From the NCBI GenBank assembly GCA_009746045.1, contig RPFO01000275.1, positions 126,001 through 190,000 on the forward strand: a stretch of 64,000 bases of DNA. The letters are read 5' to 3'. The notes beneath the pieces were generated by a model. That model was not told where the DNA came from and did not search any database. It saw only the letters and a list, made by a program, of their open reading frames with translations. This DNA is from Mesostigma viride (taxonomy: Eukaryota; Streptophyta; Mesostigmatophyceae; Mesostigmatales; Mesostigmataceae). The stretch's first letter is position 1. The number at the start of each line of letters is the position of its first letter. This document shows, piece by piece, positions 1-64,000 of this stretch. A program made the position numbers and the translations under genes.

Positions 1-2143
1 AAACGATGCGTGAGCCCACCCAGCCCTGCGTTGTCACACACGATGGGCTCCCCCAGGAGTGCCACGATTGTAGCCCAGTCCTCCCGCACCGCCTGATGTG
101 GGCTGTCACCCGCCACAACGTTCTCAAACAGATACGCAGGCGGATGGGGCTGACGCGACTGCAACAGTCCCACCACACGCAACAGTTCCCAGAACAGCGC
201 GCTACGCGGATCGGCTAGCCCCCGCCCTTGCCCTGCCTGGCTCAGGCCCTGGCACTCCCAACCCGCAATTACCAAGTCGATGGCATGATGCCTGCGCAAC
301 AACTGCTGCACCTGCACCTCACCGATGGCTCGGATATCTTGAGGACATTCCCCAAACGGGTCACGCCATGCTGATGGCGGAAACTGCGCGGGATACTCTC
401 GCGACAACACGCCACAGTGACTGAAGTACACCTGACGCGCCTTGTGCGATGGCTCTACCGCGATGAGTTTACGGCACACGCCGCCTGCGGCCAAAAAGCC
501 TGCAATGCCCCCTCCGATCCCCGCAAACAGTTCCAACACTACCGCACCCTTGGCAAAATCAGGGGCCTGCGGTAAGATTGCAGCAGAAAAATTACCTTGG
601 GCCTCCGAGACACCCGGTTGCAGCAAAGTGAGGCCATGGCTGGCCATCTGAGGAATGGTGATGACGGCTTCAGTTACCCGCTTGCGCATAGCCAGCTGCC
701 GCGTGGACGTCACAGCATCCAGCGACCACTGCGTGCGCATCTTGGCAATGCTCGCCGTTGGCTGGGGCAGCACCGTCCGATGCTTGTCCCACGCCGATGA
801 GCCCGCCGCCCGTACCTCCACCATGCTGACCTCCACCACGCCCGCAGCCGCGGAAGGGTTGAGGCGTGCAGCCCCGGCTGAAGAACTGAAGCATGAGACC
901 GGCACGCTGGCCCGCTTCAGGCCAGCCCCATCCCAATCAGGGATGTAAGATGCCTCCTCCGCCCTATAGTCCACCTGAACCATGGCGCGAGCAAGGACAT
1001 CCACCCCGAGTAGTGCGGAATATCCACACTTGTTGACCACCAGCGCATACGCGGACACGGTGGTCATGCTAGAGGCGCGCAACGGATTGAAAATCACGTT
1101 GACTTTAACCGCCGTCATAGCGTACGGCTTACTAGCCGGACCCTGCCAACCTGACACAGACACGGGGCTTTCCACTAAGCCACCGTTCTCGTAGGTCAGG
1201 TTCAGCATGGTGGCCAAGTCCGTGCTGATGACTAGCGGCTGAGCACCGCTATCAAGCTTGACTGCGCCAACCAACGGACATGTCACCATGTCGCTCCATA
1301 CATCTCCACAGGCTCCAACTGCTTGGAACGCCATGGACGGCTCACCATTGGGGTATGGAACCACCGTGGGAACCTGGGGGACTGCACTAGTGCGCTGCTG
1401 GCTACTTGTGCTGACCACTCCCGCTTGCACCACGGGCACTGCGGCTTCTACCGGCTGGCGCCCGTAGGTGACGGACTCAGAATTGCGCAAGGTGCGCACA
1501 TCATGCCCATCTGCGAACAACTGGATCTCGGACACAACCGACCCCAGCCACTCAACCCCCTTCTGCCCGAAGGTGTCGACCACCTGCCGTGCTGAAAACA
1601 TGGGTACGTCCACAATGAACGGCATTGGGTACACAGGCGCCAATCGCCTACGCTGCTCCAGCCCAGCAGGGTTCGCATGCTCAAAAGCAGATTGCACCCC
1701 AGCCAGCGGCATGGAAAAGGACGCGGGCAACTGCCCGGCAGGCAACATGGGTGCCTGCTGAAAAGAAAGCGGGCTGCGTGCCTGCTTGCCTTTGGTAGCC
1801 TCCGCAGCGTTGATCTCGACGTCACCCGGCATGGGCGCCCAGAATGGGTCCTCCCGGTACACCGTCTCGAATTGGTTGGGGGGCGCCGTCGCCTCCTCAC
1901 CATGCTTGATGGCAGCCACCTGGGCTTCCATCGAGTCGGTCTTGCCCGCCATCTCGGCGAAGTGGACCGTCTTGATGCCCGCGGCTGGACACTTGTTCAT
2001 CAGGTGCCACTTCGTGTCTGCCCCATGCGGCTTCGTGCAGCGGCTTGGACACTCGCGACTAAGGTGCCCATCCTTGTCGCAAAGGAAGCAGCCCGATTTG
2101 CGCGCATCCGTCCTAGTACCCGTCTGTGAGGACGTGCCCCCCC
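1..2143 (-). CDS. Retroelement pol frame: zinc knuckle, protease, cytosine-C5 DNA methyltransferase (partial)
   Basis: I translated this minus-strand frame codon by codon. It is open from the G-run at 2143 to the left edge, so the C-terminus lies outside the window. In order it contains a CX2CX4HX4C zinc knuckle (CFLCDKDGHLSREC, 2090-2049), a retropepsin-like protease with LDSGA at about 1256-1242 and the second motif ALLGVDVLA at about 1016-990, and a DNA (cytosine-5) methyltransferase. The methyltransferase shows motif I VLELFAGIGGG (536-507), an acidic motif II (LIAVEPS), motif IV around WECQGLSQAG with the catalytic Cys codon at 254-252, the DPRS segment, and motif VI ENV (125-117). The target-recognition domain and any reverse transcriptase would lie to the left. 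By family knowledge the enzyme methylates cytosine in DNA. Its fusion to gag and protease marks it as retroelement-borne, not a host gene. The usual motif IV proline is Glu here. Confidence 0.85.
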
Positions 2144-3835
2144 AGCTCGCGTCGGGGCGGCAGCGTCTTTGTTGCCGCCAGCGGCGTTACCCTGGGTTGC
2201 ATCATGCGATGAGGCGTTGCGAGACCCCCCTTGGTTCCTGCTAGCACCGTGGCCGCCTTGCGGGCGCGCTTGTCTTGTGGCAGACGACTCACCCGACTTG
2301 GCCTTGGTCAGCGCGTCGACCTTGGCCTGCAGCTCGGCCACCACCGTGCTTACCGAGATCCGGCCTTGCGCGTGTCGTCGCATCATGGCCCTGACCTCAA
2401 TGCACAGTGACCGCAATCGCCACGGCTGGCCGTTGGGCGGCGTGGGCAGCTCCATCTCCTTGGAGCCTAGCGCTTGCAGCCATTTCTGACACGCCAGCTT
2501 TTCGGACCAGTCCTCCACTTCGCCGGCGAACTCCATGAGGCGCTCGTAAGATTGCTCCGGGGTTTCACCCTCGGCTATCTTGAAACTGCGCCACTCACGC
2601 TCTGCCTTGATGGTCTCCACCGGGTATTCCTGGCGAAGGAGGCCCCACAGTTCCTCGGCAGGGTCGACACCATACATGATGTTGTCATAGTCGGGCTGGC
2701 CACGCCCGTCGAAGCCGAACCACACGTCCGTGTGACGCGTGTACAGCGAGACCTCTCTCCACTGCTCCACCAGCCTAGCCACTCGCCTCAGCGTAAGGCC
2801 GTGAAAGAAAAAATGCATGTTGTTCATCACAAACTCATGCATTACAGCGCCTTGCGTAGTCATGTATTGCAGATCAATCCATGACTTGTACGCGTTGTAG
2901 GCCTGCGCCAGCGTGGCCAGATTGCCGGTTGTGGAGAACTTCTCGCGCATGTCCACCCGTGGTAGGGTGGGCATCTTCGCGCCTTCCGGTATGAGGCGCA
3001 CCCTTTGCGGGTACTGCACCCCATCGGCATCCTCCGGCGGTCGCTGAGCTGCGCGTCCCTGCGCCAGCGTGCTTGGTCGTGCTGCCTCCCGTACTCGGAA
3101 AGCCAGCGGCGTGGTTATGTCCTCCATGGGCGGAATGCGCCCGATTGGCACACTTGACCACCGTGCAGTCGACCCGCCGGTCAGCGCCCCACCGCCTCGC
3201 CCAAACGGAATTGAGGCCCCGCCTGGCAGCATGCGTCCTGGTGCACCCCTGTGTGGGTCCATCGCGCGCGCCAGCCCTGCCCCGTTCTCCTCGTGCAATC
3301 CGTCTCGCGCTTGATCGAAAGGCAGGCGCCTGGGCGCCAGCGTATACTCGCCCCGTGGCTGACCATCCGCCTCACCAAGCAAGTCGTGTTGGGTTAGCGA
3401 CCCAGCCAAAACCCCCGGTTCCATCGAAGCCCTTCCCGCCGCATTACCTGAGGTTGGCGGCTGGTCCCGCTCCCTCGGCTCCGCGGCAACACCACTGGGG
3501 CCCGGCATCGATGCCTGCCCGTCCCATGGTGTGGACTGCAGATGACGACCCTCTACGGCCACCAATCTGTCGGTCACTTCCCGCATCTGCAGCGCCAATT
3601 GCTGCTGCAACTGTTGCGACTGTTGCTGCATCTGCGCTTGCATCTGCGCGAACAGCGCCACCATACTCAGCGGCGCTTCTTGGTCGCGACTCTCACCCAC
3701 TGCGGGTACGGCGGGAGGAATCCCGCCATTCGACCCCGGAGCGGACGTGTCGGCATCTGCTCTATTTGCATCTGCCATGGCTCGAGTCTGCGCTCGCGTC
3801 AGTGGCATGCACCAGCTGACCGATGGGCAAAACAA
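2000..3835 (-). CDS. Gag-like capsid polyprotein of the methyltransferase retroelement
   Basis: A 611-codon frame. The N-terminus is polar and includes a Gln-rich coiled-coil stretch (about residues 55-95) with repeated MQ and QQQ runs. Residues about 300-480 look like a retrotransposon gag core: many Trp, a helix-rich pattern and a PWRLRSLCIEV-type end. The last roughly 45 residues, after the G-run at 2143, are probably out of the functional frame, because the zinc knuckle lies in the -1 frame from there on. The product would form the virus-like particle. The ATG at 3835 is the first in frame; a second Met about 20 codons in, before ADANRADADT, is equally plausible. The assignment rests on position before knuckle and protease and on composition, not on strong sequence identity. 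Confidence 0.7.
   Translation of the reverse strand: MFCPSVSWCMPLTRAQTRAMADANRADADTSAPGSNGGIPPAVPAVGESRDQEAPLSMVALFAQMQAQMQQQSQQLQQQLALQMREVTDRLVAVEGRHLQSTPWDGQASMPGPSGVAAEPRERDQPPTSGNAAGRASMEPGVLAGSLTQHDLLGEADGQPRGEYTLAPRRLPFDQARDGLHEENGAGLARAMDPHRGAPGRMLPGGASIPFGRGGGALTGGSTARWSSVPIGRIPPMEDITTPLAFRVREAARPSTLAQGRAAQRPPEDADGVQYPQRVRLIPEGAKMPTLPRVDMREKFSTTGNLATLAQAYNAYKSWIDLQYMTTQGAVMHEFVMNNMHFFFHGLTLRRVARLVEQWREVSLYTRHTDVWFGFDGRGQPDYDNIMYGVDPAEELWGLLRQEYPVETIKAEREWRSFKIAEGETPEQSYERLMEFAGEVEDWSEKLACQKWLQALGSKEMELPTPPNGQPWRLRSLCIEVRAMMRRHAQGRISVSTVVAELQAKVDALTKAKSGESSATRQARPQGGHGASRNQGGSRNASSHDATQGNAAGGNKDAAAPTRAGGARPHRRVLGRMRANRAASFATRMGTLVASVQAAARSRMGQTRSGT
2137..2143 (-). promoter_or_regulatory. 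Putative -1 frameshift site (G7) between gag and pol frames
   Basis: On the minus strand the gag frame reads GCT GGG GGG GCA. The zinc-knuckle/protease/methyltransferase frame is reached by slipping back one base in this run. No other route joins the two long frames. A one-base homopolymer error in the assembly would look identical. Confidence 0.5.
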
Positions 3836-5125
3836 GAACCAACAAGCCTAGGTTTCGCTGAGAAGAAGCAACAACCAAAGGCTTTATAACAGGTGTCAAG
3901 GATAACGACTCGACTAGCCTGCCAGAAAAAGACAAGAGCCAGCAAATTCTGGCTAGTTCTATTTTCTTAAAATCTGTCTCAAGACACTTCCTTTACAAAC
4001 TGTCAGCCAGGCCGTTCCCTGTACTGCTGATGGTTGCTAAACACTAAAGCCAACGTCTTGGCTTCGAACAGAAGGAAGCAGACTACCGGGTAGTCTCTTC
4101 GAGTAAAGAAAGGAGGGCTCTCAGCCGAGGACAAGGAACTGTCCCTCGTGCCTGATAACCACCTTATTGCCTCCCCTGCTATAGAATAATGCTTTCAAAA
4201 CACATACTTTGCACAGTCTGATGATGAAGCCGCACATGCGGAGTTTATTGAGAAAGTTAATACAATTACAACACGTTGATAGTCTCAATATCGATGCACT
4301 CCATGCTCACGAGCCCGCAGTTAGGCAGCGCTCCATGACATGCTACCGGCCTTGCTCCCAAGGAAAGGGAGAAACACGAAGGCCACTAACGAGAGACTCG
4401 AAGAGACTACACGCTGCGTGAGAGTCCTCTTCGACTATGAACCAAACCATTCGTCATGCCACACGCATGACACACGCCACACTTGTCAGTCCAGCCAGGA
4501 ATGCCAAAACTATCTTGCTGCCTGAACCATGCGAATAGAAACCGCATTCCAGTTGCCGTCCTGGCTTTCTACCACACATGCCAACAAAAGCAGGAAGGCA
4601 TCCCGACAAATCTAAATTGCTACCCTGTTGCCGATCTCATCTCCTAGAGGCTCCGGCATTTCTGTCCCTGGGAATGTCCGACATTGAGTCACGTCCAGCA
4701 AGGTCGAAGCATAATATCCTTCAGACAATCTGCACGCTCACACCTTGCGTGTGAGTGGCCCAGCAAACATTGCGTCTAATCGTTCCTTTCTAGAAGAAAT
4801 CCCTTTTTAGGGCTGCCAGCGATTTCGCATTCATTCCAGCGATCTGGCTCCGCACCGCAAATTGTCCTTTTCCATTTTCTGTCCAGTCCTCATATAAACG
4901 TTGACCCGCTATTCTACACCACAAAGACACCTGGCCTGTCAATAGCCTCGGCGCTGTTGAAGTCCAGCAGTCCAGCTTCAGCTCCAGCTGTCCACTAACA
5001 CGCGTATGATCCTCTCGACGCTGCACACTTGTGCTGCCGTCCGCTCAAGTCAGTGCTGCGCGCCCAGCTGTGCCTGGCCCGGCGCGCGTGCACGTACACT
5101 TTCGTCCGCTCTTATGCTGCAAGTG
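3836..5125. other. Upstream region of the methyltransferase element (leader or LTR candidate)
   Basis: No convincing gene. On the minus strand it lies directly upstream of gag, so it should hold the leader, primer-binding site and 5' LTR, but only one copy is in the window and the ends cannot be fixed. A TATA-like stretch reads CGTTTATATG on the minus strand (4900-4891). Confidence 0.3.
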
Positions 5126-6160
5126 CTAGTGTCCCCCCCCGGTCACTAGCCTTTGTCGAAAATGCGTAGAAGACAAATTCCTTGCGCACGTCACCGGTCT
5201 TGTGCATAGTGGGCGCCCGGATGACATAGCGCGCGTCCGTGACACTTGTCCATCATCTTCGTCCAAATCACGGAGAGGCCTAGGCCCCCCATGTCCTCTA
5301 CTAGCTGTCCTTCCAGTATACCGGCTTCTTCCCCGCCGTCTGCCGGAGCTGGAGGTAGGTCGGGCCATAGCTCCCGTCGCCGTTGTTGCTGGGCCAGGGT
5401 CAAGTCGTCGTCCAGCGTGTAGGAGAGCCCCCCAAGCCGCTTGCGACACTTGCTCAAGGAACTCCGGCTTATCCGCCATAGTGTCAAAGGTGAGGAGAAG
5501 CGGGGGCGGTCCAGCCTCAGTATCCCGCGAGCGGGGAAGGCGGATCACCTTCGGCTTGACCTTACCGTCGAGAGCCATGGGGACAAGTGTGGCCGTGTTC
5601 TCAAACGCCTTGGCGAGGGACTCGGAGTTCGATCATGCACCTTCAAGCAGGGCGAAGTGCTTGACGATGACGTTGCGGCTGCGCTTGTCGAGCTTGACCT
5701 CCGTGAGCGTCTGCTGCTTGATTGAGCTGGGCGGCGAATGGCGATATGGCACAGGTGGTGGTGGTGCAGTGTGGTTTGAAGCAGCATGGCGGCCCAGGTC
5801 TGGGTGGGCCGGAGGGGCATTGCCGGCTGGGCCAGCCGGGGCTGGCCTGGCGGCAATGTCCTTCACCGCCTGGGCAGAGAGGCCCGCGGTATTTTGCAGG
5901 CACTCGATGGCGATGGCGTTGTCCTTGAGGCGCTGATCGATGTCGAGGAGCTGGGCAGTGATGGCGTCGGTGGTGGCTTTGGAGGTGGAGGCGATCGAGG
6001 AGGGTGGCGGTGGCGGTGGCGGTGGTGGAGAGAAGGGGGAGCAGCCTCGGCAGCCAGTGTGCCGCCGAGGGCTGCCACATCTGCAGCGAGGGGAGTCACG
6101 TGCTGGTTGAGGGCCTCCTTGAGGATTGACCGAATGGCGGCCTCGGTCAAGGTGGTGGTG
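5126..6160 (-). pseudogene. Degenerate LINE-like ORF1 fragment (nucleic-acid-binding protein)
   Basis: Several overlapping minus-strand frames read as one protein broken by frameshifts. The order is a segment starting MTEAAIRSILKEALNQH, a Pro-rich stretch, a helical segment (TTDAITAQLLDIDQRLKDN), a core around KRSRNVIVKHFAL, a piece with KPKVIRLPRSRD and LLLTFDTMADKPEFLEQV, then LDDDLTLAQQQRRREL and a Gly/Lys-rich end. This succession resembles the RRM and C-terminal parts of LINE-1-type ORF1 proteins. No reverse transcriptase follows to the left, where the methyltransferase element lies instead. The assignment is by eye; it could also be a decayed host gene. Confidence 0.4.
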
Positions 6161-7347
6161 AGGGCGGCGGGGGGCCAGAGCTCCTGGATGGAGCGTCCGA
6201 GGAGGTAGAAGTGGACGTATCAAGGAGAGGTTTTTTTGCAACGTCACCCACATCTGTTCGGTGCTGCCCCTTGGCACAAGCTCTACAAACAGGTCGTGGA
6301 CCGGCTGGATCGCATAGTATCTCCGCACATCTGAACCCTATGATGCCAGATCTCCTTTGCGGCCGTTCCGAGCTTGGCACTGGATTCGTTGTCCACATCG
6401 TCGCGTCGCTGCCGCAACACGATGTTTTCTGGCATCCGCGGGCTTTTGGTTCCCGCCGCACATTTGAAAGTGCTGTCCTCCGGCTTTTTGCCTTTGCACC
6501 ATGTGCAGTTCTTGGACGTTTGGAATCATGGCATGGCTAACGTGATGACTGACTAGCTAGACCTTTTCAGTGGTTTTCCATTTGCGGGTATTTCCTCGTA
6601 AATGGTGGGAGAGCGATCGCAGCAATGGTGCTCACCACTAGACACTCCCGGCCAGTTAGGCTCGAAACACACGCCCTGATCAAGCATGCTGTTTCCGGCC
6701 CCACCGTCTAGGTCATCTAGTCGCTCTACACGTAAGCCAGCCATAATTTCAATGCACAAGGATACACATTTCCATCACCATTCATCTTCATCATCCTGAA
6801 CGACTCGAACACGCGGACAAGATAACGGCAGGCTCGAGCTACCATGGTCCGGATTCTCCCGATTTCTGGCCTGCGCTGGTTGTCTCCTTGGTATCAAGGA
6901 GACAACCAGGAGGTGGAAGTGGACGTATTGCTGAAGGTGGGGACGGACGGCGCTGGTGATGTATTGGTGCGGGCGCCTCATAAGCCAGGATATTATAGAG
7001 GCGGCCCTGTTTGTAGAGCTGCTTGCACATTTCAATAAGCGAGGCGTGCGATCCCCAAAACACGAAACGTAGGATTTTGTCGTGGGTGAGCTTGTTGACA
7101 AAGCCGGGCTGGCTGGCGTCAAAGTCGACTTCTTCCCAGCTTGGCTCAGCAGGGCGACTGCGCGCTTGGGCTCAGGCGACGCTGCTGGCGAGGCGATCCC
7201 GGGGGGCAAGGCGACCTCTAGTGCTTGGCTAGTGGCACCGCTGCCTTCAGGGCCGGAGGGCAAAGCTGCAGCCGGAGCTGTAGACGTATTTTCAGGGCTC
7301 AGCACAGTCGTCACACTGCGTTGCGTAGAGGAGCGTTTGCTCGTCAT
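6161..7347 (-). pseudogene. Broken ORF, probably the N-terminal part of the same LINE-like ORF1
   Basis: Minus-strand frames here include a 190-codon frame beginning MTSKRSSTQRSV that is rich in Ser, Thr, Ala and Pro. A shifted frame contains EEVDFDASQPGFVNKL and KILRFVFWGSHASLIEMCKQ, which looks like a small folded segment. A Cys-containing stretch (CAEILCDPAGPRPVCRAC) lies nearer 6300. No single frame covers the region, so it is broken or spliced. I do not recognise a family. Its position upstream of the ORF1-like fragment and the same strand suggest one decayed element. Confidence 0.25.
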
Positions 7348-9590
7348 GATAGTGCGTGATAGCCTCGAAGCTATCGGGAAAATATAACAGAACGGGAAAA
7401 TATATCAGGGTGTGCGTCTTAGAAAGACGAAGCGATTGTGATATTCACAGCCGAATTTGGTGCCCAAACGTTGAAGTTATGAGCTCCGCCGTCAGCCATG
7501 GCTATACCTCGTGGCTCGTGTTGAGATGTGTGACAAACAACAGGAATGTGTGACAGACAAATTTATCTACACAGATATGATGCCTTGAATCCGAGGGGGC
7601 GCAGTCACTTGACTGATTTGATTTTGATAATCAAGCAGGGGAGGCCCTTCGCCTCAATTTCAGCCGTTTACTTCAATTTCCAATTTATACGGTTGTGTCA
7701 AGCCCTGCAGGGATGGTCATGCAAACTAGCTCATCAAAGGACTCACTCTAGATTACTATGAGCATGCGCTAACTTTGGTCGCCTAGTCGGCAAGCATTCA
7801 CGACCATGTTATTTGGGCACAGAAATTGCAGCCGCCGTAGCGCTCAGCTAGAATAAATAAGCTCCACATGCATTGGCAGAGTTCAAATGGGAACAAGGCC
7901 AATGACGTGTGCAGCGTGCGTTGAGCCAGGGCGGTTGACTTGCACCAGCAAAGCCTGCAATAAAAGCCCCATCCAACCACTGCCTTTTCTAGCCTAGAAT
8001 GCCCCTAAAGCCCCATGGATGAATGACTAGACAGAAGGCAGATAAACCCGAACCCCTTGGCTTCACCACAACTTGGTGCAACGATGGTAGTGTGATAATG
8101 CCTAAAACATGTCAATATGTGCCTGCGCGTTCTATTGGTTGGCATGCAAGTCTCGTAGTCCTTGCCTGTCGTACCCTTGCACGCCCTGCCTTTGCGCTGG
8201 TGCTCAATCTTATTCCCCGCACATGGAACGCCAGCTTGATGCCGTGTGCCCATCCATGCCCCATCTCATTCGACCGCTTCGGCGAGTAGACAAGATACTG
8301 TCCCAACTGGATGCCGCAAATGTGACAGCACACTATTTGGACTGTACTTGCTGCATGGGGTGCACTGCCTTAGCTCGACCACAGGGGCATGGCACCCACA
8401 CGGGCGCTGCACCTTCAGGATGATAGTGGCTGGAGCTGGCAGCGGCCTGCATGTGCCACCTGGCACAGGGCCTAATGCTGGTGCTCTCGATGGGCACAGG
8501 GCAGGGCAGCAGGGAACGCTAGCCATGCTGCCCCCCCAAAGGTCACGACGTGTCAACGGGCCGCCCGCAGCGCTCAGCAAGCACATACGGTTGCACCGCG
8601 ACAGTCCGCCTGTGCCACCGTTCCGTCCCCCCCTGCATTAACGTGGCCTGCCCCCACTTCCGGGGTGCATGCAGGCACACGAGGCAACCAAGCGGGGCAG
8701 GTGGTAGTCGAGCCAGCCGGAGGAGCTACGCAGCAACCGCTGGATGAGTCAGCATTAATGAACATCTGAGTTAGCATGAGGATCTGCCGCACCCACCTGG
8801 AAAGGAGGTGGCTAGCGCCACCCAGTCCCTGGCAGGCCATGTGTGCTAGCGGCAAAGCAGGGTAGGGGACCGTGCAGCCACACACCACCTCTTCCTTGCC
8901 AGGCGGCATCATGCATCCGCCCATGCCCCATCACCGCCTCGACCCCTCGCAGGCGCGCAGGGACACGCGCCCCGGCAGCAGTGTCTTGAGTTGGCGCATG
9001 CACCGCGCCTCCACCTTGCGCTGCAACGAGCCAACCTGCGGGAGCCATCACAAACCGCGGCATACATGACGACGGGTGGCCAGCAACACGATGTCAGGAC
9101 ACGCCAAAAGGGTACGCCAAAAGGGCCCGTGTGGCAGCCAGCGTCTTATGATGGGTAACAAAGTGGACTGGCAGATGGGGGAAGACCGCAACATGCCCAT
9201 GGGGCAGGAGGGGAGCGCGCCCAGAGCTGTGGTGCGGCTGTCCCATGTCCACAATGGCTACGAGAACCCTTTCACACGACGCATGGCCCCAACCGCACCG
9301 CTGAGCCCATACCACCGGAACACGTGCAAAGGTCACCGGTGGCTTCAACACCCTGGATGCTGCCCTACAGCACCTGCCTGAGCAGCAAGTGCAGGCCAAC
9401 TGCCTGCGGAGACACGCTCAAATCCTGACGCTACGTGCCAGGGTTGCAGTGGGTGGGTGGGGCTGCAAGTCCACCAACATGGGCCGTGTGGGAGCACAGG
9501 GGGGATGATGGTCGCGACCAATACTCTGTCTAGGCATGATGAAGAGCGACCACAAAAGCAAGCAACACACGTACGCACACAGGCACGCAC
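7348..9590. other. Intergenic, no supported gene
   Basis: Short overlapping frames only, none with recognisable motifs and none consistent over more than about 130 codons. It may contain downstream exons or the 3' untranslated region of the glycosyltransferase gene, since a good splice donor lies at 9710 on the minus strand, but I could not identify a partner exon. Confidence 0.4.
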
Positions 9591-11174
9591 TCACACATAA
9601 AGACGCAGCAGGGGAATGCAGGGGTGAGGAGGCGGGGGAGAACCGATAAGGAGCACCAGGAATGGCTGCGTGACGGGTGGTGCATGCTCCCTGCTGTGTG
9701 CGTGCCTCACCTCCTTCTCTTCGGTCGGTGGCCGCGGGTACAGCCCCCTGGTCACCGTCTCCTTAAACGCGCGCAGCTTGTCTGGGTCGTTCATGTTGGC
9801 GGTGAACTGCCGCCCCTCGATCGTGGGCTGCCAGCGCGCCTCGCGGTCGAACCCATCCCACTTGAACCCCGCGGCGTCCGCCGCAAACTGCACAAACCCG
9901 GTGGTGGAGAACCAGCGCTCGTAATAGAGCGCATCGGTGCTGGCCGCGTCCGCCACGATGCCGTCGTCGTCATGGTCACTGTAACCATACAGGGTCAGTT
10001 TGCCGCACAGGTTTAGCGCCACGTGCAGCGCGCGCATCGCTGAGGAAATCCGGCCACCGCCACCTGGCACCCTGTGGGCGGTCGAGTTGGCGAGGGCGCG
10101 CACCATCTCAGGGTAAGACAGCAGGTTGAGGCCACCCGCGCTGGGCATGAACGCCTCGTCTAAAGACAGTGATAGCTCGCTCCCCTCACGGAAGTTTGCG
10201 GCGGACCCGCTGGTCAGCCGCAGCGTCGTGCGTGCACCCACGCGCGCGTAGTTGCGATCACTCGTCGGCGCGTCGTCCACGCGCAGCACCACGTCGTGTG
10301 CGTCGATCTCCGCACCCAGGTCGCCGCACGCCTCGAGCCACTGGGAGCCGGCCACCAGTGCGCAGCGGCCGCCCAGCAGCGGCGCCACCGGGTCGTGGTC
10401 GGGCAGGTCCAGCGTGCGTGCCCAGTAGCGCAGCAGCTGGCGCTTGCAGCTGAGCACGTCGATGTTCTCGCACAGATCGTCACCGTACGTCGCCAGGTCG
10501 GTGTTCAGTGAGTCCATGCTCACCGCCCAGCGCGGCAGGGAGAAGGGGAGCAGGTTGCAGGGCAGAACCGGCGCAATCGGCTGGTCGCACGTGTCGCTGG
10601 CAGACCACGCGGCAGCGCAGAAACACCTGCCCATGGAGGTGCACTGGCCTCGTTTATTGCAACCAGACGGGCAGGCCTCGGCAGGGCCGGGCTTGTCCAT
10701 GGGACTACTCTCCTGGGAAACGCCATGGAGGGACCACACCGGCCCCGTCACTACAGGTTGGCTGTCCTCCGTTTCGATACCGGCGGCACCCACGTCCGCA
10801 GCGACGTGGCTCACCAGCTCGACCGTCTCCTGCTGGGAATAGCTCACCGAAACGTCTTCCAACCCCGTTTCCTGCTCCGACGAGTCGATGACTTGATCAC
10901 TTTCAGCAAATGAATGTATTTTAGACGGTCGGATTCGATGTCGCGGTGGGTCTGGCGACTTCGAAACGGCTTCACGCTGAGCTTGAAGCATAATAAGCCC
11001 GATTTTAGAAATGCCCGCGTCAGCGTCATCACTGTCGTCTGAACTGTGCATCATCCGCCTTCCAATGCGCTGTCCCATTGCCGTCTCCGAAGCTAACAGT
11101 CCCGTCGTCGGTGCTATCCATGATGGCGCTAATGCTAGGAGCAGGCAACACGCATGGAAGCTAAAATGCGTCAT
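9591..11174 (-). CDS. EGF-like module plus GT29 sialyltransferase-like glycosyltransferase
   Basis: A 527-codon frame. The N-terminus is a short hydrophobic signal or type II anchor (CCLLLALAPSWIA, residues about 9-21), expected for a Golgi enzyme. Residues about 167-200 form an EGF-like module (CPSGC, RGQC, GRCFC). The GT29 sialylmotif L starts near residue 271 (CALVAGSQWL, then EIDAHDVVLRVDDAP and VGARTTLRL) and sialylmotif S near residue 370 (PGGGGRISSAMRAL to LTLYGYS, about 395). A YYERW segment stands near motif III. GT29 enzymes transfer sialic acid or a related sugar from a CMP-activated donor; the substrate in an alga is unknown. The frame passes a good donor (GAAGGAG|GTGAGG, exon end 9711), so the last roughly 40 residues may be intronic read-through and a further exon could lie to the left. 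Promoter and start are unverified; 11174 is the first ATG. Confidence 0.75.
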   Translation of the reverse strand: MTHFSFHACCLLLALAPSWIAPTTGLLASETAMGQRIGRRMMHSSDDSDDADAGISKIGLIMLQAQREAVSKSPDPPRHRIRPSKIHSFAESDQVIDSSEQETGLEDVSVSYSQQETVELVSHVAADVGAAGIETEDSQPVVTGPVWSLHGVSQESSPMDKPGPAEACPSGCNKRGQCTSMGRCFCAAAWSASDTCDQPIAPVLPCNLLPFSLPRWAVSMDSLNTDLATYGDDLCENIDVLSCKRQLLRYWARTLDLPDHDPVAPLLGGRCALVAGSQWLEACGDLGAEIDAHDVVLRVDDAPTSDRNYARVGARTTLRLTSGSAANFREGSELSLSLDEAFMPSAGGLNLLSYPEMVRALANSTAHRVPGGGGRISSAMRALHVALNLCGKLTLYGYSDHDDDGIVADAASTDALYYERWFSTTGFVQFAADAAGFKWDGFDREARWQPTIEGRQFTANMNDPDKLRAFKETVTRGLYPRPPTEEKEVRHAHSREHAPPVTQPFLVLLIGSPPPPHPCIPLLRLYV

Positions 11175-11644
11175 CTGATATGGCGCCCTCTTTCACAACA
11201 TCCAAACAAAGCGCTTCTGCGATGTCATGTTGCTTAACTTCGGTGAACGCAGCACGTACCTAATTTGTTGTGTTTGCGGGGACATGGAGTGGGCACGCGA
11301 CAGCCATGTCTCCAAGTCATATAACGTGAAGTATGGCAACGCAGTGACATGCTGGCCAGACACGTGGTGTTTGTACGGGGCTCGTCAGGTTCGGGGGACA
11401 GCGCGGGACGGCCGGGCCGCTTGCCCGTAAAAAGTGCTTTCATCCCCAATTCCCCATCTCTCATCTCTGCTGCCCTGCTGCCCACCATGATTGTGCGGCG
11501 TTGTTGATTGTGAGTTGCTGTTGTTGCCCACGCCGCTTGTTTGTTCACTTTGGTGAGAGTTGACGCCCACGTGCGGCGTGGGAATCAACAACAACAACTA
11601 CTACATCCCGAGTAGTTTCCAAGTAACGTGCGTTCTAATCTAAC
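11175..11644. other. Spacer between the GT29 gene and the LINE
   Basis: No gene seen. It should contain the promoter of the minus-strand glycosyltransferase gene and the 5' truncation point of the LINE on the plus strand. Confidence 0.4.
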
Positions 11645-13222
11645 TTGCCCGACCACACTTACTCACCTGAGTCCTCTGCTGCCCATGTGCAACAACAACA
11701 ACAAACAGTGGCCTCTCAACAGCAGTGTAACGTGCAAAAGTCCACGGGGCTGCACATCGGGAGAGGATCCTCCCCCCGCTTATCACTCCCTAATCTGCCT
11801 GTGACATGGGTCCAGCCAGACGGTCACCACCTATTACACAACTGCCCTATCGGCTGCACTATGGATGGACGTCTTGCTGAACACCCCACCTTTTTGTATG
11901 ACAACACAACACACAGTGGCAAACTCACAGGCATGCTCCAAGCGGCATCAAGATGGGCAGCGGTTCCCCGTCTCAGCCTACGGGGCAGGGTCCTCCTCAC
12001 CAACCAAATGTTATTCTCCAAAGTGCTCTACTACTGCCAAGGTCACCCACCTAACGAGTACACCACCAAGATCATCCAACGAATCGGCAGCAATTTTGTT
12101 TGGAAACAGCAGGGTATCATAACACACACGGTGCCGGGATGGATCGATCGGGACATGTCCTATATGCCATGGGTTCAAGGAGGCTTGGGCTTACATAATA
12201 TGGAGTGGCGTTTATGGTCAGTGTACACCAAACAGATCTTAACCGCGTTCATAGGCGTAAACGCACACCCTGGTTGTATGTTGGCACAAGAAGCTTTCGC
12301 CACAACCTATACCCACACCAATGGTACATCATGGCACTTGGGGGCAGCAATACTTACATGTGCGCTCACTTCGTACAAAGGCTTACCATGGTACTGGGCA
12401 CGTATGTGGAAAGGTTATAAGAACCTAAAACCGGACAGAATTGCTCACCCTACCACGAGGGAAGAGGTGGCACGCCAACCATTATATTTCAACGATTTGC
12501 TGCGCGATAGTGAGCATAATGTGTTTGGTGTTTTAAGCGGCCGCAACCCATATGAGGGCTTTTTGACGGCCACCCCGCCAGTTACGCGAATCATCGATTT
12601 ATACGCGGCTGACGGTGACCGATATCGCCTTCTGACATACACGGAAATCAGCGCGTGGATCGCAAACATGCCCAGCCGACCAGCTTGGGACAACCTTCTA
12701 CAAGCAATTCCCGCAGGATGGCATACCCTCATGACAACCCCGCGCAAACCCCTACAAATCGGGGAATGGGTGAGCTATTACCCGGATCGCGACACGTCCG
12801 TACATAAGGGCTGCATCGTTGCGGTCGCGTCGACGTGCGTTACCATACAATTGCTCCAGGAGACACCAGACGGTCAAGGACTTCTCGGCAAATTGATTAC
12901 ATCGTACGCCTACATTCCAGCATGTCAATGTCACCGCATTCGAGTGGTCCCGTGGTCACTGTCACAGGCGTGCATGTTACCCCTGGACCCCACCACAGTG
13001 ATACGCGACACCACATGGCTACATGTTGGCAAGGGGCGCCTGGACACGCTTGCTCTAGACCCGCTAGAATTTGGGTGGGTCCTCACATCTGGCGGCACCC
13101 CAATGCAACGTCGAAGTGCCTTTTCGAGTACACGGCAGACTGGGGATACCGGCTACTTCTACATAAAAATCATAGGATGCACCTGGGTCGCCTGCGCTTG
13201 CACCCCGAGTGGCCGGGCTACA
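11645..13222 (+). pseudogene. 5'-truncated LINE ORF2, left part (post-RT region)
   Basis: The frame reads like the part of a non-LTR retrotransposon ORF2 that follows the reverse transcriptase catalytic domain. It has WAAVPRLSLRGRVLLTNQ and LFSKVLYYCQG, then IIQRIGSNFVWKQQG, then WVQGGLGLHNMEW, the pattern seen in L1-like elements. The catalytic RT domain and endonuclease are missing. Near 13050-13090 the sensible reading moves from the frame of 11645 to the frame one base upstream (WRHPNATSKCLFEY, then HPEWPGY), so there is an indel there. The ORF is cut at 13222 by LTR element A and resumes after 40839 in a matching frame. The long frame that continues to 13255 only reads into the LTR. Confidence 0.7.
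13218..13222 (+). repeat. Target-site duplication CTACA, left copy (element A)
   Basis: CTACA directly precedes the TGTTACG start of the LTR and is repeated directly after the right LTR at 40835-40839. Confidence 0.9.
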
Positions 13223-13531
13223 TGTTACGTCCCTGCCCAGACACACCTAGCCTGAGCTACGTAGCGAAAGACCCTCCTTGCCGGAATTAGGAATAATTCA
13301 AGATAGCCTAAAGTAGGTTGCGCTTCACGACGTGAGTCGTGAGATATCTGGCATCACGGCTTAATGCCAAGCTAATTAGTACACACTTATATTGGCTAGC
13401 AATACCAATTACAAATGGATAATTGCCCCGGGCTCAATGTGTAGGCGTATTCGCACTTATCATTCATTAAACCAAGAGGACGAGACTCTCGTCCTCGGAC
13501 CAATTTAACCTAGGTTGGTTGCGGCGCAGAT

Positions 13532-14290
13532 AGTTACGTTAAATAGTGCCGGAACCTTTTGCCGCCTGAGGCAAATCGGGCCGGAACACTATTTTGCCCG
13601 GAATAACCACTTCCGAGCACCCAAGTTAATTCGGCCGAATTAACTTGGGTGCTCGGAAGTGGTTATTCCGGGCAAAATAGTGTTCCGGCCCGATTTGCCT
13701 CAGGCGGCAAAAGGTTCCGGCACTATTTAACGTAACTAAAACCTGGCCTCGTGGAGGGGGGACGAAGAGCCCGAGACATCCGCCTAGGCCGCTGAGCACG
13801 CACCACTAAATGCGCCGGAGCTGCCTCAGTGAGGATTCGAACCCCTGACCTCCAAGGTGCACAGGTTTTAGTTACGTTAAATAGTGCGAGCACCCAAGTT
13901 AATTCGGCCGAATTAACTTGGGTGCTCGGAAGTGGTTATTCCGGGCAAAATAGTGTTCCGGCCCGATTTGCCTCAGGCGGCAAAAGGTTCAGGCACTATT
14001 TAACGTAACTAAAACCTGTGCACCTTGGAGGTCAGGGGTTCGAATCCTCACTGAGGCAGCTCCGGCGCATTTAGTGGTGCGTGCTCAGCGGCCTAGGCGG
14101 ATGTCTCGGGCTCTTCGTCCCCCCTCCACGAGGCCAGGTTTTAGTTACGTTAAATAGTGCCTGAACCTTTTGCCGCCTGAGGCAAATCGGGCCGGAACAC
14201 TATTTTGCCCGGAATAACCACTTCCGAGCACCCAAGTTAATTCGGCCTTGCCTCAGGCGGCAAAAGGTTCAGGCACTATTTAACGTAACT
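13532..14290. mobile_element. Fold-back (hairpin) insertion built from three palindromes and two inverted arms
   Basis: Ends are AGTTACGTTAAATAGTGCC and its inverse, flanked by CAGAT (13527-13531 and 14291-14295). The matching site in the right LTR is empty. Palindrome 1 (13532-13737) is a perfect 206-bp inverted repeat centred at 13634/13635. Arm A (13738-13869) and arm A' (14011-14142) are 132-bp inverted copies. Palindromes 2 (13870-14010) and 3 (14143-14290) are versions of palindrome 1 with internal deletions. No coding capacity. It is probably a non-autonomous DNA transposon of fold-back or MITE type. Confidence 0.85.
14037..14047 (+). promoter_or_regulatory. tRNA T-arm / RNA polymerase III B-box-like sequence in the fold-back arm
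   Basis: GGTTCGAATCC fits the B-box consensus GGTTCGANTCC and sits in a stretch resembling the 3' half of a tRNA (GGAGGTCAGGGG before it, CTCACTGAGGC after it). The inverted copy lies in arm A near 13835. No A box or 5' half of a tRNA is present. Confidence 0.45.
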
Positions 14291-14571
14291 CAGATACACG
14301 CCAATTTCCCTAGAACAATCCGAGTCACTCATTCCACGTAGGATCCGGGCCGACATCGACCCTCAACTATAGGATCCACGCCTAGAACTACGGACGGACT
14401 CAGAACTGGCGCGGCGCCACGGCACCGGCCCCTAAAAGGACAACCTAGGACCAAAATAACTAGTCCAATTCACACAATAGCCAAGGTCCATAAAACTCAA
14501 ATCCAATAGACCAAACAGCCTTAGTATTTATTCCATTGTTACGTCCGACCAAAAGGGCTGGGACGTAACAC

Positions 14572-14576
14572 TCCTC
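14572..14576 (+). repeat. Target-site duplication TCCTC, left copy (element B)
   Basis: Repeated directly after element B at 29792-29796. It lies in the polypurine tract of element A, two bases inside A's LTR end. Confidence 0.88.
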
Positions 14577-15148
14577 TGTTACGTCGCGTAACAATTCGTT
14601 GTAGTTACGGACGTAAATTAGGTCTTTGCCTCGGTTGTCCCTAGGTTTACGTTTAGGCTCCTACCGGGACATTATTGTCCTCGTAACAGTACTGTGGTAC
14701 ATTGGGTGCCGTTGGGCGCCGCGCCGCGTACTTTACTAGTGGTCCTGATCCTGTGGTAGAATGTAGTGGACCAGCGTGCATCAGTAGATGTAGTGGACCA
14801 GCGTGCATCTGTAGGCGAGGGCCATGTCGGCCCGAGCGTGTTGGACCGTTGGTGACCATTTATGCGCGTTCTACCCCTTGTGTGTGCACTCGGCGTGTGT
14901 TAAATGAATTAACACATTTAGGCTTGAGTCACGGCAGTGTAGTTGTGTTTCCTTCCTCTATTCCTGGAGTAAACGGGTTTTGGTAAATGGTTGTATGGCG
15001 TATTATAGTAACACATACGTTAATGCATTGAGATCAGCTCCGTCACGTTCGTCTTTCGCCAGAGGTTTGAGTAGAGGAGGCCTGACCAGTTTAGGTAGTA
15101 TCAGGCCCATTAGAGGTAGAGGTGGAGGTAGATATCCGCGGCGTAACA
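14577..15148 (+). repeat. 5' LTR of element B
   Basis: TGTTACG...CGTAACA termini and an exact second copy at 29220-29791. The small frames inside it are copied with it and are not genes. Confidence 0.95.
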
Positions 15149-15149
15149 A

Positions 15150-15161
15150 TGGTTCCGGAGG
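15150..15161 (+). other. Candidate primer-binding site of element B
   Basis: TGGTTCCGGAGG starts one base after the LTR, as expected for a tRNA primer ending in CCA. Element A has a closely similar sequence in the same position. The tRNA is not identified. Confidence 0.5.
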
Positions 15162-15647
15162 AACTTCAGTAGGTAGAGAACGAGACGACTATCCCTTGCC
15201 ACATACACCTTTTCAAGACCCCTTCCGCGTCCAGGAACACGAAGTCGACACTTCCTTGATAGGTAATGGGCGGGTCGCCTTCAAGCTAGGAGAGTAGTGC
15301 TGCCCGTTTCGGGACACGCTCTACCTAGATGCTAGACCTGCTCGCAGCGGATAAACCCTTTCGTAGTTAGCCTGTCCTTCGCCTTGTTTTCCTGCTTACG
15401 GTTGTTTCCTGTCTTAGATAGGGGAGTATTCCTGTTCGGAGACGATTAGCGTCGCAGTACCTACACCTTTTTCCTTGTGCTGCTGCTTTATTAGACGGCC
15501 GCACCCGCAGAGATCCGGTCGCTGACTTAGGACGAGAGCTGGACAATTCCGCCCTCATTCTTCTTTCGGTGATCCAGATCGTCCAGATAAGTCGCCTACC
15601 CCTACTCCTTCTAGCGTGACGTCACAAGACCCACCAGGTGAGTTATC

Positions 15648-16040
15648 ATGAGTCAACGTCGTGTTTTTACTGCGCCTTCCCATTCATCTAGTGATAATAG
15701 CTTAGCTAAATATTACGTAGTTATTACCCCTCAATGGTCAGCCATTTTCCTCTCTTGGTCAGATGCTAGGAAGATAGTGCAAAATCGTACGTATAATGTA
15801 ATTAGGTATAAGAAATTTGTTACCTTCGAGGAAGCTCAACAATTCCTTATAGACCATAGTGTATCAGATCTAGGCCTACACGTACGTTCTACTCCTCATG
15901 GTCGCCCTCCTGTAGAAGCTCTAGATTTTGCTACCCCTCCTTCGTCTCCCCCTAAGAGGGCTGCATCCTCATCTAGCTTAGATACTCCTCTCACCTTAGA
16001 ATTCGGTTCCCTATCCATTACTGTTGTTAAAAAGGATTGA
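15648..16040 (+). CDS. Small ORF with RNase H1 hybrid-binding / caulimovirus viroplasmin-like domain (element B)
   Basis: A 130-residue protein. Residues about 22-67 match the pattern of the RNase H1 N-terminal hybrid-binding domain, also called the caulimovirus viroplasmin domain: an aromatic pair YYVV, then IFLSWSDARKIVQN, then RYKKFVTFEEAQQFL. That fold binds RNA/DNA hybrids or double-stranded RNA. The C-terminal half is polar with Pro/Ser runs (TPPSSPPKRAASSSS). It stands between the 5' LTR and gag, 124 bp before the gag start, as its own ORF with an ATG. Element A has the same domain in the same place. A role in reverse transcription or in binding element RNA is an inference. The domain call is by eye. 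Confidence 0.7.
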   Translation: MSQRRVFTAPSHSSSDNSLAKYYVVITPQWSAIFLSWSDARKIVQNRTYNVIRYKKFVTFEEAQQFLIDHSVSDLGLHVRSTPHGRPPVEALDFATPPSSPPKRAASSSSLDTPLTLEFGSLSITVVKKD

Positions 16041-16691
16041 TTAAAATTGTTTCCTTCTTTTAAGCCATTAAAAGCTTTTTCTTTTCTTTCCTTGCCTTAA
16101 ATTAGACCTTGTCCTTTATCCTTGTTGCTTTCAGTTAGAAATCTGATCATTTATTTAAATAAAAATGGATCCAGTGGGTGGTAACATGTCGCCTATACCT
16201 ACCAATACTCCTACTATGAGTAATAATAATAATAATACTAACAACCATAACAACAATCGTGGTAACCGACGGGACTCACTTGAAACGGTGCACCATCTCA
16301 CTCCTCAAGGTAATCTTCGTACCTCACCTCCTTCTCCTATTGCTGGTGGTCGCCGTCGTCCCTCACTTACCCCTCCTACCTATGAACAACGTCAACGTAT
16401 GCAGGTCAGATTTAGTGATGACCCTTCCCTTACCCTGAACCAGGCCCCTGCCCCTCGTGCGACCTTGGCTCAACCCTCCAGCAGGTCCTCACTAACTAAC
16501 AATGTTTCTAGGCCTCCTTCCCACCCTGTGCCTTCCATGCCTGCTCTTAACACGGGTCGTGCCTCTGCCCCTGTCGGTCCTTCTGGGCGCCCTAGTGCAG
16601 TTCCCTTTTACCCACCTGCTTCCTGGTCCTACCCTGAGACGGCCTATGAGGCAGCCCAGGTCCCTACCCGTGTGGCTGATTTAGAAGTTAA

Positions 16692-19328
16692 GGGGAGGTG
16701 GCACCCCAAAAACCTTAAAATTTGACCCATGCTAATATCACTTGAAATTCATTTGCACAATGCTGAGTTATGATTGGGGGCACTAAATAACATCTCTAGT
16801 GAGTTGTCCATGCACTTGTTGGGGGTACTACCCCCATATATACGCCAATAATGCGCTATAAATAGCAAAAGACGCTAATTAGGGCTGGGTATGCCCCAGC
16901 CAATTCACTTATTTGTTGGCTACCAAAAATCAAGGTCATATAGTTCCCTGAGTTTGTAGCTTGCTGAGCTATTTACATCATGGAAATGGCAAAACCTTGA
17001 ACAGTTATTAATTTTCCCGCAAAACAGGTCATTTTTTACCGGACATTGGGAATAAACATGTCATAAACACTTCCGATAAGGCCACAAAATCAACAAAAAT
17101 TCCGGCTAACAGGGGGACAGCAGTGTTCCAAGTCCCAGGTCATTCCGACAAGTCTAGCTCAAGTTATTGCGTCAGACGTGTTTTCAGAAAAATGCCCGCT
17201 AAAACAGAAAATGTCACTATATCAGCCCTTGTAAGCATCCTGCACAAGGCAGGCAGGGCAAAACCAATCCCCCTTGGGCTTCTTAGTCAACGGGGGGTCA
17301 GCGCAGCACCCATGCAGTCCTCCCTTGCACCCGAATGTGCTGCACAGCAGGAAAGGACACCGTCAATTTCATCGGGGGACGCACATGCAAGGCAAGGAAT
17401 ATCATCACATCATTCTCATCATCACTACTACCTTCCCCATCGTCCCCTGCCCCTCCCTTTGCATCACGTCGTGGCAGCCACCCTTAAAACAGGTCATTCC
17501 GACAAGTCTAGCTCAAGTAATAAGGTTATGCGTGCTAAAACCTGAACATAAGCTTAAGGGGGGTTTCTTTGTATACATGGCCACTTAGGCATGATGTTTT
17601 CCATCCAAAAAGCCAGAAAGCATGCCCCACTCGATCACAAAACATAAGCAAACGGCTAGGCACCACATCTGCCCTCACCTGCCCTCGGCATGGCCAACCT
17701 TGCCAGCGCAAGCATAGCAACACGATCGCTAGGCATACATGCCAAGAGAGCATACACTATACTCTACCCAAGGTTACCTTGTAAACATAATGCCAAGAAC
17801 TCAGCAAATCTATGATCAAAAGCACATATAATTAACTCTAGCACACTGATGACGACACATGCTCAAGGTTGGGGGTCACTGTGGCACGCACTGATGGGTT
17901 TCCTAGACGACCACTCACCACCTGACAAGGCGCTAAGGACCACTCAGAAAGCAAGTAAACACAATCACACTTTACATGCCATCAACATGGATCAAATCCA
18001 TGCTGAATATGTTATGAAGTACAAAGGGGTGGCCACGCACCTCATACTCCTTCACCGTCCCTCGAGCATGGCCAGACTTATAAGTACGTGAATAGCAATT
18101 ATGATGATGGCACTAACATGCATTACCAGCATTCTCTATGTTTCTCCCAGGTTAGAGTGTAAGGGTTATGCCAACCAAGCTTACCAACACAGCAACAACT
18201 CCTTAACTGCCCTACCCGACATGGGCAACAAACTGGAACTATGGAGGGCAAGGAACCAAGGAGATCATGGCATACAAAGCTTGCATGCAGTCAACCATGT
18301 CAACCATGGTTGGCTCAGCACATTGCTGTCTTGTCACATCATCATAACAAGGAAAGCTCAAGTAAACCAATGATGGCAGCTATCTACATGCAGTCACACA
18401 AATGCAATATCTCCAACATGATCGTCGATAAAAAAACTTCCTTCCCTGCACGATAAAGTGCAAAGAAACCAGTGGCGGCCGTTCAGCTTCTGACCGCTGT
18501 GATGCCGCTGCGAGGAAAGGGTGCGTCACTATCACACAACAAGAAGCGTCCATACGCACAACATCCTTGCCAGAACACGTGCTATGAAATCCCTTACGCC
18601 TTCCCTAGGATCTATCGGTTGAGACTGAAGCGGATTTGATCAAGACATCAACGAAAACAAGCTAAAGCTGCCAGGTATTCGTCAACACGACGGCGAGCAA
18701 CGGAGAGTTAACTGGCGGAAACTGACCAAAACGAACGCAAAAAACTTCGAACGATGAGCTCTTCGAAGAAAGAACTGATAGTAGATAACAGTCGCCACAA
18801 ATCTATACCTTGCCCTCGTAGATCCCTCGCCCAGGCGCGCAACAACTGCCGTTCTTCCATGGAAGGTTCCGACATGCACTGCGCAGGCCTCAAGAAATAC
18901 TTACCGAGAATGGCCGAAAATGTAGCAAAAAGCACCCGTTCGGTTTAGAATTCGATGCTACCGATATGAATGCATCCTTCACGGTCAAAAAGACCCCCAA
19001 AACAGAGAATTTACTGCCGCAATCACGAATTCTATTTTATTCCGCGCGACCAAAAAATGCAGATTACCCCCCATGCCGACGGCAGTAAAAGAAAGCAGCG
19101 GTATTGTAAACCAGCCACTTGCCGCCGCAACCCAACATCATTAAATCATCGTCTTCAACATCCAAGCATTTTTTTTGCATTTCTCTAGCCCTACATTGCT
19201 AGTTTCGCCTAAACGCAGTCGCCATGGCCACTTCCGCAAGTGGTGCGCGCACGGAGCACCCACTTTTCACGGTACGGCCGGTGCCGCGAATTTTTTCGCG
19301 CGGAAAATATTCGGCGCGCCACGTCCCC
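16692..19328. mobile_element. Non-autonomous DNA transposon inserted at TTAA (piggyBac-like)
   Basis: 2637 bp flanked by TTAA (16688-16691 and 19329-19332) with imperfect terminal inverted repeats GGGGAGGTGGCAC and GGGGACGTGGCGC (11 of 13 match). Removing it restores the gag frame. TTAA targeting is typical of piggyBac elements. No transposase is visible; the longest frames are about 140 codons with no recognised motif. A segment near 17138-17176 (AGGTCATTCCGACAAGTCTA and onward) is repeated near 17490-17522. Confidence 0.7.
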
Positions 19329-20612
19329 TTAACAGTGATTTCAGCACCATGCCCCTAGATGATAGAAATTATGATCATTTTGCCTATTCCTCTCTTCGTG
19401 AGCAATATACTGTCCCCTTCTCTTATGGGCACCAGCCTGAAACGGTGGCCCCTTCTAGACCCCTACCCAAGACTTTTCCTCTTCCTTCCTTCTATCCCGC
19501 TTATGTAGCAGTGGAAGATAGTGGCCCTATGGGAAAAACTGACTCTTCTAATCCCCCTAAGCCCCCTGCTCTTCCCCTCTTTGCTAACCTTCCCAAGCTG
19601 GATGTCAAGTCTACCCCTCAACAGTTTTTCACCTTTATTATGTTGCTTACCCAGAACACGGAGTCGTGGCAGAATCATAATAGATGGCGTCTTTCTGATG
19701 CTGTATTAGTTCCTCACTATCTTACAACCTGTATTACTCCTGAGCTTGCTAACCTCATTCAGTGTGAGTCTTTGGCCTCTCATGCCTACCCTAACTCTGT
19801 AGCAGAATTGTTTAAGCGTTTAGAGAACCATTTAGTCCCTCCTGATTCAGATTGGCAGGATAGATTAGCCTTTGGTACCTTGCAGCAGGGTACTAAATCA
19901 TTTAAGGAGTATATGAAAGACCGGAGATCGCGTTTTCCGCGTTTTCCGCGGCCTGGCACTGAACGCAAAGGTTTTCACCTTTGCGGAGTGTCTGATCAGA
20001 ATATGAAAGAGTTTGATGCTCAGATGGTACGGATTAGGGATTTGTCGGGTGCAGAAGTACGTGCTCGCTTCCTCCAAGGCCTCAGTAGACCCTTATTACG
20101 TGAAGTCAAGCGCCAGTTCTCTGCCTACCGTTTTACTGATCTGCCCCTCAAGCATGTGCGCCAGCATCTCTTGCGTGTAGCAGATTTCTTCACCACCCCT
20201 TCTCTTCCTACCCGTTCCCGTATTAATAATATTATCCTTACCCCTGAGGAGGAGAACTCCTATGTAGAAGAATTAGATATCTGTGTTACTGACCTTTCAG
20301 CCCTTGATGTCTCTCATATCACATGCTATCATTGTAAGGAAGTAGGTCATCTTAAACGTGAGTGCCCCAAGTTCCTTTCGGGTGCTCCCCCTCATCCCGA
20401 CGCTCGCCCTCCTCGTACCCCTCAGCGTGCTCCTATTCGTCCTACTTCAGGACGCATTCCCTCAGCTACCCCTAGTAGGCTGAATGCTGTGCAGGCAGGG
20501 CCCCCAGGGTTCCCCTATGATAATCAGGCTCCCGCACCCTCTTCGCTCCCTCGTGACCCTCCAGCAGTGGCTTTTTCGCCAGGGTCTTCTTCGGGGTTAG
20601 TTCCTATGGATT

Positions 20613-20620
20613 TGGGGGGG
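20613..20620 (+). promoter_or_regulatory. Putative -1 frameshift site (G8) at the gag/pol overlap of element B
   Basis: The gag frame reads TTG GGG GGG GAG, which contains the heptamer G GGG GGG in the slippery-site phase. Slipping back one base gives GGA GGG GGA ACA GTA, the frame that stays open past the gag stop and, after removal of the 20672-22364 insertion, into protease. Confidence 0.5.
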
Positions 20621-20671
20621 GAGGGGGAACAGTAGGCCTGTCAGCCGGGGGTAACCTGGACAGGTCCTTAG

Positions 20672-22364
20672 CCCCTAAATGGTCTTGCTGCCGATTTTCC
20701 GCCAAAAAGTGACTTACAGCCGATTTGTCGGCACCTACTCGGGGGACCAGTTTGCGAGAATACCATTGGGAATTAGGAAACGTTTAGCTGAGAAGAATGA
20801 AAGTTTATAAGTTTCTCCAGAACATGATACTAGGGTTTGCTATATTTTGACAAAGTTATAGAGGTGTTCTGGCCGGTCAAAGTACAAGGGGTCAGGGTAC
20901 TTTTTCACGTACAACGTGCATTCCGGAAAACGACGACCTGGCCATGGCGGCTTGCGCCCACGCATGGCATTTACGTTTGAGTTCGAATTTTCTGGCCAAA
21001 CTTAGGATATTGATTTTATACGTCCTAAAGATCATACAGGCCAATTTTTGGTTCGCGGGAATGCCATTTGATAGGTGTCGGCAGCGTTCTTGCTGGAAAA
21101 AACTGCGATCAGGCCGGACGATAGAAACGTTGACAGCAATACCTTTCCGGCGTATTTTAAAGGACATATTGGTTTCTTTGTACTTTTTATGATGATTTGT
21201 AGTCGTAGACGTGCAAGGGTGGCCAGAAATCGCCGAATCCAGCGACCATGCTGCACAACTTTGGTGTGCCGAAATGCGCCATTTTGCGGCCACCGCCTGG
21301 GCCAAGGTAACGCCATCCATGCCTGGTAAAGCTTCAGCATCGTTTTCCTATCGATGTTTGACGTTTATATATACGTTCTAGCTTGTGTAGCACATTCTTT
21401 TTGCATTATTCATGCTCTTTCTTGACCCTGGCCTGGCCCCTTTCTAAAACACCCTTCTTAGATGCTTCCCTCAGTCAGTTGACCTGCCACAGGGTGATGG
21501 TGATAAGTTTTAGAGGCTGTATGGGTTTGAATATCTCCATATATGTTTGTTATACATTTTCCACACACATATTGCATGAGTGTGAGGCAGTTGGCTGGTC
21601 TCTGTGGCATCATCAAGCATGTAACCGGTGAGTAGAAGCTTCCCATTGTCAGCATGTGCCACCAGGTGTGCTGGCCATCACCTGGCAAGCTATAGCAGCT
21701 TAGGCCTAGTTTATCCTTGCTAGGGCAAACTGAAATAGGCTTACAATCACTAGTTTGTTGGTGGCTGCCTCCTAGAATGCATGCCTTGCGTAGGGTATCC
21801 GTACCACGTTACCTACGTGCATGGACAAGGTGGCACCTGCACATAGGTGCCATGTAAGGGCAGTGTGATGATGCAGTTATGTTTCCCCATCATTGTGGAA
21901 GGGAAATGTATTGTGTGGCATGGTTGGGGGCCATATTAGTAGGTAGGTAGTATGCCCACTCCTACCCCCTTGGTTGCTTTTTACCAACGGTACTCCTATG
22001 GGCTGTACTGGGTGTAACTGCTGGTATACCCACCCAAATGATGACCCCAATGGCTCAAACTGTTCAGCAACTAATTGTTTATCATCCCTGAAGTGGTAGG
22101 TGCCTAGCTCTTACAACATAATTCAAAATGCACATTCTACCAAAAATGAAAACGCTCGTCTTGACCCCCCTGACTTTGACGGCAGTTATACATGGCCTAC
22201 GATGAATATATGTGAGGTTGTGATATATCACGGCTTAGGGCAACTCATGGACATGCTTGCCCCCCAAGGACAGCCATTGGATATTGCTAGGTTGTACAGG
22301 GGCTGGTTTACAAAATAGGTGAGTTACTGCCGATTTATCGGCAGCATTTCCGCCCATTTAGGGG
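20672..22364. mobile_element. Terminal-inverted-repeat element flanked by TTAG in the pol leader of element B
   Basis: 1693 bp with perfect 11-bp inverted ends CCCCTAAATGG, flanked by TTAG (20668-20671 and 22365-22368). Subterminal palindromes (GCCGATTTGTCGGC on the left, TGCCGATTTATCGGCA on the right) occur near each end. Removing it keeps the pol frame open (TCC TTA GAT AGT ACC). No transposase ORF. The superfamily is uncertain; TTAG could be a variant of a TTAA-type target. Confidence 0.7.
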
Positions 22365-22445
22365 TTAGATAGTACCCCAGATAAAAATTTTTGCCTGCCT
22401 GTTTTTATAACCTCTATAGGAGCTGAATCTTCCCTACCACTACGT

Positions 22446-24314
22446 GTGCGTCCTCTTATGTTCTTGAATGGTGGTTTAACCGTCCCTCACACTGTTGTAG
22501 ACCCCTTCTTGCATGCTGATGAACTCTTGAATGTCTCTGTGTTGGTAGATAGCGGTGCGGCTAGCTCCTTTGTGAGCGAGGCCCTAGTTAGGCGTTTAGG
22601 ACTAGTCCCTACCCCTCACACCAAACCCGTCACTGTTCATTATGCTGATGGTCGCACCAGTCATTCCCCGGGTACGGTGTCCCTTCCCATGGTTATACAA
22701 GGACGTACTGTCAACCTGACGGCCACTATAGGCCCTATCACTACCGCTGATGTATTACTAGGATTAGATTGGCACCAGGATAGTAAGATTACTATTAATT
22801 ATGATACCATGGTCATCTGGTTTCCAGATAGCTCTTACTGGGTACCGGAACGTCATTATAGATTGGAAAATTTATCCTTGGTAGATATTACTCCTCCTAC
22901 ACCTGTTGATCCTCCTGTAAGACCTATACCTGAAGTATTAATGTCCAATGATGAGTTGCGTTCTGAACTAAAGGATTATGGATATTTATTATGTATGTTC
23001 CTTCAGTTAGAAGTACAGGAGATACCTATCACTAATAATAGTGTGGATATCTATATAAACACAGTGGATACAATAGGAGTGGGATTTACTGAAAATGAAA
23101 TAGTAAGATACATGGCTGTGATAGATTCCTCAAAGGTTTTTGAAGAAAAGACTCCTTCTTATCCTCCTCCTCGTTCTGTTTTACACCGTGTAGTTATCAA
23201 GGACGGTGCAGTTCCTACGCACTCTCCGATGTATAGAATGGGCCCTACCGAACTAAAACAGATTTTAGTGTCGCTACTAGAAGCAGGATTGATAGAGCCT
23301 AGTAACTCTCCCTACTCAGCTGGTGTCCTGTTAGTTCCTAAGCCAAATGGCAAGTTTCGCCTAGTTACTGATTATAGGAAGTTGAATGATATTACTGTGA
23401 AGTCTAAATACCCTCTACCTCGTATTGATGATATATTTAATAAGGTTAAAGGTTCCACTTGTTTCACAGTACTGGATTGTGCGGATGGTTTTTGGCAGTT
23501 GCGGATAGCTCCTGAGGATTGCCATAAAACCGCCTTTGCTACCCCTTTTGGTCATTACCAGTTTAGAGTAGCGGCTATGGGACTCTGTAACTCGCCTGCC
23601 TCTTTTCAAATGTTAATGAATGAAGTGCTTAGACCTGTTATGGGAAATTCTCACCTTCCTCAGGTGTCCTCTGATTTAAAGGATCCTTCCTTCTCCTCTG
23701 TTTCTTTATCTGAGCATGACCGTTCTTGTGCTCAAGCGTACTTAGATGATATTCTTATTTACTCTCCTGATTTTGAAACGCACCTACGTGATTTAAAGAA
23801 AGTATTAGAAATAATGGCTGAAAATTCTTTGTGGGCGCGCCGTGCTAAAGTTCGTTCGGGTAGGAGTGTCCCATTTTTAGGGCACGTTCTGTCAGATGCC
23901 GGGGTCGCTACCGACCCGGATAAAACTAAGTCAATTCAGGAATGGCCTACCCCTACCGACGTTAAAGGTGTACGTAGTTTTCTAGGAATTGCTTCTTACT
24001 ATAGGCGTTTTATCCCGCGTTTCGCAACTATAGCAGCCCCTATTAATCATTTATTAAAGAAGGATATCCCCTTTGTTTGGAGTAGTGAATGTCAGTCGGC
24101 TTTTCAGTGCCTAAAATCCCTACTCCTTTCCCCTCCTGTACTCATCCTACCGGATACTACTAAACCTTTTGTTGTGGCTACAGATGCTAGTAAGGTAGCT
24201 ATAGGTGGCGTCCTTCTCCAGGATCAGGGTCAGGGCTTACAGCCAATTGAGTATATCTCTAGGACAATGCTCCTGCGGAGCGTAACTATCCCGTACACCA
24301 GCAGGAACTCTTAG
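22446..24314 (+). CDS. Protease and reverse transcriptase of element B pol
   Basis: A 622-codon frame that is part of a longer pol; upstream codons are open through the 22368 junction, so 22446 is not a true start. Protease: NVSVLVDSGAASSF with the active-site DSGA at about residues 35-38, then VLLGLDWH as the second motif. The RT begins near residue 259 (MYRMGPTELKQIL), with SAGVLLVPKPNGKFRLVTDY, DCADGFWQLRIAP, FQFR-type GHYQFRVAAMGL and the catalytic YLDD near residue 432. RNase H starts with VVATDASKVAIGG near residue 576. The last roughly 14 residues are out of frame: a one-base loss near 24270 replaces the PAERNYPVHQQELLAVVY sequence seen intact in element A. Confidence 0.93.
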   Translation: MRPLMFLNGGLTVPHTVVDPFLHADELLNVSVLVDSGAASSFVSEALVRRLGLVPTPHTKPVTVHYADGRTSHSPGTVSLPMVIQGRTVNLTATIGPITTADVLLGLDWHQDSKITINYDTMVIWFPDSSYWVPERHYRLENLSLVDITPPTPVDPPVRPIPEVLMSNDELRSELKDYGYLLCMFLQLEVQEIPITNNSVDIYINTVDTIGVGFTENEIVRYMAVIDSSKVFEEKTPSYPPPRSVLHRVVIKDGAVPTHSPMYRMGPTELKQILVSLLEAGLIEPSNSPYSAGVLLVPKPNGKFRLVTDYRKLNDITVKSKYPLPRIDDIFNKVKGSTCFTVLDCADGFWQLRIAPEDCHKTAFATPFGHYQFRVAAMGLCNSPASFQMLMNEVLRPVMGNSHLPQVSSDLKDPSFSSVSLSEHDRSCAQAYLDDILIYSPDFETHLRDLKKVLEIMAENSLWARRAKVRSGRSVPFLGHVLSDAGVATDPDKTKSIQEWPTPTDVKGVRSFLGIASYYRRFIPRFATIAAPINHLLKKDIPFVWSSECQSAFQCLKSLLLSPPVLILPDTTKPFVVATDASKVAIGGVLLQDQGQGLQPIEYISRTMLLRSVTIPYTSRNS

Positions 24315-24316
24315 CG

Positions 24317-24817
24317 GTGGTGTATTGTTGCCACGCGTGGCAGCACTTTCTTAAAGGTGCTCAATTTGATGTCTGCCTGAATGAACCCTGTGAGCTAGAT
24401 CCTTATAGATTAGTTATCCAAACGGATCACCGTCCCCTTACCCATCTTCTCTCCCAACCCAACCTTACCCCTCGGCAAGCGCGCTGGATGGAATTTTTAG
24501 CACAGTTTTCCCCTTTCAAACTTCAGTATGTCAAGGGTGTAGATAACATAGTACCAGATGCACTCTCTCGTCGTGCAGACTACTCCTTTTTCGAGGACCT
24601 TGATGTTCTCAATACTACTCTAGTTCCTACTACTATGGGTGTAACCCCTTATGGTGAACTACCTGATGATGAATCCTATGCCTACCTCTTTCATACAGCT
24701 GTTCGCATGCCTGATCTTCTTTCTCACGTAGGACTCTCTCTCCCGTGTGAGGCCCTTCCCGTGGCCTCGGTGGGGGGGAGGGGAAAAATAAAATTTCTGT
24801 ACCGCTTAGCCATATAG
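24317..24817 (+). CDS. RNase H of element B pol (after a frameshift)
   Basis: Continues the RNase H domain in the next frame. The true frame joins at about 24270 and reads through ELLAVVYCCHAW. It shows TDHRPLTHLL with the third acidic residue, TPRQARWMEFLAQF and VPDALSRRADY, the usual end of Ty3/Gypsy RNase H. The frame closes at 24817 after a second break near the G-run and A-run at 24773-24790. The linker frame that follows (ISVPLSHIATRSG onward) is continuous with integrase. Confidence 0.85.
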   Translation: MVYCCHAWQHFLKGAQFDVCLNEPCELDPYRLVIQTDHRPLTHLLSQPNLTPRQARWMEFLAQFSPFKLQYVKGVDNIVPDALSRRADYSFFEDLDVLNTTLVPTTMGVTPYGELPDDESYAYLFHTAVRMPDLLSHVGLSLPCEALPVASVGGRGKIKFLYRLAI

Positions 24818-26454
24818 CGACTAGGTCAGGAAAGTCTTACGAAAACGTAGTCCCTCTAGGACCTCCCCTTCTCTTTGGCAAGGCGGTAGGAGATCTCTTT
24901 AAACCTGTTCTGGATACCTCTGTAGCGATGCCTACCTCTGATCTTGAACGCCTTATTAGTAGATTTACGGCCACTGAGCCGGAAGCATTAGCTGCCATTG
25001 CTGCACATCCCCAACAATTAGGCAAGCATCCTTGTAAATTTGTAGGTGGGTTTTTATATGTGCAGGTAGCAGATTCTCCCCCTCAATGGCGCCTGTATGT
25101 CCCTCCTATCTGTCGCTCCTCCTTGCTCTTTGAGTTGCATGACTTAGCTGCTCATCAGGGTGGTAAACGGGTACGGGACTTAGTAGCCCGCTCTTATTAC
25201 TGGCCTTCCCTTTATAAGGATGTAGATGAGTATGTTAGAACTTGTCAATCTTGCCAGGAGATGAAACCCAATAACGTAGGACAGATAGCAGAACCTAGGA
25301 CCTTGCCTGACCCCATCATGCCGTGGGATTCTATCATGATGGATTTTGTAGGACCTTTTAGAAAGAATGATAGGGGCAATGCCCAAATCCTTGTGTTCAT
25401 AGATCGTTTTACTCGTATGTGCCATCTTGTGCCGTGTCCTTTAGAACTCACAGCACGTGATTGCGCACGCCTATACCTCAATAATGTATATAGATATCAT
25501 GGTTTGAGTAGGCAGTTTATTAGTGATAAGGATAAATTATTTACCTCAGATTTTTGGCAGCAGTTTTTCGCTGCCATCGGTACCAAGGTTACCTACGGTA
25601 CTGCCTACCACTCCTCCTCCTCTCATTTAGTAGAGCGTCTTAATAGGGTAGTAGAAGAAGCGCTTAGGCACTATGTTAATGGCTCGGGTAGTGATTGGGA
25701 GGATTATTTATGTTTGGTAGAGTTCTCCCTCAACAATTGTCCCCAAGCTGCGCATGGATATACGCCCTTCTTCTTAGATACTGGTAGACAGCCTCTTACT
25801 CCTACCTCTCTCTTAGCTAGTCCTCTACGGGACAAGGATGATGTGTCCCGAGATACTGTAGAAGGTGTACGGTCCTTACTAGATAGAATGAAAACTGCTC
25901 ATGACCACGCGATCTCAGGGTACCAAAAAGCTCAGTCTAAGTACCTTGCTAGGTTGCGTGCCTCCTTAGATAGAAGAGCACCTGAGATAGAAATAGGAGA
26001 TCTAGTATTAGTAGAAGGCCCTCGTGTTGGCCGTTTTGCTCATAAGTTTGAAGCAGAACTTAAGGTCAAACTTAGGCCCGCCTTCTTAGGACCCTTCCAT
26101 GTTTTGTCTAGAGTAGGAAATTTCCTATATAAAGTCGATATCCCTACCTCTTGGCAGACACATTCGAACACCTTCCATAGGAGCCAGCTGAAACTGTACC
26201 ACCCTAGTACGTTCGCTGGTAGAGAGCTAGCGCCTGCCCCTTTAGAGCATAACCCTGACACTGGGGAAGTAGAAGACGAAGTAGAAAGCATCGTGGCCCA
26301 TAGAGATATCAAAAAGGGCCGCGGTACCCAGCGTCAGTATAAAGTGAAGTGGATGTATGCTCGTAGTGAAGTAGATAAGGTCTGGTATACGGAGAGTGAG
26401 CTAGATGGGTGTAGTCGCCTGCTCCAGGAATATAAAACCCTGCACAAGCTCTAG
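24793..26454 (+). CDS. Integrase with GPF motif and chromodomain (element B)
   Basis: C-terminal part of pol, taken from the frame that opens at about 24793. The zinc-binding HHCC is visible (LHDLAAHQGG, then CQSCQEMK). Catalytic acids lie in IMMDFVGPF, in FISDKDKLF and in SHLVERLNRVVEEAL. The GPY/F module reads RPAFLGPFHVLSRV. The C-terminal chromodomain-like segment is IVAHRDIKKGRGTQRQYKVK, then VWYTESELDGC. It inserts the cDNA into host DNA; the chromodomain would direct it to marked chromatin, as in chromoviruses. It ends 76 bp before the ATG of the third ORF. Confidence 0.92.
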   Translation: MSVPLSHIATRSGKSYENVVPLGPPLLFGKAVGDLFKPVLDTSVAMPTSDLERLISRFTATEPEALAAIAAHPQQLGKHPCKFVGGFLYVQVADSPPQWRLYVPPICRSSLLFELHDLAAHQGGKRVRDLVARSYYWPSLYKDVDEYVRTCQSCQEMKPNNVGQIAEPRTLPDPIMPWDSIMMDFVGPFRKNDRGNAQILVFIDRFTRMCHLVPCPLELTARDCARLYLNNVYRYHGLSRQFISDKDKLFTSDFWQQFFAAIGTKVTYGTAYHSSSSHLVERLNRVVEEALRHYVNGSGSDWEDYLCLVEFSLNNCPQAAHGYTPFFLDTGRQPLTPTSLLASPLRDKDDVSRDTVEGVRSLLDRMKTAHDHAISGYQKAQSKYLARLRASLDRRAPEIEIGDLVLVEGPRVGRFAHKFEAELKVKLRPAFLGPFHVLSRVGNFLYKVDIPTSWQTHSNTFHRSQLKLYHPSTFAGRELAPAPLEHNPDTGEVEDEVESIVAHRDIKKGRGTQRQYKVKWMYARSEVDKVWYTESELDGCSRLLQEYKTLHKL

Positions 26455-26530
26455 TTGTAGGCTTTCTCCTCTCTTATGTTATGTCTGCTGTCGACGGGTG
26501 GTTGGTTGTCCCCTCCCCTCCGCAGCCGTC

Positions 26531-28849
26531 ATGTCAGAGCCTACCCCTCCGGCTGAGAGCCCGCTGCCGTCCCTGCCCCTACCGGACCCTGAGCTGTACT
26601 TCGAGGCCCTTCCGGGCCGCTGGGTGTCGCGGTCCAGTTATCCGGGTGGCGTTGTGCAGCCGGCCCTCCAGGCCCAACATGCGAGTCTAGTCCGGGCTGC
26701 TCTCTTCACGGTCACGTGGTACGGTCCTTCCCCTGACGAGCCGCATCAGCTTGTTTTGCACGGGTTCGACGATGCCGGACACTGTTTGTTGGGGTGTGGT
26801 TCCCGCTGTCCAGCCTTGGGACAGATAGATGCGGTTCTCCAGTGCTCCCGTGTGTTCTCCTACCTTTCCACCCCTGTGGGCCGCTCCTGCCTACGGGATG
26901 TGTTCCCCTGGCTTCCGGCTGAGGATGATGCTGAGGTAGATGAGAACCCCTGCGACCTTCTGCGGGCCGTAGAATTCATGGAGATAGCTGATCAGTCGGC
27001 GGGAGTAGCAGTTGGTGGTCCTGCCCCTACGGGCGCCCCATCCGAGGTACATTATACTCCAGAATATTCTGCCTCGAGCGCTGCGTCCGCCTCCTCGGCG
27101 TCTGCTCCTCCCTCTCCGGTCCCGTCGTCCCCTCGGTCGACCCGGTGTGTTGCAGTGGAGCCTACCCCTTCGGGTTTGCCTGATCCTCTTTCGGCGACAG
27201 TTTCTGCGATGCAGGCGCAGATCCAGTCCCTGACGGCGGCCTTCGGGGCCTTCATGGCGGCCCAGGCGCACGCTCCAGCCACGCCAGGTGGGGTGTCTGT
27301 TGCAGCTGTGCCCCCTTCCCCTTCGGTCGCCTCGACGTCTACGGGTCCGACCGTGTCGCACGAGCCCTCGGCGGCTGCGGTTCCCTCTGGTGCTGCAGCT
27401 CCTACGCCTTCGGCTACCGCTGCGCCTGCTACTGACGTACCTGCGCCTCGGCGCGAGTCCGCCGTCCCAGTGGCCGCGCCCGCCGCCGCCGCGTCCGAGC
27501 CGCCCACCACGTCAGCGCCGCCCTCGCGGGGTTTCTTCAGCGACCCGGGCGGTCTTCCCAGGCTTTGGGAGGGCGGTCCTCCGCAGAGGATCCCGGTGCC
27601 TGACTGGAGCTTGGACGGTAACCAGTCGTATGCCGGATTGCCTGTCCCCACGGGTCCTATTTTCAACATGTGGCCTGGTGGTGCTCCACCCCCAGAGACC
27701 GGCGCGCCAGTTGCGGAGGCGGGTCCGTCGCGACCCCCTGCGGCATCGGGTCCGACGCGGCCCCCTGTTGTACCGGCGCCTTCTGCGCCTGTGCCGGTTC
27801 CTACCCCTTCGTCGGCCCCTGCCCCTTCGGCCCCGCGGTCTTTGGCTGCGGTTGTTCGGTCCAGTGGCTCTGACCCGCGCGCCACCCGCGCTGCCGATTC
27901 CCTTCGGGAGTTGTCAGAGGGCGATCGGGATCGGGCCCCTTCTGTGGTGCATGCGACTCCGGAGTCGCGCGACACGCCTGTCTTCGGGTATGGTATGTCT
28001 GCGCTCGCTTGCCGCCAGTGTGACCTGCCGCGCGCCTCCGCCGAGCTTGCCATTTCGCCCATGTCCTACGGGTTCTCCCAGGTGTGTCGGGCGCCGCGGG
28101 ACCGTGGCCTACCAGTTGAGACTGATCGGCCTCCTTTCGACATGGTTATTTTAGCTGATCCGGTGTTCCAGGGTGAGATCCTGGTTCGGCGCGTCCTGTA
28201 CCGCTGGGCTCGGCGCCACAATGACTTGGACACCTACGGCGGGTTCCAGTGGGCTTACCCTCCGCCTCTGGGCATTATGGCCTCAGATGCTCTTACGGTA
28301 GATTTTCCTGCGGTGCCGGGTGCCACGTACAGCACCGTCCTTCAGCCCATCCTAGAGTGGGATGCCCGTCGTCCAGCGCCCATCCCGGGCCAGGGTTTGG
28401 ACTCTCGGGGTCATCCTCCTCCCCGGGCTAGCGACTACCTCGAGACGTTCGGGTCGCGACAGTGTGCCCGCCGGTGGCGCTCCCGCGAGATTCGGCATAT
28501 CCGGTTGTGGCCGTCCAACGTGGAGCCCCTGGTAGATCTGTTTTTCCCGACGGGTATGCGCCCTCGGATCCGGTATCATCGCCTGCTCCTTCGGGCTCTC
28601 TGCCTGATCGCGGTAGAGCCTTTCCTACGCCTCTTTGCCTGCGGTTTCCTGGACTGGGCCCGGGGCCAGGTCGTTCTTACACAGCATAGGTACTACTGGG
28701 CCTTCCTGGGACTTTTCCCTGACGGCGTGTGGGCCGATGTTTTCCTCACTGTAGATAGGCACGACAATGCTGAGGATGTGTCTCACTACCAGGCTTACCT
28801 GGATGTCCTGCTGGCCTCCCGTGGTACCTACCAGACGGATGGCCATTAG
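26531..28849 (+). CDS. Third ORF of element B, unknown function
   Basis: About 772 residues from the first sensible ATG after the integrase stop; the frame is open further upstream over the end of integrase. No known family recognised. Three parts: an N-terminal folded domain (about residues 20-150) with FTVTWYGPSPDEPHQLVL, a Cys/His patch HCLLGCGSRC and DVFPWLPAED; a long Ala/Pro/Ser/Val-rich linker containing a short coiled coil (SAMQAQIQSLTAAFGAFMAAQ without breaks, near residues 225-245); and a C-terminal domain (about residues 530-770) with LTVDFPAVPGATY, HRLLLRALCLIAVEPFLRLF and LTQHRYYWAFLGLFPDGVW. There is no signal peptide and no clear membrane span, so it is not an obvious envelope protein. 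GC content and codon use differ strongly from the pol gene before it. Element A has a collinear counterpart. Confidence 0.75.
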   Translation: MSEPTPPAESPLPSLPLPDPELYFEALPGRWVSRSSYPGGVVQPALQAQHASLVRAALFTVTWYGPSPDEPHQLVLHGFDDAGHCLLGCGSRCPALGQIDAVLQCSRVFSYLSTPVGRSCLRDVFPWLPAEDDAEVDENPCDLLRAVEFMEIADQSAGVAVGGPAPTGAPSEVHYTPEYSASSAASASSASAPPSPVPSSPRSTRCVAVEPTPSGLPDPLSATVSAMQAQIQSLTAAFGAFMAAQAHAPATPGGVSVAAVPPSPSVASTSTGPTVSHEPSAAAVPSGAAAPTPSATAAPATDVPAPRRESAVPVAAPAAAASEPPTTSAPPSRGFFSDPGGLPRLWEGGPPQRIPVPDWSLDGNQSYAGLPVPTGPIFNMWPGGAPPPETGAPVAEAGPSRPPAASGPTRPPVVPAPSAPVPVPTPSSAPAPSAPRSLAAVVRSSGSDPRATRAADSLRELSEGDRDRAPSVVHATPESRDTPVFGYGMSALACRQCDLPRASAELAISPMSYGFSQVCRAPRDRGLPVETDRPPFDMVILADPVFQGEILVRRVLYRWARRHNDLDTYGGFQWAYPPPLGIMASDALTVDFPAVPGATYSTVLQPILEWDARRPAPIPGQGLDSRGHPPPRASDYLETFGSRQCARRWRSREIRHIRLWPSNVEPLVDLFFPTGMRPRIRYHRLLLRALCLIAVEPFLRLFACGFLDWARGQVVLTQHRYYWAFLGLFPDGVWADVFLTVDRHDNAEDVSHYQAYLDVLLASRGTYQTDGH

Positions 28850-29209
28850 ATAGAGGGCCTTAGGCCCGACCTGAGGGTGTTGTCCCTCCGGTATATAGAG
28901 TCGCCCTCATGTTCTGGCCAGTTGGCTGGTCGTTCTTGGTCCTTGGTACTGATTTGTTTACTCTGTGTGTCCTGCCCAGTGCCGTTCCCCCCCGGCAAGG
29001 ACTTTGTTCCAGGCAGTTAGGGGAACCTACCACCAGGCTTGGTGCTGGCTAACCCTACACCTCCCGGCGTGGTGGTGGAGACCGAGTTAATACGTTGGTG
29101 TCTTGTATCTTGGGCGGTCTGCCGACTGTGTTAGTGTGTGCTGGGTGCATTAGGTTTCCTACCCCTTGTTTTCCTCCCTGTGCGTAGGGAGAGGGCTCCC
29201 TACCTTTGT
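28850..29209 (+). other. 3' untranslated region of element B
   Basis: No gene seen between the third ORF and the polypurine tract. Confidence 0.6.
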
Positions 29210-29219
29210 GGGGGGGAGG
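29210..29219 (+). other. Polypurine tract of element B
   Basis: GGGGGGGAGG directly precedes the 3' LTR, the expected plus-strand priming site. Confidence 0.8.
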
Positions 29220-29791
29220 TGTTACGTCGCGTAACAATTCGTTGTAGTTACGGACGTAAATTAGGTCTTTGCCTCGGTTGTCCCTAGGTTTACGTTTAGG
29301 CTCCTACCGGGACATTATTGTCCTCGTAACAGTACTGTGGTACATTGGGTGCCGTTGGGCGCCGCGCCGCGTACTTTACTAGTGGTCCTGATCCTGTGGT
29401 AGAATGTAGTGGACCAGCGTGCATCAGTAGATGTAGTGGACCAGCGTGCATCTGTAGGCGAGGGCCATGTCGGCCCGAGCGTGTTGGACCGTTGGTGACC
29501 ATTTATGCGCGTTCTACCCCTTGTGTGTGCACTCGGCGTGTGTTAAATGAATTAACACATTTAGGCTTGAGTCACGGCAGTGTAGTTGTGTTTCCTTCCT
29601 CTATTCCTGGAGTAAACGGGTTTTGGTAAATGGTTGTATGGCGTATTATAGTAACACATACGTTAATGCATTGAGATCAGCTCCGTCACGTTCGTCTTTC
29701 GCCAGAGGTTTGAGTAGAGGAGGCCTGACCAGTTTAGGTAGTATCAGGCCCATTAGAGGTAGAGGTGGAGGTAGATATCCGCGGCGTAACA
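29220..29791 (+). repeat. 3' LTR of element B
   Basis: Looks identical to 14577-15148 over all 572 bp; followed by the TCCTC duplication at 29792-29796. Confidence 0.95.
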
Positions 29792-29796
29792 TCCTC

Positions 29797-30103
29797 CCCC
29801 CCCACGGGGGTCGGTAGTCCCTACCGTACTACAAGTTAGATTGGAAAAACAACGCTACTATAAGAGTACTATGTCCCAACCTCGGTTCACCCGCAGGTCA
29901 GTAATGCCAGTTCCTCTAGAAGTTGATACACAGGACCAACTCTGACGTAGTAGTAAGACTCTGATGGTGACTGGATCAATCCGCTATCCGTCACCAAAAA
30001 AAAAAACTATTCTAACCACCCTAGCGTCCGCCGCTAGTGGCACGTCGCTGCGACAGGACTTCAGTGAGAGCCCTACGCCCCGCGTGGGTCATCTGTGAAG
30101 TCA
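29797..30103 (-). other. 3' untranslated region of element A and remainder of its polypurine tract
   Basis: On the minus strand this is the end of element A before its 3' LTR. C7 at 29797-29803 together with 14571-14576 is the polypurine tract split by element B. No gene seen. Confidence 0.65.
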
Positions 30104-32550
30104 TCATCCCGGGGTGCGAACACAGGTCACACTCAAAAGCCACTTGGTAGGGGGACACCTTCTGCCGGCCCAGTCTGGACAGCTCCACCCACGACCCTCT
30201 GGGCCACAGGACAGGAACCCAGCGAGGTACTGGGGATGGGTGAACAGGAGTGTCAGCGCCGACCGATCCACCACCCCACACCGGTGCTCGCGAACAAAGT
30301 GCACCCCCATCATGAAAACCTCCGTACGCACGTGATCATCGTTGATCGACACCGTCCGGGCCCCTACAATATCGGGCGCCACCAGATTAAGAAAGGCACT
30401 CCCCTCCGCTGGAGCCACCTTGGGAGGCGTCACCACGTGCCCCACCCCATCGACCTGATATCGCCAATCCCACCAGTCTTCGGACCCGAACCGCACAGTA
30501 TGCCCCACCGCAAGGGGAAAACGAGGGTCGTCGGGTTGCGGCAGGGGCAGGGGAACCTGGGGCAGAAAGGTGATCTCTACCTGCTCCCAGTAAGCCCCGC
30601 GATCCACAGCGAACCAAGGACCCGCTTGAAACACCAGAGGAGCAGGTAGGTGCGTACCCGGGGGAACCTGAAAAGCCGGAGGTCCCTCGAATGTCACACA
30701 CAGCTTCTCCGTGCGAGGTCCTGGCCCACCATGCCTCACCGCTCTGCCCGGTACCGGCCGTATGAAGTCCCCAATGACCACTCCTCGTGAGATGACCCAG
30801 GAGCTCTGGAAGCCGCATCATAGCCCACTGAGGTGGCTGCAGAATGATCGCCTTGACGACCGTGCTGGACCATCAGGCGCTGTATCAGGTCCTGTCCTGA
30901 TTGTACCGCAGCTACGAGCGCTTCCAAGCGCATCACGGGCTCCGCTGGTACCAGAATGCCCGTTCCGCTGGGCCCTCCGCGACCCGAGGTCGCGTCTCTG
31001 CCATGGTGTGTAGGCACGGTTCCTCCGCGGAAGGGTGCGAGGGTCGACCCGACGAAGTGGGCCGGATGTGTCCCTCCGCAGGACGTGGCATTGATGAGCC
31101 GGCTGGTGCAGGCCGGGGACGTGGTTCCAGGGAGACTAGGAAGGTAGGCTCCGGTGGTTCCAAGGAGACAAGGAAGGTAGGCTCCTCTTGGCCCGCATCC
31201 GTCGGAGGACCTGAGGGGGCCACAACCGGGGGCTCGCCCCCGGCCGGCTGTTCTGTCCTAGCCGGAGCAGCTCCCGTCGTATCCGACCGCGGTCGCCGAG
31301 ACTCTCGCTCCAATTCCACCGCCGACCCCCACGTGCGCTCCCAGTGCCGATCAGCCGGGCGACGAGGTGGTGGTGACGCTCGGCGAGCAGGGCGTACCTC
31401 CGTTCCCGAGTCCGAACGGGAACGCGAGCGCGATGACGGTGAGGGCGAGCGCCGACGTGCAGGTCGTTCCGGAGCACGCCGAGAAGCTGGTTGACTGCCC
31501 CCGCCCCAACCCGTGGACCGCGGGCGAGACCCGCGCCCAGGGGGCGCCCCCAGCCCGTCGCCGGCGGTGGCGCCTCGAAACGCGTCACAGGACGATGTCC
31601 TGCGCCGCCCTCCAAGGAGCCCCCAGAAGGTGGATCCCTTGGAGGAGGACGAGGAAGAGGGCGGGAGGGTAGTCATCAGAATCGGAGTCGTCACCCTCGC
31701 TCCCATCATCCTGGTCCTCGTCATCCATCGCCACGATGCGATCCAGGGCCTGCCGTAACGAGTACTGACCCGCGCGCATACACTTCTCGCCCCGCAACGC
31801 CCCTTCCAACGGGAGGTATCGAGGAAAGTAGTTCTCCAGATGCTTCCGCACCTCGGGTGGAATTAGGAGGAGCAACAGCCGTGGAAATGCCAGACCTGCA
31901 TCCAACGTGTTCATGCACGCATGACACAGGCACTCCCGCTCATGGGTTTCCCAGTCGATACCGACCACCACGCCGTCGCGCTCGGCGGTGCGGGTCTCGA
32001 TCTTGAACCCCACATTTCTTCGCACGAACCATCGAAAATCCTCCAGCTTAGCGGGGCCGACCCGCGCCAGAATGGAATCGGCGCGGAGATCTGACGGCAT
32101 CTGGTTACGGCGCCGACGACGCCGCTCCACCAAGTCACCCTCCCGACCATAGTCGCGCACGAACACTCGGGGGTTAAATGTCTCCTCATTCAGCTCCTTC
32201 ACTAGCTGCAGCGCGCGCGTCCGGAGCTCCGGGTCTGGACGACGTCTCGTGCCGGCCACCACCTCCCGAGCCCCGGCCCTTAAAGCACCCCTTCGGACTG
32301 CAGGCTCTCCGCGAGCTGTCTGCATCCTGTCATCCTGTTCTGGTAGAGGGGCCTCCGGGTAATCTGTCGTGTCCATGTCCACCAGATCTTCCTCACTCGA
32401 CTCCCCGTCTACTACCCGGATTCCTGCCTCTACGGCCTCCGCGGCGCTGGGAAGTCTGGCCCCTGGGAAGCGCCTCCGCGGCGTCCCCCTGCACGGCCCA
32501 CACACCACAAGCCAAGGCGTTAGTCGGCGTGTACCTAGTACCCGGCTCAC
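30104..32550 (-). pseudogene. Third ORF of element A, broken by frameshifts, unknown function
   Basis: Three minus-strand frames read on from one another: 32550 to about 31700, about 31724 to 30940, and about 30990 to 30104. The first holds a folded domain with VGFKIETRTAERDGVVVGID, a Cys/His patch ECLCHAC, LIPPEVRKHLENYFPRYLPLE and an acidic run. The second is Arg/Ser/Pro-rich and leads into a coiled coil (VMRLEALVAAVQSGQDLIQR). The third holds LCVTFEGPPAFQVPPGTHL and a domain ending LLFTHPQYLAGFLS. This order matches the third ORF of element B part by part, at low identity. It begins 41 bp after the integrase stop. The function is not known. The breaks may be decay or homopolymer errors. 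Confidence 0.6.
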
Positions 32551-32591
32551 ACCTCACTCTCACCCTACACCGTTATACCGCATGTGGCCTA

Positions 32592-34095
32592 TTAATGCAA
32601 TTGGTGTGTCTTCTTGTACGCTTCCAGTAAGCGGGCGCAACCCGCTAACTCAGTAGAAGTGCGCCAGGAGTCCTCAGACTCATGCTGCGCGAATCGCCAT
32701 CGCACACGGTACTGTCGCTGGGTCCCCCGACCTCGTTTGACATCCCGGTGTCCCACGATCGCTGCCACCTCATCCTCCTGTTCCCCCGTGTCCGGATTGA
32801 ACTCCAACGGGGCCGGGGGATTGACCCGACCCTGAATGGTGTTCTGGTGGTACAACTTGAGCTGGTCACGATGGAAACGGTTGGACGTGAGGTTCCATGA
32901 CACTGGGACGTCCACCTGGAACATGACGTCGTCAAACTTGGTGAGAACCTTGTAGGGGCCCAGGAACATGGGACGAAGCTTAGTCTTCAGCTCCTTCTCC
33001 ACCTTGTGTGAGAATCGTCCGATCTGTGGGCCCTCCACCAGGACCCAATCGCCCACCTCAATGGACGGCGCCCGGTTATCCCGCTTGCCGGCTGTCCTCT
33101 CCAGATACCGCTCGGTCGCGGCGCGGTAGCCCTGGACTGCACTGTTATGAGCCTGGTGCATCCGCTGCAGCAAGCGATCAACCCCCTGGCGTGTGTCCAG
33201 CTTGACCTGATCCTCTCCCAGTCCGGGGCTCATAAGCAAGTCGGGAGGCGTGAGAGGGTGCCTGCCAGAGTTGAGGAAAAAGGGGGTAAATCCGTGGGCG
33301 GCCTGGGGGCATTGTTCAGGGAGAACTCCACCAAGCCCAGAAGTTCCTCCCAATTGCTGCCCACCGCGTCGGTGTAGTGTCGCATGGTCTCTTGCACTGT
33401 GCGGTTCAACCGCTCCACCAGATGTGACGACGAACTGTGGTAGGCCGTGCCCAGCGACACCTTGGTGCCCAGCCGTTCGAAAACTCCTGCCAGAATTTGG
33501 CCGTGAAGAGCTTGTCGCGGTCGGAGATGAACTGTCGGCTGAGCCCGTGGAACCGGAACACGTGCGTCAGGTATATCTTGGCGCACTCCTCCGCAGTGAG
33601 GTCGGCCGGACACGGGGCCAAGTGACACATGCGCGTCAGGCGGTCCACGAACACCAGGACCATGCTGTTGCCGCTCTTCGCCTTCTTGAACGGGCCGATG
33701 AAGTCCATCATGATAGAATCCCAAGGACCCATCGGATCAGGTAACGTCTTGGGGACGGCTTGCGAGCCCGTGTTCCTGGACTTCATGATCTGGCACGAGG
33801 GGCACTGGCGCACATATGTCTCAATATACTCCTTCATCCCTGGCCAGTAGAAATGTTTGCGGGCCCGAGGATAAAGACGGTGGCTTCCTTGATGTCCGCC
33901 TAGAAGCGAATCGTGGAGCTCGTGAAGCAAGGCGGCCCTACAAAGCTCCGGGACATACAGCCGCCATTCCTCCGGCTGGACACTCACGAACAGGCGTCCA
34001 TCCTGGAACTTGCAAGGGTAGGCACCCATCTGCTGGGGATGCGCCCGGATGGCTTCAAGCGCCGCTTCCTCCGTGACCGTGAAACGACTGATCAT
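32592..34095 (-). pseudogene. Integrase with GPY motif and chromodomain (element A), frameshifted
   Basis: Minus strand. The N-terminal part (34095-33406) has the HHCC region (LHELHDSLLGGHQG, CPSCQIMK) and catalytic Asp in IMMDFIGPF and FISDRDKLF. A break near 33485 (a T-run) shifts to the frame with SHLVERLNRTVQETM and the catalytic Glu. A second break near 33310 shifts to the frame 33353-32592, with RPMFLGPYKVL (GPY module) and the chromodomain-like VGHRDVKRGRGTQRQYRVRW and SWRTSTELAGC. Close to element B's integrase over its length. Confidence 0.9.
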
Positions 34096-35099
34096 CGTCT
34101 CCAGGTCCGACGTGACTGTGAACGCGTCCGCGGCCGGTCTGTCTCCGCACTCGCCTGGTTGACGAATTCGGAGAAGACTGTGGGCGGGCCGATCGGCTGA
34201 AGCTGAAAAATTCCCTGGGGCGGCACCACATGGCTAAGGGGCATGCGCATATGCGATCCCTCCCCCTCCCCGGGGGCGTCCACGTCCTCGTGGGCACTCG
34301 TCTCCTCCAAGAGAGGTGACAAGTCATCGCTGGTGGTGTGTCCCAGATGAAACAGGTGGCGGGCCCGGGGAGACCGTGGCTCCGCGCCGTAGGCGGTCCC
34401 CGGGGCGGCCACTGGTACGCAAGTGGTATGAAGCACATCCATGTCCTCGTAGAACCAATAGTCCGCCCGTCGCGAAAGGGCGTCTGGCACCACGTTGTCC
34501 GCGCCCTTGACGTATTGGATCTTGAATGGCGCAAACTGTGACAAGTACTCCATCCACCGCGCTTGGCGGGGCGTCAGGTTGGGCTGCACCAGGAGGTGGG
34601 TGAGCGGCCGGTGGTCGGTGTGGATCACCAGGCGGTGGGGGTCGAGATCCCCCTGCTCACTAATGGCCACCGAAAACTGGGCCCCCAGAAGATGATGACG
34701 CCACGTGTGGCAGCTGTAGACTACTGCCAGAAGCTCCTGCTGATGCACTGGGTAATTCCGCTCCGCCGGAATCATTGTGCGTGAGATATACTCGATGGGC
34801 TGAAGACCCTTGCCTTGGTCCTGCAGGAGGACACCCCCGATGGCCACCTTGCTGGCGTCCGTAGCCACGACGAAAGGAAGGGCCGGGTCCGGCAGGATAA
34901 GGACTGGTGCTGTGGTGAGGTGGCGCTTAAGCGCCTCAAAAGCCTGTTGGCACTGCTCAGCCCAAAGGAACGGGGTACCCTTCTTGAGAAGAGCGTTGAT
35001 CGGGGCGGCGATGGTGGCAAACCGCGGGATGAACCGTCGGTAGTAAGATGCCAATCCCAGGAAGCTGCGCACCCCTTCACGTCCGTAGGGACAGGCCAT
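34092..35099 (-). CDS. RNase H and connection domain of element A pol
   Basis: Minus strand. Begins with the connection segment VRSFLGLASYYRRFIPRFAT, then WAEQCQQAFEALK, then RNase H with VVATDASKVAIGG, ELLAVVYSCHTW and HTDHRPLTHLL, ending VPDALSRRADYWF. It overlaps the RT frame because one G is missing from a G-run near 35077 (DVKG followed directly by VRSFLG is the sensible reading). This region is intact where element B is broken, and served as the guide for locating element B's frameshift. Confidence 0.9.
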   Translation of the reverse strand: MACPYGREGVRSFLGLASYYRRFIPRFATIAAPINALLKKGTPFLWAEQCQQAFEALKRHLTTAPVLILPDPALPFVVATDASKVAIGGVLLQDQGKGLQPIEYISRTMIPAERNYPVHQQELLAVVYSCHTWRHHLLGAQFSVAISEQGDLDPHRLVIHTDHRPLTHLLVQPNLTPRQARWMEYLSQFAPFKIQYVKGADNVVPDALSRRADYWFYEDMDVLHTTCVPVAAPGTAYGAEPRSPRARHLFHLGHTTSDDLSPLLEETSAHEDVDAPGEGEGSHMRMPLSHVVPPQGIFQLQPIGPPTVFSEFVNQASAETDRPRTRSQSRRTWRR

Positions 35100-37195
35100 T
35101 GCTGGACGGACTCGATCTTCTCAGGGTCGGTCGCGATGCCGTCCGCGGACAAGGTATGGCCCAGAAACGGCACGCAGCGGCCGGCGCGCACCTTGGCCTT
35201 CCGCGCCGAAAGGTGCTCATCCTCCATGATCTGCAGCACGGCGTCCACATCCTCTAGGTGCTCCTCGAACGTCTTGGAGTACACCAGGATGTCGTCCAGA
35301 TACGCCAGCGCGCACGTGCGCTTGTAGGTCCAGGGCGGGCGCGCCCCCTTCTGCGGGTCCGCCAGGTCCTGGGAGACCTGCGGCAAGTGGGCTGTGCCCA
35401 TCACCGGACGGAGGATGTCATTCATCAGCATCTGGAAGGACGCAGGCGAATTGCACAGCCCCATTGCCGCCACCCGAAACTGATAGTGACCGAAGGGCGT
35501 AGCGAACGCGGTCTTGTGGCAGTCTTCTGGCGCGATGCGCAGCTGCCAAAACCCGTCCGCACAGTCGATGACGGTGAAACACGTGGCCCCCTGGACACGG
35601 TTGAAGATGTCGTCGATCCGCGGTAGAGGATACCGGGACTTGACGGTGATGGCGTTCAGCTTCCGGTAATCCGTCACCAGACGCCACTTGCCTCCTGGCT
35701 TGGGAACGAGCAGCACGCCCGCTGAGAAGGGGCTGTTGCTGGGTTCAATGAGCCCAGCGTCGAGCAGTGAAATGAGGATCTTCTTGAGCTCCACCAGCTC
35801 GACTGGGCCCATGCGGTACATGGGAGACACGGTAGGCCCGGAACCCTCCTGGAGCTGGACACGATGTAACACCGATCGATTGGGAGGGAACTGGGGGGTG
35901 CGATCCGCAAAAAGGGTAGTGCGCTTCTCCAGGACGGCATTGAACCGCGCCAGCTCGTCCGGTGTGAATCCGGCACCAATCTCGTTAAGCAGAGCCTGAG
36001 TGCTGTCCAGGTCTATGCGATACATCGCGTACTCCTTGCCCTTCCGGAGCTGGCGCGCCAGCGTCTTGCTACTCATCAGGATCTGGGACGCTGGTCGAGG
36101 CCCGTCCGCCGAGCGCTCGTGTGTAATGTTATGGACCTCCGCGGCCTGTGCCCTATACTCGCTGTCTGGGCACCAGAATGAACCATCCGGAAACCAAACT
36201 ACCCGCCGGCGCACACTGATGTCCACATCCTGCTTGTCCAGCCAGTCCACTCCAATGATGATGTCGGCAGCGCCCAGCGGCGCAATAGTCGCCACCAGGT
36301 CCACCGGCGTGCCCTGCAGCACACCCTTGATGTCTGCTAGGCCCGGCGATTGGTGTCGCCGACCGTCTGAGTAGGTGACATATACTGCCGTGGTGTGAGG
36401 CCGGGGTACCAGGCCCAGCCGACGCACCAGGGCCTCGTTGATGAAGGACGTGGAGGCGCCGGTGTCGACCAGGAACTTCACGTCCATGATCGTTTTCTCC
36501 TTCAAATACGGATCAAGGACGGTGGGAGGGACCAATAACCCTCCGCTGAAAAGAAACAGATGCCGCGAATCTCCTTGAGATGCACGCGCCGCCGGTTGGG
36601 TGGACGCGTCTGCGGCCACGTTATTGACGTCTACCTCTACTCTAGTTGACTCCGCGTCTGGGCTACCATCTGATTTTTCTACCCTATCCCCTACCCCGGG
36701 ACCCAAGCCCATGGGCAGGGCTACTACTCCCGAGGAGCGGTGGGACGGGAGGCCGCCTCGCCCGACCACCCGCCCTCTTCCCCCCCTCCTCCTCTTCGTC
36801 AGCCCCCTCCTCGTCGTCATACTCGTAGCCAGCCACTGCCTGCGTTTGGCCGGAAGAGGAGGACTGTCGCCGCGCCTCCATCTCGTTGACCGCACGCAAC
36901 ACACCCTTGGTAGAGCTGGTCGCGGGTGGTCGCGGCTGCTGGTACTGCGTCGGGACCTGTCTGGCGTGCTGCAGGCGAGCCGCACGCTCACCCGCGTTGC
37001 GGGGTCGGTCCCGAGGACCGGAGGAGTCGGGGCGGCTGCCGAAGGCCGGGCCGGAGAAACGAACACTGGGTGTCCCTTCTCCTGTCCCACGACTGGCGTT
37101 CTTGCCCCGGAGCTTGGGGCAGTCGCGCTTGAGGTGCCCCACCTCGCTGCACATGAAGCAGCGCGCCTTGCTAGCGTCGATCGCGTTGACGCCAT
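35077..37195 (-). CDS. Protease and reverse transcriptase of element A pol
   Basis: Minus strand. The protease has MDVKFLVDTGASTSF (active-site DTGA) and IIIGVDWLDKQDV. The RT has MYRMGPVELVELKKIL, SAGVLLVPKPGGKWRLV, DCADGFWQLRIAPEDC, GHYQFRVAAMGLCNSPASF and catalytic YLDDILVYS, then RCVPFLGHTLSADGIATDP. The part of this frame left of about 35077, to 34772, is out-of-frame read-through. Upstream it overlaps the end of gag (37195-36684) in a different frame, +1 relative to gag, so the gag-to-pol link differs from that in element B or is obscured by an indel. Confidence 0.92.
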
Positions 37196-38623
37196 GGTCA
37201 GTGTAGCCCTCGTCAGGGTCGTCGAGGTACTCGTCCTCCTCCTCGCCGGCGAAATCAGTGGAGTACATCTGATTCACCCGTCGCGGGGGAGCAGGTCTGA
37301 AGAAACGGCGCACTGAGGGGCACGCCCGCGAGCCACTACGTCGGCCACCTGTAGGAGATACCTCTGGATATTCAAGATGTCCCACTCTTCCCAAGGGACA
37401 TCAGCATAGTGCTTGAATACCTCGTCCTGCAGCTCAGGGCAGAGTGCCTCGATGAACCTGCTCTTGTACTCGTACCAGGTCATGTCAGCCAGGTAGGCGG
37501 CGCTGGACTCGAACTTAGACAGAAACTCGCGATATGGGGTGGTCCCCTGGCGCAGCTTGCTGAAGGCCATCCGCTCGTGGAGTGTAGCATCTGGGGGCAC
37601 CAGCTTGCGACGCACTCGGTCCATCAGTTCCGCCAAGGTTTGCGGGTATGACTGGGACGCGATGCTCTCACAGTTCAAGATGCTTATCACCGAGGGGTCC
37701 ATACAGGAGTTAATCACCAATCAGATCGCTGGTGGCCAGCTGCCAGTTGTGATGATTGCGCCAGATGGTATACTGCCGTCGCCACATGCGTCCCCATTCC
37801 TCTACCTCGCGCGGTTTCATGTCCGCGTGCAGCTTGGGTACATTCTTGAAATTGGGCATCGGTGGGGCCTTTACCGCGGCGGTGACGGGCCCACCGACGT
37901 CTACGTGGGGGATATCGCCGAAGTCGGGGGGCTGCGACCGGGGGAGAGAGCTGGATCTGGGCGGCGTACCATGAGTCCGCCGCACCTGGACGGATGAGGG
38001 GTGTTCGTACCCCGGGTCATCCAAGGCCACCCTGCTGAAGCTGAGGTTGCCAGCAGGCGCAGGCGAGGGGACCGCGCTTTGGTCAAGCACCCGTGGGCGC
38101 TGCGGTTGAGGTGCCGGGCGCTGGACTGGCGTGTGAGTCTCCTCGTCTCTGGTGGTGACACTGCTCCTGGTCTCCCCTGGGCTGGTCCGTGGTCTATGAG
38201 TACCAACGGGCGGGCCCTGCGTGACAGTTCCCTCGTCCGCCTCGTTAGTCCCTTCCAGGTCATCGAACTCGCCATCTGCCCCTGGGACCTCCCCTTCCTC
38301 GTCCGAATACCATAGCGACGTGGGTAACAGGGACGTGCTGCCGAAGGACACTCTGCGTCTGCCCCGGTGTGGGGGGCCCGGTGGAGGTCCCTGGGGCCGC
38401 CCCCGACCTGCCCAAGGATGCGTTGGCCGCCCGGTGACTGGCTGCTGATGGCGGTAGTGCAGGGTATCTTCATTCTCGTCTCTCTGCTGCTCTGGATCAG
38501 GTGGTAGCCATTGTGGTCTCGTCTGGGGTTGTTGCTGCTGCATCCGGGGTTGCTGCTGTTGCCATTGCTGCTGTGGTGACCGTTGCTGCAGCTGATGCTG
38601 CTGCTGCTGTTGCTGCTGCTGCG

Positions 38624-38672
<49 letters not shown>

Positions 38673-39023
38673 TTGCTGCTGCTGCTGTTGCTGCTGCTGC
38701 TGTTGCTGCTGTTGCTGCTGCAGCGAGTACTCTTGGAGTCTCTCTCGGTCGTTCCTGTCATCTCCCTGCCTTGTTAAGGCGTCTAGATTGTCCCCATCCG
38801 CTGGGAACCTAGGGTTCTGATCTCTGGATCGTGGGAAGCCTTCCGCAGGTCTCTCCATGATCTCACCTATATCTGTCCCTGCTTGGACGTGCAGTGGTAC
38901 CTCTATCCTCTCTGTACCGTGCTCGTGGTTGTCTACCGGTTCTACCTCTGTATTCTCTAGATCTCGTTCTCTAGTCTCTTCCTCTGTATCTCTGGCGTTC
39001 CTTGTTTGGGACCGTGTTGGCAT
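36684..39023 (-). pseudogene. Gag of element A, frameshifted, with a long polyglutamine tract
   Basis: Minus strand, three frames in succession. 39023-37710 starts MPTRSQTRNARD, is acidic, then has a Gln tract of more than 30 residues (codons at about 38720-38585), a Pro/Arg-rich part and the start of the core (NFKNVPKLHADMKPREVEEW, WRNHHNWQL). 37720-37274 continues the core (LVPPDATLHERMAF, WDILNIQRYLLQVADVV). 37394-36684 carries the knuckle CFMCSEVGHLKRDC and a polar tail. It aligns with element B's gag over core and knuckle. Breaks lie near 37715 and 37300. Confidence 0.85.
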
Positions 39024-39154
39024 GGTGCTCGTACCGGTACCTTACACTGCAGGCAACACCTCCCCAGGAAGGAAGAGAGAGAAAGAGAGAGAGCAACCAC
39101 GTGCTATAGAGCTATGACTATAGAACCTAATACTACTCCCTAGTAATGGTCTCC

Positions 39155-39496
39155 TCTACTGCTTGCTAGGGCCAATGGTCAGCTGAGAGAAAGTCACTGT
39201 AACTGCTGTCCCCTCCCCCTGACTGCTGAGCGTGGGTGGCTTAGAGCATTCACGAGTGGTGTGCATCCCCTCAGGCAATGGCATGTGTTCCCTAACAAAC
39301 CTATCTGCATCAGTGATGTTATCAAACCCTTCCATTTAGCACTAGAGTCTTTAGACACTATCTTGTCCTTGATGTGTTCTTCACATGCCTTCCAACTGTA
39401 AAATATGGCTGGTCTACCCTCGCCCCCATCATGGGCCACGGCATAGTAAGGAAATCCAGATTGACCACCCTTATTTATTCTGTTGCGTCTGGGCAT
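39155..39496 (-). pseudogene. Small ORF with RNase H1 hybrid-binding / viroplasmin-like domain (element A)
   Basis: Minus strand, ATG at 39496. The domain reads FPYYAVAHDGGEGRPAIFYS, then WKACEEHIKD and AKWKG, the tyrosine pair, FYSW and KWKGF pattern of RNase H1 hybrid-binding domains. After KWKG one T is missing in a T-run. The corrected frame continues with a DADRFVRE helix and a short tail ending near 39155. The uncorrected frame runs on to 39194. It lies between the 5' LTR and gag, about 130 bp before the gag start, exactly as in element B. The protein is predicted to bind RNA/DNA hybrid or structured RNA; its role in the element is unknown. Confidence 0.7.
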
Positions 39497-40232
39497 GTTA
39501 CATCATAGGCTGGCAGAGGCTTGCAAGCAGGAGAGAAAGAGGGGATCCCAGGCTACCTCTAGGTGCAGTGACCTTTACCAACACAAACGAGGGAGAAGCA
39601 CAGAGTCTAACACAGCACACGCCCGAGCTTCCGCGGAACGGGCTATACGCACACACGGAGGTAAACACCGTCAACACAGTCGGCAACAGCCAGACGGTAT
39701 CCACCCCCACGACCCCTTGCAGGTCAAACAACGAATGGCCGTCTCCGCGACGTCCATGGGCACCAACGACATTTACAACCTATAGAGGGTACAACATATA
39801 ACATAAACCCCCTACGCGTGCGGTCCCGGAGAGAAAGCGAGCTCGCCAGCTAGCCTTCAGCAGGCATAGCTTGTAAAGAAAGAATTCTAACTAGGGGACG
39901 TACCATCTTCGATGACGTTAATCCCTCCTGAGCTGGCCGCCACCCGGTGTCGTTGAAGGCAAGCCCTGGCCGCCACTAGGTGTCGTTGAAAACAGGAGAG
40001 CTGAACGCTATCGTTGACAGCACCTCACCACAGGACTATTGCTAGCCCCGCCGAGTATCCCAGACTGGCCGCTTGCTGCCTAGGTCGTCGTTGAATCCCT
40101 TTACGGGCTGGCCGCCGGCCTGACAGCAATCGTTGAATTCCGGAACCTCTACCTACGCCAAGCTTCGTCTTGGTATCCTAATTGGCTCACTAACCCTCTC
40201 CGCGAGAGTTAGCTAACCTTTCCAGCACATTT
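39497..40232 (-). other. 5' leader of element A
   Basis: No gene seen. On the minus strand it lies between the primer-binding candidate and the small ORF. Confidence 0.5.
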
Positions 40233-40245
40233 CCTCCGATAACCA
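40233..40245 (-). other. Candidate primer-binding site of element A
   Basis: On the minus strand TGGTTATCGGAGG begins one base after the 5' LTR. It resembles element B's site (TGGTTCCGGAGG) in both position and sequence. Confidence 0.5.
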
Positions 40246-40246
40246 G

Positions 40247-40834
40247 TGTTACGTCCCTGCCCAGACACACCTAGCCTGAGCTACGTAGCGAAAGACCCTC
40301 CTTGCCGGAATTAGGAATAATTCAAGATAGCCTAAAGTAGGTTGCGCTTCACGACGTGAGTCGTGAGATATCTGGCATCACGGCTTAATGCCAAGCTAAT
40401 TAGTACACACTTATATTGGCTAGCAATACCAATTACAAATGGATAATTGCCCCGGGCTCAATGTGTAGGCGTATTCGCACTTATCATTCATTAAACCAAG
40501 AGGACGAGACTCTCGTCCTCGGACCAATTTAACCTAGGTTGGTTGCGGCGCAGATACACGCCAATTTCCCTAGAACAATCCGAGTCACTCATTCCACGTA
40601 GGATCCGGGCCGACATCGACCCTCAACTATAGGATCCACGCCTAGAACTACGGACGGACTCAGAACTGGCGCGGCGCCACGGCACCGGCCCCTAAAAGGA
40701 CAACCTAGGACCAAAATAACTAGTCCAATTCACACAATAGCCAAGGTCCATAAAACTCAAATCCAATAGACCAAACAGCCTTAGTATTTATTCCATTGTT
40801 ACGTCCGACCAAAATTAAGGGCTGGGACGTAACA
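40247..40834 (-). repeat. LTR of element A (right, 5' LTR), 588 bp
   Basis: Uninterrupted copy with TGTTACG and CGTAACA ends. Shows the empty site (GCGCAGATACACGCC) of the fold-back found in the left LTR. Confidence 0.95.
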
Positions 40835-40839
40835 CTACA
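40835..40839 (+). repeat. Target-site duplication CTACA, right copy (element A)
   Basis: Matches 13218-13222. Confidence 0.9.
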
Positions 40840-41522
40840 CGTGGATCAGGAACATTACCTTGGCAGTTGATCACCCATTGGTTGACAAGCGGGCCACCGA
40901 CGTCCAGCACCTGCTTATGCATCGGGCCATCGGGGTCAATTCCCAACTGCACCACCGGTACTCCCACGCGGCGGCGTGCTTATGCAACTTTCCAGATGAA
41001 ACAATTGAGCACAGATTTCTGGACTGCCAACTCGCAAGGGTTTGGCAATGGCTGCTGGGTATATGGGCCAAGTGGATGGCTATTACAGCTCCCCCCACCA
41101 CCGTCACACTATCTACGGTTATTTTCGGCATCACGGGATTACGGGACGCGAGCCTCACAGCCAACCAGATGGCATGGATATGGCTACGCACGACGATGCT
41201 TCACACCACATGGCAAGTTCGCAACGAGACCGTATTCACGTTACGTGCCGCGTACACGAGAGGTGCCGTGGTCCGCCGGTTTATCTCCTCTTGGAACCTG
41301 GCTATGCGTCGTTACTGGCTCATGGCGACGTAACAACACAAAGTATGGGACCCGGGCCCTAACAATGACACCCCCAGCCCACTGGAAGTCATCTTCCATG
41401 CACTCATGGGCATGAACCAGGTCTTTACACTTATGCCGGATGACGATATATCTACAGTACACTGGCTACCTTGGTCGCAGGGCGCGCCATTAATGCGGGC
41501 ACCCCAATTTAGGCACAACTAG
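40840..41522 (+). pseudogene. LINE ORF2, right part (C-terminal zinc-knuckle region)
   Basis: Continuation of the LINE cut at 13222. Joining the halves and keeping one CTACA gives an unbroken frame (GGC TAC ACG TGG ATC). The segment HRYSHAAACLCNFPDETIEH, then FLDCQLARVWQWLLG, is the C-terminal zinc-finger pattern (zf-RVT type) of many LINE ORF2 proteins. A TAA at 41331-41333 stops the frame, but it stays open in phase for 62 more codons to TAG at 41520-41522 (HKVWDPGPNNDTPSPLEV and onward), so the TAA is either the true stop or a recent nonsense change. Confidence 0.75.
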
Positions 41523-43197
41523 GCATTTCAGGCTATTTTTGGCATACCTGGGTCACCTTAACTGTTATATGGAAATAAACTAACACCCATTTCACCGGAA
41601 ACAACAAACAGTGGCGGAGCACATTTCGCAGGTCACCGTTCTGCTTGCGAATATGCGCTACAGTACTGTACTGTAATTCGGTGGATGGATGGCTCAGGGA
41701 TGGCTGGAAAAATGCGCCAGGATGGATGGATGGGTTACCCTGGGTTTACAGTTGTTTGACGAGCGGTCTCGATCCTCGAAATCCTTCAACCCTGATTTCG
41801 TCGTACCAACCTAGCCAGGTGTTTTTCGCCAGGATCTACCGTTCAACTAGTATAAGCCAATGGAAACTCTCGAATTGCGTCCCCTCTTCACACGCTGTCC
41901 AGAAAAATTGGCTTTGCGCCACCCGTTTTCGCCACTGACATCTTGATACCCTAGGCTTAGCAGGGATTAACTACTGGCTATATTTGGAATAAACGTACAC
42001 CTATTTACCTGGAAAAAATTGGCTTTGCGGTTATTGTATTGGTTATATTTGGAATAAACGTACACCTATTGATCTGGAAAAAAAAATTGGCTTTGCAAAT
42101 TCTTCGAATGTGATCCGCCAGATTACCGTATCTAGTTGCTTTCCCGCTTTAAGTTAGGTTTCCAATCCGGACTACGCGCGGCAACCGTAACTTCATCCGC
42201 GGTACGTACGTCGCACAGACGCAAAATACGCCGGTCCCCTGCCGGTCCACAATAAAATACACTGGGCGGACACTCGCACTAATGTAGCGCGGTGTGGATA
42301 ATTTGCCCGCCCCACGGGTGCATTCGCTGCATGCCCACGCCTAAATTGCACATTGGCGAGCTGGGTAGCCGCAAGGAAGGAGTTGTTACTATACGAAAGC
42401 TGTGCCGCCCTTAGAAGGAAAGCTCCATTTTTTCCACGCAGGTTTCTGTGCCAGTCGTAACTAGAATTTGGCCACCTGGCCCGATGGCGTGATGCAAGTA
42501 TCCGGAGGGCAATCCGGACACCAGCAGAAATACATTTGCTTTCACTCGTGAAATGGTATTACGTGTTTGAGATTGCCTGAAGGCGCCTGAGGGTTAATTA
42601 AGGATGCCGGTCACAGCGTATTCTGCCGTTACATCTCGCCCGAATGCGGGCGGGATGGTGCATGCAGCCAGTTTGCCAGCACCACGACTAAGGTGCAATG
42701 ATTTTGCCGTGCCTCACAGATGCCGGGAATGCGTATCATGCTTGGCCTTCTTGTTTTCATGTCCAGTTAGTGCCAATCCATGCCTGACAAGGCTACAGTG
42801 TAGCGCTGCCCCTCAATTGCTGTCACCCTCGCTGGCGACAGGGGGCCCAATCTGCTTGGCAGTGCCTGCTTCATTGTCAGGGATGGCAAGGGGAGGTACC
42901 AGCGGGCATGGATCCAATATACAAAGCGGTTTCGTGGAGTTTCCCCCCAAAGCCGACCCTGCACAGCATGCTCATTGACCGGGCCAGACCGCCTCGGGAT
43001 GTCGGGTATGTGCCGCCAACATCGCTGCCTGCGATGTTGTGAATGGATGACCCTGGTACATCTGAAGGGGACCTTTACTAATTGCGTGGTGCAGCAGTAT
43101 GAAAACCCTTTTCGGGAACAGCGGTGCCGTTGGCACGAGGCAGCACGCCCCTGTTGCCATGGATATGCTGCATCCGTCCCCCCCCCTGTTGCGCTAG
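41523..43197. other. LINE 3' region and non-coding sequence
   Basis: No gene seen. A roughly 65-bp unit (TTTGGAATAAACGTACACCT, then CTGGAAAAA and TTGGCTTTGC) occurs twice in tandem at about 41978-42102. Diverged partial copies lie near 41560-41600 and 41895-41915. These may be the 3' tail of the LINE or a separate repeat. Confidence 0.4.
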
Positions 43198-46100
43198 GTG
43201 CGCTCGCTCCGTTCCCTTTCGCTCGCGCTCGCTCCGTTCCCTTTCGCTCGCGCTCGCTCCGTTCCCTTTCGCTCGCGCTCGCTCCGTTCCCTTTCGCTCG
43301 CGCTCGCTCCGTTCCCTTTCGCTCGCGCTCGCTCCGTTCCCTTTCGCTCGCGCTCGCTCCGTTCCCTTTCGCTCGCGCTCGCTCCGTTCCCTTTCGCTCG
43401 CGCTCGCTCCGTTCCCTTTCGCTCGCGCTCGCTCCGTCCCCTTTCGCTCGCGCTCGCTCCGTTCCCTTTCGCTCGCGCTCGCTCCGTTCCCTTTCGCTCG
43501 CGCTCGCTCCGTTCCCTTTCGCTCGCGCTCGCTCCGTTCCCTTTCGCTCGCGCTCGCTCCGTTCCCTTTCGCTTGCGCTCGCTCCGTTCCCTTTCGCTCG
43601 CGCTCGCTCCGTTCCCTTTCGCTTGCGCTCGCTCCGTTCCCTTTCGCTTGCGCTCGCTCCGTTCCCTTTCGCTCGCGCTCGCTCCGTCCCCTTTCGCTCG
43701 CGCTCGCTCCGTTCCCTTTCGCTCGCGCTCGCTCTGTTCCCTTTCGCTCGCGCTCGCTCCGTTCCCTTTCGCTCGCGCTCGCTCCGTTCCCTTTCGCTCG
43801 CGCTCGCTCCGTTCCCTTTCGCTCGCGCTCGCTCCGTTCCCTTTCGCTCGCGCTCGCTCCGTTCCCTTTCGCTCGCGCTCGCTCCGTTCCCTTTCGCTCG
43901 CGCTCGCTCCGTTCCCTTTCGCTCGCGCTCGCTCCGTTCCCTTTCGCTCGCGCTCGCTCCGTCCCTTTCGCTCGCGCTCGCTCCGTTCCCTTTCGCTCGC
44001 GCTCGCTCCGTTCCCTTTCGCTCGCGCTCGCTCCGTCCCCTTTCGCTCGCGCTCGCTCCGTTCCCTTTCGCTCGCGCTCGCTCCGTTCCCTTTCGCTCGC
44101 GCTCGCTCCGTTCCCTTTCGCTCGCGCTCGCTCCGTTCCCTTTCGCTCGCGCTCGCTCCGTTCCCTTTCGCTCGCGCTCGCTCCGTCCCCTTTCGCTCGC
44201 GCTCGCTCCGTTCCCTTTCGCTTGCGCTCGCTCCGTTCCCTTTCGCTCGCGCTCGCTCCGTTCCCTTTCGCTCGCGCTCGCTCCGTTCCCTTTCGCTCGC
44301 GCTCGCTCCGTCCCCTTTCGCTCGCGCTCGCTCCGTCCCCTTTCGCTCGCGCTCGCTCCGTTCCCTTTCGCTCGCGCTCGCTCCGTCCCCTTTCGCTCGC
44401 GCTCGCTCCGTTCCCTTTCGCTCGCGCTCGCTCCGTTCCCTTTCGCTCGCGCTCGCTCCGTTCCCTTTCGCTCGCGCTCGCTCCGTCCCCTTTCGCTCGC
44501 GCTCGCTCCGTCCCCTTTCGCTCGCGCTCGCTCCGTTCCCTTTCGCTCGCGCTCGCTCCGTTCCCTTTCGCTCGCGCTCGCTCCGTTCCCTTTCGCTCGC
44601 GCTCGCTCCGTCCCCTTTCGCTCGCGCTCGCTCCGTCCCCTTTCGCTCGCGCTCGCTCCGTTCCCTTTCGCTCGCGCTCGCTCCGTTCCCTTTCGCTCGT
44701 GCTCGCTCCGTTCCCTTTCGCTCGCGCTCGCTCCGTCCCCTTTCGCTCGCGCTCGCTCCGTTCCCTTTCGCTCGCGCTCGCTCCGTTCCCTTTCGCTCGC
44801 GCTCGCTCCGTCCCCTTTCGCTCGCGCTCGCTCCGTTCCCTTTCGCTCGCGCTCGCTCCGTTCCCTTTCGCTCGCGCTCGCTCTGTTCCCTTTCGCTCGC
44901 GCTCGCTCCGTTCCCTTTCGCTCGCGCTCGCTCCGTTCCCTTTCGCTCGCGCTCGCTCCGTTCCCTTTCGCTCGCGCTCGCTCCGTTCCCTTTCGCTCGC
45001 GCTCGCTCCGTCCCCTTTCGCTCGCGCTCGCTCCGTTCCCTTTCGCTCGCGCTCGCTCCGTCCCCTTTCGCTCGCGCTCGCTCCGTTCCCTTTCGCTCGC
45101 GCTCGCTCCGTTCCCTTTCGCTCGCGCTCGCTCCGTCCCCTTTCGCTTGCGCTCGCTCCGTTCCCTTTCGCTCGCGCTCGCTCCGTTCCCTTTTGCTTGC
45201 GCTCGCTCCGTCCCCTTTCGCTCGCGCTCGCTCCGTTCCCTTTCGCTTGCGCTCGCTCCGTTCCCTTTCGCTCGCGCTCGCTCCGTCCCCTTTCGCTCGC
45301 GCTCGCTCCGTTCCCTTTCGCTTGCGCTCGCTCCGTTCCCTTTCGCTCGCGCTCGCTCCGTTCCCTTTCGCTCGCGCTCGCTCCGTTCCCTTTCGCTCGC
45401 GCTCGCTCCGTTCCCTTTCGCTCGTGCTCGCTCCGTTCTCTTTCGCTCGCGCTCGCTCCGTTCCCTTTCGCTCGCGCTCGCTCCGTCCCCTTTCGCTCGC
45501 GCTCGCTCCGTTCCCTTTCGCTCGCGCTCGCTCCGTTCCCTTTCGCTCGCGCTCGCTCCGTTCCCTTTCGCTCGCGCTCGCTCCGTTCCCTTTCGCTCGC
45601 GCTCGCTCCGTCCCCTTTCGCTCGCGCTCGCTCCGTTCCCTTTCGCTCGCGCTCGCTCCGTCCCCTTTCGCTCGCGCTCGCTCCGTCCCCTTTCGCTCGC
45701 GCTCGCTCCGTTCCCTTTCGCTCGCGCTCGCTCCGTTCCCTTTCGCTCGCGCTCGCTCCGTTCCCTTTCGCTCGCGCTCGCTCCGTTCCCTTTCGCTCGC
45801 GCTCGCTCCGTTCCCTTTCGCTCGCGCTCGCTCCGTCCCCTTTCGCTCGCGCTCGCTCCGTTCCCTTTCGCTCGCGCTCGCTCCGTTCCCTTTCGCTCGC
45901 GCTCGCTCCGTTCCCTTTCGCTCGCGCTCGCTCCGTTCCCTTTCGCTCGCGCTCGCTCCGTTCCCTTTCGCTCGCGCTCGCTCCGTTCCCTTTCGCTCGC
46001 GCTCGCTCCGTTCCCTTTCGCTCGCGCTCGCTCCGTTCCCTTTCGCTCGCGCTCGCTCCGTCCCCTTTCGCTCGCGCTCGCTCCGTTCCCTTTCGCTCGC

Positions 46101-48213
46101 GCTCGCTCCGTTCCCTTTCGCTCGCGCTCGCTCCGTCCCCTTTCGCTCGCGCTCGCTCCGTTCCCTTTCGCTCGCGCTCGCTCCGTCCCCTTTCGCTCGC
46201 GCTCGCTCCGTCCCCTTTCGCTCGCGCTCGCTCCGTCCCCTTTCGCTCGCGCTCGCTCCGTTCCCTTTCGCTCGCGCTCGCTCCGTTCCCTTTCGCTCGC
46301 GCTCGCTCCGTTCCCTTTCGCTCGCGCTCGCTCCGTTCCCTTTCGCTCGCGCTCGCTCCGTTCCCTTTCGCTCGCGCTCGCTCCGTCCCCTTTCGCTCGC
46401 GCTCGCTCCGTTCCCTTTCGCTCGCGCTCGCTCCGTTCCCTTTCGCTCGCGCTCGCTCCGTTCCCTTTCGCTCGCGCTCGCTCCGTTCCCTTTCGCTCGC
46501 GCTCGCTCCGTCCCCTTTCGCTCGCGCTCGCTCCGTTCCCTTTCGCTTGCGCTCGCTCCGTTCCCTTTCGCTCGCGCTCGCTCCGTTCCCTTTCGCTCGC
46601 GCTCGCTCCGTTCCCTTTCGCTCGCGCTCGCTCCGTCCCTTTCGCTCGCGCTCGCTCCGTTCCCTTTCGCTCGCGCTCGCTCCGTCCCCTTTCGCTCGCG
46701 CTCGCTCCGTTCCCTTTCGCTCGCGCTCGCTCCGTTCCCTTTCGCTCGCGCTCGCTCCGTCCCCTTTCGCTCGCGCTCGCTCCGTTCCCTTTCGCTCGCG
46801 CTCGCTCCGTCCCCTTTCGCTCGCGCTCGCTCCGTTCCCTTTCGCTCGTGCTCGCTCCGTTCCCTTTCGCTCGCGCTCGCTCCGTTCCCTTTCGCTCGCG
46901 CTCGCTCCGTCCCCTTTCGCTCGCGCTCGCTCCGTTCCCTTTCGCTCGCGCTCGCTCCGTCCCCTTTCGCTCGCGCTCGCTCCGTTCCCTTTCGCTCGCG
47001 CTCGCTCCGTCCCCTTTCGCTCGCGCTCGCTCCGTTCCCTTTCGCTCGCGCTCGCTCCGTCCCCTTTCGCTCGCGCTCGCTCCGTCCCCTTTCGCTCGCG
47101 CTCGCTCCGTCCCCTTTCGCTCGCGCTCGCTCCGTTCCCTTTCGCTCGCGCTCGCTCTGTCCCCTTTCGCTCGCGCTCGCTCCGTCCCCTTTCGCTCGCG
47201 CTCGCTCCGTTCCCTTTCGCTCGCGCTCGCTCCGTTCCCTTTCGCTCGCGCTCGCTCCGTTCCCTTTCGCTCGCGCTCGCTCCGTTCCCTTTCGCTCGCG
47301 CTCGCTCCGTTCCCTTTCGCTCGCGCTCGCTCCGTTCCCTTTCGCTCGCGCTCGCTCCGTTCCCTTTCGCTCGCGCTCGCTCCGTCCCCTTTCGCTCGCG
47401 CTCGCTCCGTTCCCTTTCGCTCGCGTCGCTCCGTCCCCTTTCGCTCGCGCTCGCTCCGTTCCCTTTCGCTCGCGCTCGCTCCGTTCCCTTTCGCTCGCGC
47501 TCGCTCCGTTCCCTTTAATCGCGCTCGCTCCGTTCCCTTTCGCTCGCGCTCGCTCCGTCCCCTTTCGCTCGCGCTCGCTCCGTCCCCTTTCGCTCGCGCT
47601 CGCTCCGTCCCCTTTCGCTCGCGCTCGCTCCGTTCCCTTTCGCTCGCGCTCGCTCCGTCCCCTTTCGCTCGCGCTCGCTCTGTCCCCTTTCGCTCGCGCT
47701 CGCTCCGTCCCCTTTCGCTCGCGCTCGCTCTGTCCCCTTTCGCTCGCGCTCGCTCCGTTCCCTTTCGCTCGCGCTCGCTCCGTTCCCTTTCGCTCGCGCT
47801 CGCTCCGTTCCCTTTCGCTCGCGCTCGCTCCGTCCCCTTTCGCTCGCGCTCGCTCTGTCCCCTTTCGCTCGCGCTCGCTCTGTTCCCTTTCGCTCGCGCT
47901 CGCTCCGTTCCCTTTCGCTCGCGCTCGCTCTGTCCCCTTTCGCTCGCGCTCGCTCCGTTCCCTTTCGCTCGCGCTCGCTCCGTTCCCTTTCGCTCGCGCT
48001 CGCTCCGTTCCCTTTCGCTCGCGCTCGCTCCGTTCCCTTTCGCTCGCGCTCGCTCCGTTCCCTTTCGCTCGCGCTCGCTCTGTCCCCTTTCGCTCGCGCT
48101 CGCTCTGTTCCCTTTCGCTCGCGCTCGCTCCGTTCCCTTTCGCTCGCGCTCGCTCTGTCCCCTTTCGCTCGCGCTCGCTCCGTCCCCTTTCGCTCGCGCT
48201 CGCTCCGTTCCCC
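43198..48213. repeat. 25-bp minisatellite, about 200 copies
   Basis: The unit is CGCTCGCTCCGTTCC followed by CTTTCGCTCG. Units vary mainly at a few sites: GTTCC or GTCCC, GCTCGCG or GCTTGCG or GCTCGTG, CTCCG or CTCTG. A few units are one base shorter (for example near 43965, 46636 and 47428), and one is altered to TTTAATCG at 47515. Because 25 is not a multiple of 3 and the unit lacks stops, very long open frames exist on both strands; these are repeat artefacts. Confidence 0.97.
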
Positions 48214-48330
48214 CTCCCCCCCCCTCTCCCTTTTTCAGGGTAAGCAAAGGATGAAAGCCTGAGCTACCGAATGTGCTTTTGTACCAACGTCTTGCATTCC
48301 GTAAAGCTCGATCCGATCATGGGAAGTGCT

Positions 48331-48420
48331 TGCAGACGCCCCTCGCATTCGGCCTGTGCTTGTATCTGCGCGTTTGCAGACGCCCCTTGCGTTCGGCCTG
48401 TGCTTGTATCCGTGCGCTCC
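48331..48420 (+). repeat. Two tandem 44-bp units
   Basis: TTGCAGACGCCCC...GGCCTGTGCTTGTATC occurs twice back to back with a few substitutions. Confidence 0.75.
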
Positions 48421-49173
48421 AAGCAGTTGAGCGGCGGTAGGAGCTGAGAGGGAACAGATGAGCATGCCACTACACATTGCTGTTCCATACAACTGTGCAC
48501 ATGGATGGTGCCGCCACAGTTTTCCTCTCTGTGTAGGTGGCGCTTGCGTTCGGTCTAGCGCGGAGTTTGCTTACTTCTTCGCGGGTGCTTGTGTCCTCTG
48601 CTGCCACTGCGTGCTTCCGCGTGCGTGTCTGTCCTTGCCTCAGGCCGCACTGGCAACCTGGCGTGCTGGGGCAAGGGGGTGAATGCAGAGTGCGGCGCGG
48701 TGGCTGCGGAGGAGTCAAGCTCAGCTCCAGGCGACATGCCGGCAAGTAGCATCCCGCCGCACAGCACCTTGCTTCGCAGGAGCCAGCCGCCAGCACGTCC
48801 TGTGCGGGGGGAAGAGACAGCGAAACCCAGGGTACGCGCATGCTGTTGTGCTGTTGTGCTGTTGTTTTGCTCTTACTGCCCCTAGGACCAAGGTCAAAAC
48901 TTTCTCCTCTTCAAGGAACGAAGGCGCGGGGTGCGGGAACTTGTTCTCTTCTAGTCGGGAGCACCCTATGGTTGTGTGACCGTGCCATGCAGCTGCTGGC
49001 TGCATCGTGGCTGCGCGACGAGCTGTTAATCCATGACGCACATTTTCCTAAGCCCTGCGCTCATCGCACGCGTCATCCCTATGTGAGCAGTCGGCTGCGG
49101 ACAAGGAGGAGGTTGCACATGGTTCGTCTCTCGCCCACACATCAACGGCTGGAGCGCAGCACCTCTGCTGTGT
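48421..49173. other. Upstream region of the channel gene
   Basis: No clear gene. It should contain the promoter, 5' untranslated region and possibly earlier exons of the plus-strand channel gene. Several short frames overlap with no recognisable motif. Confidence 0.35.
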
Positions 49174-49859
49174 ATGCTTACCACTCCAGGTGGCCGGCCT
49201 ATGCCACGCAGCCAACACGTGGCGGGCGCCCACTCCCTGCGTGCTTTTGTTTCTGCGGCCCACCTCCCTCTGACCCTTCTCACATCATCGTGCCACATGC
49301 CTGGGTGTGTACCTGTCATGCGATGCCAGCTGGCAGCCGCCCTCTTCCGCCTGGGCAGTGCTGCATGCGCGGCGTTTGGTATTGCGGCATCGTGCCCCCC
49401 CGCGCACGCCCTGGAGTCAATGCCACCGCTGCCGCCGCCCACCCCCAGCGTCGGCACAGCGATGCCATCGGAAGGCCCTGTCGTGGGCGCAATCAACTAT
49501 CTGCGCAGGGGCTCCCTGCCAACCTGCCACAGCATGGAGTGGGTGGCCGCACCCACGCTGCCTTCGGTTGCCAACAAGGCGGCAGCCCCTTGTCAGGATG
49601 CGTGTGGCGGGTCAGCCCAGCTCAGCCCACCAGCGGCAGCCGCCGCCGTCGGTACCCTGGCGGCCGCGCCCACAGGCCAGGCGACACCTGGCGTGTCGTC
49701 GTCCCCCCATGCATGCGTGGATGGCCTGGCGTCGCTCTCGCTCGCATCCAACGTGCGACAGGCCAAGGACAAGTGCGAGGGCCTGTTCTGGCTGCTCTCA
49801 AACGCGCGCGCGTGGTCCATGTACCGCATGGACTTCGTGCTCGAGCGCTACCCACAGAC
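49174..49859 (+). CDS. Channel gene exon 1: N-terminal region
   Basis: Low-complexity Ala/Pro/Ser-rich sequence with a Cys/Ala-rich stretch (LGSAACAAFGIAASC) that could be a targeting peptide. It ends MYRMDFVLERYPQT directly before the first membrane helix. Donor at 49860 (GTACGT). The 5' boundary is uncertain. Confidence 0.65.
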
Positions 49860-52800
49860 GTACGTTAGATGAACGGTTTTTTAAATACCTGCAGACGCAC
49901 GTGAGACCATTCTCTAGCGGTGTACGTGCTTTTGCTCGAGCACTACCAACAGACATATGTGACAGTGGGCGAGAGGGATGCTAGCAGTAGGGTAAGACGT
50001 ACGCGAGAGTAGTCTCTAGCGTTGCCGGCACCCTTGGGTGTGCGCACTTGTGGTTTAGCGCTACCCTCCGATGTGTGAACACCTGCCACCCACCATGTCC
50101 CTCACCGCTTGCTGCCATCACCCCTCACCGAGTGCCGGTTTTCGTTCAAAGCGAATTCGCAGTGGCTGGCTGTCATGTGGGGTTTGATGCCGCATGTGGG
50201 CAGCCTTGGCCGGGCAATTTGTTGTTGTGCGCTCTGTGTCTGGTTCAATGGTAAAGCTTAATTGAAGTGGACCTCTGCTCTTTCTTGTGCAACAAGTCGA
50301 GCCCACTTGGCGTTCTTAGTGTGGCGTAATCAGCGTGGCTTTGTCAGCGTGGCATTGTCAGCGTGGCATTGTCAGCGTGGCGTTGTCAGCGTGGTGCGAA
50401 TGCCAGAAGTGGGCATGGCAGCACCTGCCTGCTTGTGCGCGTGGCTGCCATGTGCGGTTTGCTGATATGAGGGAAGCTCGAGCTGTTTATTGTGCGTCGA
50501 CACCTGCCACGCCGACAGACGCAGCCAGCCGTGAAGCCTCGTTTTCGCATGGAGATGTTTCCTACCCCGCCAGGTCTCGTGCTCAAGGTTGAAGGTATCT
50601 TGGTGCAGGCCCTGTGCTCAAGGTTGAAGGTCATTTTCCGCAGGGCTCGTGCTCAAGGTTGAAGGCCTTTTTGTGCAGGTCTCTTGCTCAAGCTTGAAGA
50701 TCTTTTTGTGCAGGTCTCGTGCTCAAGGTTGAAGGTCTTTCGGTGCAGGTGTTGTGCTCAAGGTTGAAGGTCTTTCGGTGCAGGTGTTGTGCTCAAGGTT
50801 GAAAGTCTTTCGGTGCAGGTCTCGTGCTCAAGGTTGAGGTTGTTTTCAGTTGCCTGATCATAGCGATCCCATGGCCATTCCCCCTGATAATGCGGTTTGG
50901 TGCCTCCATGGGCGCTGTGCCTCCCCACGTGCTGGTTTTTCCCTTCCCCCCCCCTTCCCCCCCTGCAGCTACTTCCTGCTGCTGATCGTGCTCGTGTCCA
51001 CCATCGTGGTGGTGGGCGGCCTCGCCTTCTACTCCGTCAAGTGAGCACGTCTCGCCCTTGCGCCTGCCTGCCCGTAGCCCCGCGCCCTTATGCTTCTTCC
51101 CCTAACGCCCTTTGCATCATACCCTCACACCCCTTGCCTTTGCACCCTCTGCCCTTGCCCTCGCGTCCCTTTATCATCCCGAGCCTCCCTCAAGTAAAGG
51201 ATTTCATCTCGAATTCGTCTCTAGGCCTTTGTCAGGCTTATCCCTCCAGCATTGGGTCGATGCTAGTGGTGTTGCTTCTGGCCTTGCTGTGTGGCCACGC
51301 ATGGCCTGTTGTCCCCTTATCGGAGAGGGGAAGGGCGTGTGGGTGGCGTGGGTGGCCTTGGGAGTGACTGCCTGAGTCAATCCGAATATCATGGTCATGT
51401 GCTGGCGTGCTAGATGCCGGCCACTTCTTCGTGTGTGCACCTCAAGTCCATCCACGTCCGCATTGTATGGGTAGGATTGGCCTTTTGCATGGCCAACTTT
51501 CCCACCACATCACAAGTTTCCAACCTAGAAGCGCACACGTGCATGGCCATAAATGGCTGAGGGTCTTCCCGCCTCTCTCCTGTAGGCTACCGTCCCCTGC
51601 CCAGGCTTACCCTCCTCACCGTGCCCTTGTCTCCATCCTACCCCCTGCAGCTGCCACATTTGATAGCCTGACCTTGCCGCCACTATCATGACTTGCATGC
51701 CTCTGTGTCGTCGCCTCCCCGTGCCTCCCCCCCTCCGTGTTGTCGCCAGCATGGGCATTTCCCTCACCGACGGTATGGCTCCGTTCTCCCCCCCTCACCA
51801 CTGCATCATACTCCCGCCCTCCGCTTGCCTGCCCCTGCCGTCCCTTGTGTCGTTGCCAGCATGGGCATATCCCTCACTGACGCGCTCTGGCGGTCGTGGA
51901 GTTGCGTGACAGCTACCAGCTCCCACACAAAGGTGGGTGTGGCCAGTGGCCTGGATGAGGGGCAGAGGGGACCTGCTCCCACACAACGGTGAGGAGGGGC
52001 ACGAAATGTTTATACTCAAAGTTGGGGGGTGGCCAGCTACTACATCCACTGCTGCACTTATGTTTGTATCACTAAAGACCAGCGATGACTAGCGGCCGCA
52101 TCAAGTAGAGAGGCCACCTTGGCCAGAAAGAAATTTTAGAATGGTGACAGGCGCCTTGTCACGACACACACATGGGCCTGGGAGCACTGTTGAGGCACGG
52201 GTGTCTTTCTTCATTCTTGGCACATCAGCGCTCCGTTCGCACCTGTTGAGGCACGGGTGTCTTTCTTCATTCTTGGCACATCAGCGCTCTGTTTGCACCT
52301 GTTGAGGCACGGGTGTCTTTCTTCATTCTTGGCACATCAGCGCTCCGTTTGCACCTGTTGAGGCACGGGTGTCTTTCTTCATTCTTGGCACATCAGCGCT
52401 CCGTTTGCACCTGTTGAGGCACGGGTGTCTTTCTTCATTCTTGGCACATCAGCGCTCCGTTTGCACCTGTTGAGGCACGGGTGTCTTTCTTCATTCTTGG
52501 CACATCAGCGCTCCGTTTGCACCTGTTGAGGCACGGGTGTCTTTCTTCATTCTTGGCACATCAGCGCTCCGTTTGCACCTGTTGAGGCACGGGTGTCTTT
52601 CTTCATTCTTGGCACATCAGCGCTCCGTTTGCACCTGTTGAGGCACGGGTGTCTTTCTTCATTCTTGGCACATCAGCGCTCCGTTTGCACCTGTTGAGGC
52701 ACGGGTGTCTTTCTTCATTCTTGGCACATCAGCGCTCCGTTTGCACCTGTTGAGGCACGGGTGTCTTTCTTCATTCTTGGCACATCAGCGCTCCGTTTGC

Positions 52801-55800
52801 TACTTAAGCTGCCCGCTACCCCTCATGGTCTGTTACGTGTGTGTGCCCTCTGCCGTTGCAACTGCCTCGTGGTGGCTGCTCCATGGCTGGTTACGGGCTC
52901 ATGGCTGGCAACAATACTGGCAAAAATGGTGGTTTCTGCATGGCGAGGATGGTGGCGGTGGCGATGACTGCGGTGGGCACCTACGTCCACGTGCCTGCGC
53001 TGGTCACCCGATGAGACTCATGCTGGCCACGCCCCCTTTCCCCCCCCCTTTCTCCCCATCCCAGCCCCCCTGTTTCATGCCCCCCGCCCCCTGCCCCTTG
53101 TTCCCTGCGACCCCCCCCCCACGACTCACATCCCCCTGCTGCCGCTGCCCCCTCCCCCCCCACTTGGTTCTCACAGGAGATCACGCCGACCAACCGGCTG
53201 ATCGCGCTGCTGCTTTGCTTCGGGGGCGTCTTCTTCTACTCATTGCTCACCTCCACCATCTCCGTCAACATGAAGGTGCGGCGCATGATGCTAGCACGGC
53301 GACGCAAGGCAAAGGGTATAAAGGGTGTGCACGGACGCAGTGGCAACCAGCAGCATTGGCAGCCAGGGTCAGCAGCCACGTTATGCCCGCATGCCATCCG
53401 TATGCCGTTGGGTGCCCTCAAGCAGCATAGCCTTTGCGGGTCGCGTGGCTAGCATAGCTGGTTACGTAAATTGCCTTCTGGGCCCTCTTCTTTTCCCTTC
53501 TGTGCATGGACATGTGTTCCTGCATCTGCCTGTGTGTTCCTGCGCGTGTACACATCATCCCTGCCTTGCTTGTTCGTGCATGCACTGACCGGCTCCAGTT
53601 GGCCTCACATCGGCCTGGCACGTCTCTGCTGATGTGCGTGTTGTTGTAATCATGATTATCAAACTTACTATCGTCGGTGTTATTAGTGCTGATAATTGTT
53701 CCAAAAACTAATGTGCATGCGTCGTACAGGCGCGCATGGAGGACCTGCGAGCGGGCGCGCACACCAAGGCGATCGAGCACGGCCACATTGTAATCGTGGG
53801 GGTGAACGACCACCTGCAGCCGCTCATCCAGCAGCTCAGCATGGCGCATGACTTCCACCGGCATGACTACATGACACGCTGGTCCTGGTCGCGCCCATTC
53901 GCGCCGCGCGACGCCGAGTTTGTGCCCAAGTGAGTGCTGTCTGGCCAAGTGGGTTGGTGGCCAAGCGCGTGGTGGTGGCCAAGTGGGTGGTTGTGGGCAG
54001 AGCTTGTGCCCAAGTGGCTGTGCCCAAGGGCATGCATGCTGCATTGGTGCCTAGGTGAGTGGGGGCAGGGTGCCAGGTGGGGCGGGTGCAAGCGACCATG
54101 CCAGGCTGTTTGCTCCCCTGCGGCCACATCATTTACAGTAGAGTACTGTGAGATGCTGGGTCCACATCATCTACTGTAGAGTACTGTGAGATGCTGCGGC
54201 TTTGGGCCACAAGGAAATGGGAGATCAGTGCTAAGATGCGGGCAACCCTTAGCGGGACGCAACCAATGAAATTGCCCTGACGCTCATCCCTGGGGGCGTT
54301 GCCGTCATGGGGACAGTGCAATAGCTTCAACCCCCCACCAGGCCCCGCTCCCTCTCTTCAATGCATCCTGTTCCTCGCCCTCCCCCGTCTGGTACCGCCC
54401 TACCGGGGACCTAACTTGCCGCTGCGTGCTCCCCCCCGTGTCGGTTGCTGGCGCGTTCGCCTGGTGGCGGCAGGAAGCAGACCGTGATTGTCTTGTCGGA
54501 CAAGCCCAAGAGCGCGATTGAGAAGAGCCTCTCGTGGATGGACAAGAGCAATGCGTGGAACCTCAACGTTCTGTGCCGCAGGTGAGGGGGCAAGAATGTG
54601 CGGCAACAGCGCTTTTGCTGCGGGGGGGGGGATACGAGGCAGCAACGTGCCCGGCAGGTGGGCGGACAAACACGTGCGACATAAACGCTCCTTGTCGCGC
54701 ATGGGGGGATAGCTGTGTGCTGTGCACCATGTGGGCGCCAGGTGGGTGGCTTGCTCTATGGGGCCCTGCCTGACGCGCTGGGCATCCACCGCAAGTCTCT
54801 GATGACACGCGCCCACCCAGGTTTGCTCCATGCCAGGGTAGGGCTTGCTGCCTGGACGCAACGCGCTTCTCACAGGCCTTTGTATAGAAATCCCAAACTT
54901 CCACTATTGGTCCATGCTTCCGCTCCCACTGCCACCGGCCAAACCTAGAATTCCTGCAAAAGCACAGGAGAGCGCAAGTCCCTTGTGCTGCTCACTGTCA
55001 CAGTGGTTTGGGTAGCTGTAGGCCACCGTTGAGCGTCGCGTCCTGGTGGATGTGGCCTATCACTACCTGCTCCTAAACCCCTTTTAATTAATTTTTATTA
55101 ATCACACCTGCTGACTTATTACACCTGCTAACTAATCACAGCTGCTAACTAATCACACCTGCTGACTTATTACACCTGCTAACTAGTCACACCTGCTAAC
55201 TAATCACACCTGCTAGCTAATCACACCTGCTAACTAGTCACACCTGCTGACGAATCATACCTGCTAACTAATCGCACCTGCTCACAGTGTTTCTGCTAAG
55301 GTGGGGGGTGATTCGGACGGTCCAGACGAGGCCGCGAAGCGGCCGAGGGGGGTGGTACAGGGGGGGGCTCCCCCCCCCGGACGCTGGCGAATTTTTTCAA
55401 GGCAAAACAAAATGGCAAAAGGATTTCTATCATGGTTATGATGCTTCCTTTAGCATTCTTACAAATCTGGGTCAGGGCCTCTTGTGACAAAACCCAGGCA
55501 AAAAGGGTAGCTGATGGCCGTAGGCATTTAAGCCTCAGCCTAAAAGTACCAAACACGTTTATGCATTATGCATCCATTTGCAGCCAAGCTACCAAGCACC
55601 AACAAGACAAAATGAGGAAGAAAACGGGCCATCTGACTGTGGAATGTGGGCAGGGCCAAAGTGTACATCCTTTACGTAACATAGTAACGGTTCAAAAACA
55701 AATAAAGTGGGGGTATACGGCATAGCAAAGCAACAGATTCTGCTAATTCATAACACAGCTGAGCAGTCTCCGCAAAAATACCATTCCTTAAAATCCCTGA

Positions 55801-58800
55801 ATCCATTCGTGAAAGCTTTTTGAAGCCGTTTGTCCCTAGCCATTGACGCCCACTTGCCCAGCACACTCCTACGGCCCCTGGCTCTTTCCTATAATTCACC
55901 CCCTGCATTTTGCGTGTGTCCCTTTTTCCACAGACAGTGAAGCATTTCCAAGTACCTAAAGATATAGGGATCACATAAAGCATTTCTCCATGCGAGTACA
56001 GCGCCTCCATGCTGTTTTCGTAATCCGCAGCGCAGCAACCCCCCGTTCCTCCTTATCGGAATCCAAAACTACTCGGACTGACAGCAGGGGTGGAATTGAC
56101 AGCTTTAACATCGCTTCGAACAGCCTCCTTTTCTTTCTCTGCATTAGCATGCTGGCAGAGAGTTTTGTTGCTTTAGCCATTGGCAGCATCCAGTTAGCAA
56201 ACATGCAATCAGCTGCTCGCTTTTCTTCAAAGATCCGCAATTCCGGTTGAATTCTTGCGCGGCCTGGCGTCCCCGGCCTTCCCCAGTTCGATTAGGTATA
56301 CCTTCTCCCTCCGGTCGCTAAAAGGCTTCAGAAAATGCTTGCAGAAGCATGCACGTCCCAACATTTACCATCGGTTTTCTAGCGCAACATTAGCCCAGTA
56401 CACCACCGTAATCAGACATGCTTTAGCGGCGTCGCTGCCATTCTCGCAGCCTTTTTTCGTGCAAGGGGGAAAGCCGGCATGACATTCGCATGGCTGCCCA
56501 GTGCCTCCTGGCAAAAACATTACAAGTGTGCCTAGGGACTGACACCAAGAAAGGAGTATTCACCAATTCGCTATGGGACAAACGTAGGTGTAAAGCGGCA
56601 CAACATGGAATCTTGCTCAGAATCCGTACGTAGGGCCCGGCGTCACGCCGCGCATTGTGGCAGCCAGCGGCGCAGCTTGCTGCCTGCCGACTGCAAAACT
56701 CGGCCTTTTCCGTGGCGGGCCCCCCCCGACACCTACCGGACGTGTCCAGGCGGCCGCGCGGCCTCCTGATAAATGCGTCCGGACAGCCCGGCGGCCTCCG
56801 GACATTCGGACACAATGTCCGGATTCGGACCGTTAGAAGAAACGCTGCCTGCTAAGTTAGTCATACCTGCTAACTAGTCACATCTGCTAACTAATCACAC
56901 CTGCTAACTAATCACACCTGCTGACTAATCACACCTGCTAACTATCACACCTGCTAACTAATCACACCTGCTAACTAATCACACCTGCTAACTAATCACA
57001 CCTGCTAACTAATCACACCTGCTAACTAGTCACACCTGCTAACGAATCAGACCTGCTAACTAATCACATCTGCTAACTAATCACACCTGCTAACTAATCA
57101 CACCTGCTGACTAATCAGATCTGCTAACTAATCATGCTAACTAATCACAGCTGCTAACTAATCAGACCTGCTGACTAATCACACCTGCTAACTAATCACA
57201 CCTGCTGGCTAATCAGACCTGCTAACTAATCATGCTAACTAATCACACCTGCTAACTAGTCACACCTGCTGACTAATCACACCTGCTAACTAATCACACC
57301 TGCTGACTAATCACACCTGCTAACGAATCAGACCTGCTGACTAATCACACCTGCTAACTAATCACACCTGCTAACGAATCAGACCTGCTAACTAATCACA
57401 CCTGCTAACTAATCGCACCTGCTAACTAATCAGACCTGCTAACTAATCATGCTAACTAATCACACCTGCTAACTAATCACGCTAACTAATGACAGCTGCT
57501 AACTAATCACATCTGCTAACTAATCACACCTGCTAACTAATCACACCTGCTAACTAATCAGACCTGCTAACTAATCGCACCTGCTAACGAATCAGACCTG
57601 CTAACTAATCACACCTGCTGACTAATCAGACCTGCTAACTAATCATGCTAACTAATCACAGCTGCTAACTAATCAGACCTGCTGACTAATCACACCTGCT
57701 AACTAATCACACCTGCTAACGAATCAGACCTGCTAACTAATCATGCTAACTAATCACACCTGCTAACTAATCACGCTAACTAATGACAGCTGCTAACTAA
57801 TCACACGTGCTAACTAGTCACACCTGCTAACTAGTCACATCTGCTAACTAATCAGACCTGCTAACTAATCACACCTGCTAACTAATCAGACCTGCTAACT
57901 AATCACACCTGCTAACGAATCAGACCTGCTAACTAATCACACCTGCTAACTAATCACACCTGCTAACTAATCACACCTGCTAACTAGTCACACCTGCTAA
58001 CTAATCACACCTGCTAACTAGTCACACCTGCTAACTAATCACACCTGCTAACTAATCACACCTGCTAACTAATGACACGTGCTCGGCGTTCCCCTGGGAA
58101 CCGCACGGCCCTGTGTGTGTTGGGCGCTGGAACGATGGTGGCGAAAAGTGCTCCTTGGTGCTAAATGCTCCCCTTTGAAATTGCGCAGCACCCTCGTCTC
58201 GCGTCCCGTTCCATCCTAGCATTCTCTCTGTACGGGCTTCACTTGATGTTGACGTCTTGTTGCCTGCCTGCGTGCCCTTATATGCCCTTACCTGGCCTTC
58301 CCTCCCTTCCCCAGCGGCAACCTGGGCGACTCACGCACGTACGACAAGGTCTCCGCCGACAAAGCCAAATCGGTCGTCTTCCTCGCGCAACGAGCGGGGT
58401 AGGTCCACAATGGTCCTGGTGGATGGGGTGAAGGGTGGGCACACGCGCGGGTGGGTTTGATAGAATAATTTGCATGATTGGGTTTGATGGGACGAGCAAG
58501 TCGGTTGTTTTCTCGTGCCATCAGCGGGGTAGATGGCGAGGGTGAAGGGTGGGCACACGCGCGGGTGGGTTTGATAGAATAATTTGAATGATTGGGTTTG
58601 ATGGGACGATGGAGGAAGCCGGTCGGCTTCCTGGCGCAACGAGCGGGGTAGGCGCACTAAATCGCCTGCTGCTTGGTTTCGGTGTGGGTCCAGAGCGAGC
58701 AGGCTGGCTGGGCGATGTAACTGTAAGGTAGGTTTGGGCTCAGGACTTAGGAAAAGGTGGGGGATGCCTGCCTGTTTTTTTTGTGTTGGATCGCCACCAG

Positions 58801-61800
58801 AACACGCTTGATAAGATAGATAAACGCTTGATAAGATAGATGAACGCTTGACAAGATAGATGAACGCTTGATAAGATAGATGAACGCTTGATAAGATAGA
58901 TGAACGCTTGATAAGATAGATGAACGCTTGATAAGACAGATGAACGCTTGATAAGATAGATGAACGCTTGATAAGATAGATGAACGCTTGATAAGATAGA
59001 TGAACGCTTGATAAGATAGATGAACGCTTGATAAGATAGATGAACGCTTGATAAGATAGATAAACGCTTGATAAGATAGATAAACGCTTGATAAGATAGA
59101 TGAACGCTTGATAAGATAGATGAACGCTTGATAAGATAGATAAACGCTCGATAAGATAGATGAACGCTTGATAAGATAGATGAACGCTTGATAAGATAGA
59201 TGAACGCTCGATAAGATAGATGAACGTTTGATAGGATAGATGAACGTTTGACAAGATAGATGAACGCTTGATAAGATAGATAAACGCTTGATAGAGCCGC
59301 GCCGTGCCGTGCAGGTCCTCTTGCGATGCGCGGCGGTTCGCTCATTCTCTGTGGTTTCATGGTTTACTGGGCTGCATCTTGCGGCATGGACCCTGGTTGA
59401 GCGCTTGTCTGACGTTTCGCAGGTTAAGAACTTCACTGCTGATGGCTGCTTTTGTCTGGTCAGGATGCACGCCGCATGGGCTGCGTCCCACCATATATCA
59501 GCCCTGGCATGAGAGCCAAAGCAAGGCACATTTGCTGTCCGTGTGGCAGGCGGTTAGGTGTCCACTGTTCACCCTCTAGGGCGGCGCGGTTCTTGCACCC
59601 CGGCGATGTTTTGAATATTTAACCTGGCTTCGCTTGGGTTAGTGGAACACCTGGTCCACCCAGTCGGAGATGAGACTAGCGGACAGCCGCTGGGCAGTAG
59701 AGTGTGCATGCGTGTGTGCGTGTGTGCGTGTGTGCGTGTGTGCGTGTGTGCGTGTGTGCGTGTGTGCGTGTGTGCGTGTGTGCGTGTGTGCGTGTGTGCG
59801 TGTGTGCGTGTGTGCGTGTGTGCGTGTGTGCGTGTGTGCGTGTGCGTGTGTGCGTGTGTGCGTGTGTGCGTGTGTGCGTGTGTGCGTGTGTGCGTGTGTG
59901 CGTGTGTGCGTGTGTGCGTGTGTGCGTGTGTGCGTGTGTGCGTGTGTGCGTGTGTGCGTGTGTGCGTGTGTGCGTGTGTGCGTGTGTGCGTGTGTGCGTG
60001 TGTGCGTGTGTGCGTGTGTGCGTGTGTGCGTGTGTGCGTGTGTGCGTGTGTGCGTGTGTGCGTGTGTGCGTGTGTGCGTGTGTGCGTGTGTGCGTGTGTG
60101 CGTGTGTGCGTGTGTGCGTGTGTGCGTGTGTGCGTGTGTGCGTGTGTGCGTGTGTGCGTGTGTGCGTGTGTGCGTGTGTGCGTGTGTGCGTGTGTGCGTG
60201 TGTGCGTGTGTGCGTGTGTGCGTGTGTGCGTGTGTGCGTGTGTGCGTGTGTGCGTGTGTGCGTGTGTGCGTGTGTGCGTGTGTGCGTGTGTGCGTGTGTG
60301 CGTGTGTGCGTGTGTGCGTGTGTGCGTGTGTGCGTGTGTGCGTGTGTGCGTGTGTGCGTGTGTGCGTGTGTGCGTGTGTGCGTGTGTGCGTGTGTGCGTG
60401 TGTGCGTGTGTGCGTGTGTGCGTGTGTGCGTGTGTGCGTGTGTGCGTGTGTGCGTGTGTGCGTGTGTGCGTGTGTGCGTGTGTGCGTGTGTGCGTGTGTG
60501 CGTGTGTGCGTGTGTGCGTGTGTGCGTGTGTGCGTGTGTGCGTGTGTGCGTGTGTGCGTGTGTGCGTGTGTGCGTGTGTGCGTGTGTGCGTGTGTGCGTG
60601 TGTGCGTGTGTGCGTGTGTGCGTGTGTGCGTGTGTGCGTGTGTGCGTGTGTGCGTGTGTGCGTGTGTGCGTGTGTGCGTGTGTGCGTGTGTGCGTGTGTG
60701 CGTGTGTGCGTGTGTGCGTGTGTGCGTGTGTGCGTGTGTGCGTGTGTGCGTGTGTGCGTGTGTGCGTGTGTGCGTGTGTGCGTGTGTGCGTGTGTGCGTG
60801 TGTGCGTGTGTGCGTGTGTGCGTGTGTGCGTGTGTGCGTGTGTGCGTGTGTGCGTGTGTGCGTGTGTGCGTGTGTGCGTGTGTGCGTGTGTGCGTGTGTG
60901 CGTGTGTGCGTGTGTGCGTGTGTGCGTGTGTGCGTGTGTGCGTGTGTGCGTGTGTGCGTGTGTGCGTGTGTGCGTGTGTGCGTGTGTGCGTGTGTGCGTG
61001 TGTGCGTGTGTGCGTGTGTGCGTGTGTGCGTGTGTGCGTGTGTGCGTGTGTGCGTGTGTGCGTGTGTGCGTGTGTGCGTGTGTGCGTGTGTGCGTGTGTG
61101 CGTGTGTGCGTGTGTGCGTGTGTGCGTGTGTGCGTGTGTGCGTGTGTGCGTGTGTGCGTGTGTGCGTGTGTGCGTGTGTGCGTGTGTGCGTGTGTGCGTG
61201 TGTGCGTGTGTGCGTGTGTGCGTGTGTGCGTGTGTGCGTGTGTGCGTGTGTGCGTGTGTGCGTGTGTGCGTGTGTGCGTGTGTGCGTGTGTGCGTGTGTG
61301 CGTGTGTGCGTGTGTGCGTGTGTGCGTGTGTGCGTGTGTGCGGGTGTGTGCGTGTGTGCGTGTGTGTGCGGGTGTGTGCGTGTGTGTGCGGGTGTGTGCG
61401 TGCGTGTGCGTGCGTGTGCGTGCGTGTGCGTGCGTGTGCGTGCGTGTGTGCGTGTGTGTGTGGCACTAACGCCCCCCCACCTCCACACTCGACCTCCACG
61501 CTCCACCCCACCCCCACCCCACCCCCACCCCACCCCCACCCCACCCCACCCCACCCCACCCCACCCCCACCCCACCCCCACCCCACCCCACCCCACCCCC
61601 ACCCCACCACCCCAACCCCCCGCAACCTGTGCGCGGACCTCCAGCCGCGAAGGCGACAGCGACGCTGTTGTCAGCTTGTCGGCGCTGCAGCGGCTGATAC
61701 CCAAGTTCAAGCAGGACGTGGTCGTGCAGGTGGGTGAAGATGGGTGAAGACATGCGAGGTTGGAGGTATGTACAGCAAGAGGGCTCGTGGTACATGGATG

Positions 61801-62950
61801 GTTGACCGGTTCATACTTGCTTATGTACATGCTCAACGGTGTTTCTGCTGCTGCGTCACATGCTGCAGTTTTGGCCATTGCCTAGGGGAGCGGGGCTTAC
61901 CGGCCCCATTATGGCCCCACACGTGTCGGTCTTATGGCGCACGGCCCCGCGCGTGTCGATCTTATGGCGCACGGCCCCACACGTGTCGGTCTTATCGCGC
62001 ACGGCCCCACACGTGTCGTTGTCACCGGGAAGGGGGAAGTTGAAGGATGGCGAGTGACAGGGTGTCACTGTGGGAGTGTCTCTGTGTCTTGCCAGGGCTG
62101 GCAACGCTCTTACCCGCAACAGCAGCGCACGTAGCGGACGGCATGCTGACGTGGGGTTGGATGGTGCGTTGATCGCTGCTTGTGCGATTGTCTATCCCCA
62201 CGCCCGCGCGCGACAGGTGTCCAAGAGCAGCAGCGGGGCGCTCCTCAAGTCTGGGCTGGGCATGAACGTGAGTGGGCGTGTATCCGATGATTTGATTATG
62301 GGCATGAGCGTGAGCGGGCGCGGACCCATGATTTGATTGTCGAACGTGAGTGAGGCGGATCAGACGGGGCACAACTGCGAGTGGGCATGAATGTATATTG
62401 TTTGATAGAACCTGATGGGACACAAATCAAGTTGAAATTTAACTCGAGTGCTAGTGGACAGGGTGCACCCCCTTGGCAAGCACGCGATGGCCACGAGCCC
62501 AAACATTAGTCAGGAGGGCGCCTCTACCGTTCCTTGCACGCGCCGTCGTGTGCCAGGCCGCGGCCAGTCAAGATAAATATTGCAAGGCGCGCTGCGTGGA
62601 TGTGTCACTGAAACGGCAGGTCACTAGTGCTCGTGGATTGATGCTGCTGGCAATATGGCTGTCGCAGCACGCCGCCAGTGTACCTGCTGCTATCGCTTAC
62701 CCATGCACTCGGCTGGTTTTTTCATGTGCATGACCCCAACCTTGCCACGCTTGTATGCTGGTGCTGCTCGGTACCTCGTTCCCTGTCCTGGTCTCCCGTC
62801 CGCCCCTCCCCTCCCCCTCCTCCCCACCTGCTCCTGTGGGTTGCGTACGCCAGATCCAATCGGTGGAGAACCTTTCCTCCAAGCTCTTTGTGCAGTGTGC
62901 GCGCCAGCCAGGGCTGGCCTCTGTCTACACCGAACTCATGTCCCACTCCG
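49174..62950 (+). CDS. CASTOR/POLLUX/DMI1-like ion channel (exons 1-10, incomplete at the 3' side)
   Basis: Exons: 49174-49859, 50969-51040, 51860-51932, 53177-53275, 53730-53929, 54474-54581, 58315-58398, 61645-61729, 62217-62267 and 62854-62950. All introns are GT-AG and every junction phase agrees. The order matches the family: a Pro/Ala-rich N-terminus, a membrane helix, a pore-helix segment, an inner helix, then the RCK-like CASTOR/POLLUX middle domain (HGHIVIVGVNDHLQPLIQQL; SVVFLAQRAG; DAVVSLSALQRL; LFVQCARQPGLASVY). In plants these channels sit in nuclear-envelope or plastid membranes and pass cations linked to calcium signalling; bacterial relatives exist. Localisation here is unknown. 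The start is uncertain: ATG 49174 and ATG 49297 are both in frame, and earlier exons are possible. Exon 10 ends in phase 1, so the gene continues beyond 62950; no further exon was found up to 64000. Confidence 0.85.
50331..50396 (+). repeat. 14-bp tandem repeat, about 5 copies (intron 1)
   Basis: AGCGTGGCATTGTC with small variations. Confidence 0.85.
50572..50846 (+). repeat. 35-bp minisatellite, about 8 copies (intron 1)
   Basis: The unit contains GTGCTCAAGGTTGAAGGTCT and TTTCGGTGCAGG. Confidence 0.9.
50969..51040 (+). CDS. Channel gene exon 2: transmembrane helix
   Basis: Acceptor after CCCCTGCAG, donor GTGAGC at 51041. Encodes YFLLLIVLVSTIVVVGGLAF followed by YSV, a strong membrane helix. 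Phase 2 at both ends fits exons 1 and 3. Confidence 0.9.
51737..51776 (+). repeat. Partial duplicate of the acceptor and start of exon 3 (intron 2)
   Basis: TCGCCAGCATGGGCATTTCC CTCACCGACG copies the exon 3 acceptor and first codons (MGISLTD) about 120 bp upstream of the real exon, then diverges. Confidence 0.75.
51860..51932 (+). CDS. Channel gene exon 3: pore helix and filter region
   Basis: Encodes MGISLTDALWRSWSCVTATS followed by SHTK. It corresponds to the family pattern ALWxSWxxVAD-GNH. Begins in phase 2 (completing an Asn codon), ends in phase 0 before GTGGGT. Confidence 0.85.
52186..52800 (+). repeat. 56-bp minisatellite, 11 copies (intron 3)
   Basis: The unit runs from TGTTGAGGCACGGGTGTCTT to CATCAGCGCTCCGTTTGCAC and is nearly perfect in all copies. 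Confidence 0.95.
53177..53275 (+). CDS. Channel gene exon 4: inner pore helix
   Basis: 33 codons, EITPTNRLIALLLCFGGVFF then YSLLTSTISVNMK, corresponding to the helix after the filter in CASTOR/POLLUX. Donor GTGCGG at 53276 is weak but keeps the phase. Confidence 0.88.
53730..53929 (+). CDS. Channel gene exon 5: start of the RCK-like middle domain
   Basis: ARMEDLRAGAHTKAIEHGHI, then VIVGVNDHLQPLIQQL, matching the KVDSLRKG...H-LILGWSDKLGSLLKQL pattern of plant CASTOR. Donor GTGAGT at 53930. Confidence 0.92.
54132..54196 (+). repeat. Two copies of a short hairpin-forming unit (intron 5)
   Basis: ACAGTAGAGTACTGTGAGAT and ACTGTAGAGTACTGTGAGAT. Each contains a near-palindrome around ACAGTANAGTACTGT. 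Confidence 0.6.
54474..54581 (+). CDS. Channel gene exon 6
   Basis: KKQTVIVLSDKPKSAIEKSL, then SWMDKSNAWNLNVLCR. Corresponds to the VVVVLAERDKEEME...CRSG part of the middle domain. Donor GTGAGG. Confidence 0.9.
55100..55285 (+). repeat. 17-bp minisatellite, first block (intron 6)
   Basis: CACACCTGCTAACTAAT units, about 11 copies; the same array resumes at 56849. Confidence 0.9.
55301..56848. mobile_element. Unclassified 1.55-kb insertion splitting the 17-bp array
   Basis: The segment interrupts the 17-bp array and is flanked by CTGCTAAG (55293-55300 and 56849-56856). GATTCGGAC also occurs near both ends (55310 and 56822) in direct orientation. Its short frames carry no recognised motif and no clear inverted ends were found. 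Confidence 0.4.
56849..58076 (+). repeat. 17-bp minisatellite, main block, about 72 copies (intron 6)
   Basis: CACACCTGCTAACTAAT with frequent variants (CAGACC, CTGACT, TAACGA) and shortened units (ATGCTAACTAATC). Confidence 0.95.
58315..58398 (+). CDS. Channel gene exon 7
   Basis: SGNLGDSRTYDKVSADKAKS, then VVFLAQRAG. Corresponds to the KKVSVSKARAIIVLASD part of the middle domain. Donor GTAGGT at 58399; copies of this exon end follow in the intron. Confidence 0.9.
58365..58652 (+). repeat. Tandem copies of the exon 7 end, donor and intron start
   Basis: The segment from TCGGTCGTCTTCCTCGCG through AGCGGGGTAGG and about 100 bp of intron occurs once in full, then again from about 58500 and in part from about 58620. 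Each copy repeats the CAGCGGGGTAG or GAGCGGGGTAGG donor context. Confidence 0.8.
58802..59293 (+). repeat. 20-bp minisatellite, about 24 copies (intron 7)
   Basis: GCTTGATAAGATAGATGAAC, nearly perfect. Confidence 0.95.
59704..61463 (+). repeat. 8-bp microsatellite (TGTGTGCG)n, about 1.75 kb (intron 7)
   Basis: Very pure from about 59850 to 61335, with variants (GGGTGTGTGC, TGCGTGTGCG) at the 3' end. Alternating purine-pyrimidine throughout, so a candidate Z-DNA tract. It creates long frames in several phases that are not genes. Confidence 0.97.
61485..61618 (+). repeat. C-rich (CCCCA)-type tract next to exon 8
   Basis: Runs of CCCCACCCC and CCCCCACCCC over about 130 bp; the minus strand is G-run rich and could form G-quadruplexes. 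It ends 26 bp before the exon 8 start. Confidence 0.9.
61645..61729 (+). CDS. Channel gene exon 8
   Basis: GREGDSDAVVSLSALQRLIP, then KFKQDVVVQ. Corresponds to the SDARALRVVLSL...HVVVE part of the family. It lies directly after the C/A-rich repeat, with acceptor CTCCAG. Confidence 0.88.
61907..62016 (+). repeat. 30-bp minisatellite, about 3.6 copies (intron 8)
   Basis: The unit contains CACACGTGTCGGTCTTATGG and CGCACGGCCC. Confidence 0.88.
62217..62267 (+). CDS. Channel gene exon 9
   Basis: 17 codons, VSKSSSGALLKSGLGMN, in phase 0 at both ends; fits the short MSDLDNEPLVKLVG-like segment. Confidence 0.8.
62854..62950 (+). CDS. Channel gene exon 10
   Basis: IQSVENLSSKLFVQCARQPG, then LASVYTELMSHSG, matching the family RLMIQCALQPGLAQIWEDIL. 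Donor GTGCGT at 62951, phase 1; the partner exon is not found in the window. Confidence 0.9.
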
Positions 62951-63140
62951 GTGCGTACCGCGCTCGTCCCAACCGGGTACGGGGCAGCGAACGCCCCACC
63001 CCATTCGGGGGCGTTCCTGCCTTTTTCGATCACCTTCCCACTGGGGTATGGGGCATTCCAGGGTTGGGCAGAGAACTCCCCTCTCAGGGCGGTCTCTTTA
63101 TGCTTGCCTCACGCATTCAGTCGGAAAAGGTATGGGTGAT

Positions 63141-63820
63141 CCCGAATAATCCTAGTGGTTGTCTCCTTGATAGTGGCTCTGCACTGCCGAATAATCCTAG
63201 TGGTTGTCTCCTTGATAGTGGGTCTGCACTGCCGAATAATCCTAGTGGTTGTCTCCTTGATAGTGGGTCTGCACTGCCGAATAATCATAGTGGTTGTCTC
63301 CTTGATAGTGGCTCTGCACTGCCGAATAATCCTAGTGGTTGTCTCCTTGATAGTGGCTCTGCACTGCCGAATAATCCTAGTGGTTGTCTCCTTGATAGTG
63401 GCTCTGCACTGCCGAATAATCCTAGTGGTTGTCTCCTTGATAGTGGCTCTGCACTGCCGAATAATCCTAGTGGTTGTCTCCTTGATAGTGGGTCTGCACT
63501 GCCGAATAATCCTAGTGGTTGTCTCCTTGATAGTGGCTCTGCACTGCCGAATAATCCTAGTGGTTGTCTCCTTGATAGTGGCTCTGCACTGCCGAATAAT
63601 CCTAGTGGTTGTCTCCTTGATAGTGGCTCTGCACTGCCGAATAATCCTAGTGGTTGTCTCCTTGATAGTGGCTCTGCACTGCCGAATAATCCTAGTGGTT
63701 GTCTCCTTGATAGTGGCTCTGCACTGCCGAATAATCCTAGTGGTTGTCTCCTTGATAGTCGCTCTGCACTGCCGAATAATCCTAGTGGTTGTCTCCTTGA
63801 TAGTGGCTCTGTACTGCCCT
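63141..63820 (+). repeat. 45-bp minisatellite, about 15 copies (3' of exon 10)
   Basis: The unit starts CCGAATAATCCTAGTGGTTG and ends GGCTCTGCACTG. Because 45 is a multiple of three, frames run through it on both strands; they are not genes. Confidence 0.96.
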
Positions 63821-64000
63821 TGTCGATCCATTTGTAGACGTTTTTGTATGGATATGTTTTTTTATAGTAGTATGCGTATCTATGTATTTATATGCTATCT
63901 CACTAGGCAGCGTAGCAGATGCCTGTTGGAATGCAGCATACATACGCCCTGTGGTATTGGAGGGCGTATGCGTTTGGCTCAGCACAAGTATGTAGTTGAA
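63821..64000. other. Right edge of the window, no feature
   Basis: Nothing recognisable; probably still inside the intron after exon 10. Confidence 0.4.

Follow-up and report, generated by a model that had tools for sequence, protein, structure and literature searches.

A Ty3/Gypsy-type retrotransposon with a C5 methyltransferase domain and a PHD finger in Pol and with split repeats

The left end of the 64,000-nucleotide stretch of Mesostigma viride DNA analysed here (the window) almost certainly belongs to a Ty3/Gypsy-type retrotransposon that was active recently and that has, in Pol, an apparently DNMT3-related C5 methyltransferase together with a PHD finger. The best overall explanation of its sequence and of its genomic copies, to which as a whole we give a probability of roughly 0.65, is that this element primes its own reverse transcription, inserts from ligated cDNA, may methylate its own DNA and may direct its integration through the PHD finger. 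The finding extends methyltransferase-bearing retrotransposons to another genome, and, since intact and near-identical copies are at hand, self-methylation becomes directly testable. Moreover, the scars left by insertion offer a concrete, checkable replication model for Gypsy elements with split repeats.

Results

The initial annotation had described a minus-strand frame of more than 700 codons with a zinc knuckle, a DSGA protease motif and a C5 methyltransferase. The frame is there, 728 codons from a stop to the window edge and 2074 codons on the contig. Within it, the knuckle (CX2CX4HX4C) reads CFLCDKDGHLSREC, the protease motif reads LDSGA, with Pfam protease matches below cut-off, and the methyltransferase is recognised as PF00145 (E 1e-11), although the window edge cuts through the domain, whose end was placed 445 bases farther left, at C225:125556. 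Extending the contig leftward, as had been proposed, gave a clear answer: in the flank (L015) the frame continues without a stop through the rest of the methyltransferase, RT, RNase H, integrase and a C-terminal PHD finger. The claim of a retroelement with a methyltransferase is thereby borne out, with the enzyme sitting inside Pol and the domains in Ty3/Gypsy order (protease-methyltransferase-RT-RNase H-integrase-PHD finger). What has to be amended is the idea of one frame with the methyltransferase fused behind gag. Knuckle, protease and methyltransferase do share a frame, but since the Gag core lies in another, overlapping frame, to which the knuckle and Pol are -1, this is not a continuous fusion. 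A G7 run in the overlap, found in the window as well as in each of the 4 family-A copies in which the site was located, is probably the -1 frameshift site; the fold predicted downstream, looked at as a possible stimulator, is no better than those of shuffles. In family B (see below) the -1 Gag/Pol overlap recurs in 5 of the 6 copies having the 1642-codon frame, the exception being L019, where Gag has moved to the frame of Pol and stops one codon ahead of it. The frame relation of Gag and Pol varies between copies. Feature positions are collected in Table 1.

Table 1. Features of the element in window coordinates
Feature	Position	Strand	Remarks
C5 cytosine methyltransferase, first part (motifs I, IV, VI)	1..566	-	domain ends C225:125556
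Pol frame	3..2186	-	window part; 2074 codons on contig; ends in L015 at 5865
Motif IV, GWECQG	246..263	-	catalytic Cys retained, Glu in place of usual Pro
Aspartic protease, retroviral-type, LDSGA	978..1259	-	Pfam protease matches below cut-off
Gag frame	2003..3847	-	615 codons stop to stop; no Pfam match
CCHC zinc knuckle, CX2CX4HX4C	2046..2090	-	CFLCDKDGHLSREC, in Pol frame
G7 run in Gag (0)/Pol (-1) overlap	2137..2143	-	candidate -1 frameshift site
Proposed primer-binding site, 14 nt, directly after A	4090..4103	-	complementary to site inside A
Repeat A, 5' copy	4104..5244	-	1141 bases here; begins TG at 5244
Proposed self-primer	4397..4410	-	exact reverse complement of primer-binding site, inside A
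4-bp target-site duplication, right copy (CTTG on +)	5245..5248		left copy in L015

The methyltransferase domain recurs, near-identical, in at least 119 places (it is without stops in the best 119 of 517 candidates), a count that may include duplicated assembly pieces; differing target duplications distinguish at least 13 separate insertions. The 2074-codon Pol frame is likewise open in copies on other contigs (L025, L026 and L027). Given this many scored places and the frame intact elsewhere, neither chance nor a local misassembly can explain the observation. The idea that a host gene or an assembly artefact was joined to a retroelement was rejected with near certainty, as the copies lie on many contigs, have separate target duplications and fall into two diverged families. 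These families, A and B, have the same Pol architecture, with 1078 of 1613 Pol positions identical (67%), and the methyltransferase is open in both and in a third lineage (L023). Nine weak PF00145 rows that might have marked additional lineages turned out to represent family-B-like copies, of which several are damaged. For the methyltransferase, the A-B comparison gives pN 0.225 versus pS 0.743, with synonymous sites saturated, and all four aligned copies share the catalytic Cys, ENV and HRxRxxW.N without change; judged by such comparisons, the domain is under constraint.

The catalytic motif presents a complication. The usual motif IV of DNMT3 is PCN or PCQ, neither of which occurs here; instead, ECQ is found in 4 of 4 aligned copies representing three lineages. 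Together with an odd C-terminal half (Pfam matches motifs I-VI only) and a poor structure model (mean pLDDT 50.8), this conserved change could mean that the protein is no longer a cytosine methyltransferase and has taken on an altered or purely binding role, for example on RNA, in DNA flipping or as a chaperone. We consider this unlikely, in view of the invariant residues and constraint just described and of the phage methyltransferase profile PHROG 363, which matches the whole domain in L023.

As to its origin, the methyltransferase looks DNMT3-related, and the strength of this affiliation is moderate. DNMT3A was the top match in a profile search against the PDB (E 4e-7), DNMT3A/B came first in Foldseek on the weak model (TM about 0.3), and motif VIII has the DNMT3A form HRxRxxW.N rather than QxRxR. 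The kinship is tentative, however, because phage methyltransferase profiles also score, PHROG 116 at 66-76 bits over motifs I-VI and PHROG 363 at 50-66 bits, in L023 over residues 6-333. Those matches, and that of TIGR00675 to the first part of the domain (E 1e-12, below its cut-off), would suit a capture from a phage or bacterial enzyme rather than from a eukaryotic DNMT3. We regard such a capture as unlikely, since the DNMT3A-like motif VIII and the rank of DNMT3A/B in both searches speak against it, as does the lack of any relative confirmed by short-peptide patterns in IMG/VR or GTDB contigs. For IMG/VR, the single-protein query (P0001), a scan seeded by few short peptides from which distant relatives can escape, returned none; alignment-derived patterns (A1) gave 30 pattern stretches there and 48 in GTDB contigs, with 0 confirmed in either, again from short-peptide seeds that distant relatives can escape. 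A degenerate GWECQGL pattern found 6 loci in IMG/VR, 0 of them methyltransferases. By tblastn, the window's 199-aa part of the methyltransferase hit 19 plasmid and 239 phage records, none reaching 80% coverage, and the L023 domain hit 2 phage records.

CpG observed/expected is 0.85 and 0.78 in the elements, 0.93 in the window and 0.62 in another Gypsy; there is no clear methylation scar, because the element values are barely below that of the window and above that of the other Gypsy. The elements show a modest excess of TG/CA dinucleotides (1.33 and 1.44 versus 1.16 for the window). Self-methylation or evasion of silencing, as first suggested, may still be what the enzyme with its Glu-for-Pro motif IV provides; that it acts on the element's own cDNA we put at a little short of even odds. 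A role for the PHD finger in targeting integration seems evenly balanced.

The repeats are arranged A-coding-B-A-B in both families. Directly after A, again in both, lies a 14-mer with an exact complement inside A, the sole such case among the 9578 (A) and 9793 (B) 14-mers tested, and a polypurine tract precedes B. Self-priming from the 14-nt site is very probable on this pattern. Since the site follows A and the polypurine tract precedes B, the linear cDNA would be expected to have the form BA-coding-BA. Copy C133 has precisely this arrangement, and its termini coincide exactly with those predicted for the cDNA, with no duplication seen; among end-to-end mapped copies it is the only one with BA at both ends, the outer ends being usually A and B. 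Ty3/Gypsy elements characteristically carry the same long repeat at either outer end, which, C133 apart, is not the case here. Another of their hallmarks, TG...CA ends with a 4-6 bp target duplication, is present: an exact 4-bp duplication flanks 13 of the 15 copies that have both ends mapped at the internal B|A junction, and the remaining two (C998 and C1646) have both ends with no duplication. DIRS elements, for their part, are defined by a tyrosine recombinase and the absence of target duplications, in place of which this element has a DDE integrase and 4-bp duplications.

Duplications at termini opened at B|A point to a ligated or circular cDNA that the DDE integrase opened there, and insertion from ligated cDNA is the reading we favour, with some reserve. 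The transcript would begin inside A, its first bases folding back onto the 14-nt site to self-prime as in Tf1/sushi, and plus-strand synthesis from the polypurine tract would then complete the linear BA-coding-BA molecule. Ligation of the cDNA ends, into a circle or concatemer, would create the A|B join found in genomic copies; the integrase would cut inside the molecule at B|A, where the sequence reads CA-GC-TG, so that the termini become TG...CA, and insertion with a 4-bp duplication would yield A-coding-B-A-B or A-coding-B. The methyltransferase, being part of Pol, would most likely act before insertion by methylating the cDNA or circle, and the PHD finger would guide the integrase to a chromatin mark. 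Copies of the A-coding-B form could alternatively stem from post-insertion recombination between two B repeats. The A|B join itself, which was seen in 8 of the 10 copies selected for having the 2074-codon frame open, might also arise with no ligation at all, by template switching during reverse transcription or by unequal recombination between tandems. Copy C111, a tandem arrangement with a shared B-A, is in keeping with this, and DIRS elements are described as attaining the same repeat order by tyrosine recombinase (PMC5890265). Nevertheless, 10 copies of A-coding-B-A-B form have their own 4-bp duplications, and in both families the A|B junction lies precisely where the two predicted cDNA ends would meet, so that we think a route of this kind improbable.

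Discussion

Beyond the single element, we tentatively suggest, as somewhat less than an even chance, that insertion of ligated or circular cDNA through a cut at the palindrome-like internal CA-GC-TG, and not at the ends of the cDNA, is the normal route for this Gypsy-type DDE integrase, with the methyltransferase marking the circular intermediate in cis. If true, this would be a replication mode distinct from, and lying between, those of LTR and DIRS elements, and perhaps common to other methyltransferase-bearing Gypsy elements such as KnitGypsy, for which the A-coding-B-A-B order was reported, apparently with no mechanism attached (PMC5890265).

That element, KnitGypsy-Dnmt3 of the charophyte Klebsormidium nitens, is the closest in kind: it is described as a Gypsy element by domain composition, with a Dnmt3-type enzyme within Pol and DIRS-like A-coding-B-A-B repeats (PMC5890265). 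The initial annotation spoke of a possibly independent capture; a methyltransferase in a Gypsy Pol was indeed found, but because KnitGypsy-Dnmt3 shares all three of these features, common ancestry is a live alternative. We put it at slightly better than even that the two are relatives, by shared descent or horizontal transfer, and that an old Gypsy lineage captured its Dnmt3-type enzyme only once. Against this, the word "PHD" is absent from the main text of that paper. The single-capture reading competes with independent capture and not with the ligated-cDNA mechanism. On a comparison by description, the present element adds the PHD finger at the end of Pol and the conserved ECQ motif IV; the self-primer, polypurine tract and 4-bp duplications were worked out here, and any of these differences may be descriptive only.

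Other known systems resemble it in part. The methyltransferase-bearing retrotransposons of Symbiodinium, SymbioDIRS-Dnmt3 and SymbioLINE-Dnmt, are reported as tyrosine-recombinase or LINE elements (PMC5890265), whereas the present element has Gypsy RT/RNase H and a DDE integrase. Self-priming recalls the Ty3/Gypsy elements Tf1/sushi, in which the presumed RNA 5' end has its complement in a site immediately following the left repeat; Tf1 is described as priming with its first 11 bases (PMC7175516), compared with 14 here, where split repeats, a methyltransferase and a PHD finger are added. A chromatin reader at the C-terminus has its counterpart in Ectocarpus Gypsy elements, described as carrying Tudor and chromodomains (PMC12477816); here the reader is a PHD finger, the Pfam search of Pol found no chromodomain, and a methyltransferase lies inside Pol. 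Finally, the split direct repeats (A-coding-B-A-B) are those of DIRS/PAT-like elements (PMC5890265), which use a tyrosine recombinase, in contrast to the DDE integrase, TG...CA ends and 4-bp target duplications of the element described here.

Coding structure of the element

In the 440-Mb assembly searched (2243 contigs; the window is G000:C225:126001-190000), the methyltransferase at the left end of the window proves to lie within Pol of a Ty3/Gypsy-type retrotransposon. The initial annotation had placed gag, zinc knuckle, protease and methyltransferase in one frame of more than 700 codons; the last three do share a frame, but Gag is encoded in a separate one, to which Pol is -1 in the window copy. 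Extending the contig leftward, as had been proposed, completes Pol at 2074 codons and brings RT, RNase H and integrase into the same ORF. In the related copy L025, Pfam finds in this frame the methyltransferase, RT, two RNase H models, the H2C2 and rve integrase domains and, at the C-terminus, a PHD finger (E 8.5e-9).

The -1 overlap of Gag and Pol is seen in all 5 family-A copies read through the region (the window copy, L025, L026, L027 and L029) and in 5 of the 6 copies of the diverged family B that have its 1642-codon Pol frame. The exception is L019 (L019:1290-4343), where a small gap shifts Gag into the Pol frame, and Gag stops one codon before Pol. Since the same relation is found in two families, we infer that Gag-Pol is expressed by programmed -1 frameshifting. 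The overlap carries a G run whose length is 7 in the window copy and in those four fetched family-A copies in which the pattern could be located, 9 in the six family-B copies, and 10 at loci L022 and L028; no stimulating fold stands out downstream of the shift site. Between methyltransferase and RT, both families and a third lineage, L023, have a hydrophobic stretch (ILMTALLTS or close), which is the most hydrophobic 19-residue segment of Pol in family B and outside the top four in family A.

Features of the window, and the hydrophobic stretch in copy L025
Feature	Position	Strand	Remarks
Pol frame, window part	3-2186	minus	728 codons; CCHC knuckle, LDSGA protease motif, C5-methyltransferase motifs I, IV, VI
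Gag frame	2003-3847	minus	615 codons; other frame than Pol
Glycosyltransferase family 29 (sialyltransferase) match	9594-11192	minus	E 5.9e-12
Another Gypsy element	33409-37273	minus	frames broken into overlapping pieces
25-bp satellite	43200-48212		~200 units; unbroken frames of 1471-1849 codons, both strands
TGCGTGTG 8-bp array	59709-61462		~220 units
45-bp array	63142-63818		15 units
Hydrophobic stretch	L025:4175-4243	minus	equivalent region also in L018, L023

Copies, families and constraint

A search with the methyltransferase domain gave 517 candidates, of which the 119 best were scored; they are a selected set and a lower bound. All 119 are 100% identical (rounded) and free of internal stops, though duplicated assembly pieces may be among them, and by hand count 39 have the full 2074-codon frame around the domain. 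Damaged copies are also present in the genome. Family B is 67% identical to family A in Pol (1613 aligned positions) and has its knuckle (Pfam) and a protease-like LDGGA (by eye) in the Gag frame; at L018:1138-4380 this motif reads LDGGA, not LDSGA, though family-B copies look recently mobile. The methyltransferase of L023 is 75% identical. The four methyltransferases aligned, one each from family A and L023 and two from family B, all keep ELFAG, GWECQG, FENV, THRxRA[YF]WTN and GQAMS. Between families A and B, pN is 0.225 and pS 0.743, and because synonymous sites are near saturation, these values suggest constraint on the domain in general terms only.

Affinity of the methyltransferase

A profile of the four methyltransferases places DNMT3A first in PDB (E 4e-7), followed by DRM (1.5e-6) and M.HhaI (7e-6), and DNMT1 is absent from its listed matches at E up to 1. 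The window's part of the domain alone matches DRM, HhaI and HaeIII, then DNMT3B at E 0.08. Motif VIII, HRxRxxW.N, resembles DNMT3A, whereas the other methyltransferases read in this genome (L007, L031 and L032) have QxRxR. Against a DNMT3 likeness count the good matches of two profiles from phages, PHROG 116 with 66-76 bits over motifs I-VI and PHROG 363 with 50-66 bits, covering the whole domain in L023. The poor structure model (mean pLDDT 50.8) counts against it too, though Foldseek ranks DNMT3A/B first with that model (TM ~0.3). In the four aligned copies, the catalytic Cys is preceded by a conserved Glu (GWECQG), which is unusual.

The genome holds other enzymes of this kind. Locus L031 (C1562) encodes an SPCQ-type methyltransferase, and L007-L014, L030, L033 and L034 a second, unrelated class with an FPCQ motif and, in those read, frames of ~310-390 aa. 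Many copies of the latter exist, nearly identical to one another and frequently located on contigs of 20-45 kb, adjoined by long ORFs without convincing Pfam matches; as a guess, these loci could represent a viral or polinton-like element present in multiple copies. The host DNMT1 lies on C1402 (L032; best PDB E 5.5e-200), and because of it the genome probably methylates its DNA. CpG observed/expected is 0.85 in family A and 0.78 in family B, against 0.93 in the window, 0.62 in another Gypsy element and 0.75-1.02 in four other stretches, and so gives no clear sign of depletion in the elements.

Repeats and predicted cDNA

Read in the element's own orientation, the window copy has the structure A(1141)-gag-pol-B(143)-A(1137)-B(143), A and B here denoting repeats, and the family-B copy on C2100 has the same order with different sequences. 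Paired A copies within one insertion differ by 0-2 substitutions (four pairs measured; the window copy has 4 gap bases in addition), and the two members of a BA pair on C133 by none, so the insertions are recent. The 14 nt right after A have an exact reverse complement inside A, 293 (family A) or 232 (family B) bases before its end, and are the only 14-mer of the body with such a partner (1 of 9578 and 1 of 9793, respectively). By its pairing, this reads as a self-priming layout. Tf1 self-primes with 11 bases at the very 5' end of its RNA (PMC7175516), whereas here the site is 14 nt; self-priming in plant elements has been surveyed (PMC6317226). A GCGAGGGGGGG tract precedes B in both families. 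From the putative 14-nt self-primer and this tract, standard reverse transcription would yield BA-coding-BA cDNA. Exactly this form, ending at the predicted positions, is found in C133, the exception among mapped copies; C133 shows no duplication of flanking bases.

Insertion ends and a model for integration

Both the TG and CA termini were mapped in 15 copies (9 + 6, in two rounds), and 13 of these have an exact 4-bp target duplication. Ten have the A-coding-B-A-B form (the window copy, C2100, C1613, C158, C1:8922235, C47, two on C1391, C1557 and C1579:6252871) and three the A-coding-B form (C224:5360085, C1579:1851736 and C224:1970885); C998 and C1646, both A-coding-B-A-B, have both ends without a duplication. 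Outside the 15 are copies for which the sequence retrieved holds at most one terminus (14 of 20 in one set, 4 of 10 in the open-frame set), the tandem C111, C133, C1690:7724121 (3' B shortened) and the remaining loci retrieved without tracing their ends. Among 10 copies picked for an open 2074-codon frame, the B|A junction is present in all and the A|B join in 8.

In both families the outer dinucleotides, TG and CA, come together as CA-GC-TG within the B|A junction, and the two termini predicted for the cDNA, placed end to end, give the A|B join. Most simply, the cDNA ends would be ligated, producing A|B, and integrase would open the ligated cDNA at B|A. The A-coding-B copies do not discriminate between routes, since they could also arise when linear cDNA is cut at each of its internal junctions, from a circle with a single repeat, or through B-B recombination after insertion. 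As a control, the chromovirus at 14577-29791 of the window (Ty3/Gypsy with a chromodomain) has the ordinary arrangement: 572-bp repeats, 100% identical, with TG...CA ends and TCCTC on either flank.

Comparison with known systems

In the literature searched, which lacked most subscription journals, we found neither the PHD finger nor the insertion logic in print, nor any report of an algal Gypsy retrotransposon with integrase and PHD finger; papers found to name Gypsy and integrase together with split direct repeats were, judging by title, on tyrosine-recombinase elements or curation, or were reviews. Retroviral 2-LTR circles have a literature of their own. Tudor- and chromodomain Gypsy elements are described, the Tudor case being called the first by its authors (PMC12477816). 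A methyltransferase-bearing Gypsy retrotransposon is itself a known kind, because three papers describe such elements: green algae and charophytes harbour Ty3/Gypsy and DIRS elements that encode a methylase (PMC6338049), DNMT3 members are embedded in LTR and DIRS elements (PMC12344493), and KnitGypsy-Dnmt3 carries a Dnmt3-type enzyme in Gypsy Pol (PMC5890265). In the last paper, SymbioDIRS enzymes give de novo CG methylation in yeast, the KnitGypsy enzyme gave none there, a result its authors call inconclusive, and the repeat structure of KnitGypsy-Dnmt3 is "the same as that of a DIRS retrotransposon".
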